From an unicellular cyanobacterium SU3 (GTDB lineage: Bacteria; Cyanobacteriota; Cyanobacteriia; Cyanobacteriales; Microcystaceae): 61,954 nucleotides of DNA. Under the pieces are notes generated by a model. That model saw nothing but the letters and a program-made list of their open reading frames with translations. It had not been told where the DNA came from and did no database searches. The position numbers and the translations under genes are program-made. The stretch spans positions 1 to 61,954 of the forward strand of contig NETF01000154.1 of NCBI GenBank assembly GCA_002172675.1. Direction: 5' to 3'. Below, one piece after another: positions 1 to 61,954 of the stretch. The first letter of the stretch is position 1; each line of letters opens with the position of its first letter.

Positions 1-379
1 CGTTAGGTTTTTATTAGTTCTTGATTATTGTTCTCTAGTTTTGAAAGAGAACTAATGTAAACCCCCATCAAATAAGGGTTTTAGCTATCGCTTCTCATAT
101 CGACTTTTCTTGGTGCAAGATGTGAGTTTACCAATTGAGTCAAAGAGTTAACCTAACTTTAAATAAGCTTACAGATAATATTCCCACTGATGGCACAAAA
201 CATATCACCAGGGCAATCGCATTTAATTTTTGTTAAGCTCTATTGACAACTTAAGTTTAGTATGAATTGTTAAAATTGAGTTGGCGATTACTTTTTAAAG
301 GGATGGCCTTAGCCAAACTGACATGGGGGGCAATCTATAACAGTCCCAATAATCCATTAAAGAACGTAAACAATCAAAT
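1..379. other. Intergenic, no gene seen
   Basis: AT-rich stretch downstream of the RND permease gene. I see no open frame with a credible ribosome binding site. A GCAAGATGTGAG string near 113-124 resembles the end of the MITE-like element found at 7562-7785, but no second end is visible here. Confidence 0.4.
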
Positions 380-3300
380 CTAAACCTCTTGATAAGTCTG
401 TTTTTCCTGTTTTGATTTCTGTTCTTTGCCTCGTTTTTTCTTACCGCCTCGTTTAATAATTAGATAAACCGCAGGAACGAAATATAAAGCAAGTAGAGAA
501 GAACCACTAATTCCGCCAGTAATTGCAATTGCTAAGGGTCGCCAAAATGGTCCTCCGCTAACTAACAGGGGAATAAAGCCGGCAATGGTGGTAACAGTAG
601 TAGTAACAACGTGGCGGGTAGCTTTGACCACGACATTTTCTATAGCTTTGCGATCGCCTTCTCTAGCTTGGGGATGTTCATTAAGGGCTGAAAGTACGAT
701 TACCGTATCGTTAATGGCAATGCCCACTAAGCCCATCGTGCCGACAATTGCCATAAAGCCCAAAGGCGAACCAGCAACTTTAAGAGAAAATAGTGCTGTA
801 CCGATACAACCGATGGCAACTCCGCCAACAATTCCCGCCTGTCGAAAAGAACCGAGGGAGAGTACCAGAGCCGTTATCATAACGACTAGCAAGAGAGGCG
901 CGTATTGCGATAAATCGCCTCTGGCTGTACTACTTTCTTCTTGTTCTCCACCCCATTCATAGCGATAGCCTGGAGGTAGTTGAAAGTTTTCTGCTGCTAG
1001 TTTTTCTTGGAAATTAGCTAAAACAACAGAAGGTAAAACACCTGCAGTAATGTATCCTTGAACGGTATTGACTCGTTGTTCGTTATAACGAGAAATATTA
1101 GCTAGTTCGGGAACGAGATTAAATTCTCCTAAAGCTGATGTAGAACGAAAATCGTTATTTTCTGTACCGTTGGGACTTAAATTTAAAGAAGCAATCTTGC
1201 TGAGATCGGCACGTTCGGTATTACTAACTCTAACTCTGATAGGAAGGTTTTCTGTCGCTTCTAAGATTGAGCCTCCTATTGCACCTTCTAAATAAGATTC
1301 TAGCTGTTGGGCGATCGCAGTGTTGGTTAAACCAGCCTGTTGTGCTTGTTCTTCATCTACAGATAGACCCAATTTGGGTAACGCTTCGGTGAGGTCATCG
1401 CGGACGTGAATCACATCGGGGACGGTGGTTAAAATTTCTCTAGCTTCAATACCCAAGCGTCTCAATTCATTTAAGTCCGCACCAAAAATCCGCATTTCAA
1501 TCGGCGCATCGTAAGGGGGGCCTTGCTGTAGCTGTTTGACCAAAACACGGGCGGAGGGGAATTGTCCATCTAATTCATCTTGCAGGTCATGTACGATTGT
1601 GGCAACCTCTTTATCGGTGTTTAACTGCACCATTGCCTGAGCGTAATGGGATTGATTCTCTCGGTTGCCCGTAAAGTTATAGTAAAACTTGGGCGCACTT
1701 TCTCCCATAAACCAGTGGACATCTCGAACTTCGGGGTGTTCTAAGATAGTTTCTCTAGCTTGTTGCATTCTAGTTTCGGTTTCAGCGAGCGCAGTAGAAG
1801 AAGCAAACTCGACTTCAATTTGAAACTGATTGCGAGATACTAAAGGAAAGAATTGATTTTGCAGAGTCTCAGCAGCAATAAAACCAATTAAAGGAATACA
1901 AAAAGTAAGGGCGATCGCAAGCAAGGGTTTGGCCACAGCAAATCTTATTGATTTACGATAAGGATGAGCCAGTTTAGAAGAGTTAAAGCCCTCATTCCAC
2001 CAAGCACCAGGTTTTAGCAAGAAACTTTGAATCTTTTTCGCGACACCTTGAGATTGCTGTTCTCCACTTTCTAACTGTTCTGCTTTGCTTCGGCTTCTAG
2101 CTAACATCCGCGCTGCTAGAGAAGCAATCACAGTCAAAGATAATGCCAGAGAAGAAATTAACGCCATAATTACGCTAAGGGCGATCGAGCCGACAAATTC
2201 CCCCGCAGCACCAGGCAGTAAGACGATAGGTAAGAAAGTTAGAATTGTGGTGAGAGTGGAAGCAAAGAGGGGAACTTTGAGATAATTTACCGTTTTGGTT
2301 AGAGCTTTTAGTGGTTTTTCGCCGTGTTCGATCTCCATCTGGATTTCATCGACTACCACGATCGCATTATCGATCAGTAACCCCAAGGCAATAATTAACC
2401 CCGTTACCGACATTTGCTGAATGGGAATGTTTAAAACGGTCATCCAGCCAAAAACCATACAGGTAGTCAGGGGTAATGCCACGCCCACTACTAAAGCAGA
2501 ACGCCAACCCATCGAAACCAAGCTAACACCGACTACCAACAGCGCACCTACAAATAGGTTAGAAAGTAAAGTGCCAATGCGATCTTCTACATAATCACTC
2601 TGATCGAAGATTAGATTTAAACTAATTCCTTGTGGTAGAGTTGCTTCAAAATTAGCTATTTCTGCTTTAACTGACTCTGCCCACTGGTCGATTCTTAAAC
2701 CCGACTTCATCAACACGCCCACAGCGATCGCAGGTTTTCCACTAACTAAGGCTAAATCGGACGGTGGTAATTGAATACCGCGATTAACTTTAGCAATATC
2801 GCTCAAACGAGTAAACTGTCCCGAATTATTCTGGATTGGTATCTGACGAATGCGTTCGATAGTTTCCAGTTCGCTATCTACCTCAATAGCAATATTGGCG
2901 CGATCGCTACGGTATTGTCCTGCCGATACTTTAGCATCACTCAGGTTTACCTGTTGGGCTAATTCCTGGGGCGATAGTCCCACCGCTACGAGTTCGGCAG
3001 CATCAATTTCAACGGTAATCTCTTCATTCGGATCGCCAAAAAGCTCTACTTCTTCCGTACCGTCAACCCCTCGCATGGCCACTTCTAGCTGTTCTGCATA
3101 ACGTCTTAATATCGGATAATTAGGTTCGCCAGGTTGCTCCCAAGTCAGAGAGGCGATCGCGGTATACGCCTTAATTTTCGCTTCTTCGAGTTCAGGAACT
3201 CCCGCACCAGCAGGAAACAAAGCAGCAGCATCAGCCATTTCATCGCGAACTTTTGACCAAATGGGTTGGGCATTCTCTACTGCATCGACTAATTCAACGC

Positions 3301-3580
3301 TAACGGTAGAAAACCCGACACGGGAATCTGATTCTATGGTGTTAACCTCTTCAATTTCGGCAATTTCGCCTTCTAAAACTTCCGTCACCAGTGCTTCGAC
3401 TCGTTCCGCACTCGCCCCAGGAAAAGGAGTCAAAACCACCGCCGTTCGGGAAATTAATTCGGGGTCTTCCTGTCGGGGTAAGGTTTGATAGGAGAAGATT
3501 CCCCAGGCAAAAATTAGGATGAATGTGAGAATTAATAAACGGGTGTTTTTATAAAAAGATTTAATCATTTCATTTATCAT
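380..3580 (-). CDS. RND efflux permease (AcrB/HAE1-like)
   Basis: Inner-membrane proton-driven pump of the resistance-nodulation-division superfamily, 1066 residues, the usual family length. An N-terminal helix (about 13-32) precedes a periplasmic porter domain, then a helix bundle near 340-500 and a second half with the same plan. The fourth-helix region reads LGLLIDNAIVVVDEI and holds the acidic residues used in proton relay. The repeated-half architecture is complete and I see no frameshift. It lies in the same direction as the adaptor gene at 4123-5508 and a TetR gene, as in acrR-acrA-acrB sets; no outer-membrane channel gene is in the window. Two in-frame ATGs (3580 and 3568) are equally possible starts, neither with a strong Shine-Dalgarno. 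The substrate cannot be told from the sequence. Confidence 0.93.
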   Translation of the reverse strand: MINEMIKSFYKNTRLLILTFILIFAWGIFSYQTLPRQEDPELISRTAVVLTPFPGASAERVEALVTEVLEGEIAEIEEVNTIESDSRVGFSTVSVELVDAVENAQPIWSKVRDEMADAAALFPAGAGVPELEEAKIKAYTAIASLTWEQPGEPNYPILRRYAEQLEVAMRGVDGTEEVELFGDPNEEITVEIDAAELVAVGLSPQELAQQVNLSDAKVSAGQYRSDRANIAIEVDSELETIERIRQIPIQNNSGQFTRLSDIAKVNRGIQLPPSDLALVSGKPAIAVGVLMKSGLRIDQWAESVKAEIANFEATLPQGISLNLIFDQSDYVEDRIGTLLSNLFVGALLVVGVSLVSMGWRSALVVGVALPLTTCMVFGWMTVLNIPIQQMSVTGLIIALGLLIDNAIVVVDEIQMEIEHGEKPLKALTKTVNYLKVPLFASTLTTILTFLPIVLLPGAAGEFVGSIALSVIMALISSLALSLTVIASLAARMLARSRSKAEQLESGEQQSQGVAKKIQSFLLKPGAWWNEGFNSSKLAHPYRKSIRFAVAKPLLAIALTFCIPLIGFIAAETLQNQFFPLVSRNQFQIEVEFASSTALAETETRMQQARETILEHPEVRDVHWFMGESAPKFYYNFTGNRENQSHYAQAMVQLNTDKEVATIVHDLQDELDGQFPSARVLVKQLQQGPPYDAPIEMRIFGADLNELRRLGIEAREILTTVPDVIHVRDDLTEALPKLGLSVDEEQAQQAGLTNTAIAQQLESYLEGAIGGSILEATENLPIRVRVSNTERADLSKIASLNLSPNGTENNDFRSTSALGEFNLVPELANISRYNEQRVNTVQGYITAGVLPSVVLANFQEKLAAENFQLPPGYRYEWGGEQEESSTARGDLSQYAPLLLVVMITALVLSLGSFRQAGIVGGVAIGCIGTALFSLKVAGSPLGFMAIVGTMGLVGIAINDTVIVLSALNEHPQAREGDRKAIENVVVKATRHVVTTTVTTIAGFIPLLVSGGPFWRPLAIAITGGISGSSLLALYFVPAVYLIIKRGGKKKRGKEQKSKQEKQTYQEV

Positions 3581-3786
3581 TTAACATTTATCATTGAGCA
3601 ACGTGGGGTCGCTCGTCCGTTTGCTTCTGCAATGTCTGCACGGCTCAGTCACATTAGACTTAACTGAAACTTACTTCTCTTCGTTAAACTGATAGAGTAG
3701 ACTTAGCCATTTGAAAAATCATACTTTCAAAAAATAGTCTGCATCATTTTTTTACTTCAAGGAAATAAAGGAAATAAGGCAAAACT

Positions 3787-3990
3787 ATGATTGATACTAT
3801 TAGTGAAGAAAAGCAAAAGAGAATTGTTACCGCTCCTCAAGCAAATTTATATTCAAATTCGACCGCAACTAACATTCCTTCGACCGTAATCAGTGTTGAA
3901 TTAAATGAGAATGAAGAAGTTGAATGGGTTTGGACAACTTATCCTGACGGTCAAACAGTGGTAACAGGCTATAACATTGTTCAGAAATAG
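3787..3990 (+). CDS. Small hypothetical protein
   Basis: A 67-residue acidic protein on the strand opposite its neighbours, between the permease and the adaptor. A purine-rich AAGGAAATAAGG precedes the ATG at a plausible distance, which favours a real gene. No signal peptide or membrane segment is seen. The C-terminal half (EVEWVWTTYPDGQTVVTGYN) looks like a short beta meander. It ends two bases before the stop codon of the 31-codon frame on the other strand. I do not recognise the family and infer no function. Confidence 0.5.
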   Translation: MIDTISEEKQKRIVTAPQANLYSNSTATNIPSTVISVELNENEEVEWVWTTYPDGQTVVTGYNIVQK

Positions 3991-3991
3991 T

Positions 3992-4087
3992 TTAAGCAAA
4001 TGTGCCGTCAATAGATTGGTAATAGTAGGCGATCAATATTTGATTTCCTCCGATTGATGTGCTGGTTTTCAATAATTGTTTGGACAT
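3992..4087 (-). CDS. Putative 31-residue microprotein in the efflux operon
   Basis: Short frame beginning MSKQLLKTSTSIGG and ending YYYQSIDGTFA. It lies between adaptor and permease in the same direction and has a strong AAAGGAG six bases before the ATG, which is the main support. It begins 35 bases after the adaptor stop, so co-transcription is likely. The peptide is polar, without a helix long enough to span a membrane, and has a tyrosine cluster. It could be a translated leader, a small partner of the pump, or chance. The family is not recognised. Confidence 0.4.
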   Translation of the reverse strand: MSKQLLKTSTSIGGNQILIAYYYQSIDGTFA

Positions 4088-4122
4088 AACAAACTCCTTT
4101 TTCTCTTCTTGTGAATACTTGT

Positions 4123-5508
4123 TTAATGTTCACTGTTCACTGAAACCAGTTGTCCTGGTACTAATCTATGTGTGCCATTTGCCACAATCTCGTCCCCCGA
4201 TTGTAATGTACCTCTGACTAAAGCGCGATCGCCTTGTTGATGAATAATTTCTACAGCTTGTTGTTGTACCTGTTGCGTTCCGTCGTCGGACTGGATAACG
4301 ACATAGCAATTCCATAAGCCTCTAATCCCTTGGGTTAAGGCATCTGTGGGCAACCAAAAACCATCGGTATCGATTTCATTAACTAACTGCAATCTGACGG
4401 TTTGACCAGGGTTGATACGGGGTATGGCAGAGGGATCTAGTTTGAATACTACTGTCTGGGTACGAGTGTTTGAATTAACTTCAGGCAAAATAGAATCTAC
4501 CGTTGCTTGATATGTCTGTGAACCGAGTTTGAGATTCTGGGTACTGCCAATTGCTAATTTCTCAATTATCTGATTGGGCATTCCAATCCTGGCTTCGGGG
4601 GCTGCGTTTTCAATCAGGCGAATTACTGACTGGCCAGCATTGGCTACTGTTCCTTCGTCTAGTTCTCTGACGGCGACAATACCATCAAACGGTGCTTTGA
4701 GCGTACTTTTGTCAATGGTGACATCGATATCGGCAATACTAGCTATTAGCTGTTGTACTGTCGCTTCTTGAGCTGCAATTTGTTCGGGGCGCGTGCCGTT
4801 TTTGAGTTCTGTCAGGTTGCTTTTAGCTCGGTCTAACCGTGCTTGTAATACTCCTTCTCCAAAAGTAAATTCATCTAGTTCTTCTCTCGAAATTGCTCCT
4901 TCGTTATATAAAAATTCCCGTCTTTCTCTCTGCTTTTCCTGTAGTTTCAGCTGCTGTTCTATATCTCTTACTTCTGCTTTGGCTGCATCGATATCTTCTT
5001 GACGGGCTCCTCTTTTTAATTCTGCTAATTGTGCTTCGGCGCGAGCTTTTTCGGCTACTAGCTGTTGTCGTTGGGTTTGCAGGTTGCGAATATCTAATCT
5101 AGCTAACGGTTGCCCTGCCCTGATGCGATCGCCTTCTTCTACTAATACTGCCTCTATTTCACCACTGCGGGAGAAACCAATGTTACTGCTTCTGATAGCT
5201 GCGATTTCTCCTGTATAGGTGCGGGACACTTGATAGGAATTAACCGACTGAACCTCAATAGTTTCCACTGGTAAGGCTCGCTCCTGAGATTCTACAGGGG
5301 GATTATCGGAAGAGGAGGTTAGCATCGGTCGCGCGACAAAGAAGACTGACCCGATTGCCCCTAGACCAAGTAGTACACATAAATATTTGCTCCAGTTCCG
5401 TTTCTGGGAACGCTTCTCTTTGTGACCGCGATCAGGATTAGGATTATCGCGATACTCTGATGCGCCTTGGTGGTTGTTTTCTTGTGGTGATATTTGTTCG
5501 GCAGTCAT
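4123..5508 (-). CDS. RND periplasmic adaptor (HlyD/AcrA family)
   Basis: Membrane fusion protein of 461 residues that should bridge the permease at 380-3580 and an outer-membrane channel. A cytoplasmic basic stretch (30-40) is followed by one membrane anchor (about 42-65), a biotinyl-lipoyl half motif (IRAGQPLARLDIRNL), a long charged helical hairpin with coiled-coil character (about 135-245), the second lipoyl half (STLKAPFDGIVAVRELDEG) and beta-barrel domains. This order is diagnostic for the family. The ATG at 5508 is the first in frame. It is divergent from nothing and lies downstream of the tetR gene in the same direction with a 320-base gap that probably holds its own promoter. Confidence 0.92.
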   Translation of the reverse strand: MTAEQISPQENNHQGASEYRDNPNPDRGHKEKRSQKRNWSKYLCVLLGLGAIGSVFFVARPMLTSSSDNPPVESQERALPVETIEVQSVNSYQVSRTYTGEIAAIRSSNIGFSRSGEIEAVLVEEGDRIRAGQPLARLDIRNLQTQRQQLVAEKARAEAQLAELKRGARQEDIDAAKAEVRDIEQQLKLQEKQRERREFLYNEGAISREELDEFTFGEGVLQARLDRAKSNLTELKNGTRPEQIAAQEATVQQLIASIADIDVTIDKSTLKAPFDGIVAVRELDEGTVANAGQSVIRLIENAAPEARIGMPNQIIEKLAIGSTQNLKLGSQTYQATVDSILPEVNSNTRTQTVVFKLDPSAIPRINPGQTVRLQLVNEIDTDGFWLPTDALTQGIRGLWNCYVVIQSDDGTQQVQQQAVEIIHQQGDRALVRGTLQSGDEIVANGTHRLVPGQLVSVNSEH

Positions 5509-5531
5509 AAATTTAAACTATAAACTAAATC

Positions 5532-5543
5532 AAACGAACGTTT
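5532..5543. promoter_or_regulatory. Candidate TetR operator before the adaptor gene
   Basis: AAACGAACGTTT, an imperfect dyad (AAACG/CGTTT arms) 24 bases upstream of the adaptor start, in the gap between it and the TetR gene. A related AAACGTA string occurs near 5684. The position suits repression of the efflux operon by the adjacent TetR protein. The site is short and the assignment is an inference. Confidence 0.3.
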
Positions 5544-5831
5544 TAGAGCGAATCGTAACTCCGCTACTTGGACCATTAACTTATGTTAACGTGGTGGCTA
5601 ATTTTGTTTCTGTACAAAAATCAGAGGATTCTTAATAACTATAAATTTAAAATTTTGACTCTGATTCTTTAATCTTATTAAAACAAACGTATGAAAAATA
5701 GTCAACCTGTCTAACTTACCTGAGTTCGATATAAAATATTTTCTCCAATTCAGCCGTTTGTCATCGCTGAATTCTAGGCGTTGCTGAACTGACAGTTGCT
5801 CAGCAACGCCAATCCATGCACCATAAGCATT

Positions 5832-6455
5832 TTAAGACCGTAGACCAGAAGCCAAAAAACTTACTAACTTCGATGCCACTGCTTGAATATGTTCGGGAGA
5901 AGTATCTTGAATCAGTGCATTGGTTTTTTTTGCTTCGCTCAATGTTCGCACTAAGACAGCAATAACCAGATCGAGTTTCCAAGCTAGTTCGTTACGCGAA
6001 AAATCAGGAAGCGATCGCCCAAAAGCATCTAAAAAAGCTTTTTGATTGCCCCGAAACTCCTCTTCGGCAATCTCTCTAATCGAATCGGGTTCAACGCGGC
6101 AACGCCCCATAAATCTAGCGCAATAAGTGCTACGATCGCCACTATTAAGCACTATCTGCAAAGGAGGAGTAATAAATGCCTCTAAAATTTCTTCGACACT
6201 AGGATTATCATTTTCAGCTTCACACTGCGCTAGTTTCTCTAACTGCCCTTTAACGACTGATTTAGCTATTCGCTCTACTACGGCACGAAATAATTCTTCT
6301 TTTGAACCATAATGATAATTTACTGCCGATAGATTGACCTCAGCTTCACCAATAATATTACGCAAAGACGTACCAGCAAAGCCATTTTCAGCAAATAGCC
6401 GTTCGGCAACATTTAAAATTTTTTCTTTAGTATCATTGGAGGAGTGTAAAGTCAT
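5832..6455 (-). CDS. TetR family regulator of the efflux operon
   Basis: About 207 residues from the ATG at 6455; a TTG two codons upstream is a less likely start because GGAGGAGTG lies inside the coding region. The N-terminal helix-turn-helix (about 25-50) reads FAGTSLRNIIGEAEVNLSAVNYHYGS without gaps relative to the TetR pattern. The C-terminal part resembles the CerR-type ligand domain (FMGRCRVEPDSIREI). Located upstream of adaptor and permease in the same direction, it is the obvious local repressor. The ligand is unknown. Confidence 0.88.
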   Translation of the reverse strand: MTLHSSNDTKEKILNVAERLFAENGFAGTSLRNIIGEAEVNLSAVNYHYGSKEELFRAVVERIAKSVVKGQLEKLAQCEAENDNPSVEEILEAFITPPLQIVLNSGDRSTYCARFMGRCRVEPDSIREIAEEEFRGNQKAFLDAFGRSLPDFSRNELAWKLDLVIAVLVRTLSEAKKTNALIQDTSPEHIQAVASKLVSFLASGLRS

Positions 6456-6611
6456 ATTCAAACGATTGAAACAATTATATTTATAATAGACAATCTTTAC
6501 TCACATCTTACATCTAACGAGACAAAGTTCTAAACCATGTTCATAAAACCAGGGATTTAAGTAGTCGGACATAAGTAAATAGCACTGTATTAACTTATAT
6601 TACGAATTGAA

Positions 6612-6684
6612 GAGCGATCTCGAAGAGATCCGCTAGATTTCCGCTAGATTTCGTCCCTCTTCGAGTCCGAGTCCGCGGTGCGCT
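6612..6684. repeat. Dispersed repeat, copy A
   Basis: A 73-base GC-rich block running from GAGCGATCTCGAAGAGATCC to CCGAGTCCGCGGTGCGCT. A close copy lies at 26275-26341. It includes short self-complementary parts (ATCTCGAAGAGAT). It abuts a gene remnant, so it may have entered or replaced the 5' part of a gene. Confidence 0.6.
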
Positions 6685-6690
6685 AAAAAA

Positions 6691-6822
6691 AGTCAGCAAG
6701 ATGAATTAGATTGGGAAGCATTAAACAATAACACCATTATGATTACCCCCTCTCAAGCCGAGATTTTAGGGAATTTTTTCGGGGTAGATAAGACCTTGTT
6801 TCTTGAAAAAAAACGTAATTAA
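6691..6822 (+). pseudogene. Gene 3' remnant
   Basis: An open stretch of about 43 codons without its own start, reading SQQDELDWEALNNNTIMITP and then a QAEILGNFFGVDKTLF motif before the stop at 6820-6822. The composition looks protein-like, and the 5' side is cut by repeat copy A. I read it as the tail of a lost gene. The parent family is not recognised. Confidence 0.3.
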
Positions 6823-7091
6823 TACTGCGTTTACTTAGTTTCCATTAAAGCTTTAGATTTGTTAAGTATTTCTTCTATTTGTACCCAGTAACGACCCCTC
6901 ATTCATTTGGTGTATCTCTGATGCAGCATACGTTATCAGGTTTTGTCAAAGAGGAAGTTCAGATAGATAATAAATCGGTGAAAAATAGAAATTTAATAAA
7001 AATGAAAGCATGAATTTGTAAATGCTGAGATAGTCTCAATTGGTTAAAAGAGACTATCAATACTAAATGTTAGAAACTTTAGGGGACTTAG

Positions 7092-7205
7092 TTAGTTAGA
7101 TTCTGTTTTCTTTTCGTTAGCAAAATAAGCCCAAGTCCCTAATGTGGCAGCTAATAACCAGCCAAATACTAAGACTAAAACAACAGGTAAAAAATCAGTA
7201 GTCAT
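7092..7205 (-). CDS. Single-helix membrane microprotein, 37 residues
   Basis: Begins MTTDFLPVVLVLVFGWLLAA and ends TWAYFANEKKTESN. A strong Shine-Dalgarno (GGAGGC) sits seven to eight bases before the ATG. One hydrophobic helix (about 6-29) is followed by a charged tail, which predicts a short N-terminus and one membrane crossing. The size and form resemble small subunits of photosynthetic or respiratory complexes (Pet, Psb, Psa, Ndh or CydX classes), but I cannot match it to a named one. It stands alone: the flanks are repeats and remnants. Confidence 0.6.
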   Translation of the reverse strand: MTTDFLPVVLVLVFGWLLAATLGTWAYFANEKKTESN

Positions 7206-7561
7206 AATCGAGCCTCCGATAAGTCAAAACACTTATCAATCTTGGTTCATTCACAACCTAACAAGTCCTCAACAGCAATTGCAACATTTCTTAACAGATT
7301 AGCTAAATTGTTAGAACCTTTAATATTTTTCTCAGAAAACTGTTAATAATTCCTTAATCTTATCTAAAATAAGATTTAGCTATAAAAAGTATTTTTTGCT
7401 CTTTTTTCCTTTTTTTTAAGAAATATCTATCCATCGATTTTACTCAAACAAAAGACTCAAATTATGAGTTTTTTTATATCCTTCAACTCACAATTCATTT
7501 AGTCATGAAATGATAAAATAAGGAATTTATTAATTTAATTAGATTAGCCTCTATACGACTG

Positions 7562-7785
7562 ACATCTTGTATCAGTACATAAAAACTTAATAAGTATAAG
7601 AAAGTAATCAATGCGCGAATAAGTTAGCATCAAAAGGAAATACTATTGCCTGTTGCCTGTTGCCTCTCTTGATGCGCGTTCCCTTGCTAGGTCGGCGTTC
7701 CCTTGCGCCGTAAGACGGCGCGGGGTCGCATCGCTATTGCCTCTTGCCTTTTAAACTAGCTAGTTTAAGCGAAGTTACAAGATGT
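7562..7785. mobile_element. MITE-like element, copy 1 (with insertion)
   Basis: 224-base non-coding element bounded by a perfect 10-base terminal inverted repeat, ACATCTTGTA and TACAAGATGT. A second copy in the other orientation lies at 61597-61735 (139 bases). The flanks TCAGTACATAAAAACTTAAT and AACTAGCTAGTTTAAGCGAA are shared nearly base for base. This copy carries about 85 extra bases in the middle, including a GC-rich palindromic unit at 7691-7730. No transposase is encoded, so it is a non-autonomous element; the driving transposase is unknown. No clear target duplication is seen. Confidence 0.65.
7691..7730. repeat. GC-rich REP-like unit inside the MITE
   Basis: Contains GTTCCCTTGCGCC and GGCGCGGGGTC flanking a loop, an arrangement that recurs inverted at 37160-37202. 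It explains the length difference between the two MITE copies, so it or its neighbours probably inserted into this copy. Confidence 0.5.
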
Positions 7786-7811
7786 GAGTACGACGAGCGT
7801 ACACTCGAAGT

Positions 7812-7967
7812 ATGGCTATTCAAAATTCTAAGTTAAGACACTTAATTCGGCAAAAACCGAAGTGGAGTCACTTGCCGACTAAATCGGTTCGGGTTCCTGA
7901 ATGTTTTGTTGAGAAGATAACTGCTTATGCCCATAATTTAGACCGAAATGCCACTTCTCAATGGTAG
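7812..7967 (+). pseudogene. Short ORF or remnant (51 codons)
   Basis: Begins MAIQNSKLRHLIRQK and includes LPTKSVRVPECFVEKITAYA. The 'T+[SA]VRVPE' phrase is common at the N-terminus of uncharacterised cyanobacterial proteins. The frame stops at TAG 7965-7967 but continues open for about 20 codons beyond, so the stop may be a nonsense change in a longer gene. No good ribosome site is visible. Confidence 0.35.
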
Positions 7968-8224
7968 CTCAGATACCAACAAACGTTTAATAAAATGATC
8001 TCAGGAATTGAAAATGTCTCCACTTGAAAGGTTCTTTAGTGTTCATGAACAGGGCTATCGTGCATCTGTACTGATTATAGTTTAATGGCGGTGCGATCGC
8101 ATTCGCTAAAGCGAGATTGCTGATCTTTGCAACAGAACCCTCATTTGTTACCTCAACTCACATCAAATCATTGATCATCGCTCTTTCGAGAGATGTATAT
8201 TACTACCGATGCGTTTGCCCTGAA
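7968..8224. other. Intergenic, no gene seen
   Basis: Holds one HIP1 octamer near 8093 and no credible gene or terminator. It separates the remnants from the WD40 gene, which ends at 8225. Confidence 0.4.
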
Positions 8225-9274
8225 TCAAAAAGGTCGCCAAACTTTCACCGTTTTATCCCAACTGCCACTAACTAACTTATGACCATCGGCACTTAAAGCG
8301 AGAGAATTGACAGGTGCATTGTGGTCCGAAAAAGTTTCAAGAACTGTCATACTTTTCCAATCCCAACGTTTAATCATTTTATCCTGACTGGCACTGATTA
8401 AAGTTTGATTATCAGGACTAAACACAATAGAATTAACTAAGCTTTCATGACCCTTCAAAGTATCAATAAGGCTTCCTGTGGTAACATCCCATAACTTAAT
8501 GGTTGTGTCATTACTACCAGTGGCTAAATAATTGCCATCAGGACTAAAGGCAACGGTTCTTACTGAGTCTTTATGACCCGTCAAGGTTTGTTGTAACTTT
8601 CCAGTGGCAGTGTCCCATAATTGAATGGTTTTATCCTTACTGACACTCGCAATGGTTTGACCATCAGGACTAATATCCACCGCAAAGACCCCAACAGAAT
8701 GACCCTCAAGGGTATGTTCAAGTTCTCCTGTGCGCCAATTCCAAATTTTTACGGTTTTATCCCAACTGCAACTGACTAAGGTTTGACCATCTGAACTAAA
8801 GACAAAAGAACGCACAGGTTTACTATGACTGGCAAGTTGGGTGATTAACTCTCCAGTTTGCCAATTCCAAAAACGAATGATTCCATCTTCCCCACTACTG
8901 GCTAAAATTGAGTCATCAGGGCTAAAAGCAACCGCTAAAACTGCTTTATGCTGTGCTGGTAAGCGATGTAATAGGGTTCGTTTTTCAATATTCCAGATTC
9001 TAATCTCTCCATCATGACCCCCACTGGCTAATATTTGGCCATCGTTACTAAGAGCAACTGACCAAACACCGCTAGTATTGCCTGTGAACGTTTGAACCGT
9101 GGGAATTTGCCAATTAACCGTTACCTGTTCAATATTCGGTTTCGACGAGAAAAAATCTTGTGGATATTGTAAGAGTCCATAGGTCGCTCCCCCTAGAATA
9201 ATTAGGGAAACCATACCAATTTCTCGCCACCATTTAGAAGTATTTTTAGGCTTATTTGAACTTTGATTTAACAT
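8225..9274 (-). CDS. Membrane-anchored WD40 propeller protein
   Basis: About 349 residues from the ATG at 9274, chosen because TTGGAGAAATGCACT supplies a Shine-Dalgarno; a TTG start five codons upstream is less likely. A short basic N-terminus and one helix (about 17-37, IGMVSLIILGGATYGLL) anchor it, and the rest is seven WD40 repeats (unit end [VI][KR][LVF]W) placed outside the cytoplasmic membrane. The propeller resembles that of the kinase at 30270-32420, including a 'T+TLLH+L' phrase in the first repeat. It has no catalytic motif, so it is likely a scaffold or a decoy for the same extracytoplasmic ligand. The next gene upstream in the same direction is the RTX protein. Confidence 0.85.
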   Translation of the reverse strand: MLNQSSNKPKNTSKWWREIGMVSLIILGGATYGLLQYPQDFFSSKPNIEQVTVNWQIPTVQTFTGNTSGVWSVALSNDGQILASGGHDGEIRIWNIEKRTLLHRLPAQHKAVLAVAFSPDDSILASSGEDGIIRFWNWQTGELITQLASHSKPVRSFVFSSDGQTLVSCSWDKTVKIWNWRTGELEHTLEGHSVGVFAVDISPDGQTIASVSKDKTIQLWDTATGKLQQTLTGHKDSVRTVAFSPDGNYLATGSNDTTIKLWDVTTGSLIDTLKGHESLVNSIVFSPDNQTLISASQDKMIKRWDWKSMTVLETFSDHNAPVNSLALSADGHKLVSGSWDKTVKVWRPF

Positions 9275-9311
9275 AGTGCATTTCTCCAATTTAATTGTGT
9301 TGTTTGAGTGA

Positions 9312-9393
9312 AAGGCAAGGGGTGTAGGGGTGATCTTGAGTGTGGGAAGAGAGGGGAGTGTGGGGAGTCATAGTCTCCCTTGTCTCCCCTGCC
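9312..9393. repeat. Short tandem G/C-rich repeats
   Basis: Irregular units of the type GGGGTGTAGGG and GAGTGTGGG on one side and CTCCCTTGTCTCCCCTGCC on the other, so the stretch can fold on itself. The same family recurs before and after the type I secretion genes and inside the kinase gene. It lies between the RTX and WD40 genes. Confidence 0.5.
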
Positions 9394-9402
9394 TCCTTGA
9401 AC

Positions 9403-11220
9403 CTATTCCTCGATAGCAAAATCTTCGGCTGAGAGGTTTTCAACCCCCTCTAAGACAGCAAATTGACCGCCATCACCGTAACCGGCCTCTGCACCATTTT
9501 GGTTGTAAATTAAGGCTCCGGTACTGGAATTAAAGAGAATTACTGCTTCGCTGGCATCTGCTTCAGCTTCATTAGCTACCACAGCAAATTCATTGGCGAT
9601 GTCAAAACCATCTCCGACACCATTAGAAAGCTCGGCGAATACAGTTTTATCTAGGATAATTTTGTCTTCTCCAGCTTGGAAGTCTTGAATTTGATTCGTT
9701 CCCATATCATCGAGATCAAACGCTGCATCACTATCAAAGCCAAAGAAGTCTGCACCATCTCCTCCAATGAGGATATCGTTACCTGCTCCACCAATAATTA
9801 AGTCGGCTCCAGCACCACCAATGAGGATATCGTTACCTGCTCCACCAATAAGGATGTCATCTCCTACACCCCCATCAGCCACGATAGGCGTATTGGTGCC
9901 ACTAGCGTTGAGGAAATCATTACCTTCACCACCAGAGAAGTTAACCACTTCGACATCGGTGTCAGATAAGTCATTAACAGTGAGACTATCATCCCCGCCA
10001 CTGGCATTAATTTCAAAGGATTCTACATTATCGGCATCTAAGGTAAACTGTCCTAAATTAACCCGTTCAAATAAAGCGCGATCGCCGTTTTGTCCTAAAA
10101 CGAATTCATCGCCGGCACCGTCAGCATCATTAACTTCAGAGATATCGAAACCGTCGCCACCATCGAGGATATCGCTACCATCCCCATTATTCCAGATGAG
10201 GCTATCATTTCCGGCTCCTCCATTCATGATGTCATCGCCTTTTTGTCCATCAATGATGTCATCACCGTCACCACCGTTGAGTTCATCAACACCACCGCCA
10301 CCGAGAATGGTATCGTTACCGGCACCGCCATCAAGGGTATCGGCCGCATTACCTCCTTGTAGTAAGTCGTCTCCTATACCCCCGTCAGCAACCAGGGTAG
10401 TATCGGTTTCGCTACCATCTAGGACATCGTTTCCTTCTCCACCAGAGAAGTTAACTTGTTGCACATCGGTGTCGGATAAGTCATTAACAGTGAGACTATC
10501 GTCCCCACCACTGGCATTAATTTCAAAGGATTCTACATTATCGGCATCTAAGGTAAACTGTCCTAAATTAACCCGTTCAAATAAAGCGCGATCGCCGTTT
10601 TGTCCTAAAACGAATTCATCTCCAGCACCGTCAGCATCGTTGACTTCAGAGACATCGTAACCATTCCCACCATCGAGGATATCGCTACCATCCCCATTAT
10701 TCCAGATGAGACGGTCATTACCATCACCTCCATTCATGATGTCATCGCCTTTACCACCGTCGATGGTGTCATCGCCTTTACCCCCGTTGAGTTCATCGAC
10801 ACCACCGCCACCAAAGACAAAATCATTGCCATTTCCTGCATCAACGAAGTCTGTGCCATCTCCTGCATCAATGGTATCGTTGCCAAAACCGCTAAAGATA
10901 GCGTCATTGCCATCACCACCATTGACTACATCATCACCGAAACCACTAAAGATAATATCGTCTCCTTCTCCACCATCAATGGTGTCATCACCAATACTAC
11001 TGAAGATAAAGTCATTACCTTCTCCTGCATCAATTTTATCGTTGCCGAAACCACTGAAGATAGCATCATCACCACCGCCAGCATCGATGGTATCATCGCC
11101 AAAACCACTAAAGATTAAGTCTGCTCCATCACCGGTTTCGATTAAGTCTGCGTTGAAACCACCAAAAATGATGTCACCTTGTTCACCGCCGACAATGGTA
11201 TCATTATCAACTTGTGCCAT
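9403..11220 (-). CDS. RTX calcium-binding repeat protein, probable type I secretion substrate
   Basis: 605 residues, acidic and rich in Gly and Asp. From about residue 8 it is built of nonapeptides GGxGxDxux (for example GGEGDDIIF, GGAGNDILI) that bind Ca2+ in a beta-roll outside the cell. Two copies of a 100-residue spacer unit (including ADNVESFEINASGGDDSLTV) alternate with the arrays, a sign of internal duplication. The C-terminal 100 residues (FQAGEDKIILDKTVFAEL onward) match the secretion-signal region of such proteins and end in acidic residues. There is no Sec signal peptide. AGGAG precedes the ATG. The exporter set at 15510-21032 is the likely route out. No enzymatic domain is seen; it could be a surface or matrix protein. 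Confidence 0.9.
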   Translation of the reverse strand: MAQVDNDTIVGGEQGDIIFGGFNADLIETGDGADLIFSGFGDDTIDAGGGDDAIFSGFGNDKIDAGEGNDFIFSSIGDDTIDGGEGDDIIFSGFGDDVVNGGDGNDAIFSGFGNDTIDAGDGTDFVDAGNGNDFVFGGGGVDELNGGKGDDTIDGGKGDDIMNGGDGNDRLIWNNGDGSDILDGGNGYDVSEVNDADGAGDEFVLGQNGDRALFERVNLGQFTLDADNVESFEINASGGDDSLTVNDLSDTDVQQVNFSGGEGNDVLDGSETDTTLVADGGIGDDLLQGGNAADTLDGGAGNDTILGGGGVDELNGGDGDDIIDGQKGDDIMNGGAGNDSLIWNNGDGSDILDGGDGFDISEVNDADGAGDEFVLGQNGDRALFERVNLGQFTLDADNVESFEINASGGDDSLTVNDLSDTDVEVVNFSGGEGNDFLNASGTNTPIVADGGVGDDILIGGAGNDILIGGAGADLIIGGAGNDILIGGDGADFFGFDSDAAFDLDDMGTNQIQDFQAGEDKIILDKTVFAELSNGVGDGFDIANEFAVVANEAEADASEAVILFNSSTGALIYNQNGAEAGYGDGGQFAVLEGVENLSAEDFAIEE

Positions 11221-11426
11221 GTTTTTACTCCTATTGATTGATATTGTATGGAGAGGAGTTTAGTTGTAATCCTCTCTATGGATGTGTAGGATGGAGTTGG
11301 AATTTTTATGCACAGTTGGGAAATTAAAATAATCTCGGTTCGAGTTTAGGAGTTTAGGAGAGATCATCATGAGGTCATATTTCGTATTTGTTTGACTATT
11401 TTTTGAATTCAACATACTATTATTAT

Positions 11427-11450
11427 AAATAAGCAAGTGCTTACTTATTT
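11427..11450. promoter_or_regulatory. 24-base palindromic operator
   Basis: Arms AAATAAGCAAG and CTTACTTATTT around a TG centre form an imperfect dyad of the TetR type. It lies about 53 bases upstream of the Coq4-like gene, within the expected promoter region, and the next gene but one encodes a TetR protein. The natural reading is autoregulation of that two-gene operon. Confidence 0.55.
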
Positions 11451-11502
11451 ATTGCTATTAGTTTATTAGACTGTTTTGATCAAAGAAATAGGAGCGACAA
11501 AG

Positions 11503-11952
11503 ATGCCACAATATGCTGAGTTAAATCCCAACATGACTTTAGAGCAAGCAATCCAGGAACTACGTTTAAGAGAAGAGAAAACAAGCGATACTATTCTCAA
11601 AATGCCGAACGACATATTACAGACATTGGAACAACATGATGCAGTACATATTTTGTTTGGTTGTGGCACGACAATTAAAGATGAAATCGCAGCACATATA
11701 TGGATGCTTTTTGGCACAACTGCAAAACTTCACGAAATGCACCAAGTGGTGTCAAAGTTAAAACATCGTAATGTCCTTTCAAATATTGGTCATTTAAAAT
11801 TAATAGGCTTCTGGATAATCTGTTTTCCGCGTCTTTTAAACATTCTGATTAAGTGTTCGCGTATGAATAAAAGATTGGCTTTAGAGAAACTAGAAAAACT
11901 TAAAAAGCAATCAATCGGCGAAATTCGTCGTCAGTATGGAATTATTTTCTAA
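11503..11952 (+). CDS. Coq4-like protein
   Basis: 149 residues from the ATG at 11503, which has GGAG eight bases upstream; a TTG at 11476 is in frame but less likely. The sequence HDAVH followed by eleven residues and E fits the HDxxHx11E zinc motif that marks Coq4 of ubiquinone biosynthesis. Family knowledge: Coq4-like proteins occur in cyanobacteria, which make plastoquinone and not ubiquinone, and one from Nostoc was crystallised with a prenyl lipid. A hydrophobic stretch (LIGFWIICFPRLLNILI) follows the motif. It is followed 55 bases later by a TetR gene in the same direction, so it probably handles a lipid or isoprenoid under ligand control. The substrate is unknown. Confidence 0.7.
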   Translation: MPQYAELNPNMTLEQAIQELRLREEKTSDTILKMPNDILQTLEQHDAVHILFGCGTTIKDEIAAHIWMLFGTTAKLHEMHQVVSKLKHRNVLSNIGHLKLIGFWIICFPRLLNILIKCSRMNKRLALEKLEKLKKQSIGEIRRQYGIIF

Positions 11953-12007
11953 GCTTTAATCAATTTTTAGGTAAGAAAACTTCAAACTTCATTTAGTAAT
12001 AATTCCG

Positions 12008-12583
12008 ATGCCTCGTAACAAAACAATTTCTGATGATGAAATCATAACAATAGCTCGTACACTCTTCCTCAAAAATGGTATCAATGCCTCTACAAGAGAT
12101 ATTGCTAAGGCTGTGGGTATTTCTGAAGCCATCATTTATCAACGTTTTGGCACAAAAGAAGATTTTTTCTTCACTGCTATGGAATTACCAAAAATTGAAT
12201 TAGATTCTATATTCTGTATCCAGATGGGAGAAGGAAAAGTAGTCGATAATCTTATCTGTATAAGTTTACGAATTGTGGATTACTTTCGTGAAGCAATGCC
12301 TATTTTTTTGACTCTTATAAGTCATCCATCTTTTGATATGCAAACTTTTTGTCAAAAGCATAATGTTCCTGCGATGCAACTTAGTAACAAACTAATAAAA
12401 TATCTCGTTGAGGAGTCTAAATTAGGTCGAGTAAGCCAAAACAATCTTAAAGCGGCAGTTAATCTTTTGCTGTCTCATTTACATAATATTGCATTTTACG
12501 AGGCAATTGGCGCACCAAAAACTAATGTTGATAGTGATGTAGCTGATACTATTTCTCTGATCTGGAATGGATTAGCCCCATAA
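12008..12583 (+). CDS. TetR family regulator
   Basis: 191 residues. The N-terminal helix-turn-helix reads INASTRDIAKAVGISEAIIY followed by QRFGTKEDFF, the standard TetR form. The C-terminal domain is all-helical and unassigned. It follows the Coq4-like gene and both probably share the promoter that carries the palindrome at 11427-11450. It runs head-on into the next TetR gene with ten bases between the stops. Confidence 0.87.
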   Translation: MPRNKTISDDEIITIARTLFLKNGINASTRDIAKAVGISEAIIYQRFGTKEDFFFTAMELPKIELDSIFCIQMGEGKVVDNLICISLRIVDYFREAMPIFLTLISHPSFDMQTFCQKHNVPAMQLSNKLIKYLVEESKLGRVSQNNLKAAVNLLLSHLHNIAFYEAIGAPKTNVDSDVADTISLIWNGLAP

Positions 12584-12592
12584 ATCTTATAA

Positions 12593-13183
12593 TTATTGAA
12601 CACACCATTTTTGAATAAACCAATCAATCACCATGCACAGTTTTTCCTCTTCAGGTTCATAATATTTCTCAGTCGTAGGCATCGGAAAAAAATAGCCAAT
12701 TGAATATAAAAAAACCTCTAAATCTATCTCTAACTCTAAGTTGTCAATTTGAAAGACATTTGCCTTAATTCCTTCTTTAAGGATAATTGATACATTATTC
12801 TTCACCACTTTTCCCTCTTCTCGTTGTAATTCTGGCTTTAAGCGAATGACAGCACGAGCCAGTTCAGCAGCATGAGAACCACTGAGACGACTGTCTTGAA
12901 CAGCACGAAAACGATTGAGTAAATAACGCTTAAGCTTTTCAGGTGCAGATATTGGTGAATGCAAAATTGCCTCAGTATCCATTAAATGCTGGCGGGTATA
13001 GGCTTCCGTCACTGCAATCAAAATTTCATTTTTGTTTTTGAAATATAGATACAGTGTTCCTACAGCAATGCCAACATCCTGAGCAATTTCGTTCATGGTT
13101 GTTTTTCTGACTCCGTATTGACTTAAACGTTGTTTAGCCGCTTGTAAAATAGCTTCTCTTTTTGCTTCATCCAATCTTTGCAT
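12593..13183 (-). CDS. TetR family regulator next to P450
   Basis: 196 residues with helix-turn-helix RKTTMNEIAQDVGIAVGTLY and then LYFKNKNEIL. It starts six bases after the stop of the P450 gene in the same direction, so the two form an operon and the protein probably regulates it. The inverted repeat at 14563-14594 before the P450 is a candidate site. The regulator is whole although its partner enzyme is interrupted. Confidence 0.87.
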   Translation of the reverse strand: MQRLDEAKREAILQAAKQRLSQYGVRKTTMNEIAQDVGIAVGTLYLYFKNKNEILIAVTEAYTRQHLMDTEAILHSPISAPEKLKRYLLNRFRAVQDSRLSGSHAAELARAVIRLKPELQREEGKVVKNNVSIILKEGIKANVFQIDNLELEIDLEVFLYSIGYFFPMPTTEKYYEPEEEKLCMVIDWFIQKWCVQ

Positions 13184-13189
13184 AATGGC

Positions 13190-14542
13190 TTAATGTCTTT
13201 TCTGCACTCTAACTTTAATGCCATGTTTAGGATGTAGGGAAAATCTGGGATCAATTTCTATAGATTGATTGGGAACTAATTCGATCTGAAACCTTTGCAT
13301 GATCACTGCCAAGATTATGATCGATTCCATCAAGGCCAAATTTTTGCCAATACAGATGTGTTGACCTGCACCAAAGGGAAAAAAGGTAAATTTTGGTCTT
13401 TGTTTCACTTTTTTAGGTAAAAATCGGTCAGGATCAAACTGTTCGGGATTATCCCAAAATTCGGGATGGCGAAAAATGAAGTATTGAGCAATATTGAAAA
13501 TTGTGCCTTTGGGAATGAAATAGCTTTGAATTTCATCATCCTCTAGAGCAACTCTCGGCATCCCTAAACCGATAGGACAAAGACGTGAAGATTCATCAAA
13601 GACGCGACGAGTGTATTGCAGTTGGGATAAATTCTCAACCGTCGGGTTGTTTCCATTCAAAACAGTTTGTATCTCATCATGCATCTTAACCATTACATCT
13701 GGATGGGTTCCCATTAGATACCATGTCCAAGCTAATGCGGTAGCTGTCGTTTCGTGTCCTGCATTAATGAGTGTAATTACTTCATCTTGAAGTTGACGAT
13801 CGCTCATTCCAATTCCAGTTTCTTCATCTTGTGTAACTAACAGCATTGATAGCAAATCATTTTGTGCTGTCGGATTTTGACGACGGGACTGGATAATTTC
13901 TAAAACGAGGCGATCAAGTGTTTTTTTTGCTTGATGAAACTTGAGGTTTCTGGAAGTAGGTATCCAAACTGGTAATGCCAAAGGGTTATTCATGTGAAAA
14001 TAGGCATATTCCAACGCTGTTCGCAAAGATTGTCCTAGTTTATCTGTCTTACCACTGATATCAACGCTGAATAGAGTAGAACTAACAATTTTTAAGGTAA
14101 GGCGGGACATTTCGGCTGCAATATCAATAATTTCGCCTTCTAGCTTTTCTGACCATTCCCCTAGAAGGGACTCTACACAATTAATGATTATATGATGAAG
14201 CTTAGCCAGTTGCTTTTGATGAAAGGCTGGCTGCATCAAGCGTCGCTGTCTATACCAAACCTCTCCTTCGCTAGTAAACAGTCCTTGTCCTTGCACTAAA
14301 CTCATTGATTTGAGAAATCAATCGGGCTTTCTATATCGTTCCTGATGGGTGGACAAAATATGTTCTGCATGATCTGGATGAATCGCTAAGTTTAAAGAAA
14401 GACCTGGCATAATGGGCAAACGTACTAAATCTCCGTATTCACGCCACATACCCCCCAAGTATTCAATTGGCTGATGCTGAAGCTTAGATAGTTTGAATAG
14501 TAAATATCCTTTGAGTCCTGGTGGTAAATGAGAATGAGGCAT
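13190..14542 (-). pseudogene. Cytochrome P450 interrupted by one in-frame TGA
   Basis: Read through, the frame gives about 450 residues, normal for a soluble bacterial P450. The N-terminal part ends ERYRKPD, then TGA at 14318-14320, and the same frame continues FLKSMSLVQGQGLFTSEG with no shift. Downstream motifs are complete: I-helix AGHETTATAL, the ExxR helix as ESSR, and the heme loop FGAGQHICIG with the cysteine ligand. All else is conserved, so this is a recent nonsense change or a sequencing error. An internal ATG at 14305 could start a product without the first 80 residues, which would lack the substrate-side beta sheet. The substrate is unknown; fatty acids or terpenoids are typical for cyanobacterial relatives. 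Confidence 0.85.
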
Positions 14543-14562
14543 CTGTATTTTTCTCTAAACAA

Positions 14563-14594
14563 ATAATGAATATTATGATTTTACATTCATTATT
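14563..14594. promoter_or_regulatory. Inverted repeat before the P450 operon
   Basis: AATAATGAAT and its exact reverse complement ATTCATTATT, 12 bases apart, 21 bases upstream of the P450 start. A good candidate operator for the TetR protein encoded at 12593-13183, though AT-rich sequence can give such dyads by chance. Confidence 0.4.
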
Positions 14595-15509
14595 CATTTA
14601 TTTTTGTTCGTTGACCTGAGTTTGATATAAGGAAATTTATAAACGACATTGTACGCTGATGCACTGCCCACCCTACTTAGGGTTTGCTGAAAAAGTCACT
14701 CAAAAATTTATCATGAGGTATAGCAATTACCACTAATAAGTTATTTGTTCACGAATAGTAATAACAGTCATAAACTCCACACAGTTTCATATTAATTTAG
14801 TTGGTTAGGATGAACAATAGACAAAAATTCCTCATCGTAATAATTATTCTATACAGTCTTCTAGACTGTACAACCAGAATATTGATCATAATCCTTTGCA
14901 TTGCTATTCTTGCTTACTATTAAAAATTTTGGCTTATGGGTTTTCTATTGCTAGTGTTATTTTCTATTTTTTGGGATTATATAAAACAGTGACTTATTAT
15001 AGCTAGTCTAAATCATTCATGAAAAGTAACACAGGCATTTTGCCTGTTACAAGCTAGAAGCTTGTGCTACAATTTTTACGATTCATTTAGACTGACTATA
15101 TATTATTCCCCCTAACCTATTAGTTGAAAACTGCGATCGCGTTGCCAATGAAGAACTAAGACTAGCAATTATGGATACTTGGCAAGAAAAATTAGAAGCT
15201 TTTAACCAATTAAATCAAGAGAAAAAAAATTTTTAATCGTTCAATTCTTCTGTTAGTTGTATCAGCATTAATGGCCATCATCAATAAATTGATCGCCTCA
15301 ATATTTTATTAAAGGAGGCAGGAGGCAGATGGCAGGAGTTAAATTTTAGGTTGTTCCATTCAATTGAAAATCGCTATAAAAAGAGGCAGAAGTTACAATT
15401 TCTCCCCACACCTCCCACACTCCCCACACCCGACACCCGACACCCTAAATTTGCATAAAACCAAAAAGACGAACCTACTGAGATTATAGAGCGTTGAAGT
15501 AGGAAAACT
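14595..15509. other. Intergenic with hairpins and short repeats
   Basis: About 0.9 kb without an intact gene. It holds a GCCCACCCTAC half of the GGTGGGCATTGCCCACC repeat near 14668, a hairpin with ACAGGCA/TGCCTGT arms at 15026-15050, an adjoining palindrome ACAAGCTAGAAGCTTGT at 15049-15065, a gene remnant (15120-15236) and short tandem repeats (GGAGGCAG type near 15315; CCCCACACC and CGACACC types at 15404-15446) in front of the PPIase gene. Confidence 0.5.
15120..15236 (+). pseudogene. Gene 3' remnant
   Basis: A protein-like frame without a credible start (LVENCDRVANEELRLAIMDT, then a Lys/Glu/Gln-rich end) stopping at 15234-15236. It contains a HIP1 octamer in frame. Probably the tail of a lost gene; the parent is not recognised. 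Confidence 0.25.
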
Positions 15510-16250
15510 ATGACAGCTATTTTAGAAGTCGGACAACAAACCATTAGCCTCTCAGAACTGCTGACAAAGCTAATTGACTATCAAATGTTATCATCAGTGG
15601 TGCGAGAACTGATTATCGATGAAGCAATCGCAGATATAGACATTAGTAGCGATCGCACTCAACAAACTTTAGAACAGTTTTTTAACCAACATCAATTAAT
15701 TACCCCTGAACAAAAACAGCAATGGTTGCAAAAACAGGGATTAACTCAAACCCAACTAAAGCGACAAATAACGCGTCAATGCAAGATTGAACAATTTAAA
15801 CAAATAACTTGGGGAAAGCGGTTAGAAGGGTATTTTTTGCAACGGAAAAGCCAACTTGATCAAGTAATGTACTCTCTCCTACGCATTAACGAAGCGATGG
15901 TTGCAAGGGAACTCTATTTTCGTATTGAAGAAGGAGAACAAGACTTTGCAGAGATAGCCCGTTGTTATTCCCAAGGGCCAGAAGCGCAAACAGGGGGTTT
16001 AATTGGACCAGTTGCCTTATCCTCCCCCCATCCTACCATTGCCAAACTATTAGCACGACACCAACTCGGTCAATTATTACCTTTAACTCGTATCGAAAAT
16101 TGGTTTGTGATTGTTCGCTTAGAACAATATTTACCCGCGCAACTGGATGAAGCAATGGAAAAACGGTTACTCAATGAACTGTTTAACCAATGGTTGCAAA
16201 AAGAATTACAACGTCAGATTCCCAGAATTATGGTTTCTGAGGAAATTTAG
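15510..16250 (+). CDS. SurA/PpiC-type peptidyl-prolyl isomerase of the secretion cluster
   Basis: 246 residues. The N-terminal half is a helical SurA-like chaperone domain (LITPEQKQQWLQKQGLTQTQ). A parvulin rotamase domain follows (about 125-225) with the family phrase DFAEIARCYSQGPEAQTGGL and IGPV. There is no signal peptide, so it works in the cytoplasm or at the membrane face. AGGAAAAC precedes the ATG. It lies 61 bases ahead of the exporter gene in the same direction, and cyanobacterial type I secretion sets often carry such an isomerase, so its job is probably to keep the RTX substrate unfolded or to help the exporter. Target choice is inferred. Confidence 0.82.
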   Translation: MTAILEVGQQTISLSELLTKLIDYQMLSSVVRELIIDEAIADIDISSDRTQQTLEQFFNQHQLITPEQKQQWLQKQGLTQTQLKRQITRQCKIEQFKQITWGKRLEGYFLQRKSQLDQVMYSLLRINEAMVARELYFRIEEGEQDFAEIARCYSQGPEAQTGGLIGPVALSSPHPTIAKLLARHQLGQLLPLTRIENWFVIVRLEQYLPAQLDEAMEKRLLNELFNQWLQKELQRQIPRIMVSEEI

Positions 16251-16257
16251 AAGGCGA

Positions 16258-16311
16258 TCCCCCCGACACCCTACAGACGAACGGCCCCGACAACCTACAC
16301 CCGACACCCCA
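16258..16311. repeat. Short tandem repeats between PPIase and exporter
   Basis: CCCGACACC/CCCGACAACC units fill the whole gap between the two genes and end at the exporter ATG. Reading the exporter frame further upstream would translate this repeat and overlap the PPIase gene, which argues for the start at 16312. Confidence 0.5.
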
Positions 16312-19284
16312 ATGATCCCCACTCAAACTACGACTCAAGAATTCTTAGCAGCAACCTTTCCCTTTAATCAATTACCTCATGCTGCGAGGGTTGAACTTTC
16401 AACACTATTACAAGTTCAATCCTATCCTCTGGGAACTCCTATTTTAAACCGTAACCAAGTTCCTCAAAATATTGCTATTTTATATCAAGGTCAAGCTCGT
16501 TTATTAGGTCAAGATCCTCGAACAGGACAGGAAACAACCTTAGAATTGCTCAAACCTGGGGCTTTAATTGGCTGGCTCAGTATTTTGCGTAATCTTGGTT
16601 GTGAGATGGTTCTTGCAAGAGAAGATACGGTTTGTCTAACCATTCCTGTGAAGGAATTTCAAGCATTTGTCAAAGAATATATCCTACTAAAAGAAGAACT
16701 GTGGCAACATCGTTGTGCATTGATTGAAGGGTTTGATATTTTAGGGAGGCAACTGCAAAAACAAGCCCTTGCTGACGTTAATTTGAAGGAACTTGCACAA
16801 AAAGCCGTTTCTAAAGCAAAGATTCGTTATTTACTTCCTGGAAAGATATCCCATCAGGAACTTGATCGCGATCGCCTTTGGTTCATTAGTAGTGCAGGAA
16901 CGGTTAATAATCTCTCTGTTGGTCATCTCATCTATGCAAACCAATCCCATTTAGCAGTTAAAGGGCAAGCTGTTCGTGTCATTGGTTTACCCCTTGTTGA
17001 TTTTAAAGTGTTAATTTTTCCAGGGCAACCAATTCCTGAAACCCCTACCCAAGAACGACAACAGTTAGAACAATTAATACAACAAACCCCTTCCTTAGAC
17101 TCAAAACCCCAGAATATTACCGTAACTCCTTCCCGTTTCTCCTACCGTCATATCAAAGGAGTGGGAGACATAGATGCGCCGTTAGCTTGTTTTGCCATGA
17201 TTGCAAAGCATCTAAGAATGTCGTTTCGTCGTTCTACAGTTCATCGGGTTCTCAGCGATCAATATCAGCGTACCGGTTCTCTCTCTTTGCCCTTATGTTC
17301 GGCGGTTGCAGAATTAATGGGACTCAATACCCAAATTGTTCAAGTTCCCACTAATGCCATTTCTCGTTTACCAGTTCCTGCGTTAATTCCCTGGCAAGAC
17401 AGTTTTGCAGTGGTGTTTGAAGCAAGTCGGAAAGGGGTTGTTTTAGGCATTCCTGAACGGGGCATTAAATCCTATAAAATAGCTCAATTTCTTGATATTT
17501 GGGGTGAAGTGGGACAAGCATTACTGTTGCAGAAAAGTGAGGTGACTCCAGAGCAAAAATTTGGCTTTCGTTGGTTTCTCCCTTCTTTAATGCGCTATCG
17601 CAAGGTTTTATTTGAGGTGTTGTTAGCGTCCTTTTTTATTCAACTGTTTGGACTGGTAAACCCTTTTGTGGTGCAGCGTATCATTGATTTAGCTATTAAT
17701 CAAAAAAATCTCGATACGTTACCTATTTTCGGAATTTTGATGCTTGTCATTGCGGTGTTTGAAAGCATATTAAGTAGTTTACGCACCTATTTATTTAATG
17801 ATGCTACCAACCGCCTTGATTTAACCTTGGGTTCTCAAATTATCGATCATCTGTTGCGTTTACCGTTGCGCTTCTTTGAAAAGCGTCCTGTGGGTGAATT
17901 AGCCCACCGTATGAACGAATTAGAGAATATTCGTGCTTTTCTCACAGGAACTGCTTTAACGGTGGTTGTAGATACGATTTTTTCTGTCCTATATATCCTA
18001 GTCATGGCCATTTACAGTTGGCAATTAACCTTAGTTGCGTTAGTTACAGTTCCTGTGTTTATGATCCTCACTTTAATTGTCTCTCCTATTGTCCGTCGGC
18101 AACTAAGAAATAAGGCTGAGAAAAGTAGTCACACCCAATCTTACTTAGTAGAAGTGTTATCCGGTATTCAAACCGTTAAAGCACAGAATATCGAAACGCG
18201 ATCGCGTTGGCAATGGCAAAAACGTTATGCCCGTTATGTTAAATCAGGGTTCAAAACCTCGACTACGGCTGCGTTAGCTGGTTCTGCTAGTAATTTCCTC
18301 AACAAACTGTCTCAATTATTAGTGTTATGGATGGGGGCGTATTTAGTGGTGGAAGGGAACTTAACGTTAGGAGAATTAATTGCTTTTCGTATCATTGCCG
18401 GTTACGTCACCTCTCCGTTGATGCGTTTAGCCCAAACTTGGCAGAAATTCCAAGAAACAGCCCTATCTTTAGAACGGTTAAGCGACATTATGGATACTCC
18501 CGAAGAACAGCATGAAGATCAACAGGGTAATCTCCCTATGCCCATGATTAAAGGAGCAATTACCTATGAAAATGTTGCCTTTTCCTTCAAAAGTGGCGGA
18601 ACCTTGCAACTGAATCATGTTAACTTAACCATCCCAGAAGGCAAGTTTGTCGCTATTGTCGGTCAAAGTGGTTCCGGAAAAAGTACCTTAACCAAACTAC
18701 TTGTCAGACTGTATCAACCCAACCAAGGCAGAATTCTTCTCGATGGTTACGATATCTCTAAAGTAGAACTCTATTCCTTACGTCGTCAAATTGGGATGGT
18801 TCCCCAAGATTCTCTGCTATTTGATGGCACTATCGAAGAAAATATCGCTCTTACTTATCCTGATGCGTCTAGCGAAGAAATTATTGAAGCAGCCACCATT
18901 GCGGGGGCGCATGACTTCATTATGAACCTACCTAACGGTTATAACACCCGTGTCGGAGAAAGAGGATCATCTCTTTCAGGGGGACAACGCCAAAGAATTG
19001 CGATCGCCCGTACTGTTTTACAACAACCCAATTTATTAATTATGGATGAGGCAACTAGCGCGCTAGACTATCACACAGAACAAAAAGTATGTCGCAACTT
19101 GGCACAAGCTTTTCAAAACCGCACTGTTTTATTCATTACCCATCGTCTCAACACCATTCAACACGCAGACTTAATTCTGATGATGGATGCCGGATCACTT
19201 GCAGAAATGGGAACCCACGAAGAATTAATGAACCTCAAAGGACGGTATTACTGCCTTTATCAGCAACAAGAAACGCAACTTTAG
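16312..19284 (+). CDS. Type I secretion ABC exporter with cyclic-nucleotide-like and inactive C39-like domains
   Basis: 990 residues from the ATG at 16312. Order: cyclic-nucleotide-binding-like domain (about 15-135), linker, C39-like domain (about 275-405), six-helix transporter domain (about 440-715) and ATPase with GQSGSGKST Walker A, LSGGQRQRIAIAR signature, MDEAT Walker B and a final switch histidine (THRLNT). In the C39-like domain the catalytic cysteine position of the DCG motif reads DAP (Ala near residue 289) and the expected histidine is also missing, so it cannot cut leader peptides. Such dead domains hold unfolded RTX substrates in HlyB-type exporters, which fits the RTX gene nearby. 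The downstream gene is its adaptor. Confidence 0.93.
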   Translation: MIPTQTTTQEFLAATFPFNQLPHAARVELSTLLQVQSYPLGTPILNRNQVPQNIAILYQGQARLLGQDPRTGQETTLELLKPGALIGWLSILRNLGCEMVLAREDTVCLTIPVKEFQAFVKEYILLKEELWQHRCALIEGFDILGRQLQKQALADVNLKELAQKAVSKAKIRYLLPGKISHQELDRDRLWFISSAGTVNNLSVGHLIYANQSHLAVKGQAVRVIGLPLVDFKVLIFPGQPIPETPTQERQQLEQLIQQTPSLDSKPQNITVTPSRFSYRHIKGVGDIDAPLACFAMIAKHLRMSFRRSTVHRVLSDQYQRTGSLSLPLCSAVAELMGLNTQIVQVPTNAISRLPVPALIPWQDSFAVVFEASRKGVVLGIPERGIKSYKIAQFLDIWGEVGQALLLQKSEVTPEQKFGFRWFLPSLMRYRKVLFEVLLASFFIQLFGLVNPFVVQRIIDLAINQKNLDTLPIFGILMLVIAVFESILSSLRTYLFNDATNRLDLTLGSQIIDHLLRLPLRFFEKRPVGELAHRMNELENIRAFLTGTALTVVVDTIFSVLYILVMAIYSWQLTLVALVTVPVFMILTLIVSPIVRRQLRNKAEKSSHTQSYLVEVLSGIQTVKAQNIETRSRWQWQKRYARYVKSGFKTSTTAALAGSASNFLNKLSQLLVLWMGAYLVVEGNLTLGELIAFRIIAGYVTSPLMRLAQTWQKFQETALSLERLSDIMDTPEEQHEDQQGNLPMPMIKGAITYENVAFSFKSGGTLQLNHVNLTIPEGKFVAIVGQSGSGKSTLTKLLVRLYQPNQGRILLDGYDISKVELYSLRRQIGMVPQDSLLFDGTIEENIALTYPDASSEEIIEAATIAGAHDFIMNLPNGYNTRVGERGSSLSGGQRQRIAIARTVLQQPNLLIMDEATSALDYHTEQKVCRNLAQAFQNRTVLFITHRLNTIQHADLILMMDAGSLAEMGTHEELMNLKGRYYCLYQQQETQL

Positions 19285-19382
19285 ATCCCCCCTACCCCCT
19301 TTTCAAAGGGGGAAATAGCAGAAGGCAGGAGTCAATATATCCTCCCTACCCCCGACACCCTAACCCCTACAACCTACCCCCT
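19285..19382. repeat. Palindromic and short tandem repeats
   Basis: Starts with CCCCCTACCCCCTTTTC/AAAGGGGG, a palindromic cyanobacterial repeat that may also stop transcription weakly, followed by CCCGACACCC-type units up to the HlyD Shine-Dalgarno. Confidence 0.45.
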
Positions 19383-19403
19383 CATTAACCATAGGAGTCA
19401 ATC

Positions 19404-21032
19404 ATGAATAACTTAATTCGCGCTAAAAAACCCACATTTTCCTCTACAGAATCAACTCAAATTACTCTTGCTTTTCGTCAAACCAGTTTTTGGTCAAAAG
19501 CTTTATTATGGACAGTAATAGGCGTTAGTAGCTTTGGTTTAGGTTGGGCTTGTATTGCTCAAATTGAACAAACCGTTCCAGTTACGGGACAGTTGAAACC
19601 GGAAGGCAAAGTAAAAGAAGTACAAACCCCTGTAGGTGGTGTTATTACAGAAGTTCATGTTGAAGATGGCGAAAAAGTTCAACCAGGGGATTTATTGGTT
19701 ACTTTTGATACGACTAATACGGTTGCCCGTTTGAAGTCTCTTAACGAAGAAAAACAATCCCTAGGGCAAGAGAATCAATATTATCAAACCTTGATGCAAA
19801 ATACTGCTACAACCCTTTTACAATTACCCCCTAACCTTCCCGTAGAAATTGCTCAATTAGGTCGAGAAAGAACAGAATTATTGACAGAAAATCAAGTATT
19901 TCAAGCTAAATTATCAGGAACGATACCTAATGTTAATGGGGAAAACTTAGCCCGTCTCAATGCCTTACGCGCGCAGTCTGATGCCCGTATTCAAACTGCT
20001 CGTTTAGATATGGCACAATTAGAAAAACGGCTGCAACAAAATCAAGTACAGTTAACTGATGCGAGACAACAATTAGCAACAGAAAAACAAAACTTAATTG
20101 ATATTCAACGACGGAATCAATCTGCAGTGAAAAATACCCAACAAAGTTTACAAACCGAAGAACAAATTTTGAACCGTATTGAACCTTTGAAAGAAGAAGG
20201 AGCGATCGCATTAATTCAATATGACAAACAGTTACAAGCAGTCAATGAATTACGCTCACAATTGTCTCAACGAGAAGCAGAAGATCGTTTAGATAATAAC
20301 CAACAACGTCAAACCATTCAATCAACTCAAGCTGATATTGATCGCCTGATTCAAGAACAAAAACGTCTGCAAATAGAACTGTCTCAAAGTGAGGAGAAAG
20401 TTAAAAATATTATGGCAGATGGTGAAACAAATGTCAGAGGACAAATAGCTTCTAATCATCAACGGTTAGCGGAAATTGATAGTCAATTAACCAAGCGTAT
20501 TGTAGAAAATAAAAAGCGTCTCTCTCAAATTGAAAATGAAATTTCTCAAACCAAACTGAATCTAACTTACCAAAACTTAAAAGCTGATAATAGTGGAATC
20601 GTCTTCGATCTCCAAGCTTCTCAACCTGGTTTTGTTGCTAAAGCGAGTCAACCTTTATTAAAAATTGTTCCTCAAGATTTCTTAGTAGCAGAAGTCTTTA
20701 TTACCAATCAAGATATTGGTTTTGTTAAAGAAGGAATGCCAGTGGATGTAAGGATTGATAGCTTTAGCTTTAGTGAATTTGGAGACATTCGAGGTGAAAT
20801 TATTTCTATTGGAAAAGATGCCTTAGAACCTGATGAAATTTATCCCTTTCATCGTTTCCCTGCTTTGGTTCGTTTAGAAACTCAAAATTTATCGGTCAAC
20901 GGTAGAGAATTATCCTTACAATCAGGGATGTCTATTAATGCTAATGTTATTGTCAATGAAAAACGACGAGTTATTAGTTTAGTGGCTGAATCTTTAGTGA
21001 AGAAACTTGATGCTTTAAAGTCCGTTGATTAA
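19404..21032 (+). CDS. HlyD-family adaptor of the type I exporter
   Basis: 542 residues. An N-terminal cytoplasmic part, one anchor helix (about 33-53, ALLWTVIGVSSFGLGWACIA), a lipoyl half (VEDGEKVQPGDLLVTFDTTN), a very long coiled-coil hairpin rich in Gln, Glu and Lys (about 110-400), the second lipoyl half and a C-terminal beta domain (PVDVRIDSF, GEIISIGKDA). AGGAG precedes the ATG. It follows the ABC gene by 119 bases and should link it to a TolC-type channel encoded elsewhere. Confidence 0.93.
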   Translation: MNNLIRAKKPTFSSTESTQITLAFRQTSFWSKALLWTVIGVSSFGLGWACIAQIEQTVPVTGQLKPEGKVKEVQTPVGGVITEVHVEDGEKVQPGDLLVTFDTTNTVARLKSLNEEKQSLGQENQYYQTLMQNTATTLLQLPPNLPVEIAQLGRERTELLTENQVFQAKLSGTIPNVNGENLARLNALRAQSDARIQTARLDMAQLEKRLQQNQVQLTDARQQLATEKQNLIDIQRRNQSAVKNTQQSLQTEEQILNRIEPLKEEGAIALIQYDKQLQAVNELRSQLSQREAEDRLDNNQQRQTIQSTQADIDRLIQEQKRLQIELSQSEEKVKNIMADGETNVRGQIASNHQRLAEIDSQLTKRIVENKKRLSQIENEISQTKLNLTYQNLKADNSGIVFDLQASQPGFVAKASQPLLKIVPQDFLVAEVFITNQDIGFVKEGMPVDVRIDSFSFSEFGDIRGEIISIGKDALEPDEIYPFHRFPALVRLETQNLSVNGRELSLQSGMSINANVIVNEKRRVISLVAESLVKKLDALKSVD

Positions 21033-21306
21033 TAATAATAATCGTGGACTATTTGAACGAAAATGGTGGGTTACGACGGATATTTATATTTCTGTAATAG
21101 ACTGAATTGTAGCCGTCTAACCCATTCTCCTGTAATGTACGCTAATTAGCTGAAACAGTCCATTAGGTTGGGTTGAGGCACAAAACCCAACGTCCAGAAT
21201 ATTATTTAAGTATCGTCTTACTCCGCAAATTCGGCTGCACTGCTTGGTCATTCTGTTTTATAATACAAAAGTTGAATTCAATTAAATTGGCTATATCGTC
21301 AAAACC

Positions 21307-21495
21307 ATGAAAGGCTACATAAAAGGACAAACAATTATTCTTGTAGATACCTTACCCGATAATATTAAAGAAGGGGACGAAGTAGATGTTTCAATCACTA
21401 TTAAACCTCGCAATACCTATCCTTTTCCCACGTTTAAACTAGGCGTTAAAAACGAATATCTTAATAGAGGAAAAATTTATGAACAACAAGATTAG
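21307..21495 (+). CDS. Antitoxin-like protein paired with PIN gene
   Basis: 62 residues with a compact N-terminal beta unit (MKGYIKGQTIILVDTLPDNI, KEGDEVDVSI) of the kind seen in small cyanobacterial antitoxins of VapBC-like pairs. It overlaps the PIN gene by 17 bases, a sign of coupled translation. A paralogue, frameshifted, is at 50102-50289. Function is inferred from the pairing. Confidence 0.65.
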   Translation: MKGYIKGQTIILVDTLPDNIKEGDEVDVSITIKPRNTYPFPTFKLGVKNEYLNRGKIYEQQD

Positions 21496-21883
21496 AGTCT
21501 TGTTTGATACCAATGTTTTAGTATATGCTCATGATGAATCTGCTACTCATCATAGAGATTCAGCAGAATTGTTAGCCTTAGCTATAGAAAATAGGATTCG
21601 AGGGGTATTAGCAGGACAAAATATTATTGAATTGTATCGTATTTTAACTAATTCTGCGGCAATGAAAGGAACTCCTTTAAGCCCTTTACAAGCAAATAAT
21701 TTAATTACTGCTTCTGAAGCGATTACTTTATTTTATCAACAAGTTTCCTTACAGAAAGACCTCACTTTCTTAGTTAACATTCCTAATGAAATTACTGAAA
21801 CAACTTTTAATAAGACTGATAATCAAGAAGAGTTAGTAATTTGTGAAAATGCTGAGGATATGTTTAATAAACTTGGTATTTAG
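21479..21883 (+). CDS. Chimeric PIN toxin, probably inactive
   Basis: 134 residues. The first 88 or so are a VapC-type PIN half with the first acidic residue (FDTNVLVYAHD, Asp10) and the second (IIELYRIL, Glu51). The rest does not contain the third and fourth acidic positions. Instead the end (NQEELVICENAEDMFNKLGI) looks like the C-terminus of a RelB-type antitoxin, and the next frame begins like a RelE toxin. A deletion seems to have joined two toxin-antitoxin loci. Without the last acidic residues nuclease activity is unlikely. The decayed paralogue at 49630-50118 shows what the missing half looked like. Confidence 0.7.
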   Translation: MNNKIRVLFDTNVLVYAHDESATHHRDSAELLALAIENRIRGVLAGQNIIELYRILTNSAAMKGTPLSPLQANNLITASEAITLFYQQVSLQKDLTFLVNIPNEITETTFNKTDNQEELVICENAEDMFNKLGI

Positions 21884-21885
21884 TT

Positions 21886-21951
21886 ATGCAGTTAATTTAC
21901 ACAAAACAATTTGAAAAAGATGTTAAAAAATTAACCATAAGAATATTTTAG
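21886..21951 (+). pseudogene. Truncated RelE-type toxin start
   Basis: Two bases after the chimeric PIN stop, a 21-residue frame MQLIYTKQFEKDVKKLT and then a stop. The phrase 'YTKxFxKDxKKL' is the usual N-terminus of RelE/YafQ-type mRNA endonucleases. The remaining 60 to 70 residues are missing. Confidence 0.55.
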
Positions 21952-22058
21952 GCACTTCTAGGGAAGTTTGATGCTAGTATAGTACAGTGGGTTCTTACAA
22001 CTTACTCCACATTAATCTAATAATGAGTAATCAAAAAAGGCAAAAAAATTAGGATTAC

Positions 22059-23879
22059 ATGAATATTGAGCCAGTCTATACCTCAGTCGGTGTTCTTTTT
22101 AAACGCCAATCTAAATTTTTTATCCCTAAATATCAAAGAGCTTACGCTTGGAACTCGGAATCTGTATCAGATTTTATAAGTGATTTAAACATTTGTTTTG
22201 ACAAAAGAAAGCATGGATCACAAATCAATCATTTTTTTGGTGGAGTTCTTAGTGTTAAACGTAATGTTATTGGTGCTTTTGATCAACACGAATATGAAAT
22301 TATTGATGGACAACAAAGAATTGCAACATTTACTTTATTAGTCGCTGGTTTAATTAAATCATACAAAGATTTAGAATTAGAGGCTCAAAAATCATCAGAA
22401 GACAATAATAATATATCAATTATAAAAAAACGATATCAAGATTTATTAAATAGATTTATTGAATTTGAACAAGAAATTCAAAGAGAAGTTACTCCTGTTG
22501 AAGTTTTAAAACTTTCAAAAGCTGATCATTCTTTCTATCGTGACTTAATTCGTAATCATGAGGCTGATCCATTAAGAGATTCACATAAAAAAATGTTGTC
22601 TGCTTATGAGAAGTTAAATAAAAATTTAGAATTAATTATTAATCAATGTGAAAAAATCGAAAATAAAATTGATAATCTTGAAATAATTCAGAACATATTA
22701 GATTATGATTTTACTGTGCTACACATGATCACCGATAAAAAAGAAGATGCTTTTAGACTTTTTCAAGTCATTAATGATAGAGGAACCAATTTAACAGATG
22801 GAGATTTGTTGAGAGCTAAAACTTTAGAAATGTTAGAACAATTTCCAGGAGAGCAGATAATTGTCGAAGAATTATGGGATAAGATTCTGGCCGATTCTCC
22901 TTCTGAGACAAATGATTACTTAAATTGGATTTATGATTCTTACCAAGGTACTAGACCAAAACCCAATGCCGTTTTTGATATGTTTCTTGATAAATTTTTC
23001 CCAGAACATAAAAATAATAATTTAACCGAGCAAGATGCACAAAAAATTAGAAAAACAATGCAAAATATTCATCAATATATAATTAAGTGTCGAAAATTAG
23101 TTCAAGGACAATGGTTATATGAAGACAAGCAACCTATAACTGCTTGGGATAGAACTCGTTTAAATATTATTGTAGTTGAACTTGGTCATAGTTTATCAAT
23201 TCCATTGTTCCTTGCAGCATCTGAACTAGATCATAAACAGTTTTCCGAAATAGTTCAAATGGTAGAAAGAACATTTTTTCGATATAAATTAATTTGTAAT
23301 GAACATATAACTGCTTTAAAAAATATTTACTCTAAAGAAGCTCTTGAAATTCGGAAAGATTATCAATCGTATCATCCTAACAGTCTGAGAGAAAAACTCC
23401 ATAAGCTAATTCAATCAAAAGTGCCAAATCAAACATTTAAAAACGCCTTAAAAATGCTTAAATATCAAGAATCTGGTACAAGTAATAAACCTCTTAAGTA
23501 TTTTTTGATGTCCATTGAATATTATTATCAATGGTATAAAGAAGGAGCTAATGAACAACCTTTATGTCATGATAAAAGTAGAGTCTATGACTTTGCTGGT
23601 ACATCCATTGAACACATCTATCCTCGGAATCCTAATGATAATGATAAAGACGAGACTATTGAACCTCTAAAAAATTCACTGGGAAATCTGACAATTATGG
23701 ATCCTCAACAAAATAGACTAGGTTATAATGATCCATTTTTGCAGAAAAAGCACCTTTATGAAAAGTCTTCTGTTATTTTAAATAAAGAAATAAGCACAAA
23801 AGAAAATTGGACAACTTCGGATATAGAACATAACCAGGAATTTTTGATAGATGCTGCTCTTAAAATATTCATTCCATAA
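22059..23879 (+). CDS. DUF262/DUF1524 (GmrSD-like) protein
   Basis: 606 residues. The N-terminal DUF262 domain has FFIPKYQRAYAW and, later, EIIDGQQRIATFTLL, the nucleotide-binding motifs of the GmrS/ParB-like fold. The C-terminal DUF1524 domain is an HNH-type nuclease unit (SIEHIYPRNP, then NSLGNLTIMDPQQNRL and a final Phe-Lys region). Fused DUF262-DUF1524 proteins include GmrSD, which cuts modified phage DNA, so a type IV restriction or other anti-phage role is likely. It sits between broken toxin-antitoxin genes, as defence genes often do. AGGAT precedes the ATG. AT content is high. Whether it targets modified DNA is not visible. Confidence 0.8.
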   Translation: MNIEPVYTSVGVLFKRQSKFFIPKYQRAYAWNSESVSDFISDLNICFDKRKHGSQINHFFGGVLSVKRNVIGAFDQHEYEIIDGQQRIATFTLLVAGLIKSYKDLELEAQKSSEDNNNISIIKKRYQDLLNRFIEFEQEIQREVTPVEVLKLSKADHSFYRDLIRNHEADPLRDSHKKMLSAYEKLNKNLELIINQCEKIENKIDNLEIIQNILDYDFTVLHMITDKKEDAFRLFQVINDRGTNLTDGDLLRAKTLEMLEQFPGEQIIVEELWDKILADSPSETNDYLNWIYDSYQGTRPKPNAVFDMFLDKFFPEHKNNNLTEQDAQKIRKTMQNIHQYIIKCRKLVQGQWLYEDKQPITAWDRTRLNIIVVELGHSLSIPLFLAASELDHKQFSEIVQMVERTFFRYKLICNEHITALKNIYSKEALEIRKDYQSYHPNSLREKLHKLIQSKVPNQTFKNALKMLKYQESGTSNKPLKYFLMSIEYYYQWYKEGANEQPLCHDKSRVYDFAGTSIEHIYPRNPNDNDKDETIEPLKNSLGNLTIMDPQQNRLGYNDPFLQKKHLYEKSSVILNKEISTKENWTTSDIEHNQEFLIDAALKIFIP

Positions 23880-23916
23880 AATTATTAAAAGACTTATATA
23901 ATTTAAGGTAATACAA

Positions 23917-24230
23917 ATGATCGATTTACACCCTGAATTTTTAACTAAGAATGGCAAAAACGATCAGGAATTAGAAAACTCGATCAACTTAAATCAGAAC
24001 TTATTTATCTTCCAATTACAACAGAAGTTATGTTACAAGCTGCTCAATTGTGGGCTGAAGCTAGGCGAAAAGGGAAACCTACTGCAGATAATAAAGCACT
24101 CGATGGTGATGTTATTTTAGCGTCTCAAGCTCTTTTGCTAGAAAAAATGGAACATCAAGTAATTATTGCAACCAGTAATACTAAACATTTAACTTTGTTT
24201 GTTGATGCAAGAGAATGGCAAAATATATAA
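23917..24230 (+). pseudogene. Fused remnants of an antitoxin and a PIN toxin
   Basis: The first 15 codons (MIDLHPEFLTKNGK) equal the start of the antitoxin-like gene at 26507. The frame then fails, and a second frame gives the end of a PIN toxin (LPITTEVMLQAAQLWAEARR, DGDVILASQALLLEKMEHQ, ATSNTKHLTLF) with the third acidic site (DGDVILA) present. The middle of both genes is deleted. This is a second decayed pair within 2.5 kb. Confidence 0.7.
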
Positions 24231-24422
24231 TTCATGTTTTCTTTCTTCAAAAGCGACAAGTTTGTTGAGAAAATAAAGGAGAAACTGACTAAAGATTAGA
24301 TAAATAAATCATTTTTTAAGTAAGATTATAGCTCTCATGAAATGTCTTTGATGCTCTTCACTGCATAAAATTCTTGTTTCCATCCTACTCAATACAAGAA
24401 GCGATTAAAAAGAGGATTATTC
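24231..24422. promoter_or_regulatory. Upstream region of the polyferredoxin gene
   Basis: 192 bases without a gene. It must hold the promoter of the gene at 24423. AGAGGATTATTC forms the ribosome binding site. No dyad strong enough to name is seen. Confidence 0.3.
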
Positions 24423-26189
24423 ATGTTTGCTAAAATTCCTGAAACAAAAATGCACTGGATACGTTGGGGATTAGCTATTGGTTGGCTATTGCTCATTTTT
24501 TCCATGTTTTACGACCCGATTTCAGCTTTTTTAACGGAACCTTATCAATTTTTTGGGCCGAAAATGGCGCATAGTTGTTATGAGTTTCAAGGGAAATGTC
24601 TGCCTTTAAGTCCCTATCCCTTGGGGCCTAGAATTTTTTGGGGTATGGTGGTTCCCACAGCTATTATTATTTTAGTTCTCTTTGGTCATGAAGCATGGCG
24701 ACGCATTTGTCCGTTATCCTTTTTTTCTCAGCTTCCTCGCGCGTTAGGATGGCAGCGCAAACGGTTGGTTAAGGAGAATTCTTGGTTATCTCGCAACCAT
24801 CTATACTTGCAATGGGGTTTATTATTTTTAGGGTTAAATGTGCGTTTACTGTTGGTTAATTCCGATCGCCTGTTATTGGGAATTTTTCTGAGTTTTACTA
24901 TCTTATCAGCCATTACGGTTGGCTTTTTATACGGGGGGAAAAGTTGGTGTCATTATTTTTGTCCTATGGCCCCGGTACAAATGATTTATAGTGAACCCAG
25001 TGGTATTCTAACCTCTGAAGCGCATACTGCACCTCCGATGTCTATTACTCAGTCTATGTGTCGTAAGGTGGATAGTCAGGGACAGAAAAAAAGTGCTTGT
25101 GTTGCTTGTCAGTCTCCTTGTATGGATATTGATGCAGAAAATGGCTATTGGAGTAAAATTAATCAAAGCGATCGCAAGTTACTCTATTACGGTTATCTGG
25201 GTTTAGCCATTGGGTTTTATGTTTATTTTGGTCTCTATTCGGGTAACTGGCAGTTTTTATCTGGAGGAGTTTGGAACGAAACCAATCAACTTGCAACCTT
25301 ATTTTCTCCAGGTTTTTATATTTCAGGTCATGCCATTCCTATTCCTAAAATTGTAGCCGTTCCTTTAACGTTACTGTTCTTTTCAGGAGCAACTTATGTC
25401 ATAGGAATGCGGTTACAAAAAGCTTATAAACGTTACAATAAGCGATTCAAAAGACCGTTATCTTTAGAACAAGTACATCATCGTTTATTTACCCTTTTTA
25501 CCTTTGTTTCCTTTAATTGTTTGTTCTTTTTAGGAGTGCGTCCCACGTTAGGATGGATACCCTTTAACGGACAAAATATAATAACTTGGGCAGCTATTTT
25601 AATGAGTGGGTTATGGTTAGTTAAAGCGTGGCAACGTCGCTATGAACAATATACGAAAGAACGGGATAGTCATTTATTGCGTCGTCAACTGGGTAAACTA
25701 TCTATAGATTGTTCAGCGTTTCTCGAAGGTCGAAGTTTAGAGGATTTAAACGCCGATGAATTGTATGCTTTAGCTAAAGTGTTGCCTGGTTTTACCCATC
25801 AATCTCGTTTACAAGTCTATACAGGAACCCTCAAAGAAGCGATCGCTCAACGTCGTGTTAGTTATCAAAGTAGTCTTAAAGTATTCCAAAGTTTACGGCA
25901 AGAATTAGGTATTAATGAAAATGAACATTGGAGAAGTTTAGACCAATTGTGTCAAGATTATCCTGAATTATTTGTACCCCATTTAGGACAAATTTCCGAT
26001 GCAGAATTAACCATTCGTCGTCCCATTAAAGAGACTTTTTCTAATCCTGAGTTAACTATGCAACGACCTTTAGATGTTAAAAATGGTCAAAGTTTATCTG
26101 TTTTAGGAAAAGGGAATAGGAAACAGTTGCCGAAAGGTTCAAGAGATACAGAGAAAACGATTCAAAGACCGTTTTCAAAGAAAAAATAA
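24423..26189 (+). CDS. Polyferredoxin-like (NapH/CcoG-type) membrane protein with phosphomotif tail
   Basis: 588 residues. Five or six membrane helices (first about 13-35) carry cysteine motifs: CHYFCPMAPVQ on a loop, then a cysteine after QSM and CVACQSPCMDID, a 4Fe-4S-like set in NapH/NosR/CcoG relatives. The C-terminal 190 residues are soluble. Its last 65 hold three copies of E-x-T-[IM]-x-R-P: ELTIRRP, ELTMQRP and EKTIQRP, with Thr at 530, 545 and 579. Repeated threonines of one context in a flexible tail suggest kinase sites read by an FHA domain; an FHA protein and a Ser/Thr kinase are the next large genes on this strand. Likely role: passing electrons across or along the membrane. The redox partner is unproven. 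Confidence 0.75.
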   Translation: MFAKIPETKMHWIRWGLAIGWLLLIFSMFYDPISAFLTEPYQFFGPKMAHSCYEFQGKCLPLSPYPLGPRIFWGMVVPTAIIILVLFGHEAWRRICPLSFFSQLPRALGWQRKRLVKENSWLSRNHLYLQWGLLFLGLNVRLLLVNSDRLLLGIFLSFTILSAITVGFLYGGKSWCHYFCPMAPVQMIYSEPSGILTSEAHTAPPMSITQSMCRKVDSQGQKKSACVACQSPCMDIDAENGYWSKINQSDRKLLYYGYLGLAIGFYVYFGLYSGNWQFLSGGVWNETNQLATLFSPGFYISGHAIPIPKIVAVPLTLLFFSGATYVIGMRLQKAYKRYNKRFKRPLSLEQVHHRLFTLFTFVSFNCLFFLGVRPTLGWIPFNGQNIITWAAILMSGLWLVKAWQRRYEQYTKERDSHLLRRQLGKLSIDCSAFLEGRSLEDLNADELYALAKVLPGFTHQSRLQVYTGTLKEAIAQRRVSYQSSLKVFQSLRQELGINENEHWRSLDQLCQDYPELFVPHLGQISDAELTIRRPIKETFSNPELTMQRPLDVKNGQSLSVLGKGNRKQLPKGSRDTEKTIQRPFSKKK

Positions 26190-26215
26190 CGGTTAGATGT
26201 TTGAAATTATTGTAA

Positions 26216-26232
26216 GGTGGGCATTGCCCACC
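26216..26232. repeat. GGTGGGCATTGCCCACC palindrome
   Basis: A widespread cyanobacterial palindrome just after the stop of the polyferredoxin gene. An extended copy is at 55334-55358 and partial copies lie near 14668 and 49551. It may end transcription here. Confidence 0.65.
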
Positions 26233-26274
26233 CTACTTCTGGATCTTAAATGGTATAACTTTTTGAGCGATCTC

Positions 26275-26341
26275 GGAGAAATCCGCTAGACTTCGTCCCT
26301 CTAGGCTTCGCCCCTCTTCGAGTCCGAGTCCGCGGTGCGCT
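26275..26341. repeat. Dispersed repeat, copy B
   Basis: 67 bases from GAGCGATCTCGGAGAAATCC to CCGAGTCCGCGGTGCGC, matching copy A at 6612-6684. The middle differs by a short insertion (CTAGGCTTCGCCCC). Both copies lie outside intact genes. Confidence 0.6.
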
Positions 26342-26506
26342 TTTTTAACTGTTGCGTCTTACGTTTCAAGCTCGTTCCAATACCAAGGGTACTGAAAGCT
26401 ACTTGATCTTTTGTTTCAAACAAAGTTTGGAATTAGCTAAAGTCCCATTAACTATTATGGCTTATAATCTAAAGTAGAAACCATCAAACTTACAAAATTC
26501 ATAAAG

Positions 26507-26818
26507 ATGATCCATCTACATCCTGAATTTTTAACTAAAAATGGCAAAAAAGAATTTGCTGTTTTACCCTACGAAGAATTTGTTAAACTTCAAAAATTAT
26601 TAAATAAATTAGAAGAAGATAGTCAAATAGATCCACTCAAAGAAATTAAAGAGATACAAAAAAAATCATTATCTGATTGGGAAACAGCTATCAATCAAAT
26701 TGAAAAATCAGATAAAATAGAACAAAAAGAAAAAATCAAAGCATTATTTGATTCGTGGCAAGAATTAGAAGATGAACAAGAACAAAAAGAAACTCTAGAA
26801 ATTATCCAATTTAATTGA
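26507..26818 (+). CDS. Orphan antitoxin-like protein
   Basis: 103 residues. The start (MIHLHPEFLTKNGKKEFAVL, then PYEEFVKLQKLLNKLEED) follows the Phd/YefM-like pattern of small antitoxins. The rest is highly charged, rich in Lys, Glu and Gln and probably helical. No toxin follows in the same direction; the nearest toxin gene is convergent and has its own antitoxin. It may be a solitary remnant or act in trans. Its last codons lie in the 87-base repeat described next. Confidence 0.55.
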   Translation: MIHLHPEFLTKNGKKEFAVLPYEEFVKLQKLLNKLEEDSQIDPLKEIKEIQKKSLSDWETAINQIEKSDKIEQKEKIKALFDSWQELEDEQEQKETLEIIQFN

Positions 26819-26899
26819 ATAAAAATTATAATTTACTTTGTTTTACACTAGCATATTTTAACCTAGATAGAGCGATCGCAGTTTTAACTATTGCGCTAC
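26813..26899. repeat. 87-base direct repeat, left copy
   Basis: About 90 percent identical to 27608-27694 by eye, running from AATTGAATAAAAATTATAAT through CTAGCATATTTTAACCTAGA to ACTATTGCGCTAC. The two copies bracket the toxin-antitoxin pair at 26904-27604 exactly. Confidence 0.75.
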
Positions 26900-26903
26900 T
26901 TTA

Positions 26904-27308
26904 TTAAAATAAAATAATAAAACCTTCTTGTTTAAAATGGTTATCATGAGTTAACACCTCATTAATTTTTAAACGTTGCATAACTGTCATAGAAATACAA
27001 TCTGTTAGGCTATATTCTTTATCTAGGCGACGACGATATAAATTAAAACCTTCAAGAAAAGACTCTCTATTTTGAGCAATGACTTTAATGTGAGGATTTT
27101 TCATAATATCATCAACAAATTGTACAGTACGTTTCCTGAGAGGAACGATGGACGACAGAAAATTTAAGACCTCAATCAAAACTTCATCTGTTGTCACAAT
27201 CTCAACATTTTTTAGAGTAGATGTAATTTCTATGACTCGTTGATGCCAATTATCTTTTTTATTGACTAAAGCTACCCAATAAAACGTATCTGCAAAAATT
27301 TGTTTCAT
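26904..27308 (-). CDS. PIN-domain toxin (VapC-like)
   Basis: 134 residues with all four acidic positions of the PIN nuclease: ADTFYW (Asp7), DEVLIEVL (Glu), SLTDCISM (Asp) and THDNHF (Asp). Expected activity is Mg2+-dependent RNA cleavage, held off by the antitoxin encoded just upstream. Its start overlaps the antitoxin stop by four bases. Of the PIN genes in this window it is the only complete one. Confidence 0.85.
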   Translation of the reverse strand: MKQIFADTFYWVALVNKKDNWHQRVIEITSTLKNVEIVTTDEVLIEVLNFLSSIVPLRKRTVQFVDDIMKNPHIKVIAQNRESFLEGFNLYRRRLDKEYSLTDCISMTVMQRLKINEVLTHDNHFKQEGFIILF

Positions 27309-27604
27309 TGACTTTTCTTGGGAGTTCCATAAAGATAATGATCATGTTCTTCTGCCGCATCAATAGGAAGACTATTAAGTTCTTCTTCTGTCAAATCATA
27401 CTTATTAACCATGTTTAAAATTGATTCTCCTGTTGTTTCCTTCCCAAGGTCATCTTGACTCAGATGAGTTTCTAAAGTCTCCTTAAGTTTATTCAAAACC
27501 TTATCTAAAGAACTATCTTGGTAATTAATGGAATCTAACTCAGGAAAATTAACTGAATATCCATCTGAGTTCTTAGCAACCACAATATTTATTTTGTCAA
27601 CCAT
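27305..27604 (-). CDS. Antitoxin of the PIN toxin
   Basis: 99 residues; the first 50 (VAKNSDGYSVNFPELDSIN, then a coil with KLKETLETHL) are like HicB-type or related antitoxin folds. The acidic C-terminus (EELNSLPIDAAEEHDHYLYG) could wrap a toxin. It overlaps the PIN gene by four bases. Neutralisation of that toxin is inferred from the arrangement. Confidence 0.7.
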   Translation of the reverse strand: MVDKINIVVAKNSDGYSVNFPELDSINYQDSSLDKVLNKLKETLETHLSQDDLGKETTGESILNMVNKYDLTEEELNSLPIDAAEEHDHYLYGTPKKSQ

Positions 27605-27607
27605 TTC

Positions 27608-27694
27608 AATTAAATAAAAATTATAATTTACTTTGTTTTACACTAGCATATTTTAACCTAGATAGAACGATCGCCTTTCTAACTATTGCGCTAC
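27608..27694. repeat. 87-base direct repeat, right copy
   Basis: Partner of 26813-26899. It lies just upstream of the antitoxin gene and so may carry its promoter. Each copy contains CTAGCATATTTTAACCTAGA and a CGATCGC site. Confidence 0.75.
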
Positions 27695-28061
27695 AGTAGC
27701 AGTCCTGAAAATGGAGCGATCGCATAGTTGATAAAGGTGTCGAATAACTTAAATTATACGACTTTTATTTAATTACCTGTTACATTTTCTTGATTAATGG
27801 GAAACCTATTAATCATGTATAAGGGTTATTCTTATGAAACAGGGATCAAAAATACTGCTGACAGGTATTATATCCTTTTTACCTTGGTCTTCTAAGATTT
27901 TCTTATACTTATAGAAGATATTTCGACCAATACCTAACTGTTTGAACATCTGGGTTACATTACAGATCGCTATTATCTCTGTGGTGAAAGCTGCATAAAT
28001 TTTCCAACTGTCACCTATGAATAAGTGAGTTACTTCATTGCCTTCGCAGGAGACGGAAACC
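27695..28061. promoter_or_regulatory. Upstream region of the FHA gene
   Basis: 367 bases with no gene that I accept. One HIP1-like site lies near 27717. An AGGAG at 28048-28052 serves the ATG at 28062. An open frame on the other strand (27809-28084) runs across this ribosome site and is treated as spurious. Confidence 0.35.
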
Positions 28062-29555
28062 ATGCTGAATTTAAAGGTGTTCAACTATACCATTGGTGAA
28101 TTCCAAGACAAAACCTTAACCCCCGATCAAGTTAAACGAGAATGGATCATTGGACGTGCGACAACTTGCGATTTTGTGTTGGCAACGCCAGAAGTCAGTC
28201 GAGTTCACGGTAGAATTGGCTATGATGAGGGACAATATTATTTTAGTGATTTAGGCAGTACGGATGGTTCCCGTGTTAATCACGAAACCGCAATGGTTAA
28301 CCAAAGATATGCACTGAAACCTGATGATATTATTCGTATTGGTGATTTTGTTTTAGCGGTTCAAGGGATGGAAAGGAACCTTGAAACCACCATTTCTAAC
28401 CATAAAATTATAGAAACAAATGTCGCAAGTTGGACGCAAGAAGACCTAACAGTTAAATGTATTCGTATCATTGAAGAAACCGAAGATGTGAAAACCTTTT
28501 CCTTTGTCGCGGAACCAGCTATATCCTTTGCGTATCAACCCGGTCAGTTTGTCACCTTAAACCTCAATATTGAAGGTAAAACCGTTAGACGCGCTTATTC
28601 TATCTCTTCAACCCCTACCCGTCCCCATCTTCTCGAAATTACCGTTAAACGGGTTCCGTCACCTCCCAATCTGCCTAATGTTCCCCCTGGTTTAGTATCT
28701 AACTGGCTGCACGATCGCCTAAAAGTTGGAGATCAGATCCAGTTATCAGGGGGGCCAATGGGAAAATTTACCTGTGCAAAGGATGCTAATCCAAAATTGT
28801 TATTAATTTCTGCTGGAAGTGGTGTAACTCCCATGATTTCTATGTCCCGTTGGATTTATGATACCGCAGGAAAACAGGATGTCATTTTTGTTTACTGTGG
28901 TCGTCGTCGTAAAGATATCATTATGGAACAAGAATTGCAATTAATGGCAGCAAGAAACCCTAATTTTCATCTAGCAATTTCTTTAACGCAACCGGAACCT
29001 GGGGAAACTTGGCTAGGATATCGGGGAAGACTCAGCGAACAGATGTTATCAACAATGGTATCTGATTTTAAAGAGCGATCAGTTTATGTTTGCGGCCCCG
29101 ATGGGTTTATGAAAGGGGTAAAAACCTTGTTAGGTAACATGGGACTTCCCCCAGAAAACTATCATGAAGAGAGTTTTGGGGTGGGTAAAAAACAAGCTAA
29201 AGTAACCTCTCCTTCTACTCCTAAAACCTCAACGGTTTCTCAACCTACTGCTTCAACTCAACCAACATCTTCTAAACCCAATGTCTCAACAAAACCAGCG
29301 ATCGCATTTATTGAGTCAGGTAAAAACGTTACTTGTGACGATCAAGAATCAATTTTAGAAGTAGCGCAACAGGAAGGGATTAATATTCGTAGTGGTTGTA
29401 TGCAGGGGGTTTGTGGCGCGTGTAAAAAGCGCAAACGCAAAGGAAACATTCGCTATGAAGGGGAACCCGATGGACTCGATCAACAGGAACAAGAAGAAGG
29501 GTTTATTTTACCTTGTATTGCCTATGCTGTGGATGAAGTAGAAATTGAAGCTTAG
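28062..29555 (+). CDS. FHA - flavin/NAD(P) reductase - 2Fe-2S fusion protein
   Basis: 497 residues from the ATG at 28062 (AGGAG nine bases before; a TTG at 28038 is the only other start). Order: FHA domain (about 20-100) with IIGRATTCDF and EVSRVHGRIG, the Arg and Ser used to bind phosphothreonine; FAD domain (about 120-230) with RRAYSISSTP; NAD(P) domain (about 235-355) with SAGSGVTPM and YVCGPDGF; a Ser/Thr/Pro linker; and a plant-type 2Fe-2S domain (about 415-497) with CMQGVCGAC and a last cysteine in LPCIAY. The reductase part resembles Hcr-like and phthalate-reductase enzymes. It is cytoplasmic. The FHA domain should dock it on a phosphorylated partner, for which the tail of the protein at 24423-26189 is a good candidate. 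Confidence 0.9.
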   Translation: MLNLKVFNYTIGEFQDKTLTPDQVKREWIIGRATTCDFVLATPEVSRVHGRIGYDEGQYYFSDLGSTDGSRVNHETAMVNQRYALKPDDIIRIGDFVLAVQGMERNLETTISNHKIIETNVASWTQEDLTVKCIRIIEETEDVKTFSFVAEPAISFAYQPGQFVTLNLNIEGKTVRRAYSISSTPTRPHLLEITVKRVPSPPNLPNVPPGLVSNWLHDRLKVGDQIQLSGGPMGKFTCAKDANPKLLLISAGSGVTPMISMSRWIYDTAGKQDVIFVYCGRRRKDIIMEQELQLMAARNPNFHLAISLTQPEPGETWLGYRGRLSEQMLSTMVSDFKERSVYVCGPDGFMKGVKTLLGNMGLPPENYHEESFGVGKKQAKVTSPSTPKTSTVSQPTASTQPTSSKPNVSTKPAIAFIESGKNVTCDDQESILEVAQQEGINIRSGCMQGVCGACKKRKRKGNIRYEGEPDGLDQQEQEEGFILPCIAYAVDEVEIEA

Positions 29556-29600
29556 ATAAAGTAACATTTTCTACTGTTAGCAAAAATAGCTAGTGAGAGT

Positions 29601-29644
29601 AGGCAAAAGGCAAGAGGCAAGAGGCAAGAGGCAAAAGGCAAAAG
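29601..29644. repeat. Heptameric short tandem repeat
   Basis: AGGCAAAAGGCAAGAGGCAA and so on, six units of the AGGCAAG type. This is the classic cyanobacterial short-tandem-repeat form and resembles the GCCTCTTGCC core in the MITE copies. Confidence 0.75.
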
Positions 29645-29668
29645 ATAACAATATTAATCAGCCTTGCC

Positions 29669-29897
29669 GAATAATTCCTCTGATTTGCAAAATAATTAAT
29701 TTATAACCCGTACTTATTGATTACCTTTGCTGAATGATTTATCACTGTTGATGAATAATTCCTCTTATTTGCTGAATGATTGATTTATAACCCTTACTTA
29801 TTGATCAGTCTTGCTAAATGATTTATCACCCTTGATGAATGATTGATTCATAACTCTGACTTATTGATCACCTTTGATGAATGATTTATCTCTGCTA
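29669..29897. repeat. 84-base tandem repeat, 2.7 copies
   Basis: Units start at 29669, 29753 and 29837, each opening GAAT[AG]ATT and carrying TTTATAACCC.TACTTATTGAT and GAATGATTTATC. The third unit is shortened. Inside each unit the phrase TGAATGATT recurs, so the array grew from a shorter element. No open frame crosses it. It lies between the FHA and kinase genes. Confidence 0.75.
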
Positions 29898-29953
29898 CAA
29901 AATTACTAAGTTACTTTCTCTTGCCGCCTAATACTATTTCTTATTAATAGCTA

Positions 29954-30164
29954 GATAGATTGCTTCGGGGTATTGAAGAGCAAAAATCAAGACTTATTGT
30001 TTATTTTACTCCTCGCAATGACCAGTGTTTAGAGTAGGTTGGGTTTCATTATTGTCACTGGTGTCAACTTAATAGTGAATTTTTATTTCTTGATTGTCAT
30101 TGCGAGGGGATGGACTACTACTATAGTTTGATTTGTTATCATTATCCCCCCGAAGCAATCTATC
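29954..30164. mobile_element. Nested palindromic element (211 bases)
   Basis: Outer arms GATAGATTGCTTCGGGG and CCCCGAAGCAATCTATC are exact complements of 17 bases; inner arms CTCCTCGCAATGAC and GTCATTGCGAGGGG also pair, with one mismatch. The 'CATTGCGAGG ... GAAGCAATCT' phrases are typical of a repeat family spread over many bacterial genomes. No protein is encoded. It probably moves with help from an outside transposase. Confidence 0.65.
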
Positions 30165-30189
30165 AAATACCAAGTTTCCTATTACTAAC

Positions 30190-30240
30190 TTACTTTTTCC
30201 CCCTACACCCCACACTTCTCCAACACCCAACACCCTGCTT
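30190..30240. repeat. Short tandem repeats before the kinase gene
   Basis: CCCCCTACACCCCACACTTC-type units ending in CAACACCCAACACCC, of the same family as the repeat inside the kinase gene at 31344-31419. They end about 30 bases before the kinase start. Confidence 0.5.
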
Positions 30241-30269
30241 TCTGACTTCATCAAAACTAGGAATTTATC

Positions 30270-32420
30270 ATGTTTCCTATTAAATCTTCTCCCTACAATT
30301 TCCATAGTCTTCCTTCTGCTCAATCTTCCCCTAGCGGTGCTTTATACATTGGAGAAGAAAACCGTTATCGCTTAGAACAACAACTAGGAGAGGGAGGAAT
30401 GGGTCATGTTTTTTTAGCAACAGATAAACGTTTAAATAAACCAGTTGCGCTTAAACTCCTGAGAGAATCTTTAGCTGATGATCGTTCGATGCGAATTCGT
30501 TTTGATTGGGAATTAAAGATTTGTGCTTCTCTCAAAAGTGAACATATTGTCCAAGTCAGCGATTATGGAATTACTGAGGGGGGTTATCCTTTCTATATAA
30601 TGGAATACCTCGAAGGAGAAACCCTTGCTCAACGGTTGAAATATACTCCTCGTTTATCTCCTGAAGAAACTTATTTAATTATCTCTCAAGTATGTGCAGG
30701 ATTAGAATTAGCCCATGATGGTGTTACGTTGGTGAATGAGGAAACAGGTGAAACCCAAACCATTAAAGTTGTTCATCGAGACTTAAAACCGCAAAATATC
30801 TTTCTTGTTCCCACTGCATTAGGAGACTTAGTAAAAGTCATTGACTTTGGTATTGCTAAAATTCGCAACCTTCAAGCAGAACATACCAGTATGACAAATA
30901 TGTTCTTAGGAACCTGTCATTATGCAGCACCCGAACAGTTAGAAGGGTTAAAAAACTTAGATGCACGGGCAGATATTTATAGTTTAGGATTAATGTTGTA
31001 TGAAATGTTAACAGGGGTTGATCCCTTTGGCTTTAACTTTCGGGAAAAGAGAGTTAGTGTAGAATCTTGGCTATTTGCTCATGCGTCTAAACCCCCTCAT
31101 CCGTTGCGATCGCAACCTAACTGTGAGCATTTATCACCCAACCTTGAAGCAGTAGTAATGCGCTGTTTACAAAAGTCTCCTGATGATAGATTCAATTCTG
31201 TTCAAGAATTAAGTCAAGCATTACATTTAGCTGTTTTTTCCAACTCTTCAGTTCTCCCAACATCACCCCAACGCTACGACTCCAGACAATTCTCTGACAC
31301 TTTTAATAATTCAGATCAATTAACCGTTTCTAACACACAAGATTCACTCCCTGCTCCCTGCTCCCTGCTCCCCACTTCCCCATCTTCCCACACTTCCCCT
31401 ACACCCCACTCCCCACTCCCTAAATGGGGACAGTTTGCTTTGCTCATTTTGGTTGCTTTGGGACTAGGAATCTCTAGCGCGAGGTTTTTTGGTACTCCTG
31501 TCACCCCTTCTTTAACCCAAGAGAAAGGAAGTCAGATAAATCCTGTTAGCAATGCTAAAACCCTATCCGGCCATGAAAATATCGTCTGGTCAGTTGCCGT
31601 GAGTAACGATGGTAAGATAGCAGTCAGTGGTAGTAAAGATAAAACGGTAAGGGTTTGGAATACCGAGACGCGCACTCTTTTACATACCTTGACTGGTCAT
31701 TTAGATGGTGTTCGTTCTGTTAGCATTAGTCATGATAAACAGTTTATTGCCAGTGCGAGTGCGGATGAAACCATTAAGTTGTGGAACGTGGAGACAGGGG
31801 ACTTAATTCGGACACTGACAGCGCATCAAGGTTCTTTGTGGTCAGTGGAAATTAGCCCAAATGGAGAGACGATCGCCAGTGCGAGTGCGGATAAAACTAT
31901 TAGACTGTGGAATGTGGCAACAGGGGAATTGATGCGGACATTTACTGGTCATTCTCATTGGGTATTTGCGGCCACCTTTAGTCCCGATGGCAACTATTTA
32001 GCCAGTGGTAGTAAAGATGGCACGATTAAAGTTTGGGATGTTCAAAGCGGTAAACTATTACAAACCCTATCTAATCATACCGATGCGGTTCGCTCTGTGG
32101 CCTTTTCCCCCAATGGAAACTATTTAGCTAGTGGAAGTTGGGATGGTACGGTTAAAGTTTGGGAGGTGGCGACAAAAAAAGTGTTGCATACCTTTTCTCA
32201 ACATAGCGATCGCGTTGTAACCGTTAGTTTTAGCCGTGACGGTAAAACCCTAGTGAGTGGTAGTATTGATGGTACGCTTCAGGTGTGGGACTGGCAAAAT
32301 CAAAAGCTTTTGGATACCTTAACAGATCAGAAAGACTGGGTTTTGTCTGTTGCGACTCTCCCTTCAGGAGACATTATTAGTAGTGGTCGTAATCCCGTCA
32401 TTAATATTTGGCAACCATAG
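30270..32420 (+). CDS. Ser/Thr protein kinase with periplasmic WD40 propeller
   Basis: 716 residues. Kinase domain (about 33-320): LGEGGMGHV loop, VALK lysine (62), HRDLKPQN (Asp171), DFG (192-194) and an activation loop with TSMTN before GTCHYAAPEQ. A Ser/Pro-rich linker (359-384), one membrane helix (about 388-406) and seven WD40 repeats (about 425-716) follow, so the propeller lies outside and the kinase inside. This is a one-component sensor kinase of the PknB-like bacterial class. The linker is encoded by short tandem repeats. Neighbours: an FHA redox protein upstream and an exported CHAT protease downstream, the latter starting 33 bases after the stop. The likely substrates are in this cluster. 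Confidence 0.92.
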   Translation: MFPIKSSPYNFHSLPSAQSSPSGALYIGEENRYRLEQQLGEGGMGHVFLATDKRLNKPVALKLLRESLADDRSMRIRFDWELKICASLKSEHIVQVSDYGITEGGYPFYIMEYLEGETLAQRLKYTPRLSPEETYLIISQVCAGLELAHDGVTLVNEETGETQTIKVVHRDLKPQNIFLVPTALGDLVKVIDFGIAKIRNLQAEHTSMTNMFLGTCHYAAPEQLEGLKNLDARADIYSLGLMLYEMLTGVDPFGFNFREKRVSVESWLFAHASKPPHPLRSQPNCEHLSPNLEAVVMRCLQKSPDDRFNSVQELSQALHLAVFSNSSVLPTSPQRYDSRQFSDTFNNSDQLTVSNTQDSLPAPCSLLPTSPSSHTSPTPHSPLPKWGQFALLILVALGLGISSARFFGTPVTPSLTQEKGSQINPVSNAKTLSGHENIVWSVAVSNDGKIAVSGSKDKTVRVWNTETRTLLHTLTGHLDGVRSVSISHDKQFIASASADETIKLWNVETGDLIRTLTAHQGSLWSVEISPNGETIASASADKTIRLWNVATGELMRTFTGHSHWVFAATFSPDGNYLASGSKDGTIKVWDVQSGKLLQTLSNHTDAVRSVAFSPNGNYLASGSWDGTVKVWEVATKKVLHTFSQHSDRVVTVSFSRDGKTLVSGSIDGTLQVWDWQNQKLLDTLTDQKDWVLSVATLPSGDIISSGRNPVINIWQP
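31344..31419. repeat. Short tandem repeats inside the kinase gene
   Basis: CTCCCTGCTCCCTGCTCCC, then CCCCACTTCCCCATCTTCCC-type units, the same family as in intergenic regions here. Kept in frame, they code for the Pro/Ser/His linker before the membrane helix. Confidence 0.7.
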
Positions 32421-32452
32421 CCATTGTGCAATATTTAATCTTATATGTAACG

Positions 32453-33856
32453 ATGAAAAAACTGATATCATTAATGACTTTTTCTACAGCTATAACCTTA
32501 TTCTTAGTAAGTTTTATTCATTTTCCAGGGTTAGTGGCCGAGCAATCTGATAGGCAACAAAATCAAGAACAGTTACCCCAACCCCCTGATACCGGAACCC
32601 CTGAAGGGGAGTCTATTCCAGGCGGAACTCGCAACCCTGATGGAGTGCAAAGTTATTGGTCTGAGCAAGTCTTTAACCTGGAAAATCAATGGGAAGGTAT
32701 TTATGAAAAACACTTTGATAATAACTTTTCTAGTTTATCTTTAACTCCTGAAAACATTGCTGATAAATTAACTGAGTTGAGTGAAAAAACAGGTAAGCGA
32801 TCGGCGGTTGTGTGGATGACTTCGACTCCTGAGTATTTAGCCTTGTATATTATTACGCCAGGAAAACAACCGATGGGGATCAGAGTTCGTGAAGGTAATC
32901 GAGAAGCGTTATTTCAAATCATTAAACAATTTCATCAACAAATACAATCCCCTCAGTCTTCTGATTATCTGAAAACAGCACAGGATCTTTATAAATTGAT
33001 GATTCTACCGGTAGAATATCATTTACGCAAAGAAAATATTGATACTTTAATTTTGTGTGTTGGCCCTAAATTACGATCTTTTCCCTTTGCTGCATTACAC
33101 GATGGTGAAAACTTTTTAATTGAGAATTATGCAATTACCCGAATTCCTGGTTTTAACTTAACGAACTGGGACTATAACAAGTTAGACGATGCTCAAATGT
33201 TAGCTATGGGTGCTTCTGAATTTGCTAATGATACACCTTTACCCGGTGTCGCAGCAGAATTATCCAACATTATTCCCCAAATATGGCAAGGGATAACCCT
33301 ATTAAATGAAGAGTTTACTGTTAGTAATTTAAGAAAACAACGACAAACTTATCCTTATTCTATTGTTCATTTAGCCACCCACGCTCAATTTAATCCTGGC
33401 AATCCAAGTAATTCTTATATTCAATTTTCTGATACTCGACTCAATCTTAAACAAATGAAAGAAATTAATTGGAATGAACCTCCCGTTGATTTATTGGTTC
33501 TCAGTGCTTGTAATACTGCTTTAGGAGATATTAATGCAGAACTAGGATTTGTGGGTTTGCCTATTCAATCAGGGGTTAATTCAGCAGTAGGGAGTTTATG
33601 GCGAGCAAGTGATATTGGTACAGTCGGAATGATGAGTGAATTTTACTGGCAACTTAAGGAAAATTCCTGGAAAGCAGAAGCTCTCAGACAAGCCCAAATT
33701 GCCATGATTCAAAAACGAATTCGTTGGCAACAAGGACAGTTAGAAACCCCTAGAGAAGATATTTCTGTGACTTCGGAGTTGATGAAGTTAGAAGGCTTAG
33801 ATTTATCTCACCCTTACTATTGGAGCGGATTTTCTCTTGTAGGAAATCCATTTTAA
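32453..33856 (+). CDS. Exported CHAT-domain protease-like protein
   Basis: 467 residues from the ATG at 32453; an upstream in-frame TTG would overlap the kinase gene. A hydrophobic N-terminus (about 8-28, TFSTAITLFLVSFIHFPGLVA) is a signal peptide or anchor, followed by a Pro/Gly-rich spacer and a CHAT domain (about 185-467). The caspase-like dyad is complete: VHLATHAQF (His310) and VLSACNTALGD (Cys353). Most CHAT proteins are cytoplasmic and have TPR repeats; this one lacks TPRs and appears to be outside the membrane, on the same side as the kinase propeller. A proteolytic partner of that propeller is a reasonable guess. Confidence 0.85.
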   Translation: MKKLISLMTFSTAITLFLVSFIHFPGLVAEQSDRQQNQEQLPQPPDTGTPEGESIPGGTRNPDGVQSYWSEQVFNLENQWEGIYEKHFDNNFSSLSLTPENIADKLTELSEKTGKRSAVVWMTSTPEYLALYIITPGKQPMGIRVREGNREALFQIIKQFHQQIQSPQSSDYLKTAQDLYKLMILPVEYHLRKENIDTLILCVGPKLRSFPFAALHDGENFLIENYAITRIPGFNLTNWDYNKLDDAQMLAMGASEFANDTPLPGVAAELSNIIPQIWQGITLLNEEFTVSNLRKQRQTYPYSIVHLATHAQFNPGNPSNSYIQFSDTRLNLKQMKEINWNEPPVDLLVLSACNTALGDINAELGFVGLPIQSGVNSAVGSLWRASDIGTVGMMSEFYWQLKENSWKAEALRQAQIAMIQKRIRWQQGQLETPREDISVTSELMKLEGLDLSHPYYWSGFSLVGNPF

Positions 33857-33985
33857 TCTAGACTGAAAAAAAGCCATTCCCGACAATTTAGAGCAATTTC
33901 CATACTTGTGAGGTGCAAAGGATATCGTTTTGAGGCAGGAGGCAGGAGTTAGGTGTATCTTACTCGTTAAGAGAAACGCTATATC

Positions 33986-34168
33986 TTAAAAAGCTGTGTG
34001 TCTTTGCTGATAAGAATAACGATTTGAACTTAATAAAACCAAAGATGATTTTTTAAAGATAAACTCACTATAGTCTGCGAGATCATCGAGTCCTAGAAAA
34101 TTAAGTAAGATTTCAGACACTAGGGCAATGAATATATATAGTAATAACTTTTTCCATTTTATTTGCAT
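33986..34168 (-). CDS. Small membrane protein, 60 residues
   Basis: From the ATG at 34168, with GGAG about nine bases upstream; a GTG five codons before is a weaker start. One membrane helix (about 8-25, LLLYIFIALVSEILLNFLG) and then a well-formed segment LDDLADYSEFIFKKSS. I have a memory of this DLADYSEFIF phrase in short cyanobacterial proteins of unknown role, which supports a real gene. Alone on its strand between the CHAT and MerR genes. Confidence 0.55.
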   Translation of the reverse strand: MQIKWKKLLLYIFIALVSEILLNFLGLDDLADYSEFIFKKSSLVLLSSNRYSYQQRHTAF

Positions 34169-34460
34169 TGTTTTACTCTCCACACTTATGTTAGATATTT
34201 TTGAGGGTTCATTCTATTAATAGATTTGACTTCGCCAAGATTATGCACAACATAAGGTGTCAAAGTGTGGAAACTTTCCCTGTTTAATACAGCAGTTTTC
34301 ATATCAATAGATTAACGATGACAATAAAAATTCTCCCCACACTCCCCACACTCAACTTAACTAAAATATTGATACCCAATTGAAAACCGCTATTAACCCA
34401 CACGACTTCCCCGATCAAACATTGAACCTGCACGGATAAGTCTGCAAGTAACGATTTAAT
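34169..34460. other. Intergenic with short repeats
   Basis: Contains CTCCCCACACTCCCCACAC near 34333 and no gene. No strong terminator is seen for the MerR gene that ends at 34461. Confidence 0.4.
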
Positions 34461-35624
34461 CTACTGAAGCTGTTGCTTGAGCTTCACAGAGTCTACTTCG
34501 CACGCCTGTAGAACGCGCATGGCCATACCCCCACCCGTCTCTCCTTCTTGCAAAATGCCAAGTAGCAGATGTTGTGGAGTCATCTGTTTGTAACCTTGCT
34601 GTTTTGCCTGTTGAGCAGATAGTTCCAACACTCGGTAGGCACGAGGAGTAAAAGGAATTTCTGCGGGAATTTTTGTAGCAGGAACGGTACAAGAAGCTAA
34701 CCAGTCACCGAAGAGGTTGTGTGCAATAACAAAGTCCACACCCTGGCTCTTGAGAGCTTGTGCTGCTGGGGTGGTTCCGACACTGAGCAACCCTAAAAGC
34801 AGCCCTTCTGTGCCGAAAAAGTTGAGGTGTAGCTCTCGCATAGCTTTCTGTCCGCGAGTTAGCACTTCATTGGTTTCGGGGGTGAGGCGATCCAAAGAAA
34901 AACCGATCATCTCTTCTCGGATTGACAACAGTGCTACAGCCTTGAGAATATATTCGAGCGTAACCGCATCTAATGTACCCCAACTAGCAACTTCAGCTCC
35001 TTCCCTCTGATAGAGTTGGGTGAGAGCTTCATAAAGTTGCAAGTCCCCAGCAACAAATGAGAGGATGCTGGCACGCCACTGCCATGCCATTTGCTGTACT
35101 TTTGGATCATTAAGATCACGACCTTGGGTAATATGGGATCTGGCCTGCTCCAATAAAGAGAGCCACTGTGCCTGCCCCTGATTCAATCGGGCTTCGAGTA
35201 AATCATGTTGTTCTTGAGTTAAATATTGTTGAGTCATAGTTAGGTTCTCTATTATCTGCATAAGATCATCAACTGCAACAGATTGAGAAGATTGGAGTTG
35301 TTGGGCTAGGGTGCTAAGCTTGGTAAAGAGTGACTGCGACACGGCTATCTGCTCTTGGAGTCGCGCTAAATGCAGATTGATGACATTCGGTAAGGAGAAG
35401 TCAGGATTTTCTAAACATTCGCGAATTTCCTTAAGGGCAAAACCCAACTGTCGCAAGGACAAAATTTGCTGAAGTCGTGCAATGTCCGCTTCGCTGTACA
35501 GTCGATACTCAGCCTCGGTGCGTTGCGAGGGAACCAGCAAACCAATCTCGTCATAGTACCGCAAAGTCCGAATAGATAGTCCAGTTTGTTTTGCCAATTC
35601 CCCGATTTGTAATAGCTTGGGCAT
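34461..35624 (-). CDS. MerR regulator fused to TipAS-like and double ClpN domains
   Basis: 387 residues from the ATG at 35624, chosen because the promoter at 35672-35702 places the transcript start downstream of the earlier TTG. Order: MerR DNA-binding domain (about 1-75; IGELAKQTGLSIRTLRYYDE), dimer coil, a TipAS-like helical domain (about 125-215; YLTQEQHDLLEARLNQGQ), and two Clp-N repeats (about 235-387; NFFGTEGLLLGLL and FTPRAYRVLELSAQQAKQQG with PQHLLLGILQEGE). Clp-N domains recruit substrates and adaptors in ClpC, so this protein may sense a peptide, phospho-arginine or drug, or be a target of the Clp protease. No clp gene adjoins. Confidence 0.85.
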   Translation of the reverse strand: MPKLLQIGELAKQTGLSIRTLRYYDEIGLLVPSQRTEAEYRLYSEADIARLQQILSLRQLGFALKEIRECLENPDFSLPNVINLHLARLQEQIAVSQSLFTKLSTLAQQLQSSQSVAVDDLMQIIENLTMTQQYLTQEQHDLLEARLNQGQAQWLSLLEQARSHITQGRDLNDPKVQQMAWQWRASILSFVAGDLQLYEALTQLYQREGAEVASWGTLDAVTLEYILKAVALLSIREEMIGFSLDRLTPETNEVLTRGQKAMRELHLNFFGTEGLLLGLLSVGTTPAAQALKSQGVDFVIAHNLFGDWLASCTVPATKIPAEIPFTPRAYRVLELSAQQAKQQGYKQMTPQHLLLGILQEGETGGGMAMRVLQACEVDSVKLKQQLQ

Positions 35625-35671
35625 AGGTAGCTTTGACTCCGATTTCCCGAAAGTTTTCAGTTGATGATTAA

Positions 35672-35702
35672 ATTCTAAAGAATGACGTAACGTAAGACTC
35701 AA
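35672..35702 (-). promoter_or_regulatory. MerR-type promoter with 19-base spacer
   Basis: On the minus strand TTGAGT and TAGAAT are separated by exactly 19 bases, which contain CTTACGTTACGTCATTC, the dyad typical of TipAL/Mta-type MerR operators. MerR activators work by twisting such over-long spacers. The site lies 48 bases upstream of the ATG at 35624, so the gene is autoregulated. Confidence 0.75.
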
Positions 35703-35922
35703 GAGCTTTTTTTAACGTGAGTTCGACGGAAGGAAATGTATGGATAACTCACAACTATCAAAGAGTCTTAAACCTCATTTTGTCCTTGAATAAGTTATTA
35801 TTCTGAACCCCGAACCCCTAACACCAAACTCACGTTTAACTAATATTGCTTTTTCTTTTTGTCTATCCTCGGTAGATATGTAATAGATTAGAAAATATCA
35901 AACCACCAACTTATTGAGAATT

Positions 35923-37200
35923 ATGCGCCTTAGACAAAATATTGTTGCCATATTTTCTACCTTTGTTCAATTTGAGGCAGGTGAGTTTAGCTATTGGTCT
36001 AGCGATCCGAAATTGCGTCGCAGCATGGAAAAATGTTTAGTTGGGCAGTCTGTTAAAGAGCGATCGCACAACTTTTGGGGACTTTATTGGTACAAAGTCT
36101 GGCAAGTCTCTTCTCAGTCTCAACAAAAACCCCAGATAATGCAAGCGAAATCCCATCTGAGTGCCTATTTACAAGAACCTGGCTACTGGGCGGCGAAAAA
36201 GGCGACCACTGACTTTGGCCACCTTAAATATGAAGTGTCTGATTGTTTTCAAATCGCTTTATCTTCTATTGATTCGATTCTTCAAGGCTTTGATCCCCTA
36301 CAAAAAAGTAATTTTAAAAGTTATGCCACTGTTATTTTATCCAACTATATTAGAGAAATTCTTCGACAAAGACAAGAAATTGATATTTGTAGTCCTTGGG
36401 CTTTGTTACGTAAATTGAGTCAAAAACGGTTAGTAGAATCATTACAACAAGCTGGTTTAAACAGGGAGGTAATTGATAGTTATGTGCTAGTTTGGAAGTG
36501 TTTTAAGACCAATTATGTTCCTAGTAGCGATTCGTCTCGAAGGAGAACCCGTCAATTACCCAAACCCGATGATGCTACCCTAGAAGCGATCGCCCATCAA
36601 TATAATCAAGAACGCTACGCACAGTTAGATGCACCTGGATCAACCCTTGACCCTAAAATCATAGAACAATCTCTTCTCTATTGTGTCAAAGCAGCCCGAT
36701 CTTATCTTTACCCTAGCGTCAAATCCATTAATACCCCAACCCCAGGCCAAGAAAGCGGGGAATTACTGGATATTTTACCCGACTCTAAATCTGAGTCTCT
36801 ATTAGGAGATTTAATTACCGAAGAAGAAGAACAGCAACGTTTATCTCAACAAACCCAAATTAATGAGATATTGACAGAAATTTTGACGCAAATCAAACCA
36901 GACTTGCAACAAATTCTCGATCTTTATTATGGTCAAGGATTAACACAAAAAGAAATTGCTCAACAGTTAGCAACCAAACAATATACCGTTTCACGGCGTT
37001 TAACCAAAGCAAAACAAACCCTGTTGCTGAAATTAGGTCAATGGAGTCAACAAACCCTGCATATTTCCTTAACATCCGACATACTCAATAGTATGAGTGT
37101 CGTTTTAGAGGAATGGCTGACTCATCATTATCGTCCCTTCGGGACAAGTAGTCAGGAGCGGTCAGACCCCGCGCCGCCGAAGGGCGCAAGGGAATGCTGA
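35923..37200 (+). CDS. Sigma-70 family factor of the CHAT cluster
   Basis: 425 residues from the ATG at 35923 (a TTG three codons earlier is possible). A region-2-like helical part lies near 100-175 (NFKSYATVILSNYIREILRQ) and a clear region 4 near 335-375 (LTQKEIAQQLATKQYTVSRR). The long insertion between them, which includes SRRRTRQLPKPDDAT, is unusual for an ECF factor. The last 25 residues (from HHYRPFGTSSQERSD) are encoded by a palindromic repeat, so the original end is lost or extended. It opens a same-strand row with DUF1822 (145 bases on) and CHAT/CHASE2. It likely directs a small regulon under control of those two. Confidence 0.8.
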   Translation: MRLRQNIVAIFSTFVQFEAGEFSYWSSDPKLRRSMEKCLVGQSVKERSHNFWGLYWYKVWQVSSQSQQKPQIMQAKSHLSAYLQEPGYWAAKKATTDFGHLKYEVSDCFQIALSSIDSILQGFDPLQKSNFKSYATVILSNYIREILRQRQEIDICSPWALLRKLSQKRLVESLQQAGLNREVIDSYVLVWKCFKTNYVPSSDSSRRRTRQLPKPDDATLEAIAHQYNQERYAQLDAPGSTLDPKIIEQSLLYCVKAARSYLYPSVKSINTPTPGQESGELLDILPDSKSESLLGDLITEEEEQQRLSQQTQINEILTEILTQIKPDLQQILDLYYGQGLTQKEIAQQLATKQYTVSRRLTKAKQTLLLKLGQWSQQTLHISLTSDILNSMSVVLEEWLTHHYRPFGTSSQERSDPAPPKGAREC

Positions 37201-37202
37201 CC
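37160..37202. repeat. GC-rich palindromic repeat overlapping the sigma gene end
   Basis: GGTCAGACCCCGCGCCG and GGGCGCAAGGGAATGCTGACC form an imperfect hairpin. A related unit lies in the MITE at 7691-7730. The sigma factor stop codon (37198-37200) is part of it. Confidence 0.65.
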
Positions 37203-37345
37203 AAGAGAGTCAGGAGTCAGGAGTCAGAATTCATATCAATAATTAAAGAATGTCTCTCCTTAAGTCTTACATTCTGACGACCGACCTCGGTGAATCGCCC
37301 TAAAACCTGTCTTCTCCTTAACCACTGTTTATCAAGGAATATCTA

Positions 37346-38497
37346 ATGACCTTTTTATTTGCCCAACCCAATCAACTTTGGCTTGAACTGTCTGAGACTA
37401 ACCTCTCCCAAGCTTGGGAACAAAGCCATATTTGTTCGAGTGCAACCACCCGATGGCGAGCTTATCTCAATCAACTTAGCTTAACTGGCTTTCTTACTTA
37501 TGTTCAAGAAGAATTATCCCATGAAGTTCAAATTTGGCCAGACGATCCTTTGACTAACTTGTGGGAATTGATGGAGGGTTCAATCTTTATTTTAGGGGAT
37601 AAACGCATTGTCCTGTTACCCACTGAAGCAATGGACGAAGATGAACTACGGGTTCCTCAAGAATGGGTTGATATTCCTGAATGGGTGGCTGATTATTATC
37701 TTGCTGTTCAAGTTAATTTAGATGAACAATGGTTAAATATTTGGGGTTACACAACCCATCAAAAGTTAAAAGAGAAAGGACAGTATGATAGTCGCGATCG
37801 CAGCTACAGTTTAGAGAAACCTTTTGTATTTCGGGATATGAACGCTTTTTGGGTATCCCAAGAACTGGCGATACAAGAAGTAACTCAAGCAGAAGTTGTT
37901 CCTTTAACGTCTTTATCTTCCGTCCAAGCAGAAAATTTAATTGAACGTTTAGGTAATGTTGAGGTCAAAGAACCTCGTTTAGCCGTTCCTTTCCCCCTTT
38001 GGAGTTCACTTATTGCTAATGCGACTTGGCGCAAACAACTGTCTCAACGTCGTCAAGGTAACGTTGAAAATAGCTTACTCACTCATTTAAGTCGTTGGTT
38101 TGATAATCTTTTTGAAACCCCTTGGCAAACCCCAGAAACCTTAAATTTAGCTTTCAGTCGTCGACGGAATACCATAACTAATCCTAATAATATTCAACGG
38201 GCAAATTTAATTACCCTTGGTAGTGAACAAGTGATTTTACTGGTAGAATTAACCCCTGAAGATGATGATAGAATCGCTGTCAGTTTGCAACTGGTTCCCC
38301 CATCTGATGGTCGTTATTTACCAGAAATGGTACAACTAACCTTACTATCTGGAACAGGAGATATTTTACAATCAATACAATCTCGTACTCAAGATAATGC
38401 CATCAGAATTCCTCGCTTTAAATGTCCTAAAGGATTGCGTTTTCGTCTTCAGATAACACTTAATGACCATTCCATTACAAAGAATTTTATCGTTTAA
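37346..38497 (+). CDS. DUF1822 family protein
   Basis: 383 residues, typical of DUF1822, a family known to me only from cyanobacteria. Recognisable parts: LWELMEGSIFILGDKRIVLLPTE, VPQEWVDIPEWVADYYLAVQ and FRDMNAFWVSQELA. The first two thirds look globular with many Trp; the end is beta-rich (QVILLVELTPEDDDRIAVSL). No signal peptide or membrane helix, so cytoplasmic. AAGGAATATCTA precedes the ATG. It lies between the sigma factor and the CHAT/CHASE2 gene, whose ATG follows this stop directly (TAAATG). A role as the link between them, such as an anti-sigma or protease target, is an inference. Confidence 0.75.
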   Translation: MTFLFAQPNQLWLELSETNLSQAWEQSHICSSATTRWRAYLNQLSLTGFLTYVQEELSHEVQIWPDDPLTNLWELMEGSIFILGDKRIVLLPTEAMDEDELRVPQEWVDIPEWVADYYLAVQVNLDEQWLNIWGYTTHQKLKEKGQYDSRDRSYSLEKPFVFRDMNAFWVSQELAIQEVTQAEVVPLTSLSSVQAENLIERLGNVEVKEPRLAVPFPLWSSLIANATWRKQLSQRRQGNVENSLLTHLSRWFDNLFETPWQTPETLNLAFSRRRNTITNPNNIQRANLITLGSEQVILLVELTPEDDDRIAVSLQLVPPSDGRYLPEMVQLTLLSGTGDILQSIQSRTQDNAIRIPRFKCPKGLRFRLQITLNDHSITKNFIV

Positions 38498-40858
38498 ATG
38501 AGTAAACTGGTTGTTTTAAAATTGGGCAAAGGAGATTGGCAAGAGGGATTCTCTAACGTCAATATACAAGTTTCAGAACCTAATTATCCCATGTCTTTGC
38601 AACTAAACGGGAGTTTACCCCCCGATCCCAAATTATGGGATGATTATCAACAATGGCGAAGTCTCTACGAAGCATTATCCGAGAACGTAAGATTGCGTCG
38701 TTATCGAAATTCTATGTCATCGATGATGGAATTTGATACCGAAGAGGTCACTCATATTTCTGATGGGGAATTTCTTTATCTCTGCGAACAATTAGAAACC
38801 CAACTGAATCGATGGTTAAGTACAGAATCTTTTAGTCGTATTGAACGGCAATTACGCAGTCATGTCAATGTTTCTGATGAAATTCGTCTAATTATCGAAA
38901 CTGAAAACGAGGAACTGCGACGGTTTCCTTGGCATTTGTGGCATTTTTTTGAAGATTATCCTTTTGTTGAAGTCGCGTTAAGTCCGGCTGAATATGGACG
39001 GGTTTCGACGGTTTCAGTGCAACGAGAAGGAAAGGTCAGAATTTTAGCGATTTTAGGCAACAGTCAAGGGATCGATGTTGAAAAAGATCGTACCCTTCTC
39101 GAACAATTACCCGATGGGGAAGTCATTTTTTTAGTCGAACCGCAGCGTCAAGACTTGGATCGTTGGTTATGGGATGAACAAGGATGGGATATTTTATTTT
39201 TTGCTGGTCACAGTTTTAGTCAGTCCCAAGCAATGACGGGACAGTTAGAAATTAATTCTCAAGAGTCTCTTTCCTTATCACAGCTACGGAATGCCTTAAA
39301 AACAGCCATTCGTCATGGGTTAAAACTGGCTATTTTCAACTCTTGCGACGGTTTAGGACTCGCGCAACAATTGGCAGATTTACAAATTTCCCAAACCATC
39401 GTTATGCGCGAATCAGTCCCTGATGCGGTAGCGCAGGAATTCCTGACCCATTTTTTGAGAGCATTTTCGGGAGGAAAGTCTTTTTATCGTTCCGTTCGAG
39501 AAGCGAGGGAACGGTTACAGGGACTGGAAGGGACATTTTCTTGTGCGAGTTGGCTACCTGTCATTTGTCAAAATCCTGTAGAAATTCCTCCAACTTGGCA
39601 AGAATTACGAGATAAAAAAGTAAAATTACCCAAGACTTCTTATTCCCCACCAAAAGTAAGAAATATCATTCTTGCGAGTTTATCGGTTACTTTAGTGGTA
39701 ATGGGGTTTCGTTGGTTGGGATGGTTGCAAACTTGGGAATTGAAGGCTTTTGATTCTTTAATGGTACGTCGTCCCCAACAAACGGCTGATGAACGTTTAT
39801 TAATTATTGGCGCAGATGAAGAGGATCTCAACCGTTATGGTTATCCTCTGTCTGATGAAGTGATCGATCAACTGCTAACTCAATTGCAATCTTATCAGCC
39901 TTCGGTCATTGGCATGGATATTTTTCGAGATAAACCTGTATTGACATCTAATGTGCGTCAATCCTCTCCTTTATCCAAAACATTAACCCAGAGTCAAAAT
40001 ATTGTTGCTATCTGCACCTTTGGAAACAGTTTGGCCACCAGTGTTGCACCGCCCGAATCTATTTCCCCTCAACAAGTGGGTTTTGTCAACTTATATGACG
40101 ATCGCCAACCCACTCAAGGACAAGACGATATGGTTCGTCGCTATCTTCTATCTCGCAGTGAAAATTCTTTAGAAGCGATGTCCCGTTGCACGACTTCCTA
40201 TTCTTTTGCTTGGCAACTGGTTTATCGTTATCTTCAAAAACAGAATATTTCTGTGACTTCTCAAGGGGATAACTGGCAGTTTGGTAATGTTTTAGTTGAA
40301 CGATTAAAAAATAGAAGTAGTGGTTATCAAACCTTAGATGAACGAGGAAATCAACTATTAATTAATTACCGAAATACACCCCAAATTGCTCAACAAATAA
40401 CTGTTAGAGATATTTTAGAAAATAAGGAACATATTAATCCTGCTTGGATTAAAAATCGCGTTGTATTAATTGGAATTACGGCACCGAGTATTCCTGATAG
40501 ACATGATACGCCTCATGGAGAAATTAGAGGTATTAAGATTCATGGTCATGTGGTTAGTCAGTTATTGAGTGCAGTTGAGGAAAATAATCACACTTTATTT
40601 TGGTGGCTACCTCAATGGGGAGATTTTCTTTTATTGTTATTTTGGTCATTAGTGGGAGGCTTTATTTTTTATCTTCAGAAACCGCTTTATCGTCTAGGTA
40701 TTGGTGTTTTTTATTTGTTATTAATGTTAGGAATATATTGGTTTATTTTTATTCAGAATGGATGGCTTCCTCTCATTCCATCAGCATTAACTTTTTTAGG
40801 GTCAATTGGTGTGACGTTTTTGATCAAAAATATAAAATTCTCGAATTTAATAAGATAA
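38498..40858 (+). CDS. CHAT-CHASE2 membrane protein
   Basis: 786 residues. An N-terminal region of about 160 residues precedes a CHAT caspase-like domain (about 165-360) with ILFFAGHSFS (His238) and AIFNSCDGLG (Cys283), so the catalytic dyad is intact. One helix (about 389-407) leads to a CHASE2 sensor domain outside the membrane (about 412-690; WELKAFDSLMVRRPQ), and three helices close the protein (about 705-780). This reverses the usual plan, in which CHASE2 feeds a kinase or cyclase: here the output is a protease. Translation is coupled to DUF1822. The signal sensed is unknown. Confidence 0.87.
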   Translation: MSKLVVLKLGKGDWQEGFSNVNIQVSEPNYPMSLQLNGSLPPDPKLWDDYQQWRSLYEALSENVRLRRYRNSMSSMMEFDTEEVTHISDGEFLYLCEQLETQLNRWLSTESFSRIERQLRSHVNVSDEIRLIIETENEELRRFPWHLWHFFEDYPFVEVALSPAEYGRVSTVSVQREGKVRILAILGNSQGIDVEKDRTLLEQLPDGEVIFLVEPQRQDLDRWLWDEQGWDILFFAGHSFSQSQAMTGQLEINSQESLSLSQLRNALKTAIRHGLKLAIFNSCDGLGLAQQLADLQISQTIVMRESVPDAVAQEFLTHFLRAFSGGKSFYRSVREARERLQGLEGTFSCASWLPVICQNPVEIPPTWQELRDKKVKLPKTSYSPPKVRNIILASLSVTLVVMGFRWLGWLQTWELKAFDSLMVRRPQQTADERLLIIGADEEDLNRYGYPLSDEVIDQLLTQLQSYQPSVIGMDIFRDKPVLTSNVRQSSPLSKTLTQSQNIVAICTFGNSLATSVAPPESISPQQVGFVNLYDDRQPTQGQDDMVRRYLLSRSENSLEAMSRCTTSYSFAWQLVYRYLQKQNISVTSQGDNWQFGNVLVERLKNRSSGYQTLDERGNQLLINYRNTPQIAQQITVRDILENKEHINPAWIKNRVVLIGITAPSIPDRHDTPHGEIRGIKIHGHVVSQLLSAVEENNHTLFWWLPQWGDFLLLLFWSLVGGFIFYLQKPLYRLGIGVFYLLLMLGIYWFIFIQNGWLPLIPSALTFLGSIGVTFLIKNIKFSNLIR

Positions 40859-40916
40859 CTATGTCAGTACAGAATACTTATTATTAGGGAGTTTAAGAGA
40901 TTTTTGTACTCAAACT

Positions 40917-42290
40917 TTACAATTTACGTAACTTTTCTTCTAAAAAGGCTGCTACTTGTAAGATTTTTAACTCTTGATAAGGTGCAGCAATTAATTGGAC
41001 TCCCAAGGGTAACTTATTGGGTCTTAGAATAGGAAAAGATAACACAGGTAAACCGATAAAAGATAAGGGTTGAGTAAACTTGCCTAAGTTAGGACGAATT
41101 AATATTTCTTCACCATTAATAGTCATTTTTTCTTGTCCTATACGAGTGGCGACACAGGGAGTTGTAGGGGCAATAATAACATCAACCTTTTGAAAAATTT
41201 CTTTAATTTGATCTCGATACCAACGACGAAATCTTTGGGCTTGTATGTACCAAGTATTAGGAATAAATGCACCAGCTAAAAAGCGATCTCTGGTAGCTGG
41301 ATCAAAATCTTGTGGACGCGATCGCAAATTTTTTAAATGAAAATTAGAGCCTTCACAAGCGGTAATAATATAAGCAGCAGCCCTTGCTCTATGTGCCTCT
41401 GGAATAGTAATTATTTTCTCTATTTTTAATAGTTTAGCAATAGTTTCTACTGCTTCTAAAGCTTCTGTTTCTGCTCCTATTTGAAAATAGTCCCCTGCGA
41501 TAGCAATTGTTAACTGATCGATTCCCTCATTTAATTTATCAAAGCATAATTGAGGGGTTAAAGAAGTACATACAGGATCATGTTTATCTTCTCCTTGTAA
41601 AACATCAAAAATAGCTGCCATATCTCTCACGGAACGAGTCAAGCCTCCGATATGATCTAAACTATTAGAAAATAAAACCGTACCAGCTCGTGACAACCGT
41701 CCATAAGTTGGTTTTAAGCCAAAAACACCACACAACGCAGCAGGAACTCTAATTGAGCCATTAGTATCTGATCCCAAAGAAAAGGGGATTAAATTAGCAG
41801 CAATAGCAGCAGCCGAACCCCCTGATGATCCGCCTGAAATTCTACTTAAATCATGAGGGTTTGGAGTGGCACCATAGTGACTATTTTCTGTTACAAATCC
41901 ATAGGCATATTCATCCATATTCAAAGCTCCAACTAGGATCGCACCTACTGTCTTTAACTTTTTAATGGCTGTTGCATCTTGGGTTGCTGGCGCATTTTCT
42001 TGATTAATTTTTGAACCTGCTAAGGTGGTAACTCCTTCAATATCAAAGAGATTTTTTACAGCAAAAGGAACCCCTGACAAAATACCTGTATCTTCTCCTT
42101 TTCTTATTTTATCATCAAGGTTATTTGCTTGCTCAATGGCTTGATTTTTGAGGATAGTGGTAAAACAATTTAATATCGGGTTTTGCTGTTCAATATTATT
42201 AATAAATCCCTCAATAAGTTTAGTAGCTGTAATTTGTTTGTTTTTGATTTTTTGACTTAAAGCGATCGCATCTAAAGAATTAATATTCAT
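40917..42290 (-). CDS. Amidase, AtzE/GatA family
   Basis: 457 residues of the amidase-signature family. The Ser-cisSer-Lys triad is visible: PFAVKNLFDIEG (Lys), GGSSGGSAAAIAANLIPFSL (the two Ser). The partner encoded just upstream is DUF4089/AtzG-like, which points to AtzE-type 1-carboxybiuret hydrolases and not to the GatA subunit of tRNA amidotransferase, whose GatB and GatC partners are absent here. The ATG overlaps the small-subunit stop (ATGA). The real substrate in a cyanobacterium may be another urea-like amide. Confidence 0.82.
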   Translation of the reverse strand: MNINSLDAIALSQKIKNKQITATKLIEGFINNIEQQNPILNCFTTILKNQAIEQANNLDDKIRKGEDTGILSGVPFAVKNLFDIEGVTTLAGSKINQENAPATQDATAIKKLKTVGAILVGALNMDEYAYGFVTENSHYGATPNPHDLSRISGGSSGGSAAAIAANLIPFSLGSDTNGSIRVPAALCGVFGLKPTYGRLSRAGTVLFSNSLDHIGGLTRSVRDMAAIFDVLQGEDKHDPVCTSLTPQLCFDKLNEGIDQLTIAIAGDYFQIGAETEALEAVETIAKLLKIEKIITIPEAHRARAAAYIITACEGSNFHLKNLRSRPQDFDPATRDRFLAGAFIPNTWYIQAQRFRRWYRDQIKEIFQKVDVIIAPTTPCVATRIGQEKMTINGEEILIRPNLGKFTQPLSFIGLPVLSFPILRPNKLPLGVQLIAAPYQELKILQVAAFLEEKLRKL

Positions 42291-42475
42291 GGTTTAAAAA
42301 TAGGGGCAGGTTCAACGGTTTCAGGTAGTTCAAATTCAGTAACTAATGTGGCAATTTCAGCAATTTTTGTTACATTATCAATTACCCCCGGCATAGATTC
42401 AGAATTAATGGGTAAATCAATAATTACGGATGTTTGTTCAATATATTCTTTGATATTAATATTCTTAGTATTCAT
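42287..42475 (-). CDS. AtzG-like small subunit (DUF4089)
   Basis: 62 residues from the ATG at 42475 (a TTG three codons upstream is in frame). One helix-rich unit IKEYIEQTSVIIDLPI, then GVIDNVTKIAEIATLVTEFE and a Pro-rich end EPAPIFKP, as in the DUF4089 partners that stabilise AtzE. Its stop TGA overlaps the ATG of the amidase, so the two are translated as a unit. Confidence 0.75.
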   Translation of the reverse strand: MNTKNINIKEYIEQTSVIIDLPINSESMPGVIDNVTKIAEIATLVTEFELPETVEPAPIFKP

Positions 42476-42570
42476 AGATAACAAATTACTTTTCGAGACT
42501 CTGAAACCCTTGTCTATTGTTATTTTGAGAGATTCGCTTCCAAAAACGGGATGCTTCCCAGATTTTCTAT

Positions 42571-43392
42571 TTAAGATTGATGAATATGAATATCTCGTTG
42601 AGGAAAAGGAATGTTAATTCCTGCTTCATCAAATCGCTGTTTTACCGTTTCTTGTAAACTAAAATAAACGTCCCAAAAATCCGCTTGTTTCACCCAAGGA
42701 CGAACAGCAAAGTTGACACTACTATCTGCTAATTCTAAGAGTCCAACGGTTGGGGCAGGATCACTTAAAATACGAGGATCTTCTGCTAAAATATCTAATA
42801 ATAATTGTTTGGCTTGTTTAATATCATCGTCATAACCAATACCAAATACTAAGTCAATTCGGCGAGTTTCTTCTGCTGAATAGTTGGTAATACTACTTTC
42901 AAAAAATTTACTATTAGGAACAAAAATTCTACGGTTATCTGGACTGGTCAAAATAGTATTAAAAATTTGGATTTCTTTGACAATACCGGCGGTTCCTCCT
43001 CCCTCTACATAGTCTCCTACTCGAAAAGGACGAAAGATCACTAACATAATACCAGAGGCAATATTAGATAATGATCCTTGTAATGCTAAACCAACGGCAA
43101 TGCCTGCTGACCCTAAAATAGCAATTAATGAGGCGGTTTTAACTCCAATTTGGCCTAAAACCACAATAGTTACTAAGGCTATAACCGTGACATAAACAAC
43201 ATTACCCAGAAAGTTAATAATAGTAATATCAACTTGAGTTTTTTGTAGGGCTTTTTCTGCTAATCTTCGAGCAAATTTTGCAACTTGGATACCGACGATA
43301 AGAATAATAATTGCCGCGAGTAATTGTATTCCGAAAGTGACTGCCCACTCTTGCAATTTAATGAGAAGAGCTTCTAGATTGACGTTTTCCAT
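42571..43392 (-). CDS. MscS-type mechanosensitive channel
   Basis: 273 residues, near the length of E. coli MscS. Three N-terminal helices (about 16-40, 60-80, 85-120); the third has the pore pattern AILGSAGIAVGLALQGSLSN rich in Gly and Ala. The cytoplasmic beta domain follows (FRPFRVGDYVEGGGTAGIV) and ends with the alpha/beta vestibule (INIPFPQRDIHI). It should release solutes under hypo-osmotic stress. Same direction as the AtzEG genes but with an 86-base gap, so probably separate. Confidence 0.9.
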   Translation of the reverse strand: MENVNLEALLIKLQEWAVTFGIQLLAAIIILIVGIQVAKFARRLAEKALQKTQVDITIINFLGNVVYVTVIALVTIVVLGQIGVKTASLIAILGSAGIAVGLALQGSLSNIASGIMLVIFRPFRVGDYVEGGGTAGIVKEIQIFNTILTSPDNRRIFVPNSKFFESSITNYSAEETRRIDLVFGIGYDDDIKQAKQLLLDILAEDPRILSDPAPTVGLLELADSSVNFAVRPWVKQADFWDVYFSLQETVKQRFDEAGINIPFPQRDIHIHQS

Positions 43393-43504
43393 CTAAAATT
43401 ACCTACCTTAATAATTTCAGGACTTATTATACAGCAAATGCAGTTAAATCTAAAGCATCAAAACCCTTCAAAAATTTCAACAGCATTGAGTTTAATTCTT
43501 CATT

Positions 43505-44503
43505 TTATTTTCTTTTTGACTGCTTATTCGACAATGTTTTGCTAAGTCCTACTAAGCCAATTATTAATAATCCTACTGTCATTTTAGGTTCAGGAACGCC
43601 TAATGCTTGAAAAGCTGTATCAGCAATTAATTGATGTGCCACTGCTGTAGGATGAACATTATCCCAAAAGAAAAATTGATCAGGATTACTACAAACTGAA
43701 GGAATAGTTGAATCAAAACAACCATCAGTTACATTCGTAAAGAGCGAGGAGGAATTATTAATAGTGTTATTGAATAGAGTATTAATATCAACTTGAATTA
43801 GGTTTCTCTCTGATGAAAAACTAGATAATAAATTTGCTAAACCATTATTATGAGCTATCGTTAAATCATTTAAACAATCACCATCAAATTGATTATCACT
43901 AGGACAAAATCCGTCCACAGATTCATTAAGAAGAGGAATATTTCCGAGATTAGGTAAATTAAAAACCATAATATTTTCAGCACCCAACTCTATTAAAGAC
44001 TTCATAGCTGTTTCTACATTACTTAAACTTTGAGTAGGATTATTAAAAGGGGTAAAAGCCATACTATTTGTTGGCAAATAATCATTTCCCCCTATCCAAA
44101 TTGTATAAAGTGCATTTTCATCAGCGACAGGGTTACTAATAGTAAAGTTATTAATTTGTCCTTGTAATCCAGGTAAAGGAATTCCTGGTAATGTCGTATC
44201 CAGGGTATTCTCAAATCCAGTGGTTGCACCTCCAAAAGCAGAATTAATTAAAGGAACATTCAACTTTTGAGCAAGCATTTCTATCCAAACTGGCCCATTA
44301 GAAAATCGTCCTTTAAAATAAGGGGGACTAGGAGGAAAGGTTTGAGTTCCGCCTGTTGCTTCTACAACAACTTGATTAACATTACCGCTATCGCTTAAAC
44401 TATCCCCAAATCCGTAAATGGTTGAAAAACCAGCGGCTATGGTAGGAGAAGAGTTTAAATAAAAAATACTTCCAAAAAAAGCCAATAAAGAGAGTTTTTT
44501 CAT
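43505..44503 (-). CDS. Exported GDSL esterase/lipase with PEP-CTERM tail
   Basis: 332 residues from the ATG at 44503, which starts a good signal peptide (KKLSLLAFFGSIFYLNSSPT). Block I is YGFGDSLSDSGN (nucleophile Ser), an oxyanion IGGNDY follows, and block V is WDNVHPTAVAHQLIAD (Asp and His). The end VPEPKMTVGLLIIGLVGLSK plus basic residues is a PEP-CTERM sorting signal, processed by an exosortase not in this window. The protein is thus an envelope or extracellular ester hydrolase. A longer start at 44578 would hide the signal peptide. Confidence 0.88.
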   Translation of the reverse strand: MKKLSLLAFFGSIFYLNSSPTIAAGFSTIYGFGDSLSDSGNVNQVVVEATGGTQTFPPSPPYFKGRFSNGPVWIEMLAQKLNVPLINSAFGGATTGFENTLDTTLPGIPLPGLQGQINNFTISNPVADENALYTIWIGGNDYLPTNSMAFTPFNNPTQSLSNVETAMKSLIELGAENIMVFNLPNLGNIPLLNESVDGFCPSDNQFDGDCLNDLTIAHNNGLANLLSSFSSERNLIQVDINTLFNNTINNSSSLFTNVTDGCFDSTIPSVCSNPDQFFFWDNVHPTAVAHQLIADTAFQALGVPEPKMTVGLLIIGLVGLSKTLSNKQSKRK

Positions 44504-44659
44504 TTCAATAAATTCATCATTAAATCGACGCGCATAGTATAACACTTTTGATATTGTCCAATCACAGCAACATTTCACTAATGAGGTGGGTCATGATCTG
44601 ATACAGGAACACATTTTATGTTGTGTAAGTCATGTTGTGATGATGCAATGATAGAGACT

Positions 44660-45730
44660 ATGAAACTCACGCTTATTGGTAAACTTATTGCTGTTACTGC
44701 TTTGGCATTAACTGGTATTATTCCTTGGGTTCCCTCTGAGGCATCGACCTTTGATGAACAAGAAGTTAATCAGGATGATTTTATTGCTGTTGCTAGACCC
44801 TACGGAGATAATAAATATGATTTACTAATTATTAGACAAATCCCAGGACAGCGACAGTGTTGGGAGGAAATAGAATCAAATTCAGTTACTACGATTGATC
44901 CTTTACTCCTCAACTTCAATTTTGCTGGTAGTTGTCAACGCAGTACGGATAGTAATGGTTATTCTCTGCGGATTGATGGACAAGACTTAGGACTCGACTA
45001 TTTATTAAGACTGGTTCAACGGAATGGGAAATTAGTATTAGTGGGAACCCATCGCAGCGATCCCACTCAACCAGACATAGTAGTTGGAAGAAGTGACGGA
45101 GTTGCTTCTGGATTTTTAAAGATTGATTTAGATCCGGGTTGGCGATTTACTCAACGGGCCTACAATGGCAAAGTATTAAGCCATGTCTACTTAACAGGGG
45201 ATAGTACCTCTATTATGGCTCAGCCAGCTTACAATAACACTGATTCGTCTACAGAAGAGGTTATGGTATCCGATGATTCTTCCCTACAAGAGATGACGTT
45301 TACCGCACAGACTCAGTCCTCTGGTGTGTCTTCAGATAATCATGTCACTTCTCAACCCTCTGGTAATACTTTACCGCCTCCCCCAAACCCTTCAGTAGCC
45401 AAAGAACCGCCGCCGTTACCCAGTTTTTCAGAACTTCCTCCCCTCGAACCCCCAACCGCTAAAAATGTTAATGGTGTGGTTCCTCCTCCTACTCCAAATA
45501 CTGTTAATACAGGAGGTAATACTCGAACTTCTCAAAGTTATCGGGTTGTAGTTGCGGTTAATAGTAGTCAAGATAGGACTCGTGTGCGATCGCTATTTCC
45601 TGAAGCATTTTCTACTTCTTATCAAGGTCGTTCGATGTTACAAGTGGGATTGTTTAGTGATAAAAACAATGCTCAAAAAGCAGAACAAAGTCTTAGAAGT
45701 ATTGGTTTAAAGCCGATTATTGTTCAATAA
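44660..45730 (+). CDS. Exported DUF3747 protein with SPOR-like end
   Basis: About 356 residues from the ATG at 44660, which begins a signal peptide (KLTLIGKLIAVTALALTGII); ATGs at 44618 and 44648 are alternatives. The DUF3747 domain (about 30-165) includes DFIAVARPYGDNKYDLLIIR and RSDGVASGFLKIDLDPGWRF, a cyanobacterial family near sporulation or SpoIID-like proteins. A Pro-rich low-complexity part follows, and the last 70 residues (YRVVVAVNSSQDRTRVRSLF and AQKAEQSLRSIGLKPI) look like a SPOR peptidoglycan-binding unit. Probably a cell-wall protein. Divergent from the esterase gene. Confidence 0.8.
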   Translation: MKLTLIGKLIAVTALALTGIIPWVPSEASTFDEQEVNQDDFIAVARPYGDNKYDLLIIRQIPGQRQCWEEIESNSVTTIDPLLLNFNFAGSCQRSTDSNGYSLRIDGQDLGLDYLLRLVQRNGKLVLVGTHRSDPTQPDIVVGRSDGVASGFLKIDLDPGWRFTQRAYNGKVLSHVYLTGDSTSIMAQPAYNNTDSSTEEVMVSDDSSLQEMTFTAQTQSSGVSSDNHVTSQPSGNTLPPPPNPSVAKEPPPLPSFSELPPLEPPTAKNVNGVVPPPTPNTVNTGGNTRTSQSYRVVVAVNSSQDRTRVRSLFPEAFSTSYQGRSMLQVGLFSDKNNAQKAEQSLRSIGLKPIIVQ

Positions 45731-45827
45731 AGAAACGTTAGGGAGCAATAACAGTTTATGTATTTGCTTCCTAAAATGACTGTTTTGTGAAGTCGGTTCA
45801 AGAATAAGTAATGATAGTTTGAGTGAA

Positions 45828-46058
45828 TCAAACAGAAGAAAATTCATAGACTGGCGTTTGAATTAATCGTTGTGGAGGTTTATTTTTCCAAATGATTTCT
45901 TGTAACTTTTCTACGATTTCGGGTGAAAATAATCTTTCTCCCGTTTCCACACATACCCTTGCCGGTACGTTTTCAATGATGTAAAACTTACCCTCTCGTT
46001 CAAGAGTATAGGTCACTGTTGTTTCATAGTAAGTTTCTTGATTTGAATTATTAGTCAT
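45828..46058 (-). CDS. YgiT/MqsA-like antitoxin lacking zinc cysteines
   Basis: 76 residues from the ATG at 46058, which has AAAGGAG at good distance; the ATG at 46079 is weaker. The text TTVTYTLEREGKFYIIENVP and ARVCVETGERLFSPE follows the YgiT-type zinc-finger antitoxins, but the N-terminal CxxC is absent and the second knuckle reads CVETGE in place of CxxCGE, so one Cys is gone. Metal binding is doubtful. It overlaps the toxin gene by eight bases. Confidence 0.75.
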   Translation of the reverse strand: MTNNSNQETYYETTVTYTLEREGKFYIIENVPARVCVETGERLFSPEIVEKLQEIIWKNKPPQRLIQTPVYEFSSV

Positions 46059-46362
46059 TTCGCTGTCTCCTTTGCTCATAATTAATCCAAAGCTTAGAAC
46101 TAGGTTGATAGACTGTTATGATTTTGATTAGGGGACGAGTAGGATAACTACAATGTATATGTAAGGGGCGTTTTTGTTGTGTTAAGCCAAATATTAAACA
46201 ACTTGGACCGTATTTATCATTAGGATAATCTTCTATGAGCTTACGTAAAACGGCTTGTTTGATTTCGGAAACACTAATTTGACACAAAAGCGTTTGATTA
46301 AGAGCGTGTTCGGAGAATTCATAGTGATTATTTAAAAATTTTTCGTGAATTTTTTCAATCAT
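46051..46362 (-). CDS. DUF4258-type toxin
   Basis: 103 residues from the ATG at 46362; an earlier start at 46398 is less likely. The phrase YEFSEHALNQTLLCQISVSE and then RPLHIHCSYPTRPLIKIITV is the DUF4258 fold, related to RelE-type ribosome-linked RNases. Upstream of and overlapping a YgiT-like gene, the usual order for this pair. It lies just downstream of rbcS in the same direction with about 140 bases between. Confidence 0.75.
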   Translation of the reverse strand: MIEKIHEKFLNNHYEFSEHALNQTLLCQISVSEIKQAVLRKLIEDYPNDKYGPSCLIFGLTQQKRPLHIHCSYPTRPLIKIITVYQPSSKLWINYEQRRQRND

Positions 46363-46441
46363 AAATTTTAATAACTTTATTCCCCCCTTTACAATCAATT
46401 CAAGTTACTCATTGAATTCAAGCCATAATATTAAATATTAA

Positions 46442-46466
46442 CCTACCCACAATAACTGTAGGTAGG
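46442..46466 (-). terminator. Hairpin after the rbc operon
   Basis: CCTACC and GGTAGG arms around ACAATAACTGTA-like sequence, about 35 bases beyond the rbcS stop. The U-tract is poor, so it may be a processing or pause structure and not a strong terminator. Confidence 0.4.
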
Positions 46467-46501
46467 CTAATAGTTTACCGAACAAAGTTGTCTAAAACAA
46501 C

Positions 46502-46837
46502 TTAGAATGCACGGTTATTAGGCTTATGAACGATGAAACTCATGGTTTGACACTGTTTGATGTTGTCAAAACCGATTACACGAATATAAGCATTAGGATA
46601 TTCAGAACGACATTCCCGTACTTCAGCTAATACTTGTTGAGCAGAACTCGCACCGAATAAAGGTAACTTCCACATGGTCCAGAAGTGAGTCTCAGGTTGG
46701 GGATCTTCTTCAAACTCAATTCCAGGAATCATTCCTTGATCCAATACATATTGAACTTGGCGAACAATTTGTTGATCGGTTAAAGGGGGTAAATAGGAAA
46801 GGGTTTCGTAACGACGCTCTTTAGGTAATGTTTTCAT
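46502..46837 (-). CDS. rbcS: RuBisCO small subunit
   Basis: 111 residues of the form IB small subunit: [20 protein letters not shown], then the Trp-rich [13 protein letters not shown] and [20 protein letters not shown]. Length is normal for cyanobacteria, without a chloroplast presequence. Eight of these cap the L8 core in the carboxysome. It is the last gene of rbcL-rbcX-rbcS with 23 bases after rbcX. Confidence 0.98.
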
Positions 46838-46860
46838 TTTTGGTAGATTCCTATCTCAAG

Positions 46861-47259
46861 TTAATCACAATTAGACGTTGAGTCATCATTCTCTGACTCA
46901 GAAGAAGTTGAGGACACTGAGGAAGAACTGGTAAGCCTCTCCAATAGCTGACGACGATGTTCTACATTAGCCTGACTCATACGGTGTCTGACCATCTGGG
47001 GCATAAATTCCATTACCTCAGAGGCTAGATATTCTCGTACTTTGAGAATACGCATCACTAGCTCTTTATCTTCTCCCATTAACCCTTCAATAAACAGTTC
47101 TCCCTTTTGGATATTGTGGGAGGCGGTGTATTGCCTCAGCCATATGGCTTGTTTGGGGTTAGTTTCAGAGAGTTGGTCAAGAATCACACGAACCGCTTGA
47201 TAAGTCAGATAATTTTGTATGACTTCAGCAGTGTCGTTAGCTATTTTTTTGGGATACAT
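46861..47259 (-). CDS. rbcX: RuBisCO assembly chaperone RbcX
   Basis: 132 residues. The helical chaperone core is complete (YLTYQAVRVILDQLSETNPK, QYTASHNIQKGELFIEGL) with a Ser-rich tail. RbcX dimers hold the C-terminal EIKFEFD-type peptide of RbcL until RbcS joins; the RbcL here ends [12 protein letters not shown], which fits. It lies between rbcL and rbcS, the usual cyanobacterial order. Confidence 0.97.
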   Translation of the reverse strand: MYPKKIANDTAEVIQNYLTYQAVRVILDQLSETNPKQAIWLRQYTASHNIQKGELFIEGLMGEDKELVMRILKVREYLASEVMEFMPQMVRHRMSQANVEHRRQLLERLTSSSSVSSTSSESENDDSTSNCD

Positions 47260-47340
47260 AGATGCCTACCTGTCCCTCCTCGGACACAATTGTTAGTTTT
47301 TAGTCTTTTATATTCCTAAAAGCTAACAATTATCCCAAAT

Positions 47341-48756
47341 TTAGAGTGTATCCATTGCCTCAAACTCGAAGGTAATTTCTTTCCACAGTTCACAAGCAGC
47401 GGCCAACTCAGGACTCCACTTACAAGCTTCGCGGATAACGTCGTTACCTTCACGAGCTAAGTTACGTCCTTCGTTACGAGCTTGGATACACGCTTCAAGA
47501 GCCACACGGTTAGCGGTTGCACCAGGAGCGTTACCCCAAGGGTGTCCTAACGTACCACCACCGAACTGTAAGCAAGAGTCGTCGCCGAAGATTTCAACTA
47601 AGGCGGGCATATGCCATACGTGGATACCACCGGAAGCAACGGGCATGGTTCCAGCCATAGAAGCGTAGTCTTGGGTAAAGAAAATACCGCGATCGCGATC
47701 TTCTTCTACGTAGTCTTCACGCATAAGGTCAACAAACCCCATAGTGATGCCTCTTTCCCCTTCTAATTTACCCACAACGGTTCCAGAGTGGAGGTGATCA
47801 CCACCAGATAAACGTAAACACTTAGCTAAGACGCGGAAGTGAATACCATGATTTTTCTGACGGTCAATTACCGCGTGCATGGCACGGTGAATGTGTAATA
47901 AGAGGCCGTTGTCACGACAGAACTTAGCTAGGGTGGTGTTAGCGGTGAAACCACCGGTTAAGAAGTCGTGCATGACGATGGGGGTGCCAATTTCTTTGGC
48001 AAACTCAGCCCGTTTCATCATTTCTTCACAAGTACCTGCGGTGACGTTGAGGTAGTGACCTTTAACTTCGTTGGTTTCAGCTTGGGCTTTTTCGATGGCT
48101 TCTTGTACGAATAAGAAGCGATCGCGCCAACGCATGAAGGGTTGAGAGTTGATGTTTTCGTCGTCTTTGGTGAAGTCTAATCCACCCCGTAAACATTCGT
48201 AAACCGCACGTCCGTAGTTCTTAGCGGATAAACCTAGTTTGGGCTTAATGGTACAACCTAAAAGGGGACGACCATATTTGTTTAATTTATCTCTTTCAAC
48301 GGTAATACCGTGAGGAGGCCCTTGGAAGGTTTTGATTAAAGCAACAGGGAAACGGATGTCTTCTAAACGTAAAGCCCGTAATGCTTTGAACCCGAAAACG
48401 TTACCGACTAAAGAGGTAAGAACGTTGGTGACAGATCCTTCTTCAAATAAATCTAAAGGATAAGCAATGAAACAGAAATACTGGTTTTCTTCGTTCGCAA
48501 CGGGTTCGATGTCATAACAACGACCTTTGTAACGATCTAAGTCGGTTAAGTTATCCGTCCAAACCGTTGTCCAGGTTCCGGTAGAAGATTCTGCAGCAAC
48601 GGCTGCACCAGCTTCTTCAGGAGGAACACCTGGCTGGGGGGTCATGCGGAAGCACGCCAGTAAGTCGGTATCTTTCGGTGTGTAGTCGGGGGTGTAGTAG
48701 GTTAAGCGGTAGTCCTGAACGCCGGCATTAAACCCTGATTTTGTGGCCTGTGCCAT
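47341..48756 (-). CDS. rbcL: RuBisCO large subunit
   Basis: 471 residues. The N-terminal domain is followed by the barrel with [16 protein letters not shown] and [17 protein letters not shown], whose Lys is carbamylated and whose Asp and Glu hold Mg2+. Loop 6 is [12 protein letters not shown]. The C-terminus [12 protein letters not shown] is the RbcX-binding peptide. CO2 fixation in the carboxysome. GGAGG stands about ten bases before the ATG. Confidence 0.98.
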
Positions 48757-49322
48757 ATTGTTATTCCTCCATGAATGGGCATCGTTAATTTCTCATTTAT
48801 CAGTTCGTAAGTCGGTTTCCCCTGACCTACCGGTAATAGAGAAAATTTTAGAAAGTTATTCGGTCGCTCAAAGTCGCTTGTAGCAAACCGTTTATTCACT
48901 TATGTGCGTTTCGAGTCCTTATCATATCACGATAGTTAGACTCTTTTAACATTCTTTTCACCCTTTTTTAGTAGATTTTTTGATTACAATTTATGGACAG
49001 TCTCATTAATTTAACTAATGAGTGTTTATGCTCTAATACCTCTTTTATCAGTTAGTTTTCCTCCATATCAGATAGTGGATCACTTATCCTAAAAAGTTTA
49101 TAAATAGTTACATAAGTTTTTTTGATGCACTGAGTAAGATTGCTTAATTTTTGGAGAATAAGAAATAGAATGAGGCTTGACAATTAATCACACTTGGTTG
49201 TACATAGACATATTACTATGGATTTTTAGTTACTGATTGTGTTTTTACAATATGTGGATTTGGTTTCTTTGAGGTGTTAGTTTAAGAGAGTTTTTGGGTA
49301 TTTTAGAGCTAAGTTTTTCAAA
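48757..49322 (-). promoter_or_regulatory. rbc leader and promoter region
   Basis: About 560 AT-rich bases upstream of rbcL. It should hold the rbc promoter and a long leader, as in other cyanobacteria. TATCATATCACGATAG near 48919-48934 is an interrupted dyad that could be a regulator site. I cannot fix the transcript start by eye. No small RNA is recognised. Confidence 0.4.
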
Positions 49323-49535
49323 TTGGGGTTAGTAGGTGGGCTTAGATTAGCATCAAGTGCAGCAAAAGTAAGTCCTAAAGCCATAAAAGAATATCAAAAA
49401 TATCAACAAGATACTATCAAACCATTGAAACAGGTAGTTTTTGAAAACCAACAAACCTATGATAAATATCTTCGATTGGTAAAAGAAGAATGCTATAAAC
49501 GTATTGATATTTTGTCCCAACAAAATCCATTTTGA
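49323..49535 (+). pseudogene. Doubtful 70-codon frame, possibly a remnant
   Basis: A TTG-started frame with no ATG (LVGGLRLASSAAKVSPKAIK, then YQKYQQDTIKPLKQVVFENQ and YLRLVKEECYKRIDIL). It remains open for 14 codons upstream with a Lys/Phe-rich stretch. Helical, charged, protein-like composition, but no ribosome site. Could be the 3' part of a lost gene or a gene with a rare start. Confidence 0.3.
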
Positions 49536-49629
49536 TAAATTATAAGGTGGGCAAAAATAAGAAAGTCTAATCTAATTCAAAATAGTTATTTATTTTGCCT
49601 ACCTGGTAGTGATTATTTTATTAGTTAAT

Positions 49630-50118
49630 TTATTTATTAACTATATTCATGATTTCAGGAGGTTTCAACGAATTTATTTCTGATATATTCTTAAAATGAT
49701 TCGTATTATAAGTAGCTAGATAATTAATATTTTCTTCTAAACACAAACCAGCAAGACGGACATCCAAAATATTGGCTGAAGTGATATTATTATCAACAGC
49801 CAATTCTAGAATTTTATTAATGGTTGATGAAGTAGTATAAAAAATTTCAAAATCATCATTCAAATAGATATTATTCAAATAGATATTATTAATTAAATTA
49901 GTTATTTCTAAAGGAGTTAAATATTTTCCTTTCATCGCCACAGGATTAGTTAAAATTCGATATAACTCGACTATATTTTGTTCTGCTAATACTCCTTGAA
50001 TTTTCTTATTTATTGCTGACTCTAGCAAATCTGCTGAATCTATGTGATAAATAGACGATTAATCATGAGCATACACTAAAACATTGGTATCCAATAATAC
50101 TCTAATTTTCCTGTTCAT
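49630..50118 (-). pseudogene. Decayed PIN toxin (in-frame stop)
   Basis: Paralogue of the PIN gene at 21479. It starts MNRKIRVLLDTNVLVYAHD at 50118 and meets TAA at 50059-50061, where the relative has Glu (AHDES). The frame goes on to 49630 with YRILTNPVAMKG and the C-terminal half that the other copy lost: ANILDVRLAGLCLEENINYL and ATYNTNHF. A direct duplication of 18 bases gives NNIYLNNIYLN. An internal start after the stop would lack the first catalytic Asp. Confidence 0.8.
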
Positions 50119-50289
50119 AAATTTTTTCTCTATTTAGATAATCGTCTTTAACACCTAGTTTAAATGTAGGAAAAGGATAGTTTTTTTTGCTTTGGGTTGA
50201 ATAATAATTTCGACTTCATCACCTTCTTGAATACCATCAGGTAACTTGTCTAAAAGGATAACTTTTTTTCCTTGTATATAACCTTTCAT
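50102..50289 (-). pseudogene. Decayed antitoxin (frameshift)
   Basis: Begins MKGYIQGKKVILLDKLPDGI, 70 percent like the antitoxin at 21307. One A is missing from a run that has eight A (GC-A8-CTAT), so the frame leaves the family after about 35 residues and stops at 50155. Adding one A restores the family end (YPFPTFKLGV) and the overlap with the PIN gene. Confidence 0.75.
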
Positions 50290-50390
50290 ATTTTTTGAAT
50301 AACACTAAATTGAACTAATACGTTGTATTATAAATCAAAATTCTAATTTATGTTAAAATTACAAAATAAAAAAGTTTTAAGGTAATAATT

Positions 50391-50642
50391 ATGTGGTGGC
50401 GTTCTTCTAGATTAGATCGTATTGAAGCAAATATGGAAAAAATGGAACAGAATATGAATAAAATGGAGCAAAATATGCAACAAATGCAACAAAATATTAA
50501 TGAACTAGCAGAAATAAGTGTGGCAACAAATAGGAGAATTGATCGCTTTGTTGAAGAAATGAGAGAAGAGAGACAAAAAGATAGAGAACGCACTGAAAAA
50601 CTACAACGTGCAGTAGAATATTTATTGAGTAAAGATAGATAA
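50391..50642 (+). CDS. Small coiled-coil protein
   Basis: 83 residues. A Met/Gln/Glu/Asn-rich heptad pattern (EANMEKMEQNMNKMEQNMQQ, then MQQNINELAEI) covers residues 12-60, then a very charged end REERQKDRERTEKLQRAVEY. AAGGTAATAATT precedes the ATG. It looks like a short coiled coil of the kind found by the dozen in cyanobacteria, several near toxin-antitoxin genes. Function unknown. Convergent with the GTPase gene, 13 bases apart. Confidence 0.6.
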   Translation: MWWRSSRLDRIEANMEKMEQNMNKMEQNMQQMQQNINELAEISVATNRRIDRFVEEMREERQKDRERTEKLQRAVEYLLSKDR

Positions 50643-50655
50643 TAATAGATTCATT

Positions 50656-51999
50656 TTACTCGTCTATTTGGAGTCGGTAAATAATGGTATTCGGATCAAC
50701 TTGATTAATAATATTCTTAATAACCATACTCGGTCCCAAATCTCCCCAACTACAGCCTTTTTCTAAGTATTCTTGGGCTGCTTTACCAATAATATAAGTC
50801 CCATAAGCTGCGAGTCCACCTTGTAAAATAGCGGTACTTCCATAAGTGGTTAAAATAGCAGGATTTTCTATAAAACTTGATACTGCTAAAGCTGTTTTTC
50901 CTAACCCTAAGATTAAACTTGTAGCAATTTCTCCTAAGAATAAACCACCCGAACTAACAAAAATTTCACGCCATAATTTTCCTGCTTTATGATTCGTTAT
51001 TGGTAATCCATATAATCTTGCTAAAGAACGAATTAACATTAAATCTGTGACGCTTCCTGCTATAATATCTAAGAAACCAATAGGGTTAACTGCAACTGCT
51101 ACGGACTTATATTTAACATATTTCCAGATAATTGCTTCTGCTTCTTCTTGTCTATTTTTAATGGTTTTTTTCGCAATATTTTCCTCTGCTTTTTTGGCTT
51201 TTTGCAAAGCATTTAAACATAATAAAGATTTTCCTTCTTGATTTAAAATAGTTAAAATCTTATTTTTCAATTCATCAATTTGTGGTGGTGGGGTTTCCCA
51301 TTCTTCTGCTGTTTTTTCATCGGAATACTTAACTAAAATAGGAATCGGTTGAGGAGAGGCTGCAACCCTAACAATATCTTCAGCAGTAATCAAAAATCTC
51401 TCATCAATGTTAGAACTTCGTCCTATTTTCTGCAATTGTTCGTAAATAGTGTTAACATCTTTGTCAGGATAAAGATCAATTTTGTTAAACACTAAAATAA
51501 TAGGTTTAAATACTGTTTTTAACTGTAATAAAGCCTCATATTCAGTGCGAGTAATATCTTCAGAAATAATAAATAAAATTAAATCAGCTTCATTAGCAAT
51601 ATTTCGGGCCATTATTTCTCGTTCTTTTCCGTCTATTTCATCTAATCCAGGGGTATCAATAAATTCAATGATGACTTTACTATTAGGAAGAGTCCAACGA
51701 ACCGATTGCGGCCATTTTGTTACGCCATGAATGGGTCCACTATCTAGAATATTTTGACCCATTAAAGCATTAATTACCGCAGATTTTCCGCGACTCACTA
51801 ACCCAAAGGTAGCAATTTTAATGACATTATTTTCTATCTTTTCTAAAGAAGCTTTTAACGCTTGTAAATCCGGTTTGACGGCTGCTTGTAATTCTAAATT
51901 TGGGGGATAATTCCAATGACGACGGACGCTAGTATACCAGGATAAAGCTTGTTGTAGACTAGCGCGAGTTTGTTGAATATGGGTGTCTTGTTGAGTCAA
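50656..51999 (-). CDS. Dynamin-like/Era-type GTPase with DUF697 domain
   Basis: 447 residues. GTPase motifs: GLVSRGKSAVINALMG (G1), a Thr region VTKWP (G2), DTPGLDEI (G3) and NKIDLY (G4). Near residues 300-440 is a hydrophobic DUF697-type region with GFLDIIAGSVTDLMLIRSLA and ILQGGLAAYGTYIIGKAAQE, which attaches such proteins to membranes. Family members are thought to act in membrane stress or thylakoid upkeep; direct knowledge is small. Divergent from the hydrolase gene. Confidence 0.83.
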   Translation of the reverse strand: MTQQDTHIQQTRASLQQALSWYTSVRRHWNYPPNLELQAAVKPDLQALKASLEKIENNVIKIATFGLVSRGKSAVINALMGQNILDSGPIHGVTKWPQSVRWTLPNSKVIIEFIDTPGLDEIDGKEREIMARNIANEADLILFIISEDITRTEYEALLQLKTVFKPIILVFNKIDLYPDKDVNTIYEQLQKIGRSSNIDERFLITAEDIVRVAASPQPIPILVKYSDEKTAEEWETPPPQIDELKNKILTILNQEGKSLLCLNALQKAKKAEENIAKKTIKNRQEEAEAIIWKYVKYKSVAVAVNPIGFLDIIAGSVTDLMLIRSLARLYGLPITNHKAGKLWREIFVSSGGLFLGEIATSLILGLGKTALAVSSFIENPAILTTYGSTAILQGGLAAYGTYIIGKAAQEYLEKGCSWGDLGPSMVIKNIINQVDPNTIIYRLQIDE

Positions 52000-52082
52000 A
52001 GTTAATTAATAATGAATAACTAATCGTGTTAGAGAAAAGCAATTTTTAAAGAGTTATGATACCTTAAAAATGTTCTATATCA

Positions 52083-52973
52083 ATGTTATCTATGCGTTTA
52101 TTTATAGCACTGGTTTTAGGAACTTTTTTGGTGGTAGTGGGTTGGCAATCTAATCTTTTTGCTACAAATATAACTTTACCTCCTCAAGATGATTATGCAG
52201 ACTATATGTGGGAAGTCCATCATAATGAACGACCCACTCCTACGGATATTTTAGCGCAAGCACCGAATGAAAATGATACCGTTACCGCAGACATGGTAAC
52301 TTACGGGATGTTAGAAGGAAAAGAAATTAAAGGTTATCTTGCATCTCCGATGGATATTGATCGTCCTTTACCTGGGATTATTGTGATTCATGAATGGTGG
52401 GGACTCAATGATAATATTAAAGCCATGACCCGTAAACTTGCAGCACAAGGTTATAGAGCATTAGCAGTGGATATGTATGGGGGAGAAGCAGCAGAAACCC
52501 CTGAAAAAGCCATGAAATTAGTAACTGAGGCAAGAAATAATAGTGATCGCCTTAAAGATAATCTTGCCTTAGCCTATCAATATTTAGAAGAAGAAGAAAA
52601 CGCCCCGAAAATAGGGTCTATCGGTTGGTGTTTTGGGGGTAGTTTATCCTTACAAACCGCTTTATTATTCCCTGAAACCCTAGATGCTGCGGTTATATAT
52701 TATGGAGGAGACTTAGAAACCGATGCAGAGACATTACAACCTTTAGAAATGCCCATTTTAGGGATTTTTGGTGAGTTAGATGATCGGCCTTCCCCTGAAA
52801 CCGTTAACGAGTTTGAAATGACCCTAAAATCCCTTGATAAAGAAGTTGAAGTTTATATCTATCCCAATGCAGATCATGCTTTTGCTAACCCATCCGGGGA
52901 ACGATATAACCCAGTAGCGGCCATGGATGCTTGGGATAAAACGGTGGAATTTTTCTCAAAGTATTTGAAATAA
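52083..52973 (+). CDS. Exported dienelactone hydrolase family protein
   Basis: 296 residues. An N-terminal hydrophobic segment (LFIALVLGTFLVVVGW) suggests export or an anchor. The alpha/beta hydrolase carries the Cys nucleophile in SIGWCFGGSLS, the Asp in GELDDRPSP and the His in NADHAFANPS, the dienelactone-hydrolase triad. IVIHEWWGLNDNIK is a family mark. Broad ester or lactone hydrolysis is likely; the substrate is not known. Two close ATGs (52083 and 52092) could serve. Confidence 0.87.
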   Translation: MLSMRLFIALVLGTFLVVVGWQSNLFATNITLPPQDDYADYMWEVHHNERPTPTDILAQAPNENDTVTADMVTYGMLEGKEIKGYLASPMDIDRPLPGIIVIHEWWGLNDNIKAMTRKLAAQGYRALAVDMYGGEAAETPEKAMKLVTEARNNSDRLKDNLALAYQYLEEEENAPKIGSIGWCFGGSLSLQTALLFPETLDAAVIYYGGDLETDAETLQPLEMPILGIFGELDDRPSPETVNEFEMTLKSLDKEVEVYIYPNADHAFANPSGERYNPVAAMDAWDKTVEFFSKYLK

Positions 52974-53182
52974 TTGATATTCATTTCATCGTTAATTTGA
53001 CAGATAAACACCAGCCGATTTCTCGTCCATTTTGTAAGTGGGAGATGTAGCGCAACACGGGATAGACATCTCACGGTGGCGAATTTGATTCGCTACCAGT
53101 GTCCTCTAATTTATTGCCCGTGAATATTATTTAACTAAGAATTGTTATCTTGATAAAAGAGTAAAATTTATGGAATAATCTA

Positions 53183-54652
53183 ATGAGTGAAAAAGAGCGT
53201 AAACCTTGGGATTTAAAACGTTTTCTTACAACATTAAATGACTTTGAGTTAATCCCTTTGATTAGTGATCTGCAAAAACGATTCAAAAAAAGCAATCACA
53301 TCTCACCAAAACAAAAAAATAGCACTATGGGTATGATATTAGTTACAGGAGCCACTGGTGGCGTAGGTAAGCGTGTGGTTGCTCGTTTATTATCACAAAA
53401 TTATCACGTCCGGGCATTAGTTAGGGATAAAGAAGCCGCTAAAAGTCTCTTTGATGAAAGAGTCGAACTGGTTCAAGGAGATGTTACCCGTCCCGAAACC
53501 TTGACCCCACGACTACTAGAAAATGTTTCGGCGGTTATTTCCTGTGTGGGAACCCGTGTGCAACCCGTCGAAGGGGATACTCCAAACCGTGATAAATATT
53601 ACCAAGGCACTAAATTTTATATGCCTCAAGTGGTGGATAGTCCCCAAGAAGTCGAATATTTAGGGATGAAAAATTTAACCGAAAAGGTGAAAAAATATAT
53701 TAGGTCTGATACAAAATTATTATTCGATTTTACCCACCCCACACAAGAAATAAAAGACACCTGGGGTGCAGTGGATGACGTAGTAATGGGAGGAGTCAGT
53801 GAAAGTAGTATCCGTTTAGAACCAAATAAAGCGGTGTTTTCTGGTAATGTTTCAACGGCGAATAATGGCGGGTTTGCCTCGGTAAGAACTAAAAATATTA
53901 ACCCACCTTTAGATTTATCTGATTATGAAGGAATAGAATTAAGAGTGCAAGGAGACGGCAAACGCTATAAGTTTATTATTCGTTGCGAAGGTAAATGGGA
54001 TGGTGTGGGTTATAGTTACTCCTTTGATACGTTTAATAATACGCCGACAACAGTCCGTATTCCCTTTTCTGAATTAATACCTGTTTTCCGAGCCAAAACC
54101 GTGCCGGAAATGGGCAACTTTGATCCCAGTTGTGTCTATTCGATGCAACTTATGCAAACAAAATTTGAGTACGATGGAGACTTAAACCCCAAGTTTTCCC
54201 CTGGTTTATTTCGTTTAGAAGTGACTTCTATTAAAGCTTACGGAGGAAGTGCAAATACACCGCAATTTATTTTAATTAGTTCTGCTGGTGTCACTCGTCC
54301 AGGCCGATCTGATCTTAACCTAGAAGAACAACCCCCTGCTGTGAAAATGAACGATAAACTGGGTGGTATTCTCACCTGGAAATTGAAAGGGGAAGACGTG
54401 CTGCGTGAAAGTGGATTAAACTATACCATTATTCGACCTTGTGCGTTGACAGAAAACCCCGGAAATAAAGCCCTAATTTTTGATAAAGGGGATAACTTAA
54501 AAGGCCAAGTCAGTCGAGAAGCGATCGCCGATCTCTGTTTACAAGTATTACGGTGGCCAGAAGCGTGTCAAAAAACCTTTGAAGTATGCGAAGATGAAAA
54601 ACCAGACCAGGGACAGACCAAACAAGCGATCGCGGCTTTAAACAAAGATTAA
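53183..54652 (+). CDS. SDR with inserted CIA30 domain (HCF173-like)
   Basis: 489 residues. After a charged lead of about 48 residues comes an atypical SDR Rossmann part (GMILVTGATGGVGKRVVARL), interrupted near 175-375 by a CIA30 domain (WGAVDDVVMGGVSESSIRLE, then FIIRCEGKWDGVGYSYSFDT), and the SDR fold resumes (ISSAGVTRPGRSDL). In plants HCF173 has the same architecture and binds psbA mRNA to start D1 translation; cyanobacterial relatives are probably RNA-linked or photosystem assembly factors, though this is inference. Followed after one base by bioD. Confidence 0.85.
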   Translation: MSEKERKPWDLKRFLTTLNDFELIPLISDLQKRFKKSNHISPKQKNSTMGMILVTGATGGVGKRVVARLLSQNYHVRALVRDKEAAKSLFDERVELVQGDVTRPETLTPRLLENVSAVISCVGTRVQPVEGDTPNRDKYYQGTKFYMPQVVDSPQEVEYLGMKNLTEKVKKYIRSDTKLLFDFTHPTQEIKDTWGAVDDVVMGGVSESSIRLEPNKAVFSGNVSTANNGGFASVRTKNINPPLDLSDYEGIELRVQGDGKRYKFIIRCEGKWDGVGYSYSFDTFNNTPTTVRIPFSELIPVFRAKTVPEMGNFDPSCVYSMQLMQTKFEYDGDLNPKFSPGLFRLEVTSIKAYGGSANTPQFILISSAGVTRPGRSDLNLEEQPPAVKMNDKLGGILTWKLKGEDVLRESGLNYTIIRPCALTENPGNKALIFDKGDNLKGQVSREAIADLCLQVLRWPEACQKTFEVCEDEKPDQGQTKQAIAALNKD

Positions 54653-54653
54653 C

Positions 54654-55319
54654 ATGACAACTCTATTCATCGTTGGAACCGATACAGAAGTAGGTAAAAC
54701 GGTGGTTACCTCCGCTTTAGCTGCTTATTGGCAAACCTATCACCCCTCTGAGTCGTTAGGGGTGATCAAGTTAATGCAAACCGGTACAGGGGACGTAGAA
54801 CATTATCAACGGTTATTGCCTAATGTTGAAGTGGTGAACCCCTTACGATATGACACCCCAGTTGCCCCTCCTGTGGCTGCTGAGAGGGAAAACCGCTCAA
54901 TTCCATTAAATGAGGTATGGCAAGGATTAAATGACCTACAACAGCGTAAAAACTTCGTCTTAGCGGAGGGACTGGGGGGCTTAGGGTCTCCTGTTACTTG
55001 GGAGTTAACCGTTGCTGATCTCGCAGGAGAGTGGCGTTTACCCACGGTTCTGGTGGTTCCTGTGAAGTTGGGGGCGATCGCTCAAACCGTAGCTAATGTA
55101 GCCTTAGCCCGTCAGTATAAGGTTAATTTAAAAGGGATTATTTTCAGTTGTCCTCATCCCCTTTCTCACGAAGAAATTCTTAATTTTATCCCCATCCCTT
55201 TAATTGAGTCTTTATCACAAGTTCCCGTTTTGGGCATTGTTTCCTACTTAGAAAATATCAATGATATGAGGAAACTAGCTTATGTTGCTTCTAATTTAGA
55301 TTTAGAAATGTTGCTTTAA
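54654..55319 (+). CDS. bioD: ATP-dependent dethiobiotin synthetase
   Basis: 221 residues. FIVGTDTEVGKTVVTSALAA is the P-loop of BioD; VIKLMQTGTGD and LAEGLGGLGSPV match the diaminopelargonate and second nucleotide sites, and PVKLGAIAQTVANVALARQY follows the family. It closes the ureido ring of dethiobiotin from DAPA, CO2 and ATP, the next to last step of biotin synthesis. No other bio gene adjoins; co-transcription with the HCF173-like gene is likely because of the one-base gap. Confidence 0.92.
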   Translation: MTTLFIVGTDTEVGKTVVTSALAAYWQTYHPSESLGVIKLMQTGTGDVEHYQRLLPNVEVVNPLRYDTPVAPPVAAERENRSIPLNEVWQGLNDLQQRKNFVLAEGLGGLGSPVTWELTVADLAGEWRLPTVLVVPVKLGAIAQTVANVALARQYKVNLKGIIFSCPHPLSHEEILNFIPIPLIESLSQVPVLGIVSYLENINDMRKLAYVASNLDLEMLL

Positions 55320-55333
55320 ATCAGTGACCAGTT

Positions 55334-55358
55334 GTAAGGTGGGCATTGCCCACCTTAC
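55334..55358. repeat. Extended GTAAGGTGGGC palindrome
   Basis: A 25-base perfect palindrome around GGTGGGCATTGCCCACC with GTAA/TTAC ends, between convergent bioD and porin genes. It can form a hairpin in either RNA and so may end both transcripts. Confidence 0.65.
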
Positions 55359-55372
55359 AGTAATGTCCTAAC

Positions 55373-57127
55373 TTAGAACTTATAAGTTGCCCGTAAAACC
55401 CCTACCCAGATCGTATTGTTATCTTCATCCCCTTCAGGATTGATCACCGTATAGAAACCGGGAGTTAACAAAATACCATCCGTCAGAGGATACTTGTATT
55501 GAGCTTCAATGATATAAGGAGTATCCTTATCAGGAACCCTTAAATCACCAGGAATGGCATCAATACGCTCAGCAGTGACATATTGTCCGCCACCGACAGA
55601 AAGGACAGCCCCTTCTTTAAACAGGTCAACCATAGACAAGATAGCAGACCAAGTCCATAAGTCAGCTCCAAACCCACGGCGATCTTGTCCATCTTCATCT
55701 CGACCTTGAGCGCGGGCTAACGCATAACCACCAGTGGCATATAGGTGGAATGTATCATTAATGCGCCAGTCCCCTGTAATACCGTAACTATCTCGAAGCG
55801 TGGGTGCTTCAAGAAACGGATCACTAGCAACACGGCTACCATTACTTGCAGAAAGATTTGCTTCATCTGCACCAAAATAAGAGAGAAGATAGGTAAAGCT
55901 AAAGGAAAGACTGTCCGTAGGATAAACCCCTAACTGTCCACCTGCACTATAAGAACCATTAAATAAACCTTCTCCTAAGTCTGGACTGTTACCATTTTCT
56001 GCTAAGTATAGACCTCTGACCGCAAACAAATCGTTGAATAGTGTGTATTCAGCACCAGCACCAATCCCTTCAGGACCACGGAATACTAAGGGATTACGAC
56101 GCATGAAACGGGATAGCGCACCACTTCCAGAACTAGCCATGAAAGGGTTTCCTACATCGAAAATGTTGTCAATATCTAACGCACTTGTTCCTACCCAACC
56201 ACGAAAGTTACCAATGGGAAAGCGATAGTAAACATCATTCAATTCCATATCAGCATCCGTAGACGCATCGTGTCCTAAACGGGCCATGGTTGTTCCAGTT
56301 GCTCGGTCTAATCTGGGAATGCTTCCTGCTTGCAGACGAACCCTTAAACGGTCTTTTCCGTAGAATGCAGTGTCAAAATTGAGTCGAGTCCGAAAACCAA
56401 GGGTTGCATTATCATCAATGCGTCGGGTAGCCCTGCGTGGGTCTGCTCCAAAGTTAAAAATAGCATCTCGCTGACGAGAATCAATGGCTCTTTCACCGGA
56501 GGCAGAAGAAACGGTAAATAGAACTTCCCCGTTTAATTTGGTGGTGGTAGAAAATTGGTGTTCTTCTAAGAACGCTACTCGTTCTTCTAAGTTATCTACC
56601 CTTGCACCCAAGGCAATTAATTCTTGCTCAAATTCTTGGGCCAAACGTTTCAATCTTTCAATGTCTTCTCGTAAAACGGCTACATTTTCTTGGATGAGTC
56701 GTTCCATGGTGTTTAAACAGGCGTTCAAACCAGCAGCAAATTCCCAACGAGAAGTAGCGCGGTTGCCTCTGAAGGTACGGTCAGGATAACCAACAATACA
56801 CCCATAACGCTCTACCAAGCTTCTTAAGGCTTCGTAAGCCCAATCTGTGGGAGAAACGTCTCTTAACTCAGAAATACTCGTTACCTGGGACATCCCATTG
56901 CCTGTAGTGCCATCCCGAAACTGCTTACTGGTATCTCTGTTTAAGGGAGTTTTCAGGGTAGGACGATTTTGTAAAATGCCTAACGCCTCTTCGGGGGAAA
57001 TAACATCCCCTTGGGTTGGGTTGATTTGGCTTTCATCGGGAGCAGCGATCGCACTTTGGGCTGCGATGACTGATAGGGCTGCTACCCCTGAAGTCATTTT
57101 CAAACATTGGGAAAATAATTTCCACAT
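55373..57127 (-). CDS. SLH-domain porin (OprB/SomA family), copy 1
   Basis: 584 residues from the ATG at 57127; an in-frame TTG 20 codons upstream would bury the signal peptide (KLFSQCLKMTSGVAALSVIA to SAIA-A). An SLH domain (about 75-130; VSPTDWAYEALRSLVERYGC) binds the cell wall, a coil (about 135-180) spans the periplasm, and the rest is a carbohydrate-type OprB barrel ending in Phe (ATYKF). Family members are the main cyanobacterial outer-membrane channels for ions. Its leader holds a Yfr1-complementary site. Sister of the next gene upstream. Confidence 0.93.
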   Translation of the reverse strand: MWKLFSQCLKMTSGVAALSVIAAQSAIAAPDESQINPTQGDVISPEEALGILQNRPTLKTPLNRDTSKQFRDGTTGNGMSQVTSISELRDVSPTDWAYEALRSLVERYGCIVGYPDRTFRGNRATSRWEFAAGLNACLNTMERLIQENVAVLREDIERLKRLAQEFEQELIALGARVDNLEERVAFLEEHQFSTTTKLNGEVLFTVSSASGERAIDSRQRDAIFNFGADPRRATRRIDDNATLGFRTRLNFDTAFYGKDRLRVRLQAGSIPRLDRATGTTMARLGHDASTDADMELNDVYYRFPIGNFRGWVGTSALDIDNIFDVGNPFMASSGSGALSRFMRRNPLVFRGPEGIGAGAEYTLFNDLFAVRGLYLAENGNSPDLGEGLFNGSYSAGGQLGVYPTDSLSFSFTYLLSYFGADEANLSASNGSRVASDPFLEAPTLRDSYGITGDWRINDTFHLYATGGYALARAQGRDEDGQDRRGFGADLWTWSAILSMVDLFKEGAVLSVGGGQYVTAERIDAIPGDLRVPDKDTPYIIEAQYKYPLTDGILLTPGFYTVINPEGDEDNNTIWVGVLRATYKF

Positions 57128-57135
57128 TTTCACTT

Positions 57136-57144
57136 TCCTCACAC
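57136..57144 (-). promoter_or_regulatory. Putative Yfr1 pairing site in porin leader (copy 1)
   Basis: On the minus strand GTGTGAGGA, which covers the Shine-Dalgarno (GAGG), nine bases before the ATG. It is the reverse complement of UCCUCACAC, part of the conserved ACUCCUCACAC core of the cyanobacterial sRNA Yfr1, known to block porin translation in Prochlorococcus. Pairing is predicted by eye; Yfr1 itself is not in this window. Confidence 0.5.
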
Positions 57145-57382
57145 CTAAGAAATAATCTCGATTGTATTGAATAACAATCTCAAGCAAAATAGAGAATTTT
57201 GTTGGTCAGCTATAGATTGTAGCCTTTTTAGCTTGATTGCTATTGACATAAGATAACAAGATCGTTATGATTATGCAATTCTCGTCCATATTAGAATTTC
57301 GTCATCATAAACAGAGTCCATTCTACGAGCTTACTTTTAATAAATGGTTAAAATTTGGATAACAAAAAGATAAAAAAATAAA

Positions 57383-57404
57383 ACCCTCCCGTTTATGGGA
57401 AGGT
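57383..57404 (-). terminator. Terminator of porin copy 2
   Basis: ACCTTCCC and GGGAGGGT arms (minus strand) with a short ATAAAC loop, followed by TTTTATTTTTTTATC. A good Rho-independent form about 80 bases after the copy 2 stop. Confidence 0.75.
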
Positions 57405-57480
57405 TTGACAATTTTAGAAGTTTAAAGTGTCGTTTACTCAGTGATCAGTGGTTAATAAGCAGTCACTGGTCACTGTTCAT

Positions 57481-59235
57481 TTAGAATTTGAAGGTCGTCC
57501 GTAAAGCACCGACCCAGATACTGTTGTTAAATTCATCTCCTTCGGGGTTTATCACCACATAGAAGCCAGGAGTTAACAAGATATTATCATTGAGCGGATA
57601 TTGATATTGGGCTTCAATGATGTAGGGCGTATCTCTATCAGGAACTCTTAGATCCCCAGGGAAAGCGTCAATCCGTTCAGCCGTCACAAATTGACCGCCA
57701 GCAACGGAAAAGACAGCTCCTTCTTTGAAAATATCAATAACGGATAAAGCAGCACTCCAAGTCCATAAATCCGCCCCATAGCCGCTGCGATCAATTCCAT
57801 CTTCATCTTGTCCTTGGGCGCGAGCTAGAGCATAACCTCCCCAGGCTGTCAAGTGGAACATTTCATTAATTCGCCAGTCCCCTTGAACACCGTAACTATC
57901 TCGAAGGGTAGGAGCTTCTAAGAAAGGGTCACTCGCGACACGACTACCATTACTAGAAGAGGTATTCACATCTCCTTCAGGGAAGTAAGAGAGAAGATAA
58001 GTAAAGGTGAAATCTAAGCTATCGGTGGGATAAAATCCTAATTGACCCCCTGCACTATATTCACCGTTAAATAAACCTTCTCCTAAATCGGGACTATTAC
58101 CGTTAGCTGAGAGGTATAAACCGCGAACCGCTATAACGTCATTAAACATATTGTAGGAGAAACCACCTCCAATCCCTTCAGGACCACGGAATACTAAGGG
58201 GTTACGACGGATGAAGCGAGATAAAGCCCCTGTTCCAGAACTGGCTAAGAAAGGAGTTCCTACATCGAAAATATCGTCAATGTCAAGGGAGCTTGCTCCG
58301 ACCCAGGTGGTTAACTCACCTACAGAGAAGCGGTAGTACAAGTCTCCGATAGCAACATCGGCATCATTAAAGATATCGTGTCCTAATCTGGCCATTACGG
58401 TTCCTGTAGCTCGATCATATCGGACGAGGTTTCCTGTTTCAAGCCGTGTTCTTAAACGGTCTTTTCCGGTGAAACTGGTGTCGAAATTGAGTCGAGTCCG
58501 AAAGCCTAGAGTTGCGTTATCGTCAATGCGCCGAGTAGCTCCAGGCAGGTCAGCCCCAAAGTTTTCAATCGCATCCCGTTGACGAGAATCTAAGGCTCTT
58601 TCCCCTGAAGCCGAGGAAACGGTAAAGAGGACTTCCCCACTCAATTTAGTCGTGGTCGAAAATTGGTGATCTTCTAAGAATGCGACCCGTTCCTCTAAGT
58701 TATCGACTCGCGCACCCAAAGCAATCAATTCTTGCTCAAATTCCTGGGCTAATCGCTTCAATTTCTCAATGTCTTCTCGTAAAACGGCTACATTTTCTTG
58801 TATCAACCGTTCCATGGTGTTTAAACAGGCGTTCAAACCAGCAGCAAATTCCCAACGAGAAGTAGCGCGGTTGCCTCTGAAGGTACGGTCAGGATAACCG
58901 ACAATACACCCGTAACGTTCTACCAGGCTTCTTAAGGCTTCGTAAGCCCAATCCGTCGGTGAAACGTCTCTTAACTCAGAAATACTCGTTACCTGGGACA
59001 TTCCATTGCCTGTGGTGCCATCCCGAAACTGTTTACTGGTATCTCTGTTTAAAGGAGTTTTCAGGGTAGGACGATTTTGTAAAATGCCTAAAGCTTCGTC
59101 GGGGGACATCACATCCCCTTGGACTCGGTTCATTTGATTTTCATCGGGAGCAGCGATCGCACTTTGGGCTACGATGACTGATAGAGTTGCTACCCCTGAA
59201 GTCATTTTCAAACATTGGGAAAATAATTTCCACAT
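57481..59235 (-). CDS. SLH-domain porin (OprB/SomA family), copy 2
   Basis: 584 residues from the ATG at 59235, equal in length to copy 1. The first 180 residues (signal, SLH, coil) differ from copy 1 at only a few positions and are nearly identical in DNA, while the barrel differs more, above all in surface loops. The tandem pair thus arose by duplication with later divergence, or gene conversion, of the channel. It ends in a terminal Phe (RTTFKF), the BAM signal. The same Yfr1-type site is in the leader. Confidence 0.93.
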   Translation of the reverse strand: MWKLFSQCLKMTSGVATLSVIVAQSAIAAPDENQMNRVQGDVMSPDEALGILQNRPTLKTPLNRDTSKQFRDGTTGNGMSQVTSISELRDVSPTDWAYEALRSLVERYGCIVGYPDRTFRGNRATSRWEFAAGLNACLNTMERLIQENVAVLREDIEKLKRLAQEFEQELIALGARVDNLEERVAFLEDHQFSTTTKLSGEVLFTVSSASGERALDSRQRDAIENFGADLPGATRRIDDNATLGFRTRLNFDTSFTGKDRLRTRLETGNLVRYDRATGTVMARLGHDIFNDADVAIGDLYYRFSVGELTTWVGASSLDIDDIFDVGTPFLASSGTGALSRFIRRNPLVFRGPEGIGGGFSYNMFNDVIAVRGLYLSANGNSPDLGEGLFNGEYSAGGQLGFYPTDSLDFTFTYLLSYFPEGDVNTSSSNGSRVASDPFLEAPTLRDSYGVQGDWRINEMFHLTAWGGYALARAQGQDEDGIDRSGYGADLWTWSAALSVIDIFKEGAVFSVAGGQFVTAERIDAFPGDLRVPDRDTPYIIEAQYQYPLNDNILLTPGFYVVINPEGDEFNNSIWVGALRTTFKF

Positions 59236-59243
59236 TTTCACTT

Positions 59244-59252
59244 TCCTCACAC
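59244..59252 (-). promoter_or_regulatory. Putative Yfr1 pairing site in porin leader (copy 2)
   Basis: The same GTGTGAGGA over the Shine-Dalgarno, in the same distance from the ATG as in copy 1. About 22 bases around it are kept in both leaders while the region further upstream is not, which suggests selection or the limit of the duplication. Confidence 0.5.
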
Positions 59253-59403
59253 CTAAGTAAATAAGCCTGATTGTCTTTTCATTACAATCCAAGCTCTTAA
59301 TACAATTTTCATTGATTGGTCAGGATAACATGACTAAATCATAATCTCCTGATTAAAATTTTACATCAAAATTAAAATAATTTAGTTTAGACTTAGAAAT
59401 TTC

Positions 59404-60072
59404 TTAACCCCGATGACCAGTCACAATATAAGAAACACGCTGAGCAATGTTAGTGGCATGATCAGCCATTCGTTCTAAATGACGAATAATCAAAGCAAGT
59501 AGTAAAAACGGCTCAATCACCCCTAGAACATCTCGCTGATAAGCTAAGTGATGATAAAGATGATCATAAGCATCGTCCACTGTATCATCTAACTTTTTTA
59601 CTCTTTTTCCGGCTCCTGCATCTAAGTCTGCTAAAGCCACTAAACTGGTGGCTAACATCATTTGAGCATGGTTAGACATCATAGCAATCTCTGTCATACA
59701 AGAATGGGTTTCATAGGGAAACAATTTAACTGCTATCTCTCCTAAATCTTTGGCATAGTCCCCAATTCGTTCTAAATCTCTGACCAACTGCATAAAGGCA
59801 CTTAATAGACGTAAATCTTGAGCCACAGGAGATTGTAAGGTCATTAACGTAGCGCAGTCTAACTCAATTTTTCGATAGTAACGATCAATTTGTTTATCCA
59901 AAACAGCAATTTTGTGTGCTGCATCAATATCTCGTTCAAACAGAGCGTGATGACTCAAGCGGAAGGATTCTTCAACTAAGGTTCCCATCCGCAAAACTTC
60001 TTGTTCAAGTCGTTTAAGACAGCGTTGAAAATGAGTATTTTCGGGATAATTATCTGGGGAAGAGATATTCAC
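59404..60072 (-). CDS. sphU: PhoU-type phosphate signalling regulator
   Basis: 222 residues, two three-helix PhoU repeats. Each has the metal-binding acidic pattern (RDLERIGDYAKDLGEIAV and RHLERMADHATNIAQRVS). PhoU proteins keep the sensor kinase off when phosphate is sufficient; in cyanobacteria SphU does this for SphS, which is the next gene upstream. The GTG at 60072 is the start. Confidence 0.9.
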   Translation of the reverse strand: MNISSPDNYPENTHFQRCLKRLEQEVLRMGTLVEESFRLSHHALFERDIDAAHKIAVLDKQIDRYYRKIELDCATLMTLQSPVAQDLRLLSAFMQLVRDLERIGDYAKDLGEIAVKLFPYETHSCMTEIAMMSNHAQMMLATSLVALADLDAGAGKRVKKLDDTVDDAYDHLYHHLAYQRDVLGVIEPFLLLALIIRHLERMADHATNIAQRVSYIVTGHRG

Positions 60073-60229
60073 AACACTATTCTTAACCTATACAATAGTT
60101 TGTTTAAAAGTTAATTTAATTCTATTTCTACCATAGCTCTATTTCCACTCTAACGACAAGAACTTGCAACATAAATTTAGTTTTTACTTGTCTAATTTCA
60201 AATCAAAAAGTTAAGAATTGACCAAAGGT

Positions 60230-61522
60230 TTAATTGCTTTTGGTTAATAAAATTTCTATCCAAGCTCCTCCAGTATCAGGATGATTTTTTGCGGTAATTG
60301 TTCCTCCATGAGCTTGGATAATTTCTTGAGCGATCGCTAGTCCCAAACCACTTCCTGTACGTAAAGAATCACCGTCAATCCCTTGTCGGGTTCGGGAAGG
60401 ATCTCCGCGATATAACCGATCAAAAATATGGGGTAAGTCTTTTTCTGAAAAGCCGAGTCCTTGATCTAAAATATTAATTTCTATTCTTTCCTGTTCATGA
60501 TTATCAGTTAAATTTACAATAATTTCCGTTTGATTCGGACTATGTTTGATACTATTATCAAAAAGATTAATAAAGACTTGGATTAAACGAGAGCGATCGC
60601 CAGAAAATTCTACTTCTTCTAATCCTTGAGGGTTTAAATTAATTTGTTTTTGTTGGGCGAGGGGATCTAACACTTGCCACGCAGTTAACAAAATTTCTTT
60701 TAATCGAACTGATTCTAAGGATAAATTTTGATGGGGATTATCTTGTAATTGACTTAATTCTAACCAATCTTCGACTAAACTAATTAAACGATGGGTTTCT
60801 TGTAGCATTTGGGTTGCTCGACGACGTTCCGGGTCGTGTAAACGCCCTTCTAACCACTCAGAAACCAAAGCGATTGAAGTTAAGGGAGTGCGTAACTCAT
60901 GGGTGAGATCGGATAAAGCGCGATCGCTCGAACGGGATAAGTCCACTAAGGGTTGTTGATTTTCAACAAAAACAACCACTTGTCCTTGGGACAAGGGATA
61001 ACCAAAGGCTTTTAACGCTAAAGGATTACTATTTAGGTTTTTTGTTTCATCATTTTGGTTTTTAACCTTTGGTGATACATAATTAGGGGGGTAAAATGTC
61101 CATTCACTGACTTGAGGGGTTTGGCTTTGCCTTGTTTGTTCAATGAGTTGATCGAGTTCATAAGAACGAACTAATTCCAGTAGTAAACGAACTTGTCCCG
61201 GTTGCCAGCGATCAATTTGCAATAAAGTCTGAGCTTGTCGATTACACCATAATAATTGATTTTCTTCATCGACCCGTAAATAAGCGATCGGGGCAATATC
61301 TAAAATATGTTGCTTGAGATTTAATTCTCGTTGCTGTTGGTCATATTGTTGTTGAATATAAACAATTTCTCTTTTAATGAGAGTCAATGCGGGTAAAGCA
61401 CCTAATAACTCTTCTGTATCAGGAGATGCGGTTAAAACGTCTTTTAATTGAGCTTTTAGGCGATACCGATTCCAGAGAAGGAGGATTATGCCTAATAAGA
61501 AGCCGAGAATAAATGAGTACAA
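60230..61522 (-). CDS. sphS: Phosphate sensor histidine kinase
   Basis: 430 residues from a TTG at 61522; no ATG is upstream in frame. N-terminal membrane helix (about 3-17, SFILGFLLGIILLLW), a PAS-like domain (about 70-190; APIAYLRVDEENQLLWCNRQ), the H-box LSDLTHELRTPLTSIA (His) and ATPase boxes NLFDNSIKHS, LDQGLGFSEKDLP and GSGLGLAIAQEI. The order and the adjacent PhoU match SphS/PhoR. The response regulator gene (sphR) is not in the window. Confidence 0.9.
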   Translation of the reverse strand: MYSFILGFLLGIILLLWNRYRLKAQLKDVLTASPDTEELLGALPALTLIKREIVYIQQQYDQQQRELNLKQHILDIAPIAYLRVDEENQLLWCNRQAQTLLQIDRWQPGQVRLLLELVRSYELDQLIEQTRQSQTPQVSEWTFYPPNYVSPKVKNQNDETKNLNSNPLALKAFGYPLSQGQVVVFVENQQPLVDLSRSSDRALSDLTHELRTPLTSIALVSEWLEGRLHDPERRRATQMLQETHRLISLVEDWLELSQLQDNPHQNLSLESVRLKEILLTAWQVLDPLAQQKQINLNPQGLEEVEFSGDRSRLIQVFINLFDNSIKHSPNQTEIIVNLTDNHEQERIEINILDQGLGFSEKDLPHIFDRLYRGDPSRTRQGIDGDSLRTGSGLGLAIAQEIIQAHGGTITAKNHPDTGGAWIEILLTKSN

Positions 61523-61596
61523 AATTACATAAGGATTTAAAATACATTGAACTTATTGTACTGACAGATGAAATTTTAGGTAAAGTAATCATACTC

Positions 61597-61735
61597 ACAT
61601 CTTGTAGCTTCGCTTAAACTAGCTAGTTGAAAAGGCAAGAGGCAAGAGGCAATAGTATTTCATTTTGATGCTAGCTTATTCAAAATTGATTACTTTCCTA
61701 TACTTATTAAGTTTTTATGTACTTATGCAAGATGT
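61597..61735. mobile_element. MITE-like element, copy 2
   Basis: 139 bases, inverted relative to 7562-7785. Ends ACATCTTGTA and TGCAAGATGT. It contains AGGCAAGAGGCAAGAGGCAA in place of the longer insert of copy 1. Located between sphS and psbA. The flanking TACTC and CAGCATA differ from copy 1. Confidence 0.65.
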
Positions 61736-61800
61736 CAGCATACAAAAACTGGTTTATTCATAGCTTTTGAAACTAACAAAACTCGAATTTAAAAACAACA

Positions 61801-61832
61801 AAAAAGCACCCCCAAAATTGGGAGTGCTTTTT
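61801..61832 (-). terminator. psbA terminator
   Basis: AAAAAGCACTCCCA and TGGGGGTGCTTTTT (minus strand) pair around ATTT, with one G-U pair, and end in a U-tract. It lies 27 bases after the psbA stop. Confidence 0.9.
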
Positions 61833-61858
61833 GTATTATTCAGTTATTATCAAAGGAA

Positions 61859-61954
<96 letters not shown>

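Follow-up and report, generated by a model that had tools for sequence, protein, structure and literature searches.

Clustered kinase, iron-sulphur membrane protein and FHA-reductase genes suggest a phospho-gated transmembrane redox module in cyanobacteria

The genes for a Ser/Thr kinase, for a polyferredoxin-like membrane protein (hereafter the core) and for a reductase with an N-terminal FHA domain (FHA-reductase) cluster in cyanobacteria far beyond chance. Core and reductase genes lie on the same strand within 4 kb in 81 loci, and in 50 of these a Ser/Thr kinase is encoded at most four genes from the pair (directly upstream and on the same strand in 33), against roughly 0.05 kinases per 10 kb expected by chance, as estimated from the 10-50 Ser/Thr kinases among the matches listed per genome for 40 cyanobacterial genomes. 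The kinase resembles WD40 kinases in 44 of those 50 loci; the search was done by BLAST with two query kinases, so that distant ones may be missed. Within the fetched loci 85 of 97 reductase ORFs are placed by a core, a proportion inflated by selection, since matches to both genes were one reason for fetching a pair locus, and the searches for gene order and for gene class covered overlapping sets of genomes; the extra FHA-reductases of loci L105 and L106 have no adjoining core. This clustering, together with threonine motifs recurring in the C-terminal tail of the core, is consistent with a cyanobacterial redox module that spans the membrane and is gated by phosphorylation, in which the kinase would mark the tail, the FHA-reductase would dock there and electrons would cross the membrane, a reading to which we assign a probability of about 0.56. 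The maintenance of genes for a kinase, a threonine-tailed core and a phosphothreonine-reading reductase side by side in many cyanobacteria suggests that a signal from outside may switch electron flow across the membrane. Comparative genomics supports the kinase-tail-FHA wiring proposed in the first-pass annotation of this DNA, gene clustering and motif recurrence both speaking for it, but the proposal was too narrow in view of the EF-hands or FHA plus cNMP domains found at the tail position in relatives.

The window, that is the whole analysed stretch of 61,954 nucleotides from the unicellular cyanobacterium SU3, carries core, reductase and kinase genes on the plus strand, as had been stated before. 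They do not form a single tight operon there: an opposite-strand PIN toxin gene, situated in a stretch flanked by 94-nt direct repeats, separates core from reductase. The features considered are as follows:

15510..21032, plus strand: PPIC rotamase, peptidase-ABC exporter and HlyD (type I secretion) genes, associated neighbourhood (Pfam, recurrence)
24423..26189, plus strand: core, a polyferredoxin-like iron-sulphur membrane protein of 588 aa with 8 TM helices (ORF translation, AlphaFold model, conservation in 106 homologues)
25989..26186, plus strand: disordered C-terminal tail of the core, residues 523-588 (AlphaFold pLDDT < 50)
26004..26024, plus strand: motif 1, ELTIRRP, Thr 530 (ORF translation, tail shuffles)
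26049..26069, plus strand: motif 2, ELTMQRP, Thr 545 (ORF translation, tail shuffles)
26151..26171, plus strand: motif 3, EKTIQRP, Thr 579 (ORF translation, tail shuffles)
28062..29555, plus strand: FHA-reductase with FHA, FAD, NAD(P)H and 2Fe-2S domains, ORF opening with TTG at 28038 (Pfam)
28143..28343, plus strand: FHA domain with R40, S54, H57 and N81, numbered from the TTG (Pfam, homologue alignment)
30270..32420, plus strand: Ser/Thr kinase ORF with Pkinase domain at 30366-31208, one TM helix at about 31425-31481 and WD40 repeats at about 31560-32417 (Pfam, hydrophobicity)

In the core, for which the AlphaFold model has a mean pLDDT of 82.5, the conserved residues among 106 homologues are Cys 52, 59, 96, 176, 180, 213, 226, 229 and 233 and His89, and the conserved cysteines point to an Fe-S cofactor. 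Among histidines of the TM helices only H89 is near-invariant (105/106), H11 (93/106) and H353 (94/106) being inside helices yet variable. With regard to the label "polyferredoxin-like", the window core scores below the cut-off of Fer4_5 (PF12801; 17.7 bits against 22, E 0.0035), whereas five of eight scanned homologues exceed 22 bits (L071, L098, L091, L074 and L070; best 30.2), with L090 at 22.0 bits, L069 at 16.3 and L096 giving no match at E 0.001. NCBIfam models gave no match to the window core at E 0.001, and sequence and fold searches of the PDB returned no resembling solved fold (best fold E 0.69). Assignment of the core to NADPH oxidases or ferric reductases (NOX) was rejected, as no Ferric_reduct match appeared in Pfam at E <= 0.001 or at E <= 0.1, and H89 stands alone as a near-invariant helix histidine where paired haem ligands would be expected.

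The three tail motifs match the core ORF translation letter for letter. When the 66-residue tail was shuffled 200,000 times, no shuffle had three T..RP sites and 724 had three T..R sites, so that the repeat is indeed improbable by chance, as had been supposed, and a chance origin was set aside. We infer that the tail is cytoplasmic from the 8 TM helices and from the cNMP, FHA or EF-hand domains at the equivalent place of homologues. Judged by its Pfam domain content in relatives, the tail position is an exchangeable regulatory slot, which the first-pass annotation had missed. EF-hand_7 was detected in a paralogue of the window core (L069, 72.8 bits) and in a homologue (L074, 50.4 bits; cut-off 30), the window core itself having no EF-hands in Pfam, and some long cores (L096, L090) bear an FHA domain in cis. 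Arrays of T..[RK] are absent from the long cores that neighbour an FHA-reductase, L096 having T-x-I-G repeats instead. Exchange of Ca2+, cNMP or phosphothreonine control at one slot would offer a natural set for studying the swapping of regulatory modules.

The motif recurs in the tails of relatives. With the pattern T[VILM].[RK], defined after the tails had been read, 56 of 69 short-tailed cores that have an FHA-reductase gene no more than 4 kb away are positive (shuffle mean 9.3), holding 100 sites against 10.0 in shuffles, and collapsing similar tails leaves 34 of 47 against 7.0. Co-occurrence with the reductase gene, anticipated earlier, is likewise seen, as short cores lacking that gene score 3 of 20 (shuffle mean 2.4), one of these 20 (L114) having the motif in a core at a contig end. 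Conservation in close relatives retaining the FHA gene, the other expectation of the first reading, extends in the window's own clade to 14 of 15 members by a density rule, with the reductase gene seen adjoining in 13 of these. The proposal thus survived the refutation test set out with it, in which the motif would have been missing from close relatives that retain the FHA gene. Four rows with fewer than 20 tail residues were dropped from tail statistics, three of them ending in the motif and one being an apparently broken ORF; short cores found later have the motif in 4 of 7 cases, several of them near-copies of each other. The preference is for threonine: the same pattern with Ser gives no excess (4 sites versus 100), and, the window included, K/R at +3 and VILM at +1 are at 2.4 and 2.1 times background around tail Thr as opposed to 0.9 and 0.6 times around tail Ser. 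Signal is weaker for T..R (50/69 versus 27.5) and extends to T.[VIL][RK], found in 28 of 69 cores with the reductase gene (versus 9.3) and in 5 of 20 without it (9 sites versus 2.6, a count reached in 0 of 300 shuffles), where four of the nine sites belong to L107, a core with four motif copies and no reductase seen adjoining. Four loci (L162, L165, L176, L186) possess the reductase and lack TxxR/K, and generic C-termini display a mild excess of their own (80 versus 54 sites). The tree of cores shows 7 changes in reductase status and 9 in motif status, and an independent-pairs test for their co-evolution yielded 6 pairs and had no power.

Fusion of an FHA domain to a flavin reductase and a 2Fe-2S domain, read earlier from the translation, was confirmed by four Pfam domains, each over its cut-off, in the order FHA, FAD_binding_6, NAD_binding_1 and Fer2, the FHA match reaching 56.9 bits against 20.7. 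Conservation of M9 in 84 of 90 homologues indicates that the protein encoded by ORF 28038-29555 probably starts at ATG 28062 and not at TTG 28038. R40, S54, H57 and N81, which we take to be the phosphothreonine-binding residues of this FHA domain, are kept in 88, 88, 89 and 88 of 90 homologues, respectively, and the Fer2 cysteines C454, C459, C462 and C493 in all 90. The complete set of four FHA residues is retained by 77 of the 80 reductases encoded near a core and by 8 of 10 aligned reductases away from one, which argues that the pocket is not maintained for the core alone; among the latter ten, R40 and S54 are lost only in L094 and L159, members of one family. Loss of the pocket wherever the reductase stands away from a core was accordingly rejected as a rule, being true of 2 of the 10 aligned cases. 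By sequence the closest solved relative is NqrF (E 4.7e-27).

The kinase, too, conforms to its earlier description as a Ser/Thr kinase with WD40 repeats: the Pkinase domain (residues 33-313, 150 bits against 31.7), a single hydrophobic helix at about residue 386 and WD40 repeats (258.1 bits against 27) were all detected, and topology would place the propeller outside the cell membrane. The tail motif is also present in the cytoplasmic juxtamembrane linker of 5 of 10 kinases of the window's clade (8 sites versus 1.04, 0/500 shuffles), the linker analysis as a whole having set aside 6 of 48 kinases for want of an evident TM helix; the window kinase itself lacks it, and control kinases from elsewhere have it in 1 of 21, scored on 120 aa past the kinase domain. 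Enrichment in all adjacent kinases was considered and dropped, because many matches outside the clade lie beyond the membrane helix, and after a split at this helix it persists in the window's clade only, with no excess (3/32) outside it. A fourth protein of this clade was read by eye, and 6 members show a T-[VI]-like motif in the short N-terminal stretch on the cytoplasmic side; two of these 6 were scanned and have WD40 repeats.

Taken together, the preferred mechanism would run as follows. The extracytoplasmic propeller of the membrane kinase would sense a cue outside the cell, and the kinase would phosphorylate tail threonines within T-[VILM]-x-[RK]-(P) motifs of the core. The FHA domain of the soluble NAD(P)H-FAD-2Fe-2S reductase would then bind these phosphothreonines, multiple motif copies raising the avidity of docking, and bring the 2Fe-2S domain beside the cluster ligands of the core on the cytoplasmic face; electrons of NAD(P)H might pass through the core to the conserved pair C52 and C59 and on to an outside acceptor.

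The same components may be connected otherwise. The docking partner of the FHA domain could instead be the kinase in its autophosphorylated form or some other phosphoprotein of the cluster, the tail being phosphorylated for a different end such as conformational gating. This appears unlikely, and yet it has the most in its favour among the alternatives: the juxtamembrane motif of clade kinases and the N-terminal motif of the fourth protein both offer docking sites, reductase linkers have a mild motif excess of their own (13 sites versus 5.2), and the FHA residues survive in most aligned reductases away from a core. The 12 FHA and 21 kinase matches counted in the genome likewise leave room for other partners. 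What speaks for the tail is that the densest arrays seen, five TxxR/K copies in L091 and four in L107, are on tails and not on kinases, that the window kinase has no motif, and that outside the clade FHA residues and tail motif persist where kinases show no excess.

We consider it quite improbable that the motif is a threonine-containing basic patch acting independently of phosphorylation, for instance in lipid contact or as a processing site, its association with the FHA gene reflecting shared ancestry. The few independent changes on the core tree and the slightly different motif form of each clade (TQV[RK]R, TVLG, TIAKP) fit such an explanation, but the strong predominance of Thr over Ser and the preferred +1 and +3 residues do not, nor does retention of the motif at the extreme C-terminus in L156 and L160, where the preceding segment is shortened. 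Equally low are the chances that the FHA-reductase serves another soluble partner, the core being supplied with electrons by quinol or by a donor in the periplasm; here the catalytic half resembles oxygenase reductases (top NCBIfam match GbcB, glycine betaine monooxygenase reductase, 333.8 bits at a cut-off of 500), L105 and L106 have their additional reductases, and the core model has no solved fold relative, while the placement of most reductase ORFs by a core, albeit in loci partly selected for it, argues to the contrary.

Parts of the proposed phospho-gated module have counterparts in known systems. Phagocyte NOX2, NOX5 and plant RBOH are NADPH oxidases with phosphorylation-regulated assembly or Ca2+ gating, and phosphorylation-dependent docking as a switch is a principle familiar from the phagocyte oxidase. 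Like the proposed module, these oxidases join an electron carrier in the membrane to an NAD(P)H-flavin part in the cytosol, under the control of phospho-docking or EF-hands, and core homologues with EF-hands exist; the window core differs in lacking a Ferric_reduct match, in its Fe-S-type cysteines and in having the reductase as a separate protein. Membrane polyferredoxins of the NapH, NosR and RdxA/CcoG type, the Fer4_5 family, resemble the core in that cysteines spaced as C-x3-C-P come after the TM helices and are joined by another Cys-rich stretch, but the window core falls under the Fer4_5 cut-off and carries the regulatory C-terminal slot. NqrF, a part of the membrane enzyme Na+-NQR, BenC and GbcB share FAD, NAD and 2Fe-2S modules with the reductase, which is distinguished by its N-terminal FHA domain and the order FHA-FAD-NAD-Fer2. 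We know of few cyanobacterial Ser/Thr kinases with a named substrate and reader, and in dozens of the present loci a kinase adjoins its probable substrate site and probable reader, so that three purified proteins would be enough to test the signalling line from end to end. If the proposal is true, phosphorylation switches electron flow across a bacterial membrane through reductase docking, which to our knowledge has not been known from bacteria.

The nearest signalling parallel is the type VI secretion system (T6SS), for which one report describes PpkA-dependent phosphorylation of TssL at Thr14 and binding of the phosphopeptide by Fha with Kd 0.54-1.58 mM (PMC3953482). As is proposed for the present module, a kinase marks a membrane protein at a cytoplasmic Thr, which is then bound by an FHA protein, and the TssL site likewise reads T-V-V (PMC3953482); the output there is secretion assembly, whereas here the FHA domain is fused to a flavin/2Fe-2S reductase and would act on an iron-sulphur protein of the membrane. 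S, D, M and V are among the pT+3 residues named in another source (PMC5549992), and any preference of the window FHA domain for Arg at this position is hypothetical. Titles and abstract openings of the open-access literature yielded no description of a kinase-core-FHA-reductase module.

A wider reading, tentative and rather doubtful, would see in these proteins a new class, a haem-free iron-sulphur transmembrane NAD(P)H dehydrogenase/oxidase of cyanobacteria functionally corresponding to NOX/RBOH. One slot would be read by phosphothreonine-FHA docking, by Ca2+ or by cyclic nucleotide plus FHA in cis; electrons would reach the surface of the cell, yielding in some lineages peroxide for a vanadium haloperoxidase, and a receptor-like WD40 kinase would exert control.

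As for the surroundings, an RTX gene of the window (9403-11220) was rejected as a haloperoxidase, its matches being to RTX repeats alone. The PPIC rotamase, peptidase-ABC exporter and HlyD gene kinds recur near the core-reductase pair in other cyanobacteria. Vanadium haloperoxidase-like, RTX and type I secretion genes are recurrent neighbours of the pair, which hints at a module output at the cell surface.

The tail of the window core carries the three threonine motifs named in the first-pass annotation, which were recovered letter-exact at T530, T545, and T579. The genome bearing the contig (C154) comprises 5.6 Mb, and named records with the nearest FHA-reductases are cyanobacteria, e.g., Drouetiella, Moorena, and Tolypothrix. 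The genes concerned are as follows.

24423-26189, + strand: core, 588 aa, threonine motifs at T530, T545, and T579
28038-29555, + strand: FHA-reductase ORF with FHA, FAD_binding_6, NAD_binding_1, and Fer2 domains
30270-32420, + strand: kinase ORF with Pkinase domain, WD40 repeats, and a single hydrophobic helix at 386

In 200,000 shuffles of the 66-residue tail, three T..RP sites never arose, and three T..R sites arose 724 times. For comparison between relative loci (L-numbers), cores were split into short (<800 aa) and long ones, and by whether an FHA-reductase gene lies on the same strand no more than 4 kb away: 70 short cores (including that of the window) and 11 long ones have it, and 20 short and 5 long ones do not. 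Four rows having under 20 tail residues were left out of tail statistics; three of them (L156, L160, and L089) still have the motif at their end, and the remaining one, L163, appears to be a broken ORF. With the window excluded, the originally noticed pattern T..R is present in 50 of 69 short tails accompanied by reductase (shuffle mean 27.5; 84 sites vs. 35.8), while the narrower form T[VILM].[RK] occurs in 56 of them (shuffle mean 9.3; 100 sites vs. 10.0) and its proline-extended version T[VILM].[RK]P in 30 (0.8 in shuffles). Collapsing similar tails left 34 of 47 with T[VILM].[RK], against 7.0 in shuffles. The serine form gave 4 sites vs. 9.3 in shuffles; around Thr, K/R at +3 and VILM at +1 exceed background 2.4- and 2.1-fold, respectively, whereas around Ser the same values are 0.9 and 0.6. 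Of the 20 short tails lacking the reductase gene, 3 have T[VILM].[RK] (2.4 in shuffles). T..R gave 11 sites vs. 6.4 in these 20 tails, with 17 of 300 shuffles equally high, and T.[VIL][RK] gave 9 sites vs. 2.6 (0 of 300 shuffles), four of them belonging to L107. The core of L107 (G096:C105) has four NAPTEVRR repeats and adjoins a kinase gene, no FHA-reductase being seen beside it; its genome harbors a second core copy, L091, with reductase. Motif forms vary by clade. Relatives sharing 60-70% identity with the window core have TVVRP, TVYRP, and TIVRP, one large clade has TLAKTIAKP, L091 has arrays of TQV[RK]R, and Moorena relatives have TILRES.

Phylogenetic relatedness was controlled by a core tree of 129 rows built with the tail removed, where the motif was scored by a density rule and found in 56 of 93 rows with reductase vs. 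3 of 36 without. This tree requires 7 changes for the reductase label and 9 for the motif, and the independent-pairs test yielded 6 pairs, too few to reach significance; therefore the association, strong in counts, rests on few independent events. The motif also persists within clades despite differences in the length and remaining sequence of the tails, an observation that depends less on the number of such events. Thirty-four further named cyanobacterial loci (L189-L222), some duplicating loci already in the set, added seven short cores with readable tails (L191, L193, L205, L206, L207, L208, and L218), that of L207 being apparently broken. T[VILM].[RK] is present in four of the seven (L191, L193, L207, and L218) and T..[RK], scored by eye, in all seven, which confirms motif recurrence weakly because several are near-copies, L193 and L218 pairing with L071 and L073 and L206 with L208. 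The other new cores are long (L197, L199, L203, L209, L216, and L220); that of L202 is long-tailed and cut by the contig end, that of L219 is too partial to read, and none was found in loci L195, L210, L212, and L221.

On the reductase side, R40, S54, H57, and N81 of the FHA domain are retained in 88, 88, 89, and 88 of 90 aligned proteins, respectively; every one of the 90 also has the four Fer2 cysteines. The complete set of FHA residues is present in 77 of 80 reductases near a core and in 8 of the 10 alignable among 12 not near one; R40 and S54 are lost in L094 and L159 (window genome's family, reductase not near a core). This comparison is weak either way, because some of the 12 sit where a contig ends or next to a core fragment.

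A kinase gene lies within four genes of the core-reductase pair at 50 of 81 loci, 49 of 70 for short and 1 of 11 for long cores (Fisher p 0.0002, relatedness uncorrected), while 10-50 kinase matches per genome correspond to an estimated ~0.05 per 10 kb. It is the immediate upstream same-strand gene in 33 loci; in the window and in L109, its closest relative, it is immediately downstream instead. Of 51 kinase ORFs, 44 (44 of the 50 loci) resemble the WD40 part of the window or L135 kinase; Pfam confirmed WD40 in all four short-form kinases scanned (L111, L118, L135, and L149) and found periplasmic-binding-protein domains in those of L091, L107, and L089. The link to the short form is not exclusive, because long-form loci also have kinases, with a CHASE2 kinase after the reductase in L203 and others further off in L209, L216, and L220. 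T[VILM].[RK] also occurs in the cytoplasmic linker of 5 of 10 kinases of the window's clade (8 sites vs. 1.04), that of the window itself being without it, and in 3 of 32 kinases of other clades, 6 of the 48 kinases overall having been left out for lack of a clear TM helix. Among kinases encoded elsewhere in these genomes it is present in 1 of 21 (scored on 120 aa). Near the kinase, some loci have a fourth gene whose product has one TM helix and a short stub in the cytoplasm bearing a T-[VIL]-like motif, with WD40 repeats in both scanned (L113 and L116):

L113:5798-6982, fourth gene
L115:13514-14716, fourth gene
L116:5659-6849, fourth gene
L118:4925-6166, fourth gene
L119:13601-14938, fourth gene
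L120:4947-6125, fourth gene

At the level of the order, 59 of 148 genomes contain a core homologue (E <= 1e-10); at that of the class, 169 of 388 do (E <= 1e-40), and 76 of 388 have an FHA-reductase match (E <= 1e-60). Among 106 core homologues C96, C176, C180, C213, C229, and C233 are invariant, C226 and H89 are each kept in 105, and C52 and C59 in 103. The AlphaFold model (52 sequences, mean pLDDT 82.5) has 8 helices of membrane-spanning length, more helices up to ~residue 517, and then a disordered tail (pLDDT below 50). Searches of solved structures found none matching by sequence (two spurious matches at E 0.7) or by fold (best E 0.69). Since the number of TM helices is even and the N-terminus is placed inside, we infer that the tail and C96 to C233 are cytoplasmic and C52/C59 outside. 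The cytoplasmic tail is supported by homologues holding predicted cytosolic modules at its position: FHA and cNMP-binding domains, plus a weak match to HEAT, in L096 and L090, and EF-hands by Pfam in L074 and L069, the window genome's own paralogue (G000:C135:9220-11664, - strand), or by pattern only in L088, L170, and L173. The tail position is a regulatory slot, and among core forms it is the short one bearing threonine motifs that most often has a kinase gene nearby. In the five EF-hand paralogues, which have these domains in place of the threonine tail and no adjacent FHA-reductase seen, the same redox core may be regulated by Ca2+. T-x-[IVL]-G repeats replace T-x-x-R/K in L092:10469-12364 and L096:9486-12770, possibly reflecting a different kinase preference.

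The most likely reading of the module is docking, as the first-pass annotation had proposed: the kinase would mark the tail of the core, the FHA-reductase would bind the marked tail, and electrons of NAD(P)H would reach the core by way of FAD and 2Fe-2S. The signalling half has a precedent in T6SS, where PpkA-dependent phosphorylation of TssL is read by Fha; excerpts of PMC3953482 report that phosphorylation of TssL Thr14 depends on PpkA and that Fha binds the phosphopeptide DLPpTVVEI with low affinity (Kd 0.54-1.58 mM). Arg at +3 had been ascribed to FHA preference; the pT+3 residues named in the excerpted text of PMC5549992 do not include Arg, so +3 Arg/Lys may reflect kinase rather than FHA preference. 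No description of a kinase-core-FHA-reductase module was found in the open-access literature searched, and the 2007 survey of cyanobacterial kinases (PMC2176072) lists WD40 kinases with the word ferredoxin absent from its main text. What appears new is the application of known kinase-pThr-FHA docking to a putative membrane redox chain.

Recurrence of haloperoxidase-like, RTX, and exporter genes near the pair suggests a cell-surface output, which may be peroxide. At 5 of 81 loci a vanadium haloperoxidase-like gene is no more than four genes away from the pair, and four of the 34 named loci have one (L193, L205, L218, and L219); such genes adjoin the pair in L071, L073, L076, L081, L099, and these four. 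Pfam assigned DUF6851 and VCPO_2nd to those of L073, L076, and L081, and the L076 protein also has RTX repeats. PF22778 matched in 14 of 40 genomes (12 above cut-off, 1-4 matches each), beside the pair in five (G042, G084, G118, G113, and G120); none was found in the window genome. RTX proteins are near the pair in 19 loci (cluster c3), a peptidase-ABC exporter in 9 (c8), and HlyD in 7 (c9), all as raw counts, the window belonging to both exporter and HlyD clusters.

In the window, a PIN-domain toxin gene (26904-27308, - strand), flanked by 94-nt direct repeats of 93% identity (26806-26899 and 27601-27694), sits between core and FHA-reductase; in L109 this gap is 119 bases. A GmrSD-type restriction enzyme gene (22059-23879) is immediately 5′ of the core, and a CHAT-domain (caspase-like) ORF (32408-33856) starts within the 3′ end of the kinase gene. 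Genes for a Sigma-70 region 4 protein, DUF1822, and CHAT-CHASE2 follow at 35914-40858; in L110-L112 the core is immediately preceded by a relative of the sigma-like gene, and the reductase is immediately followed by a gene DUF1822-like by eye.
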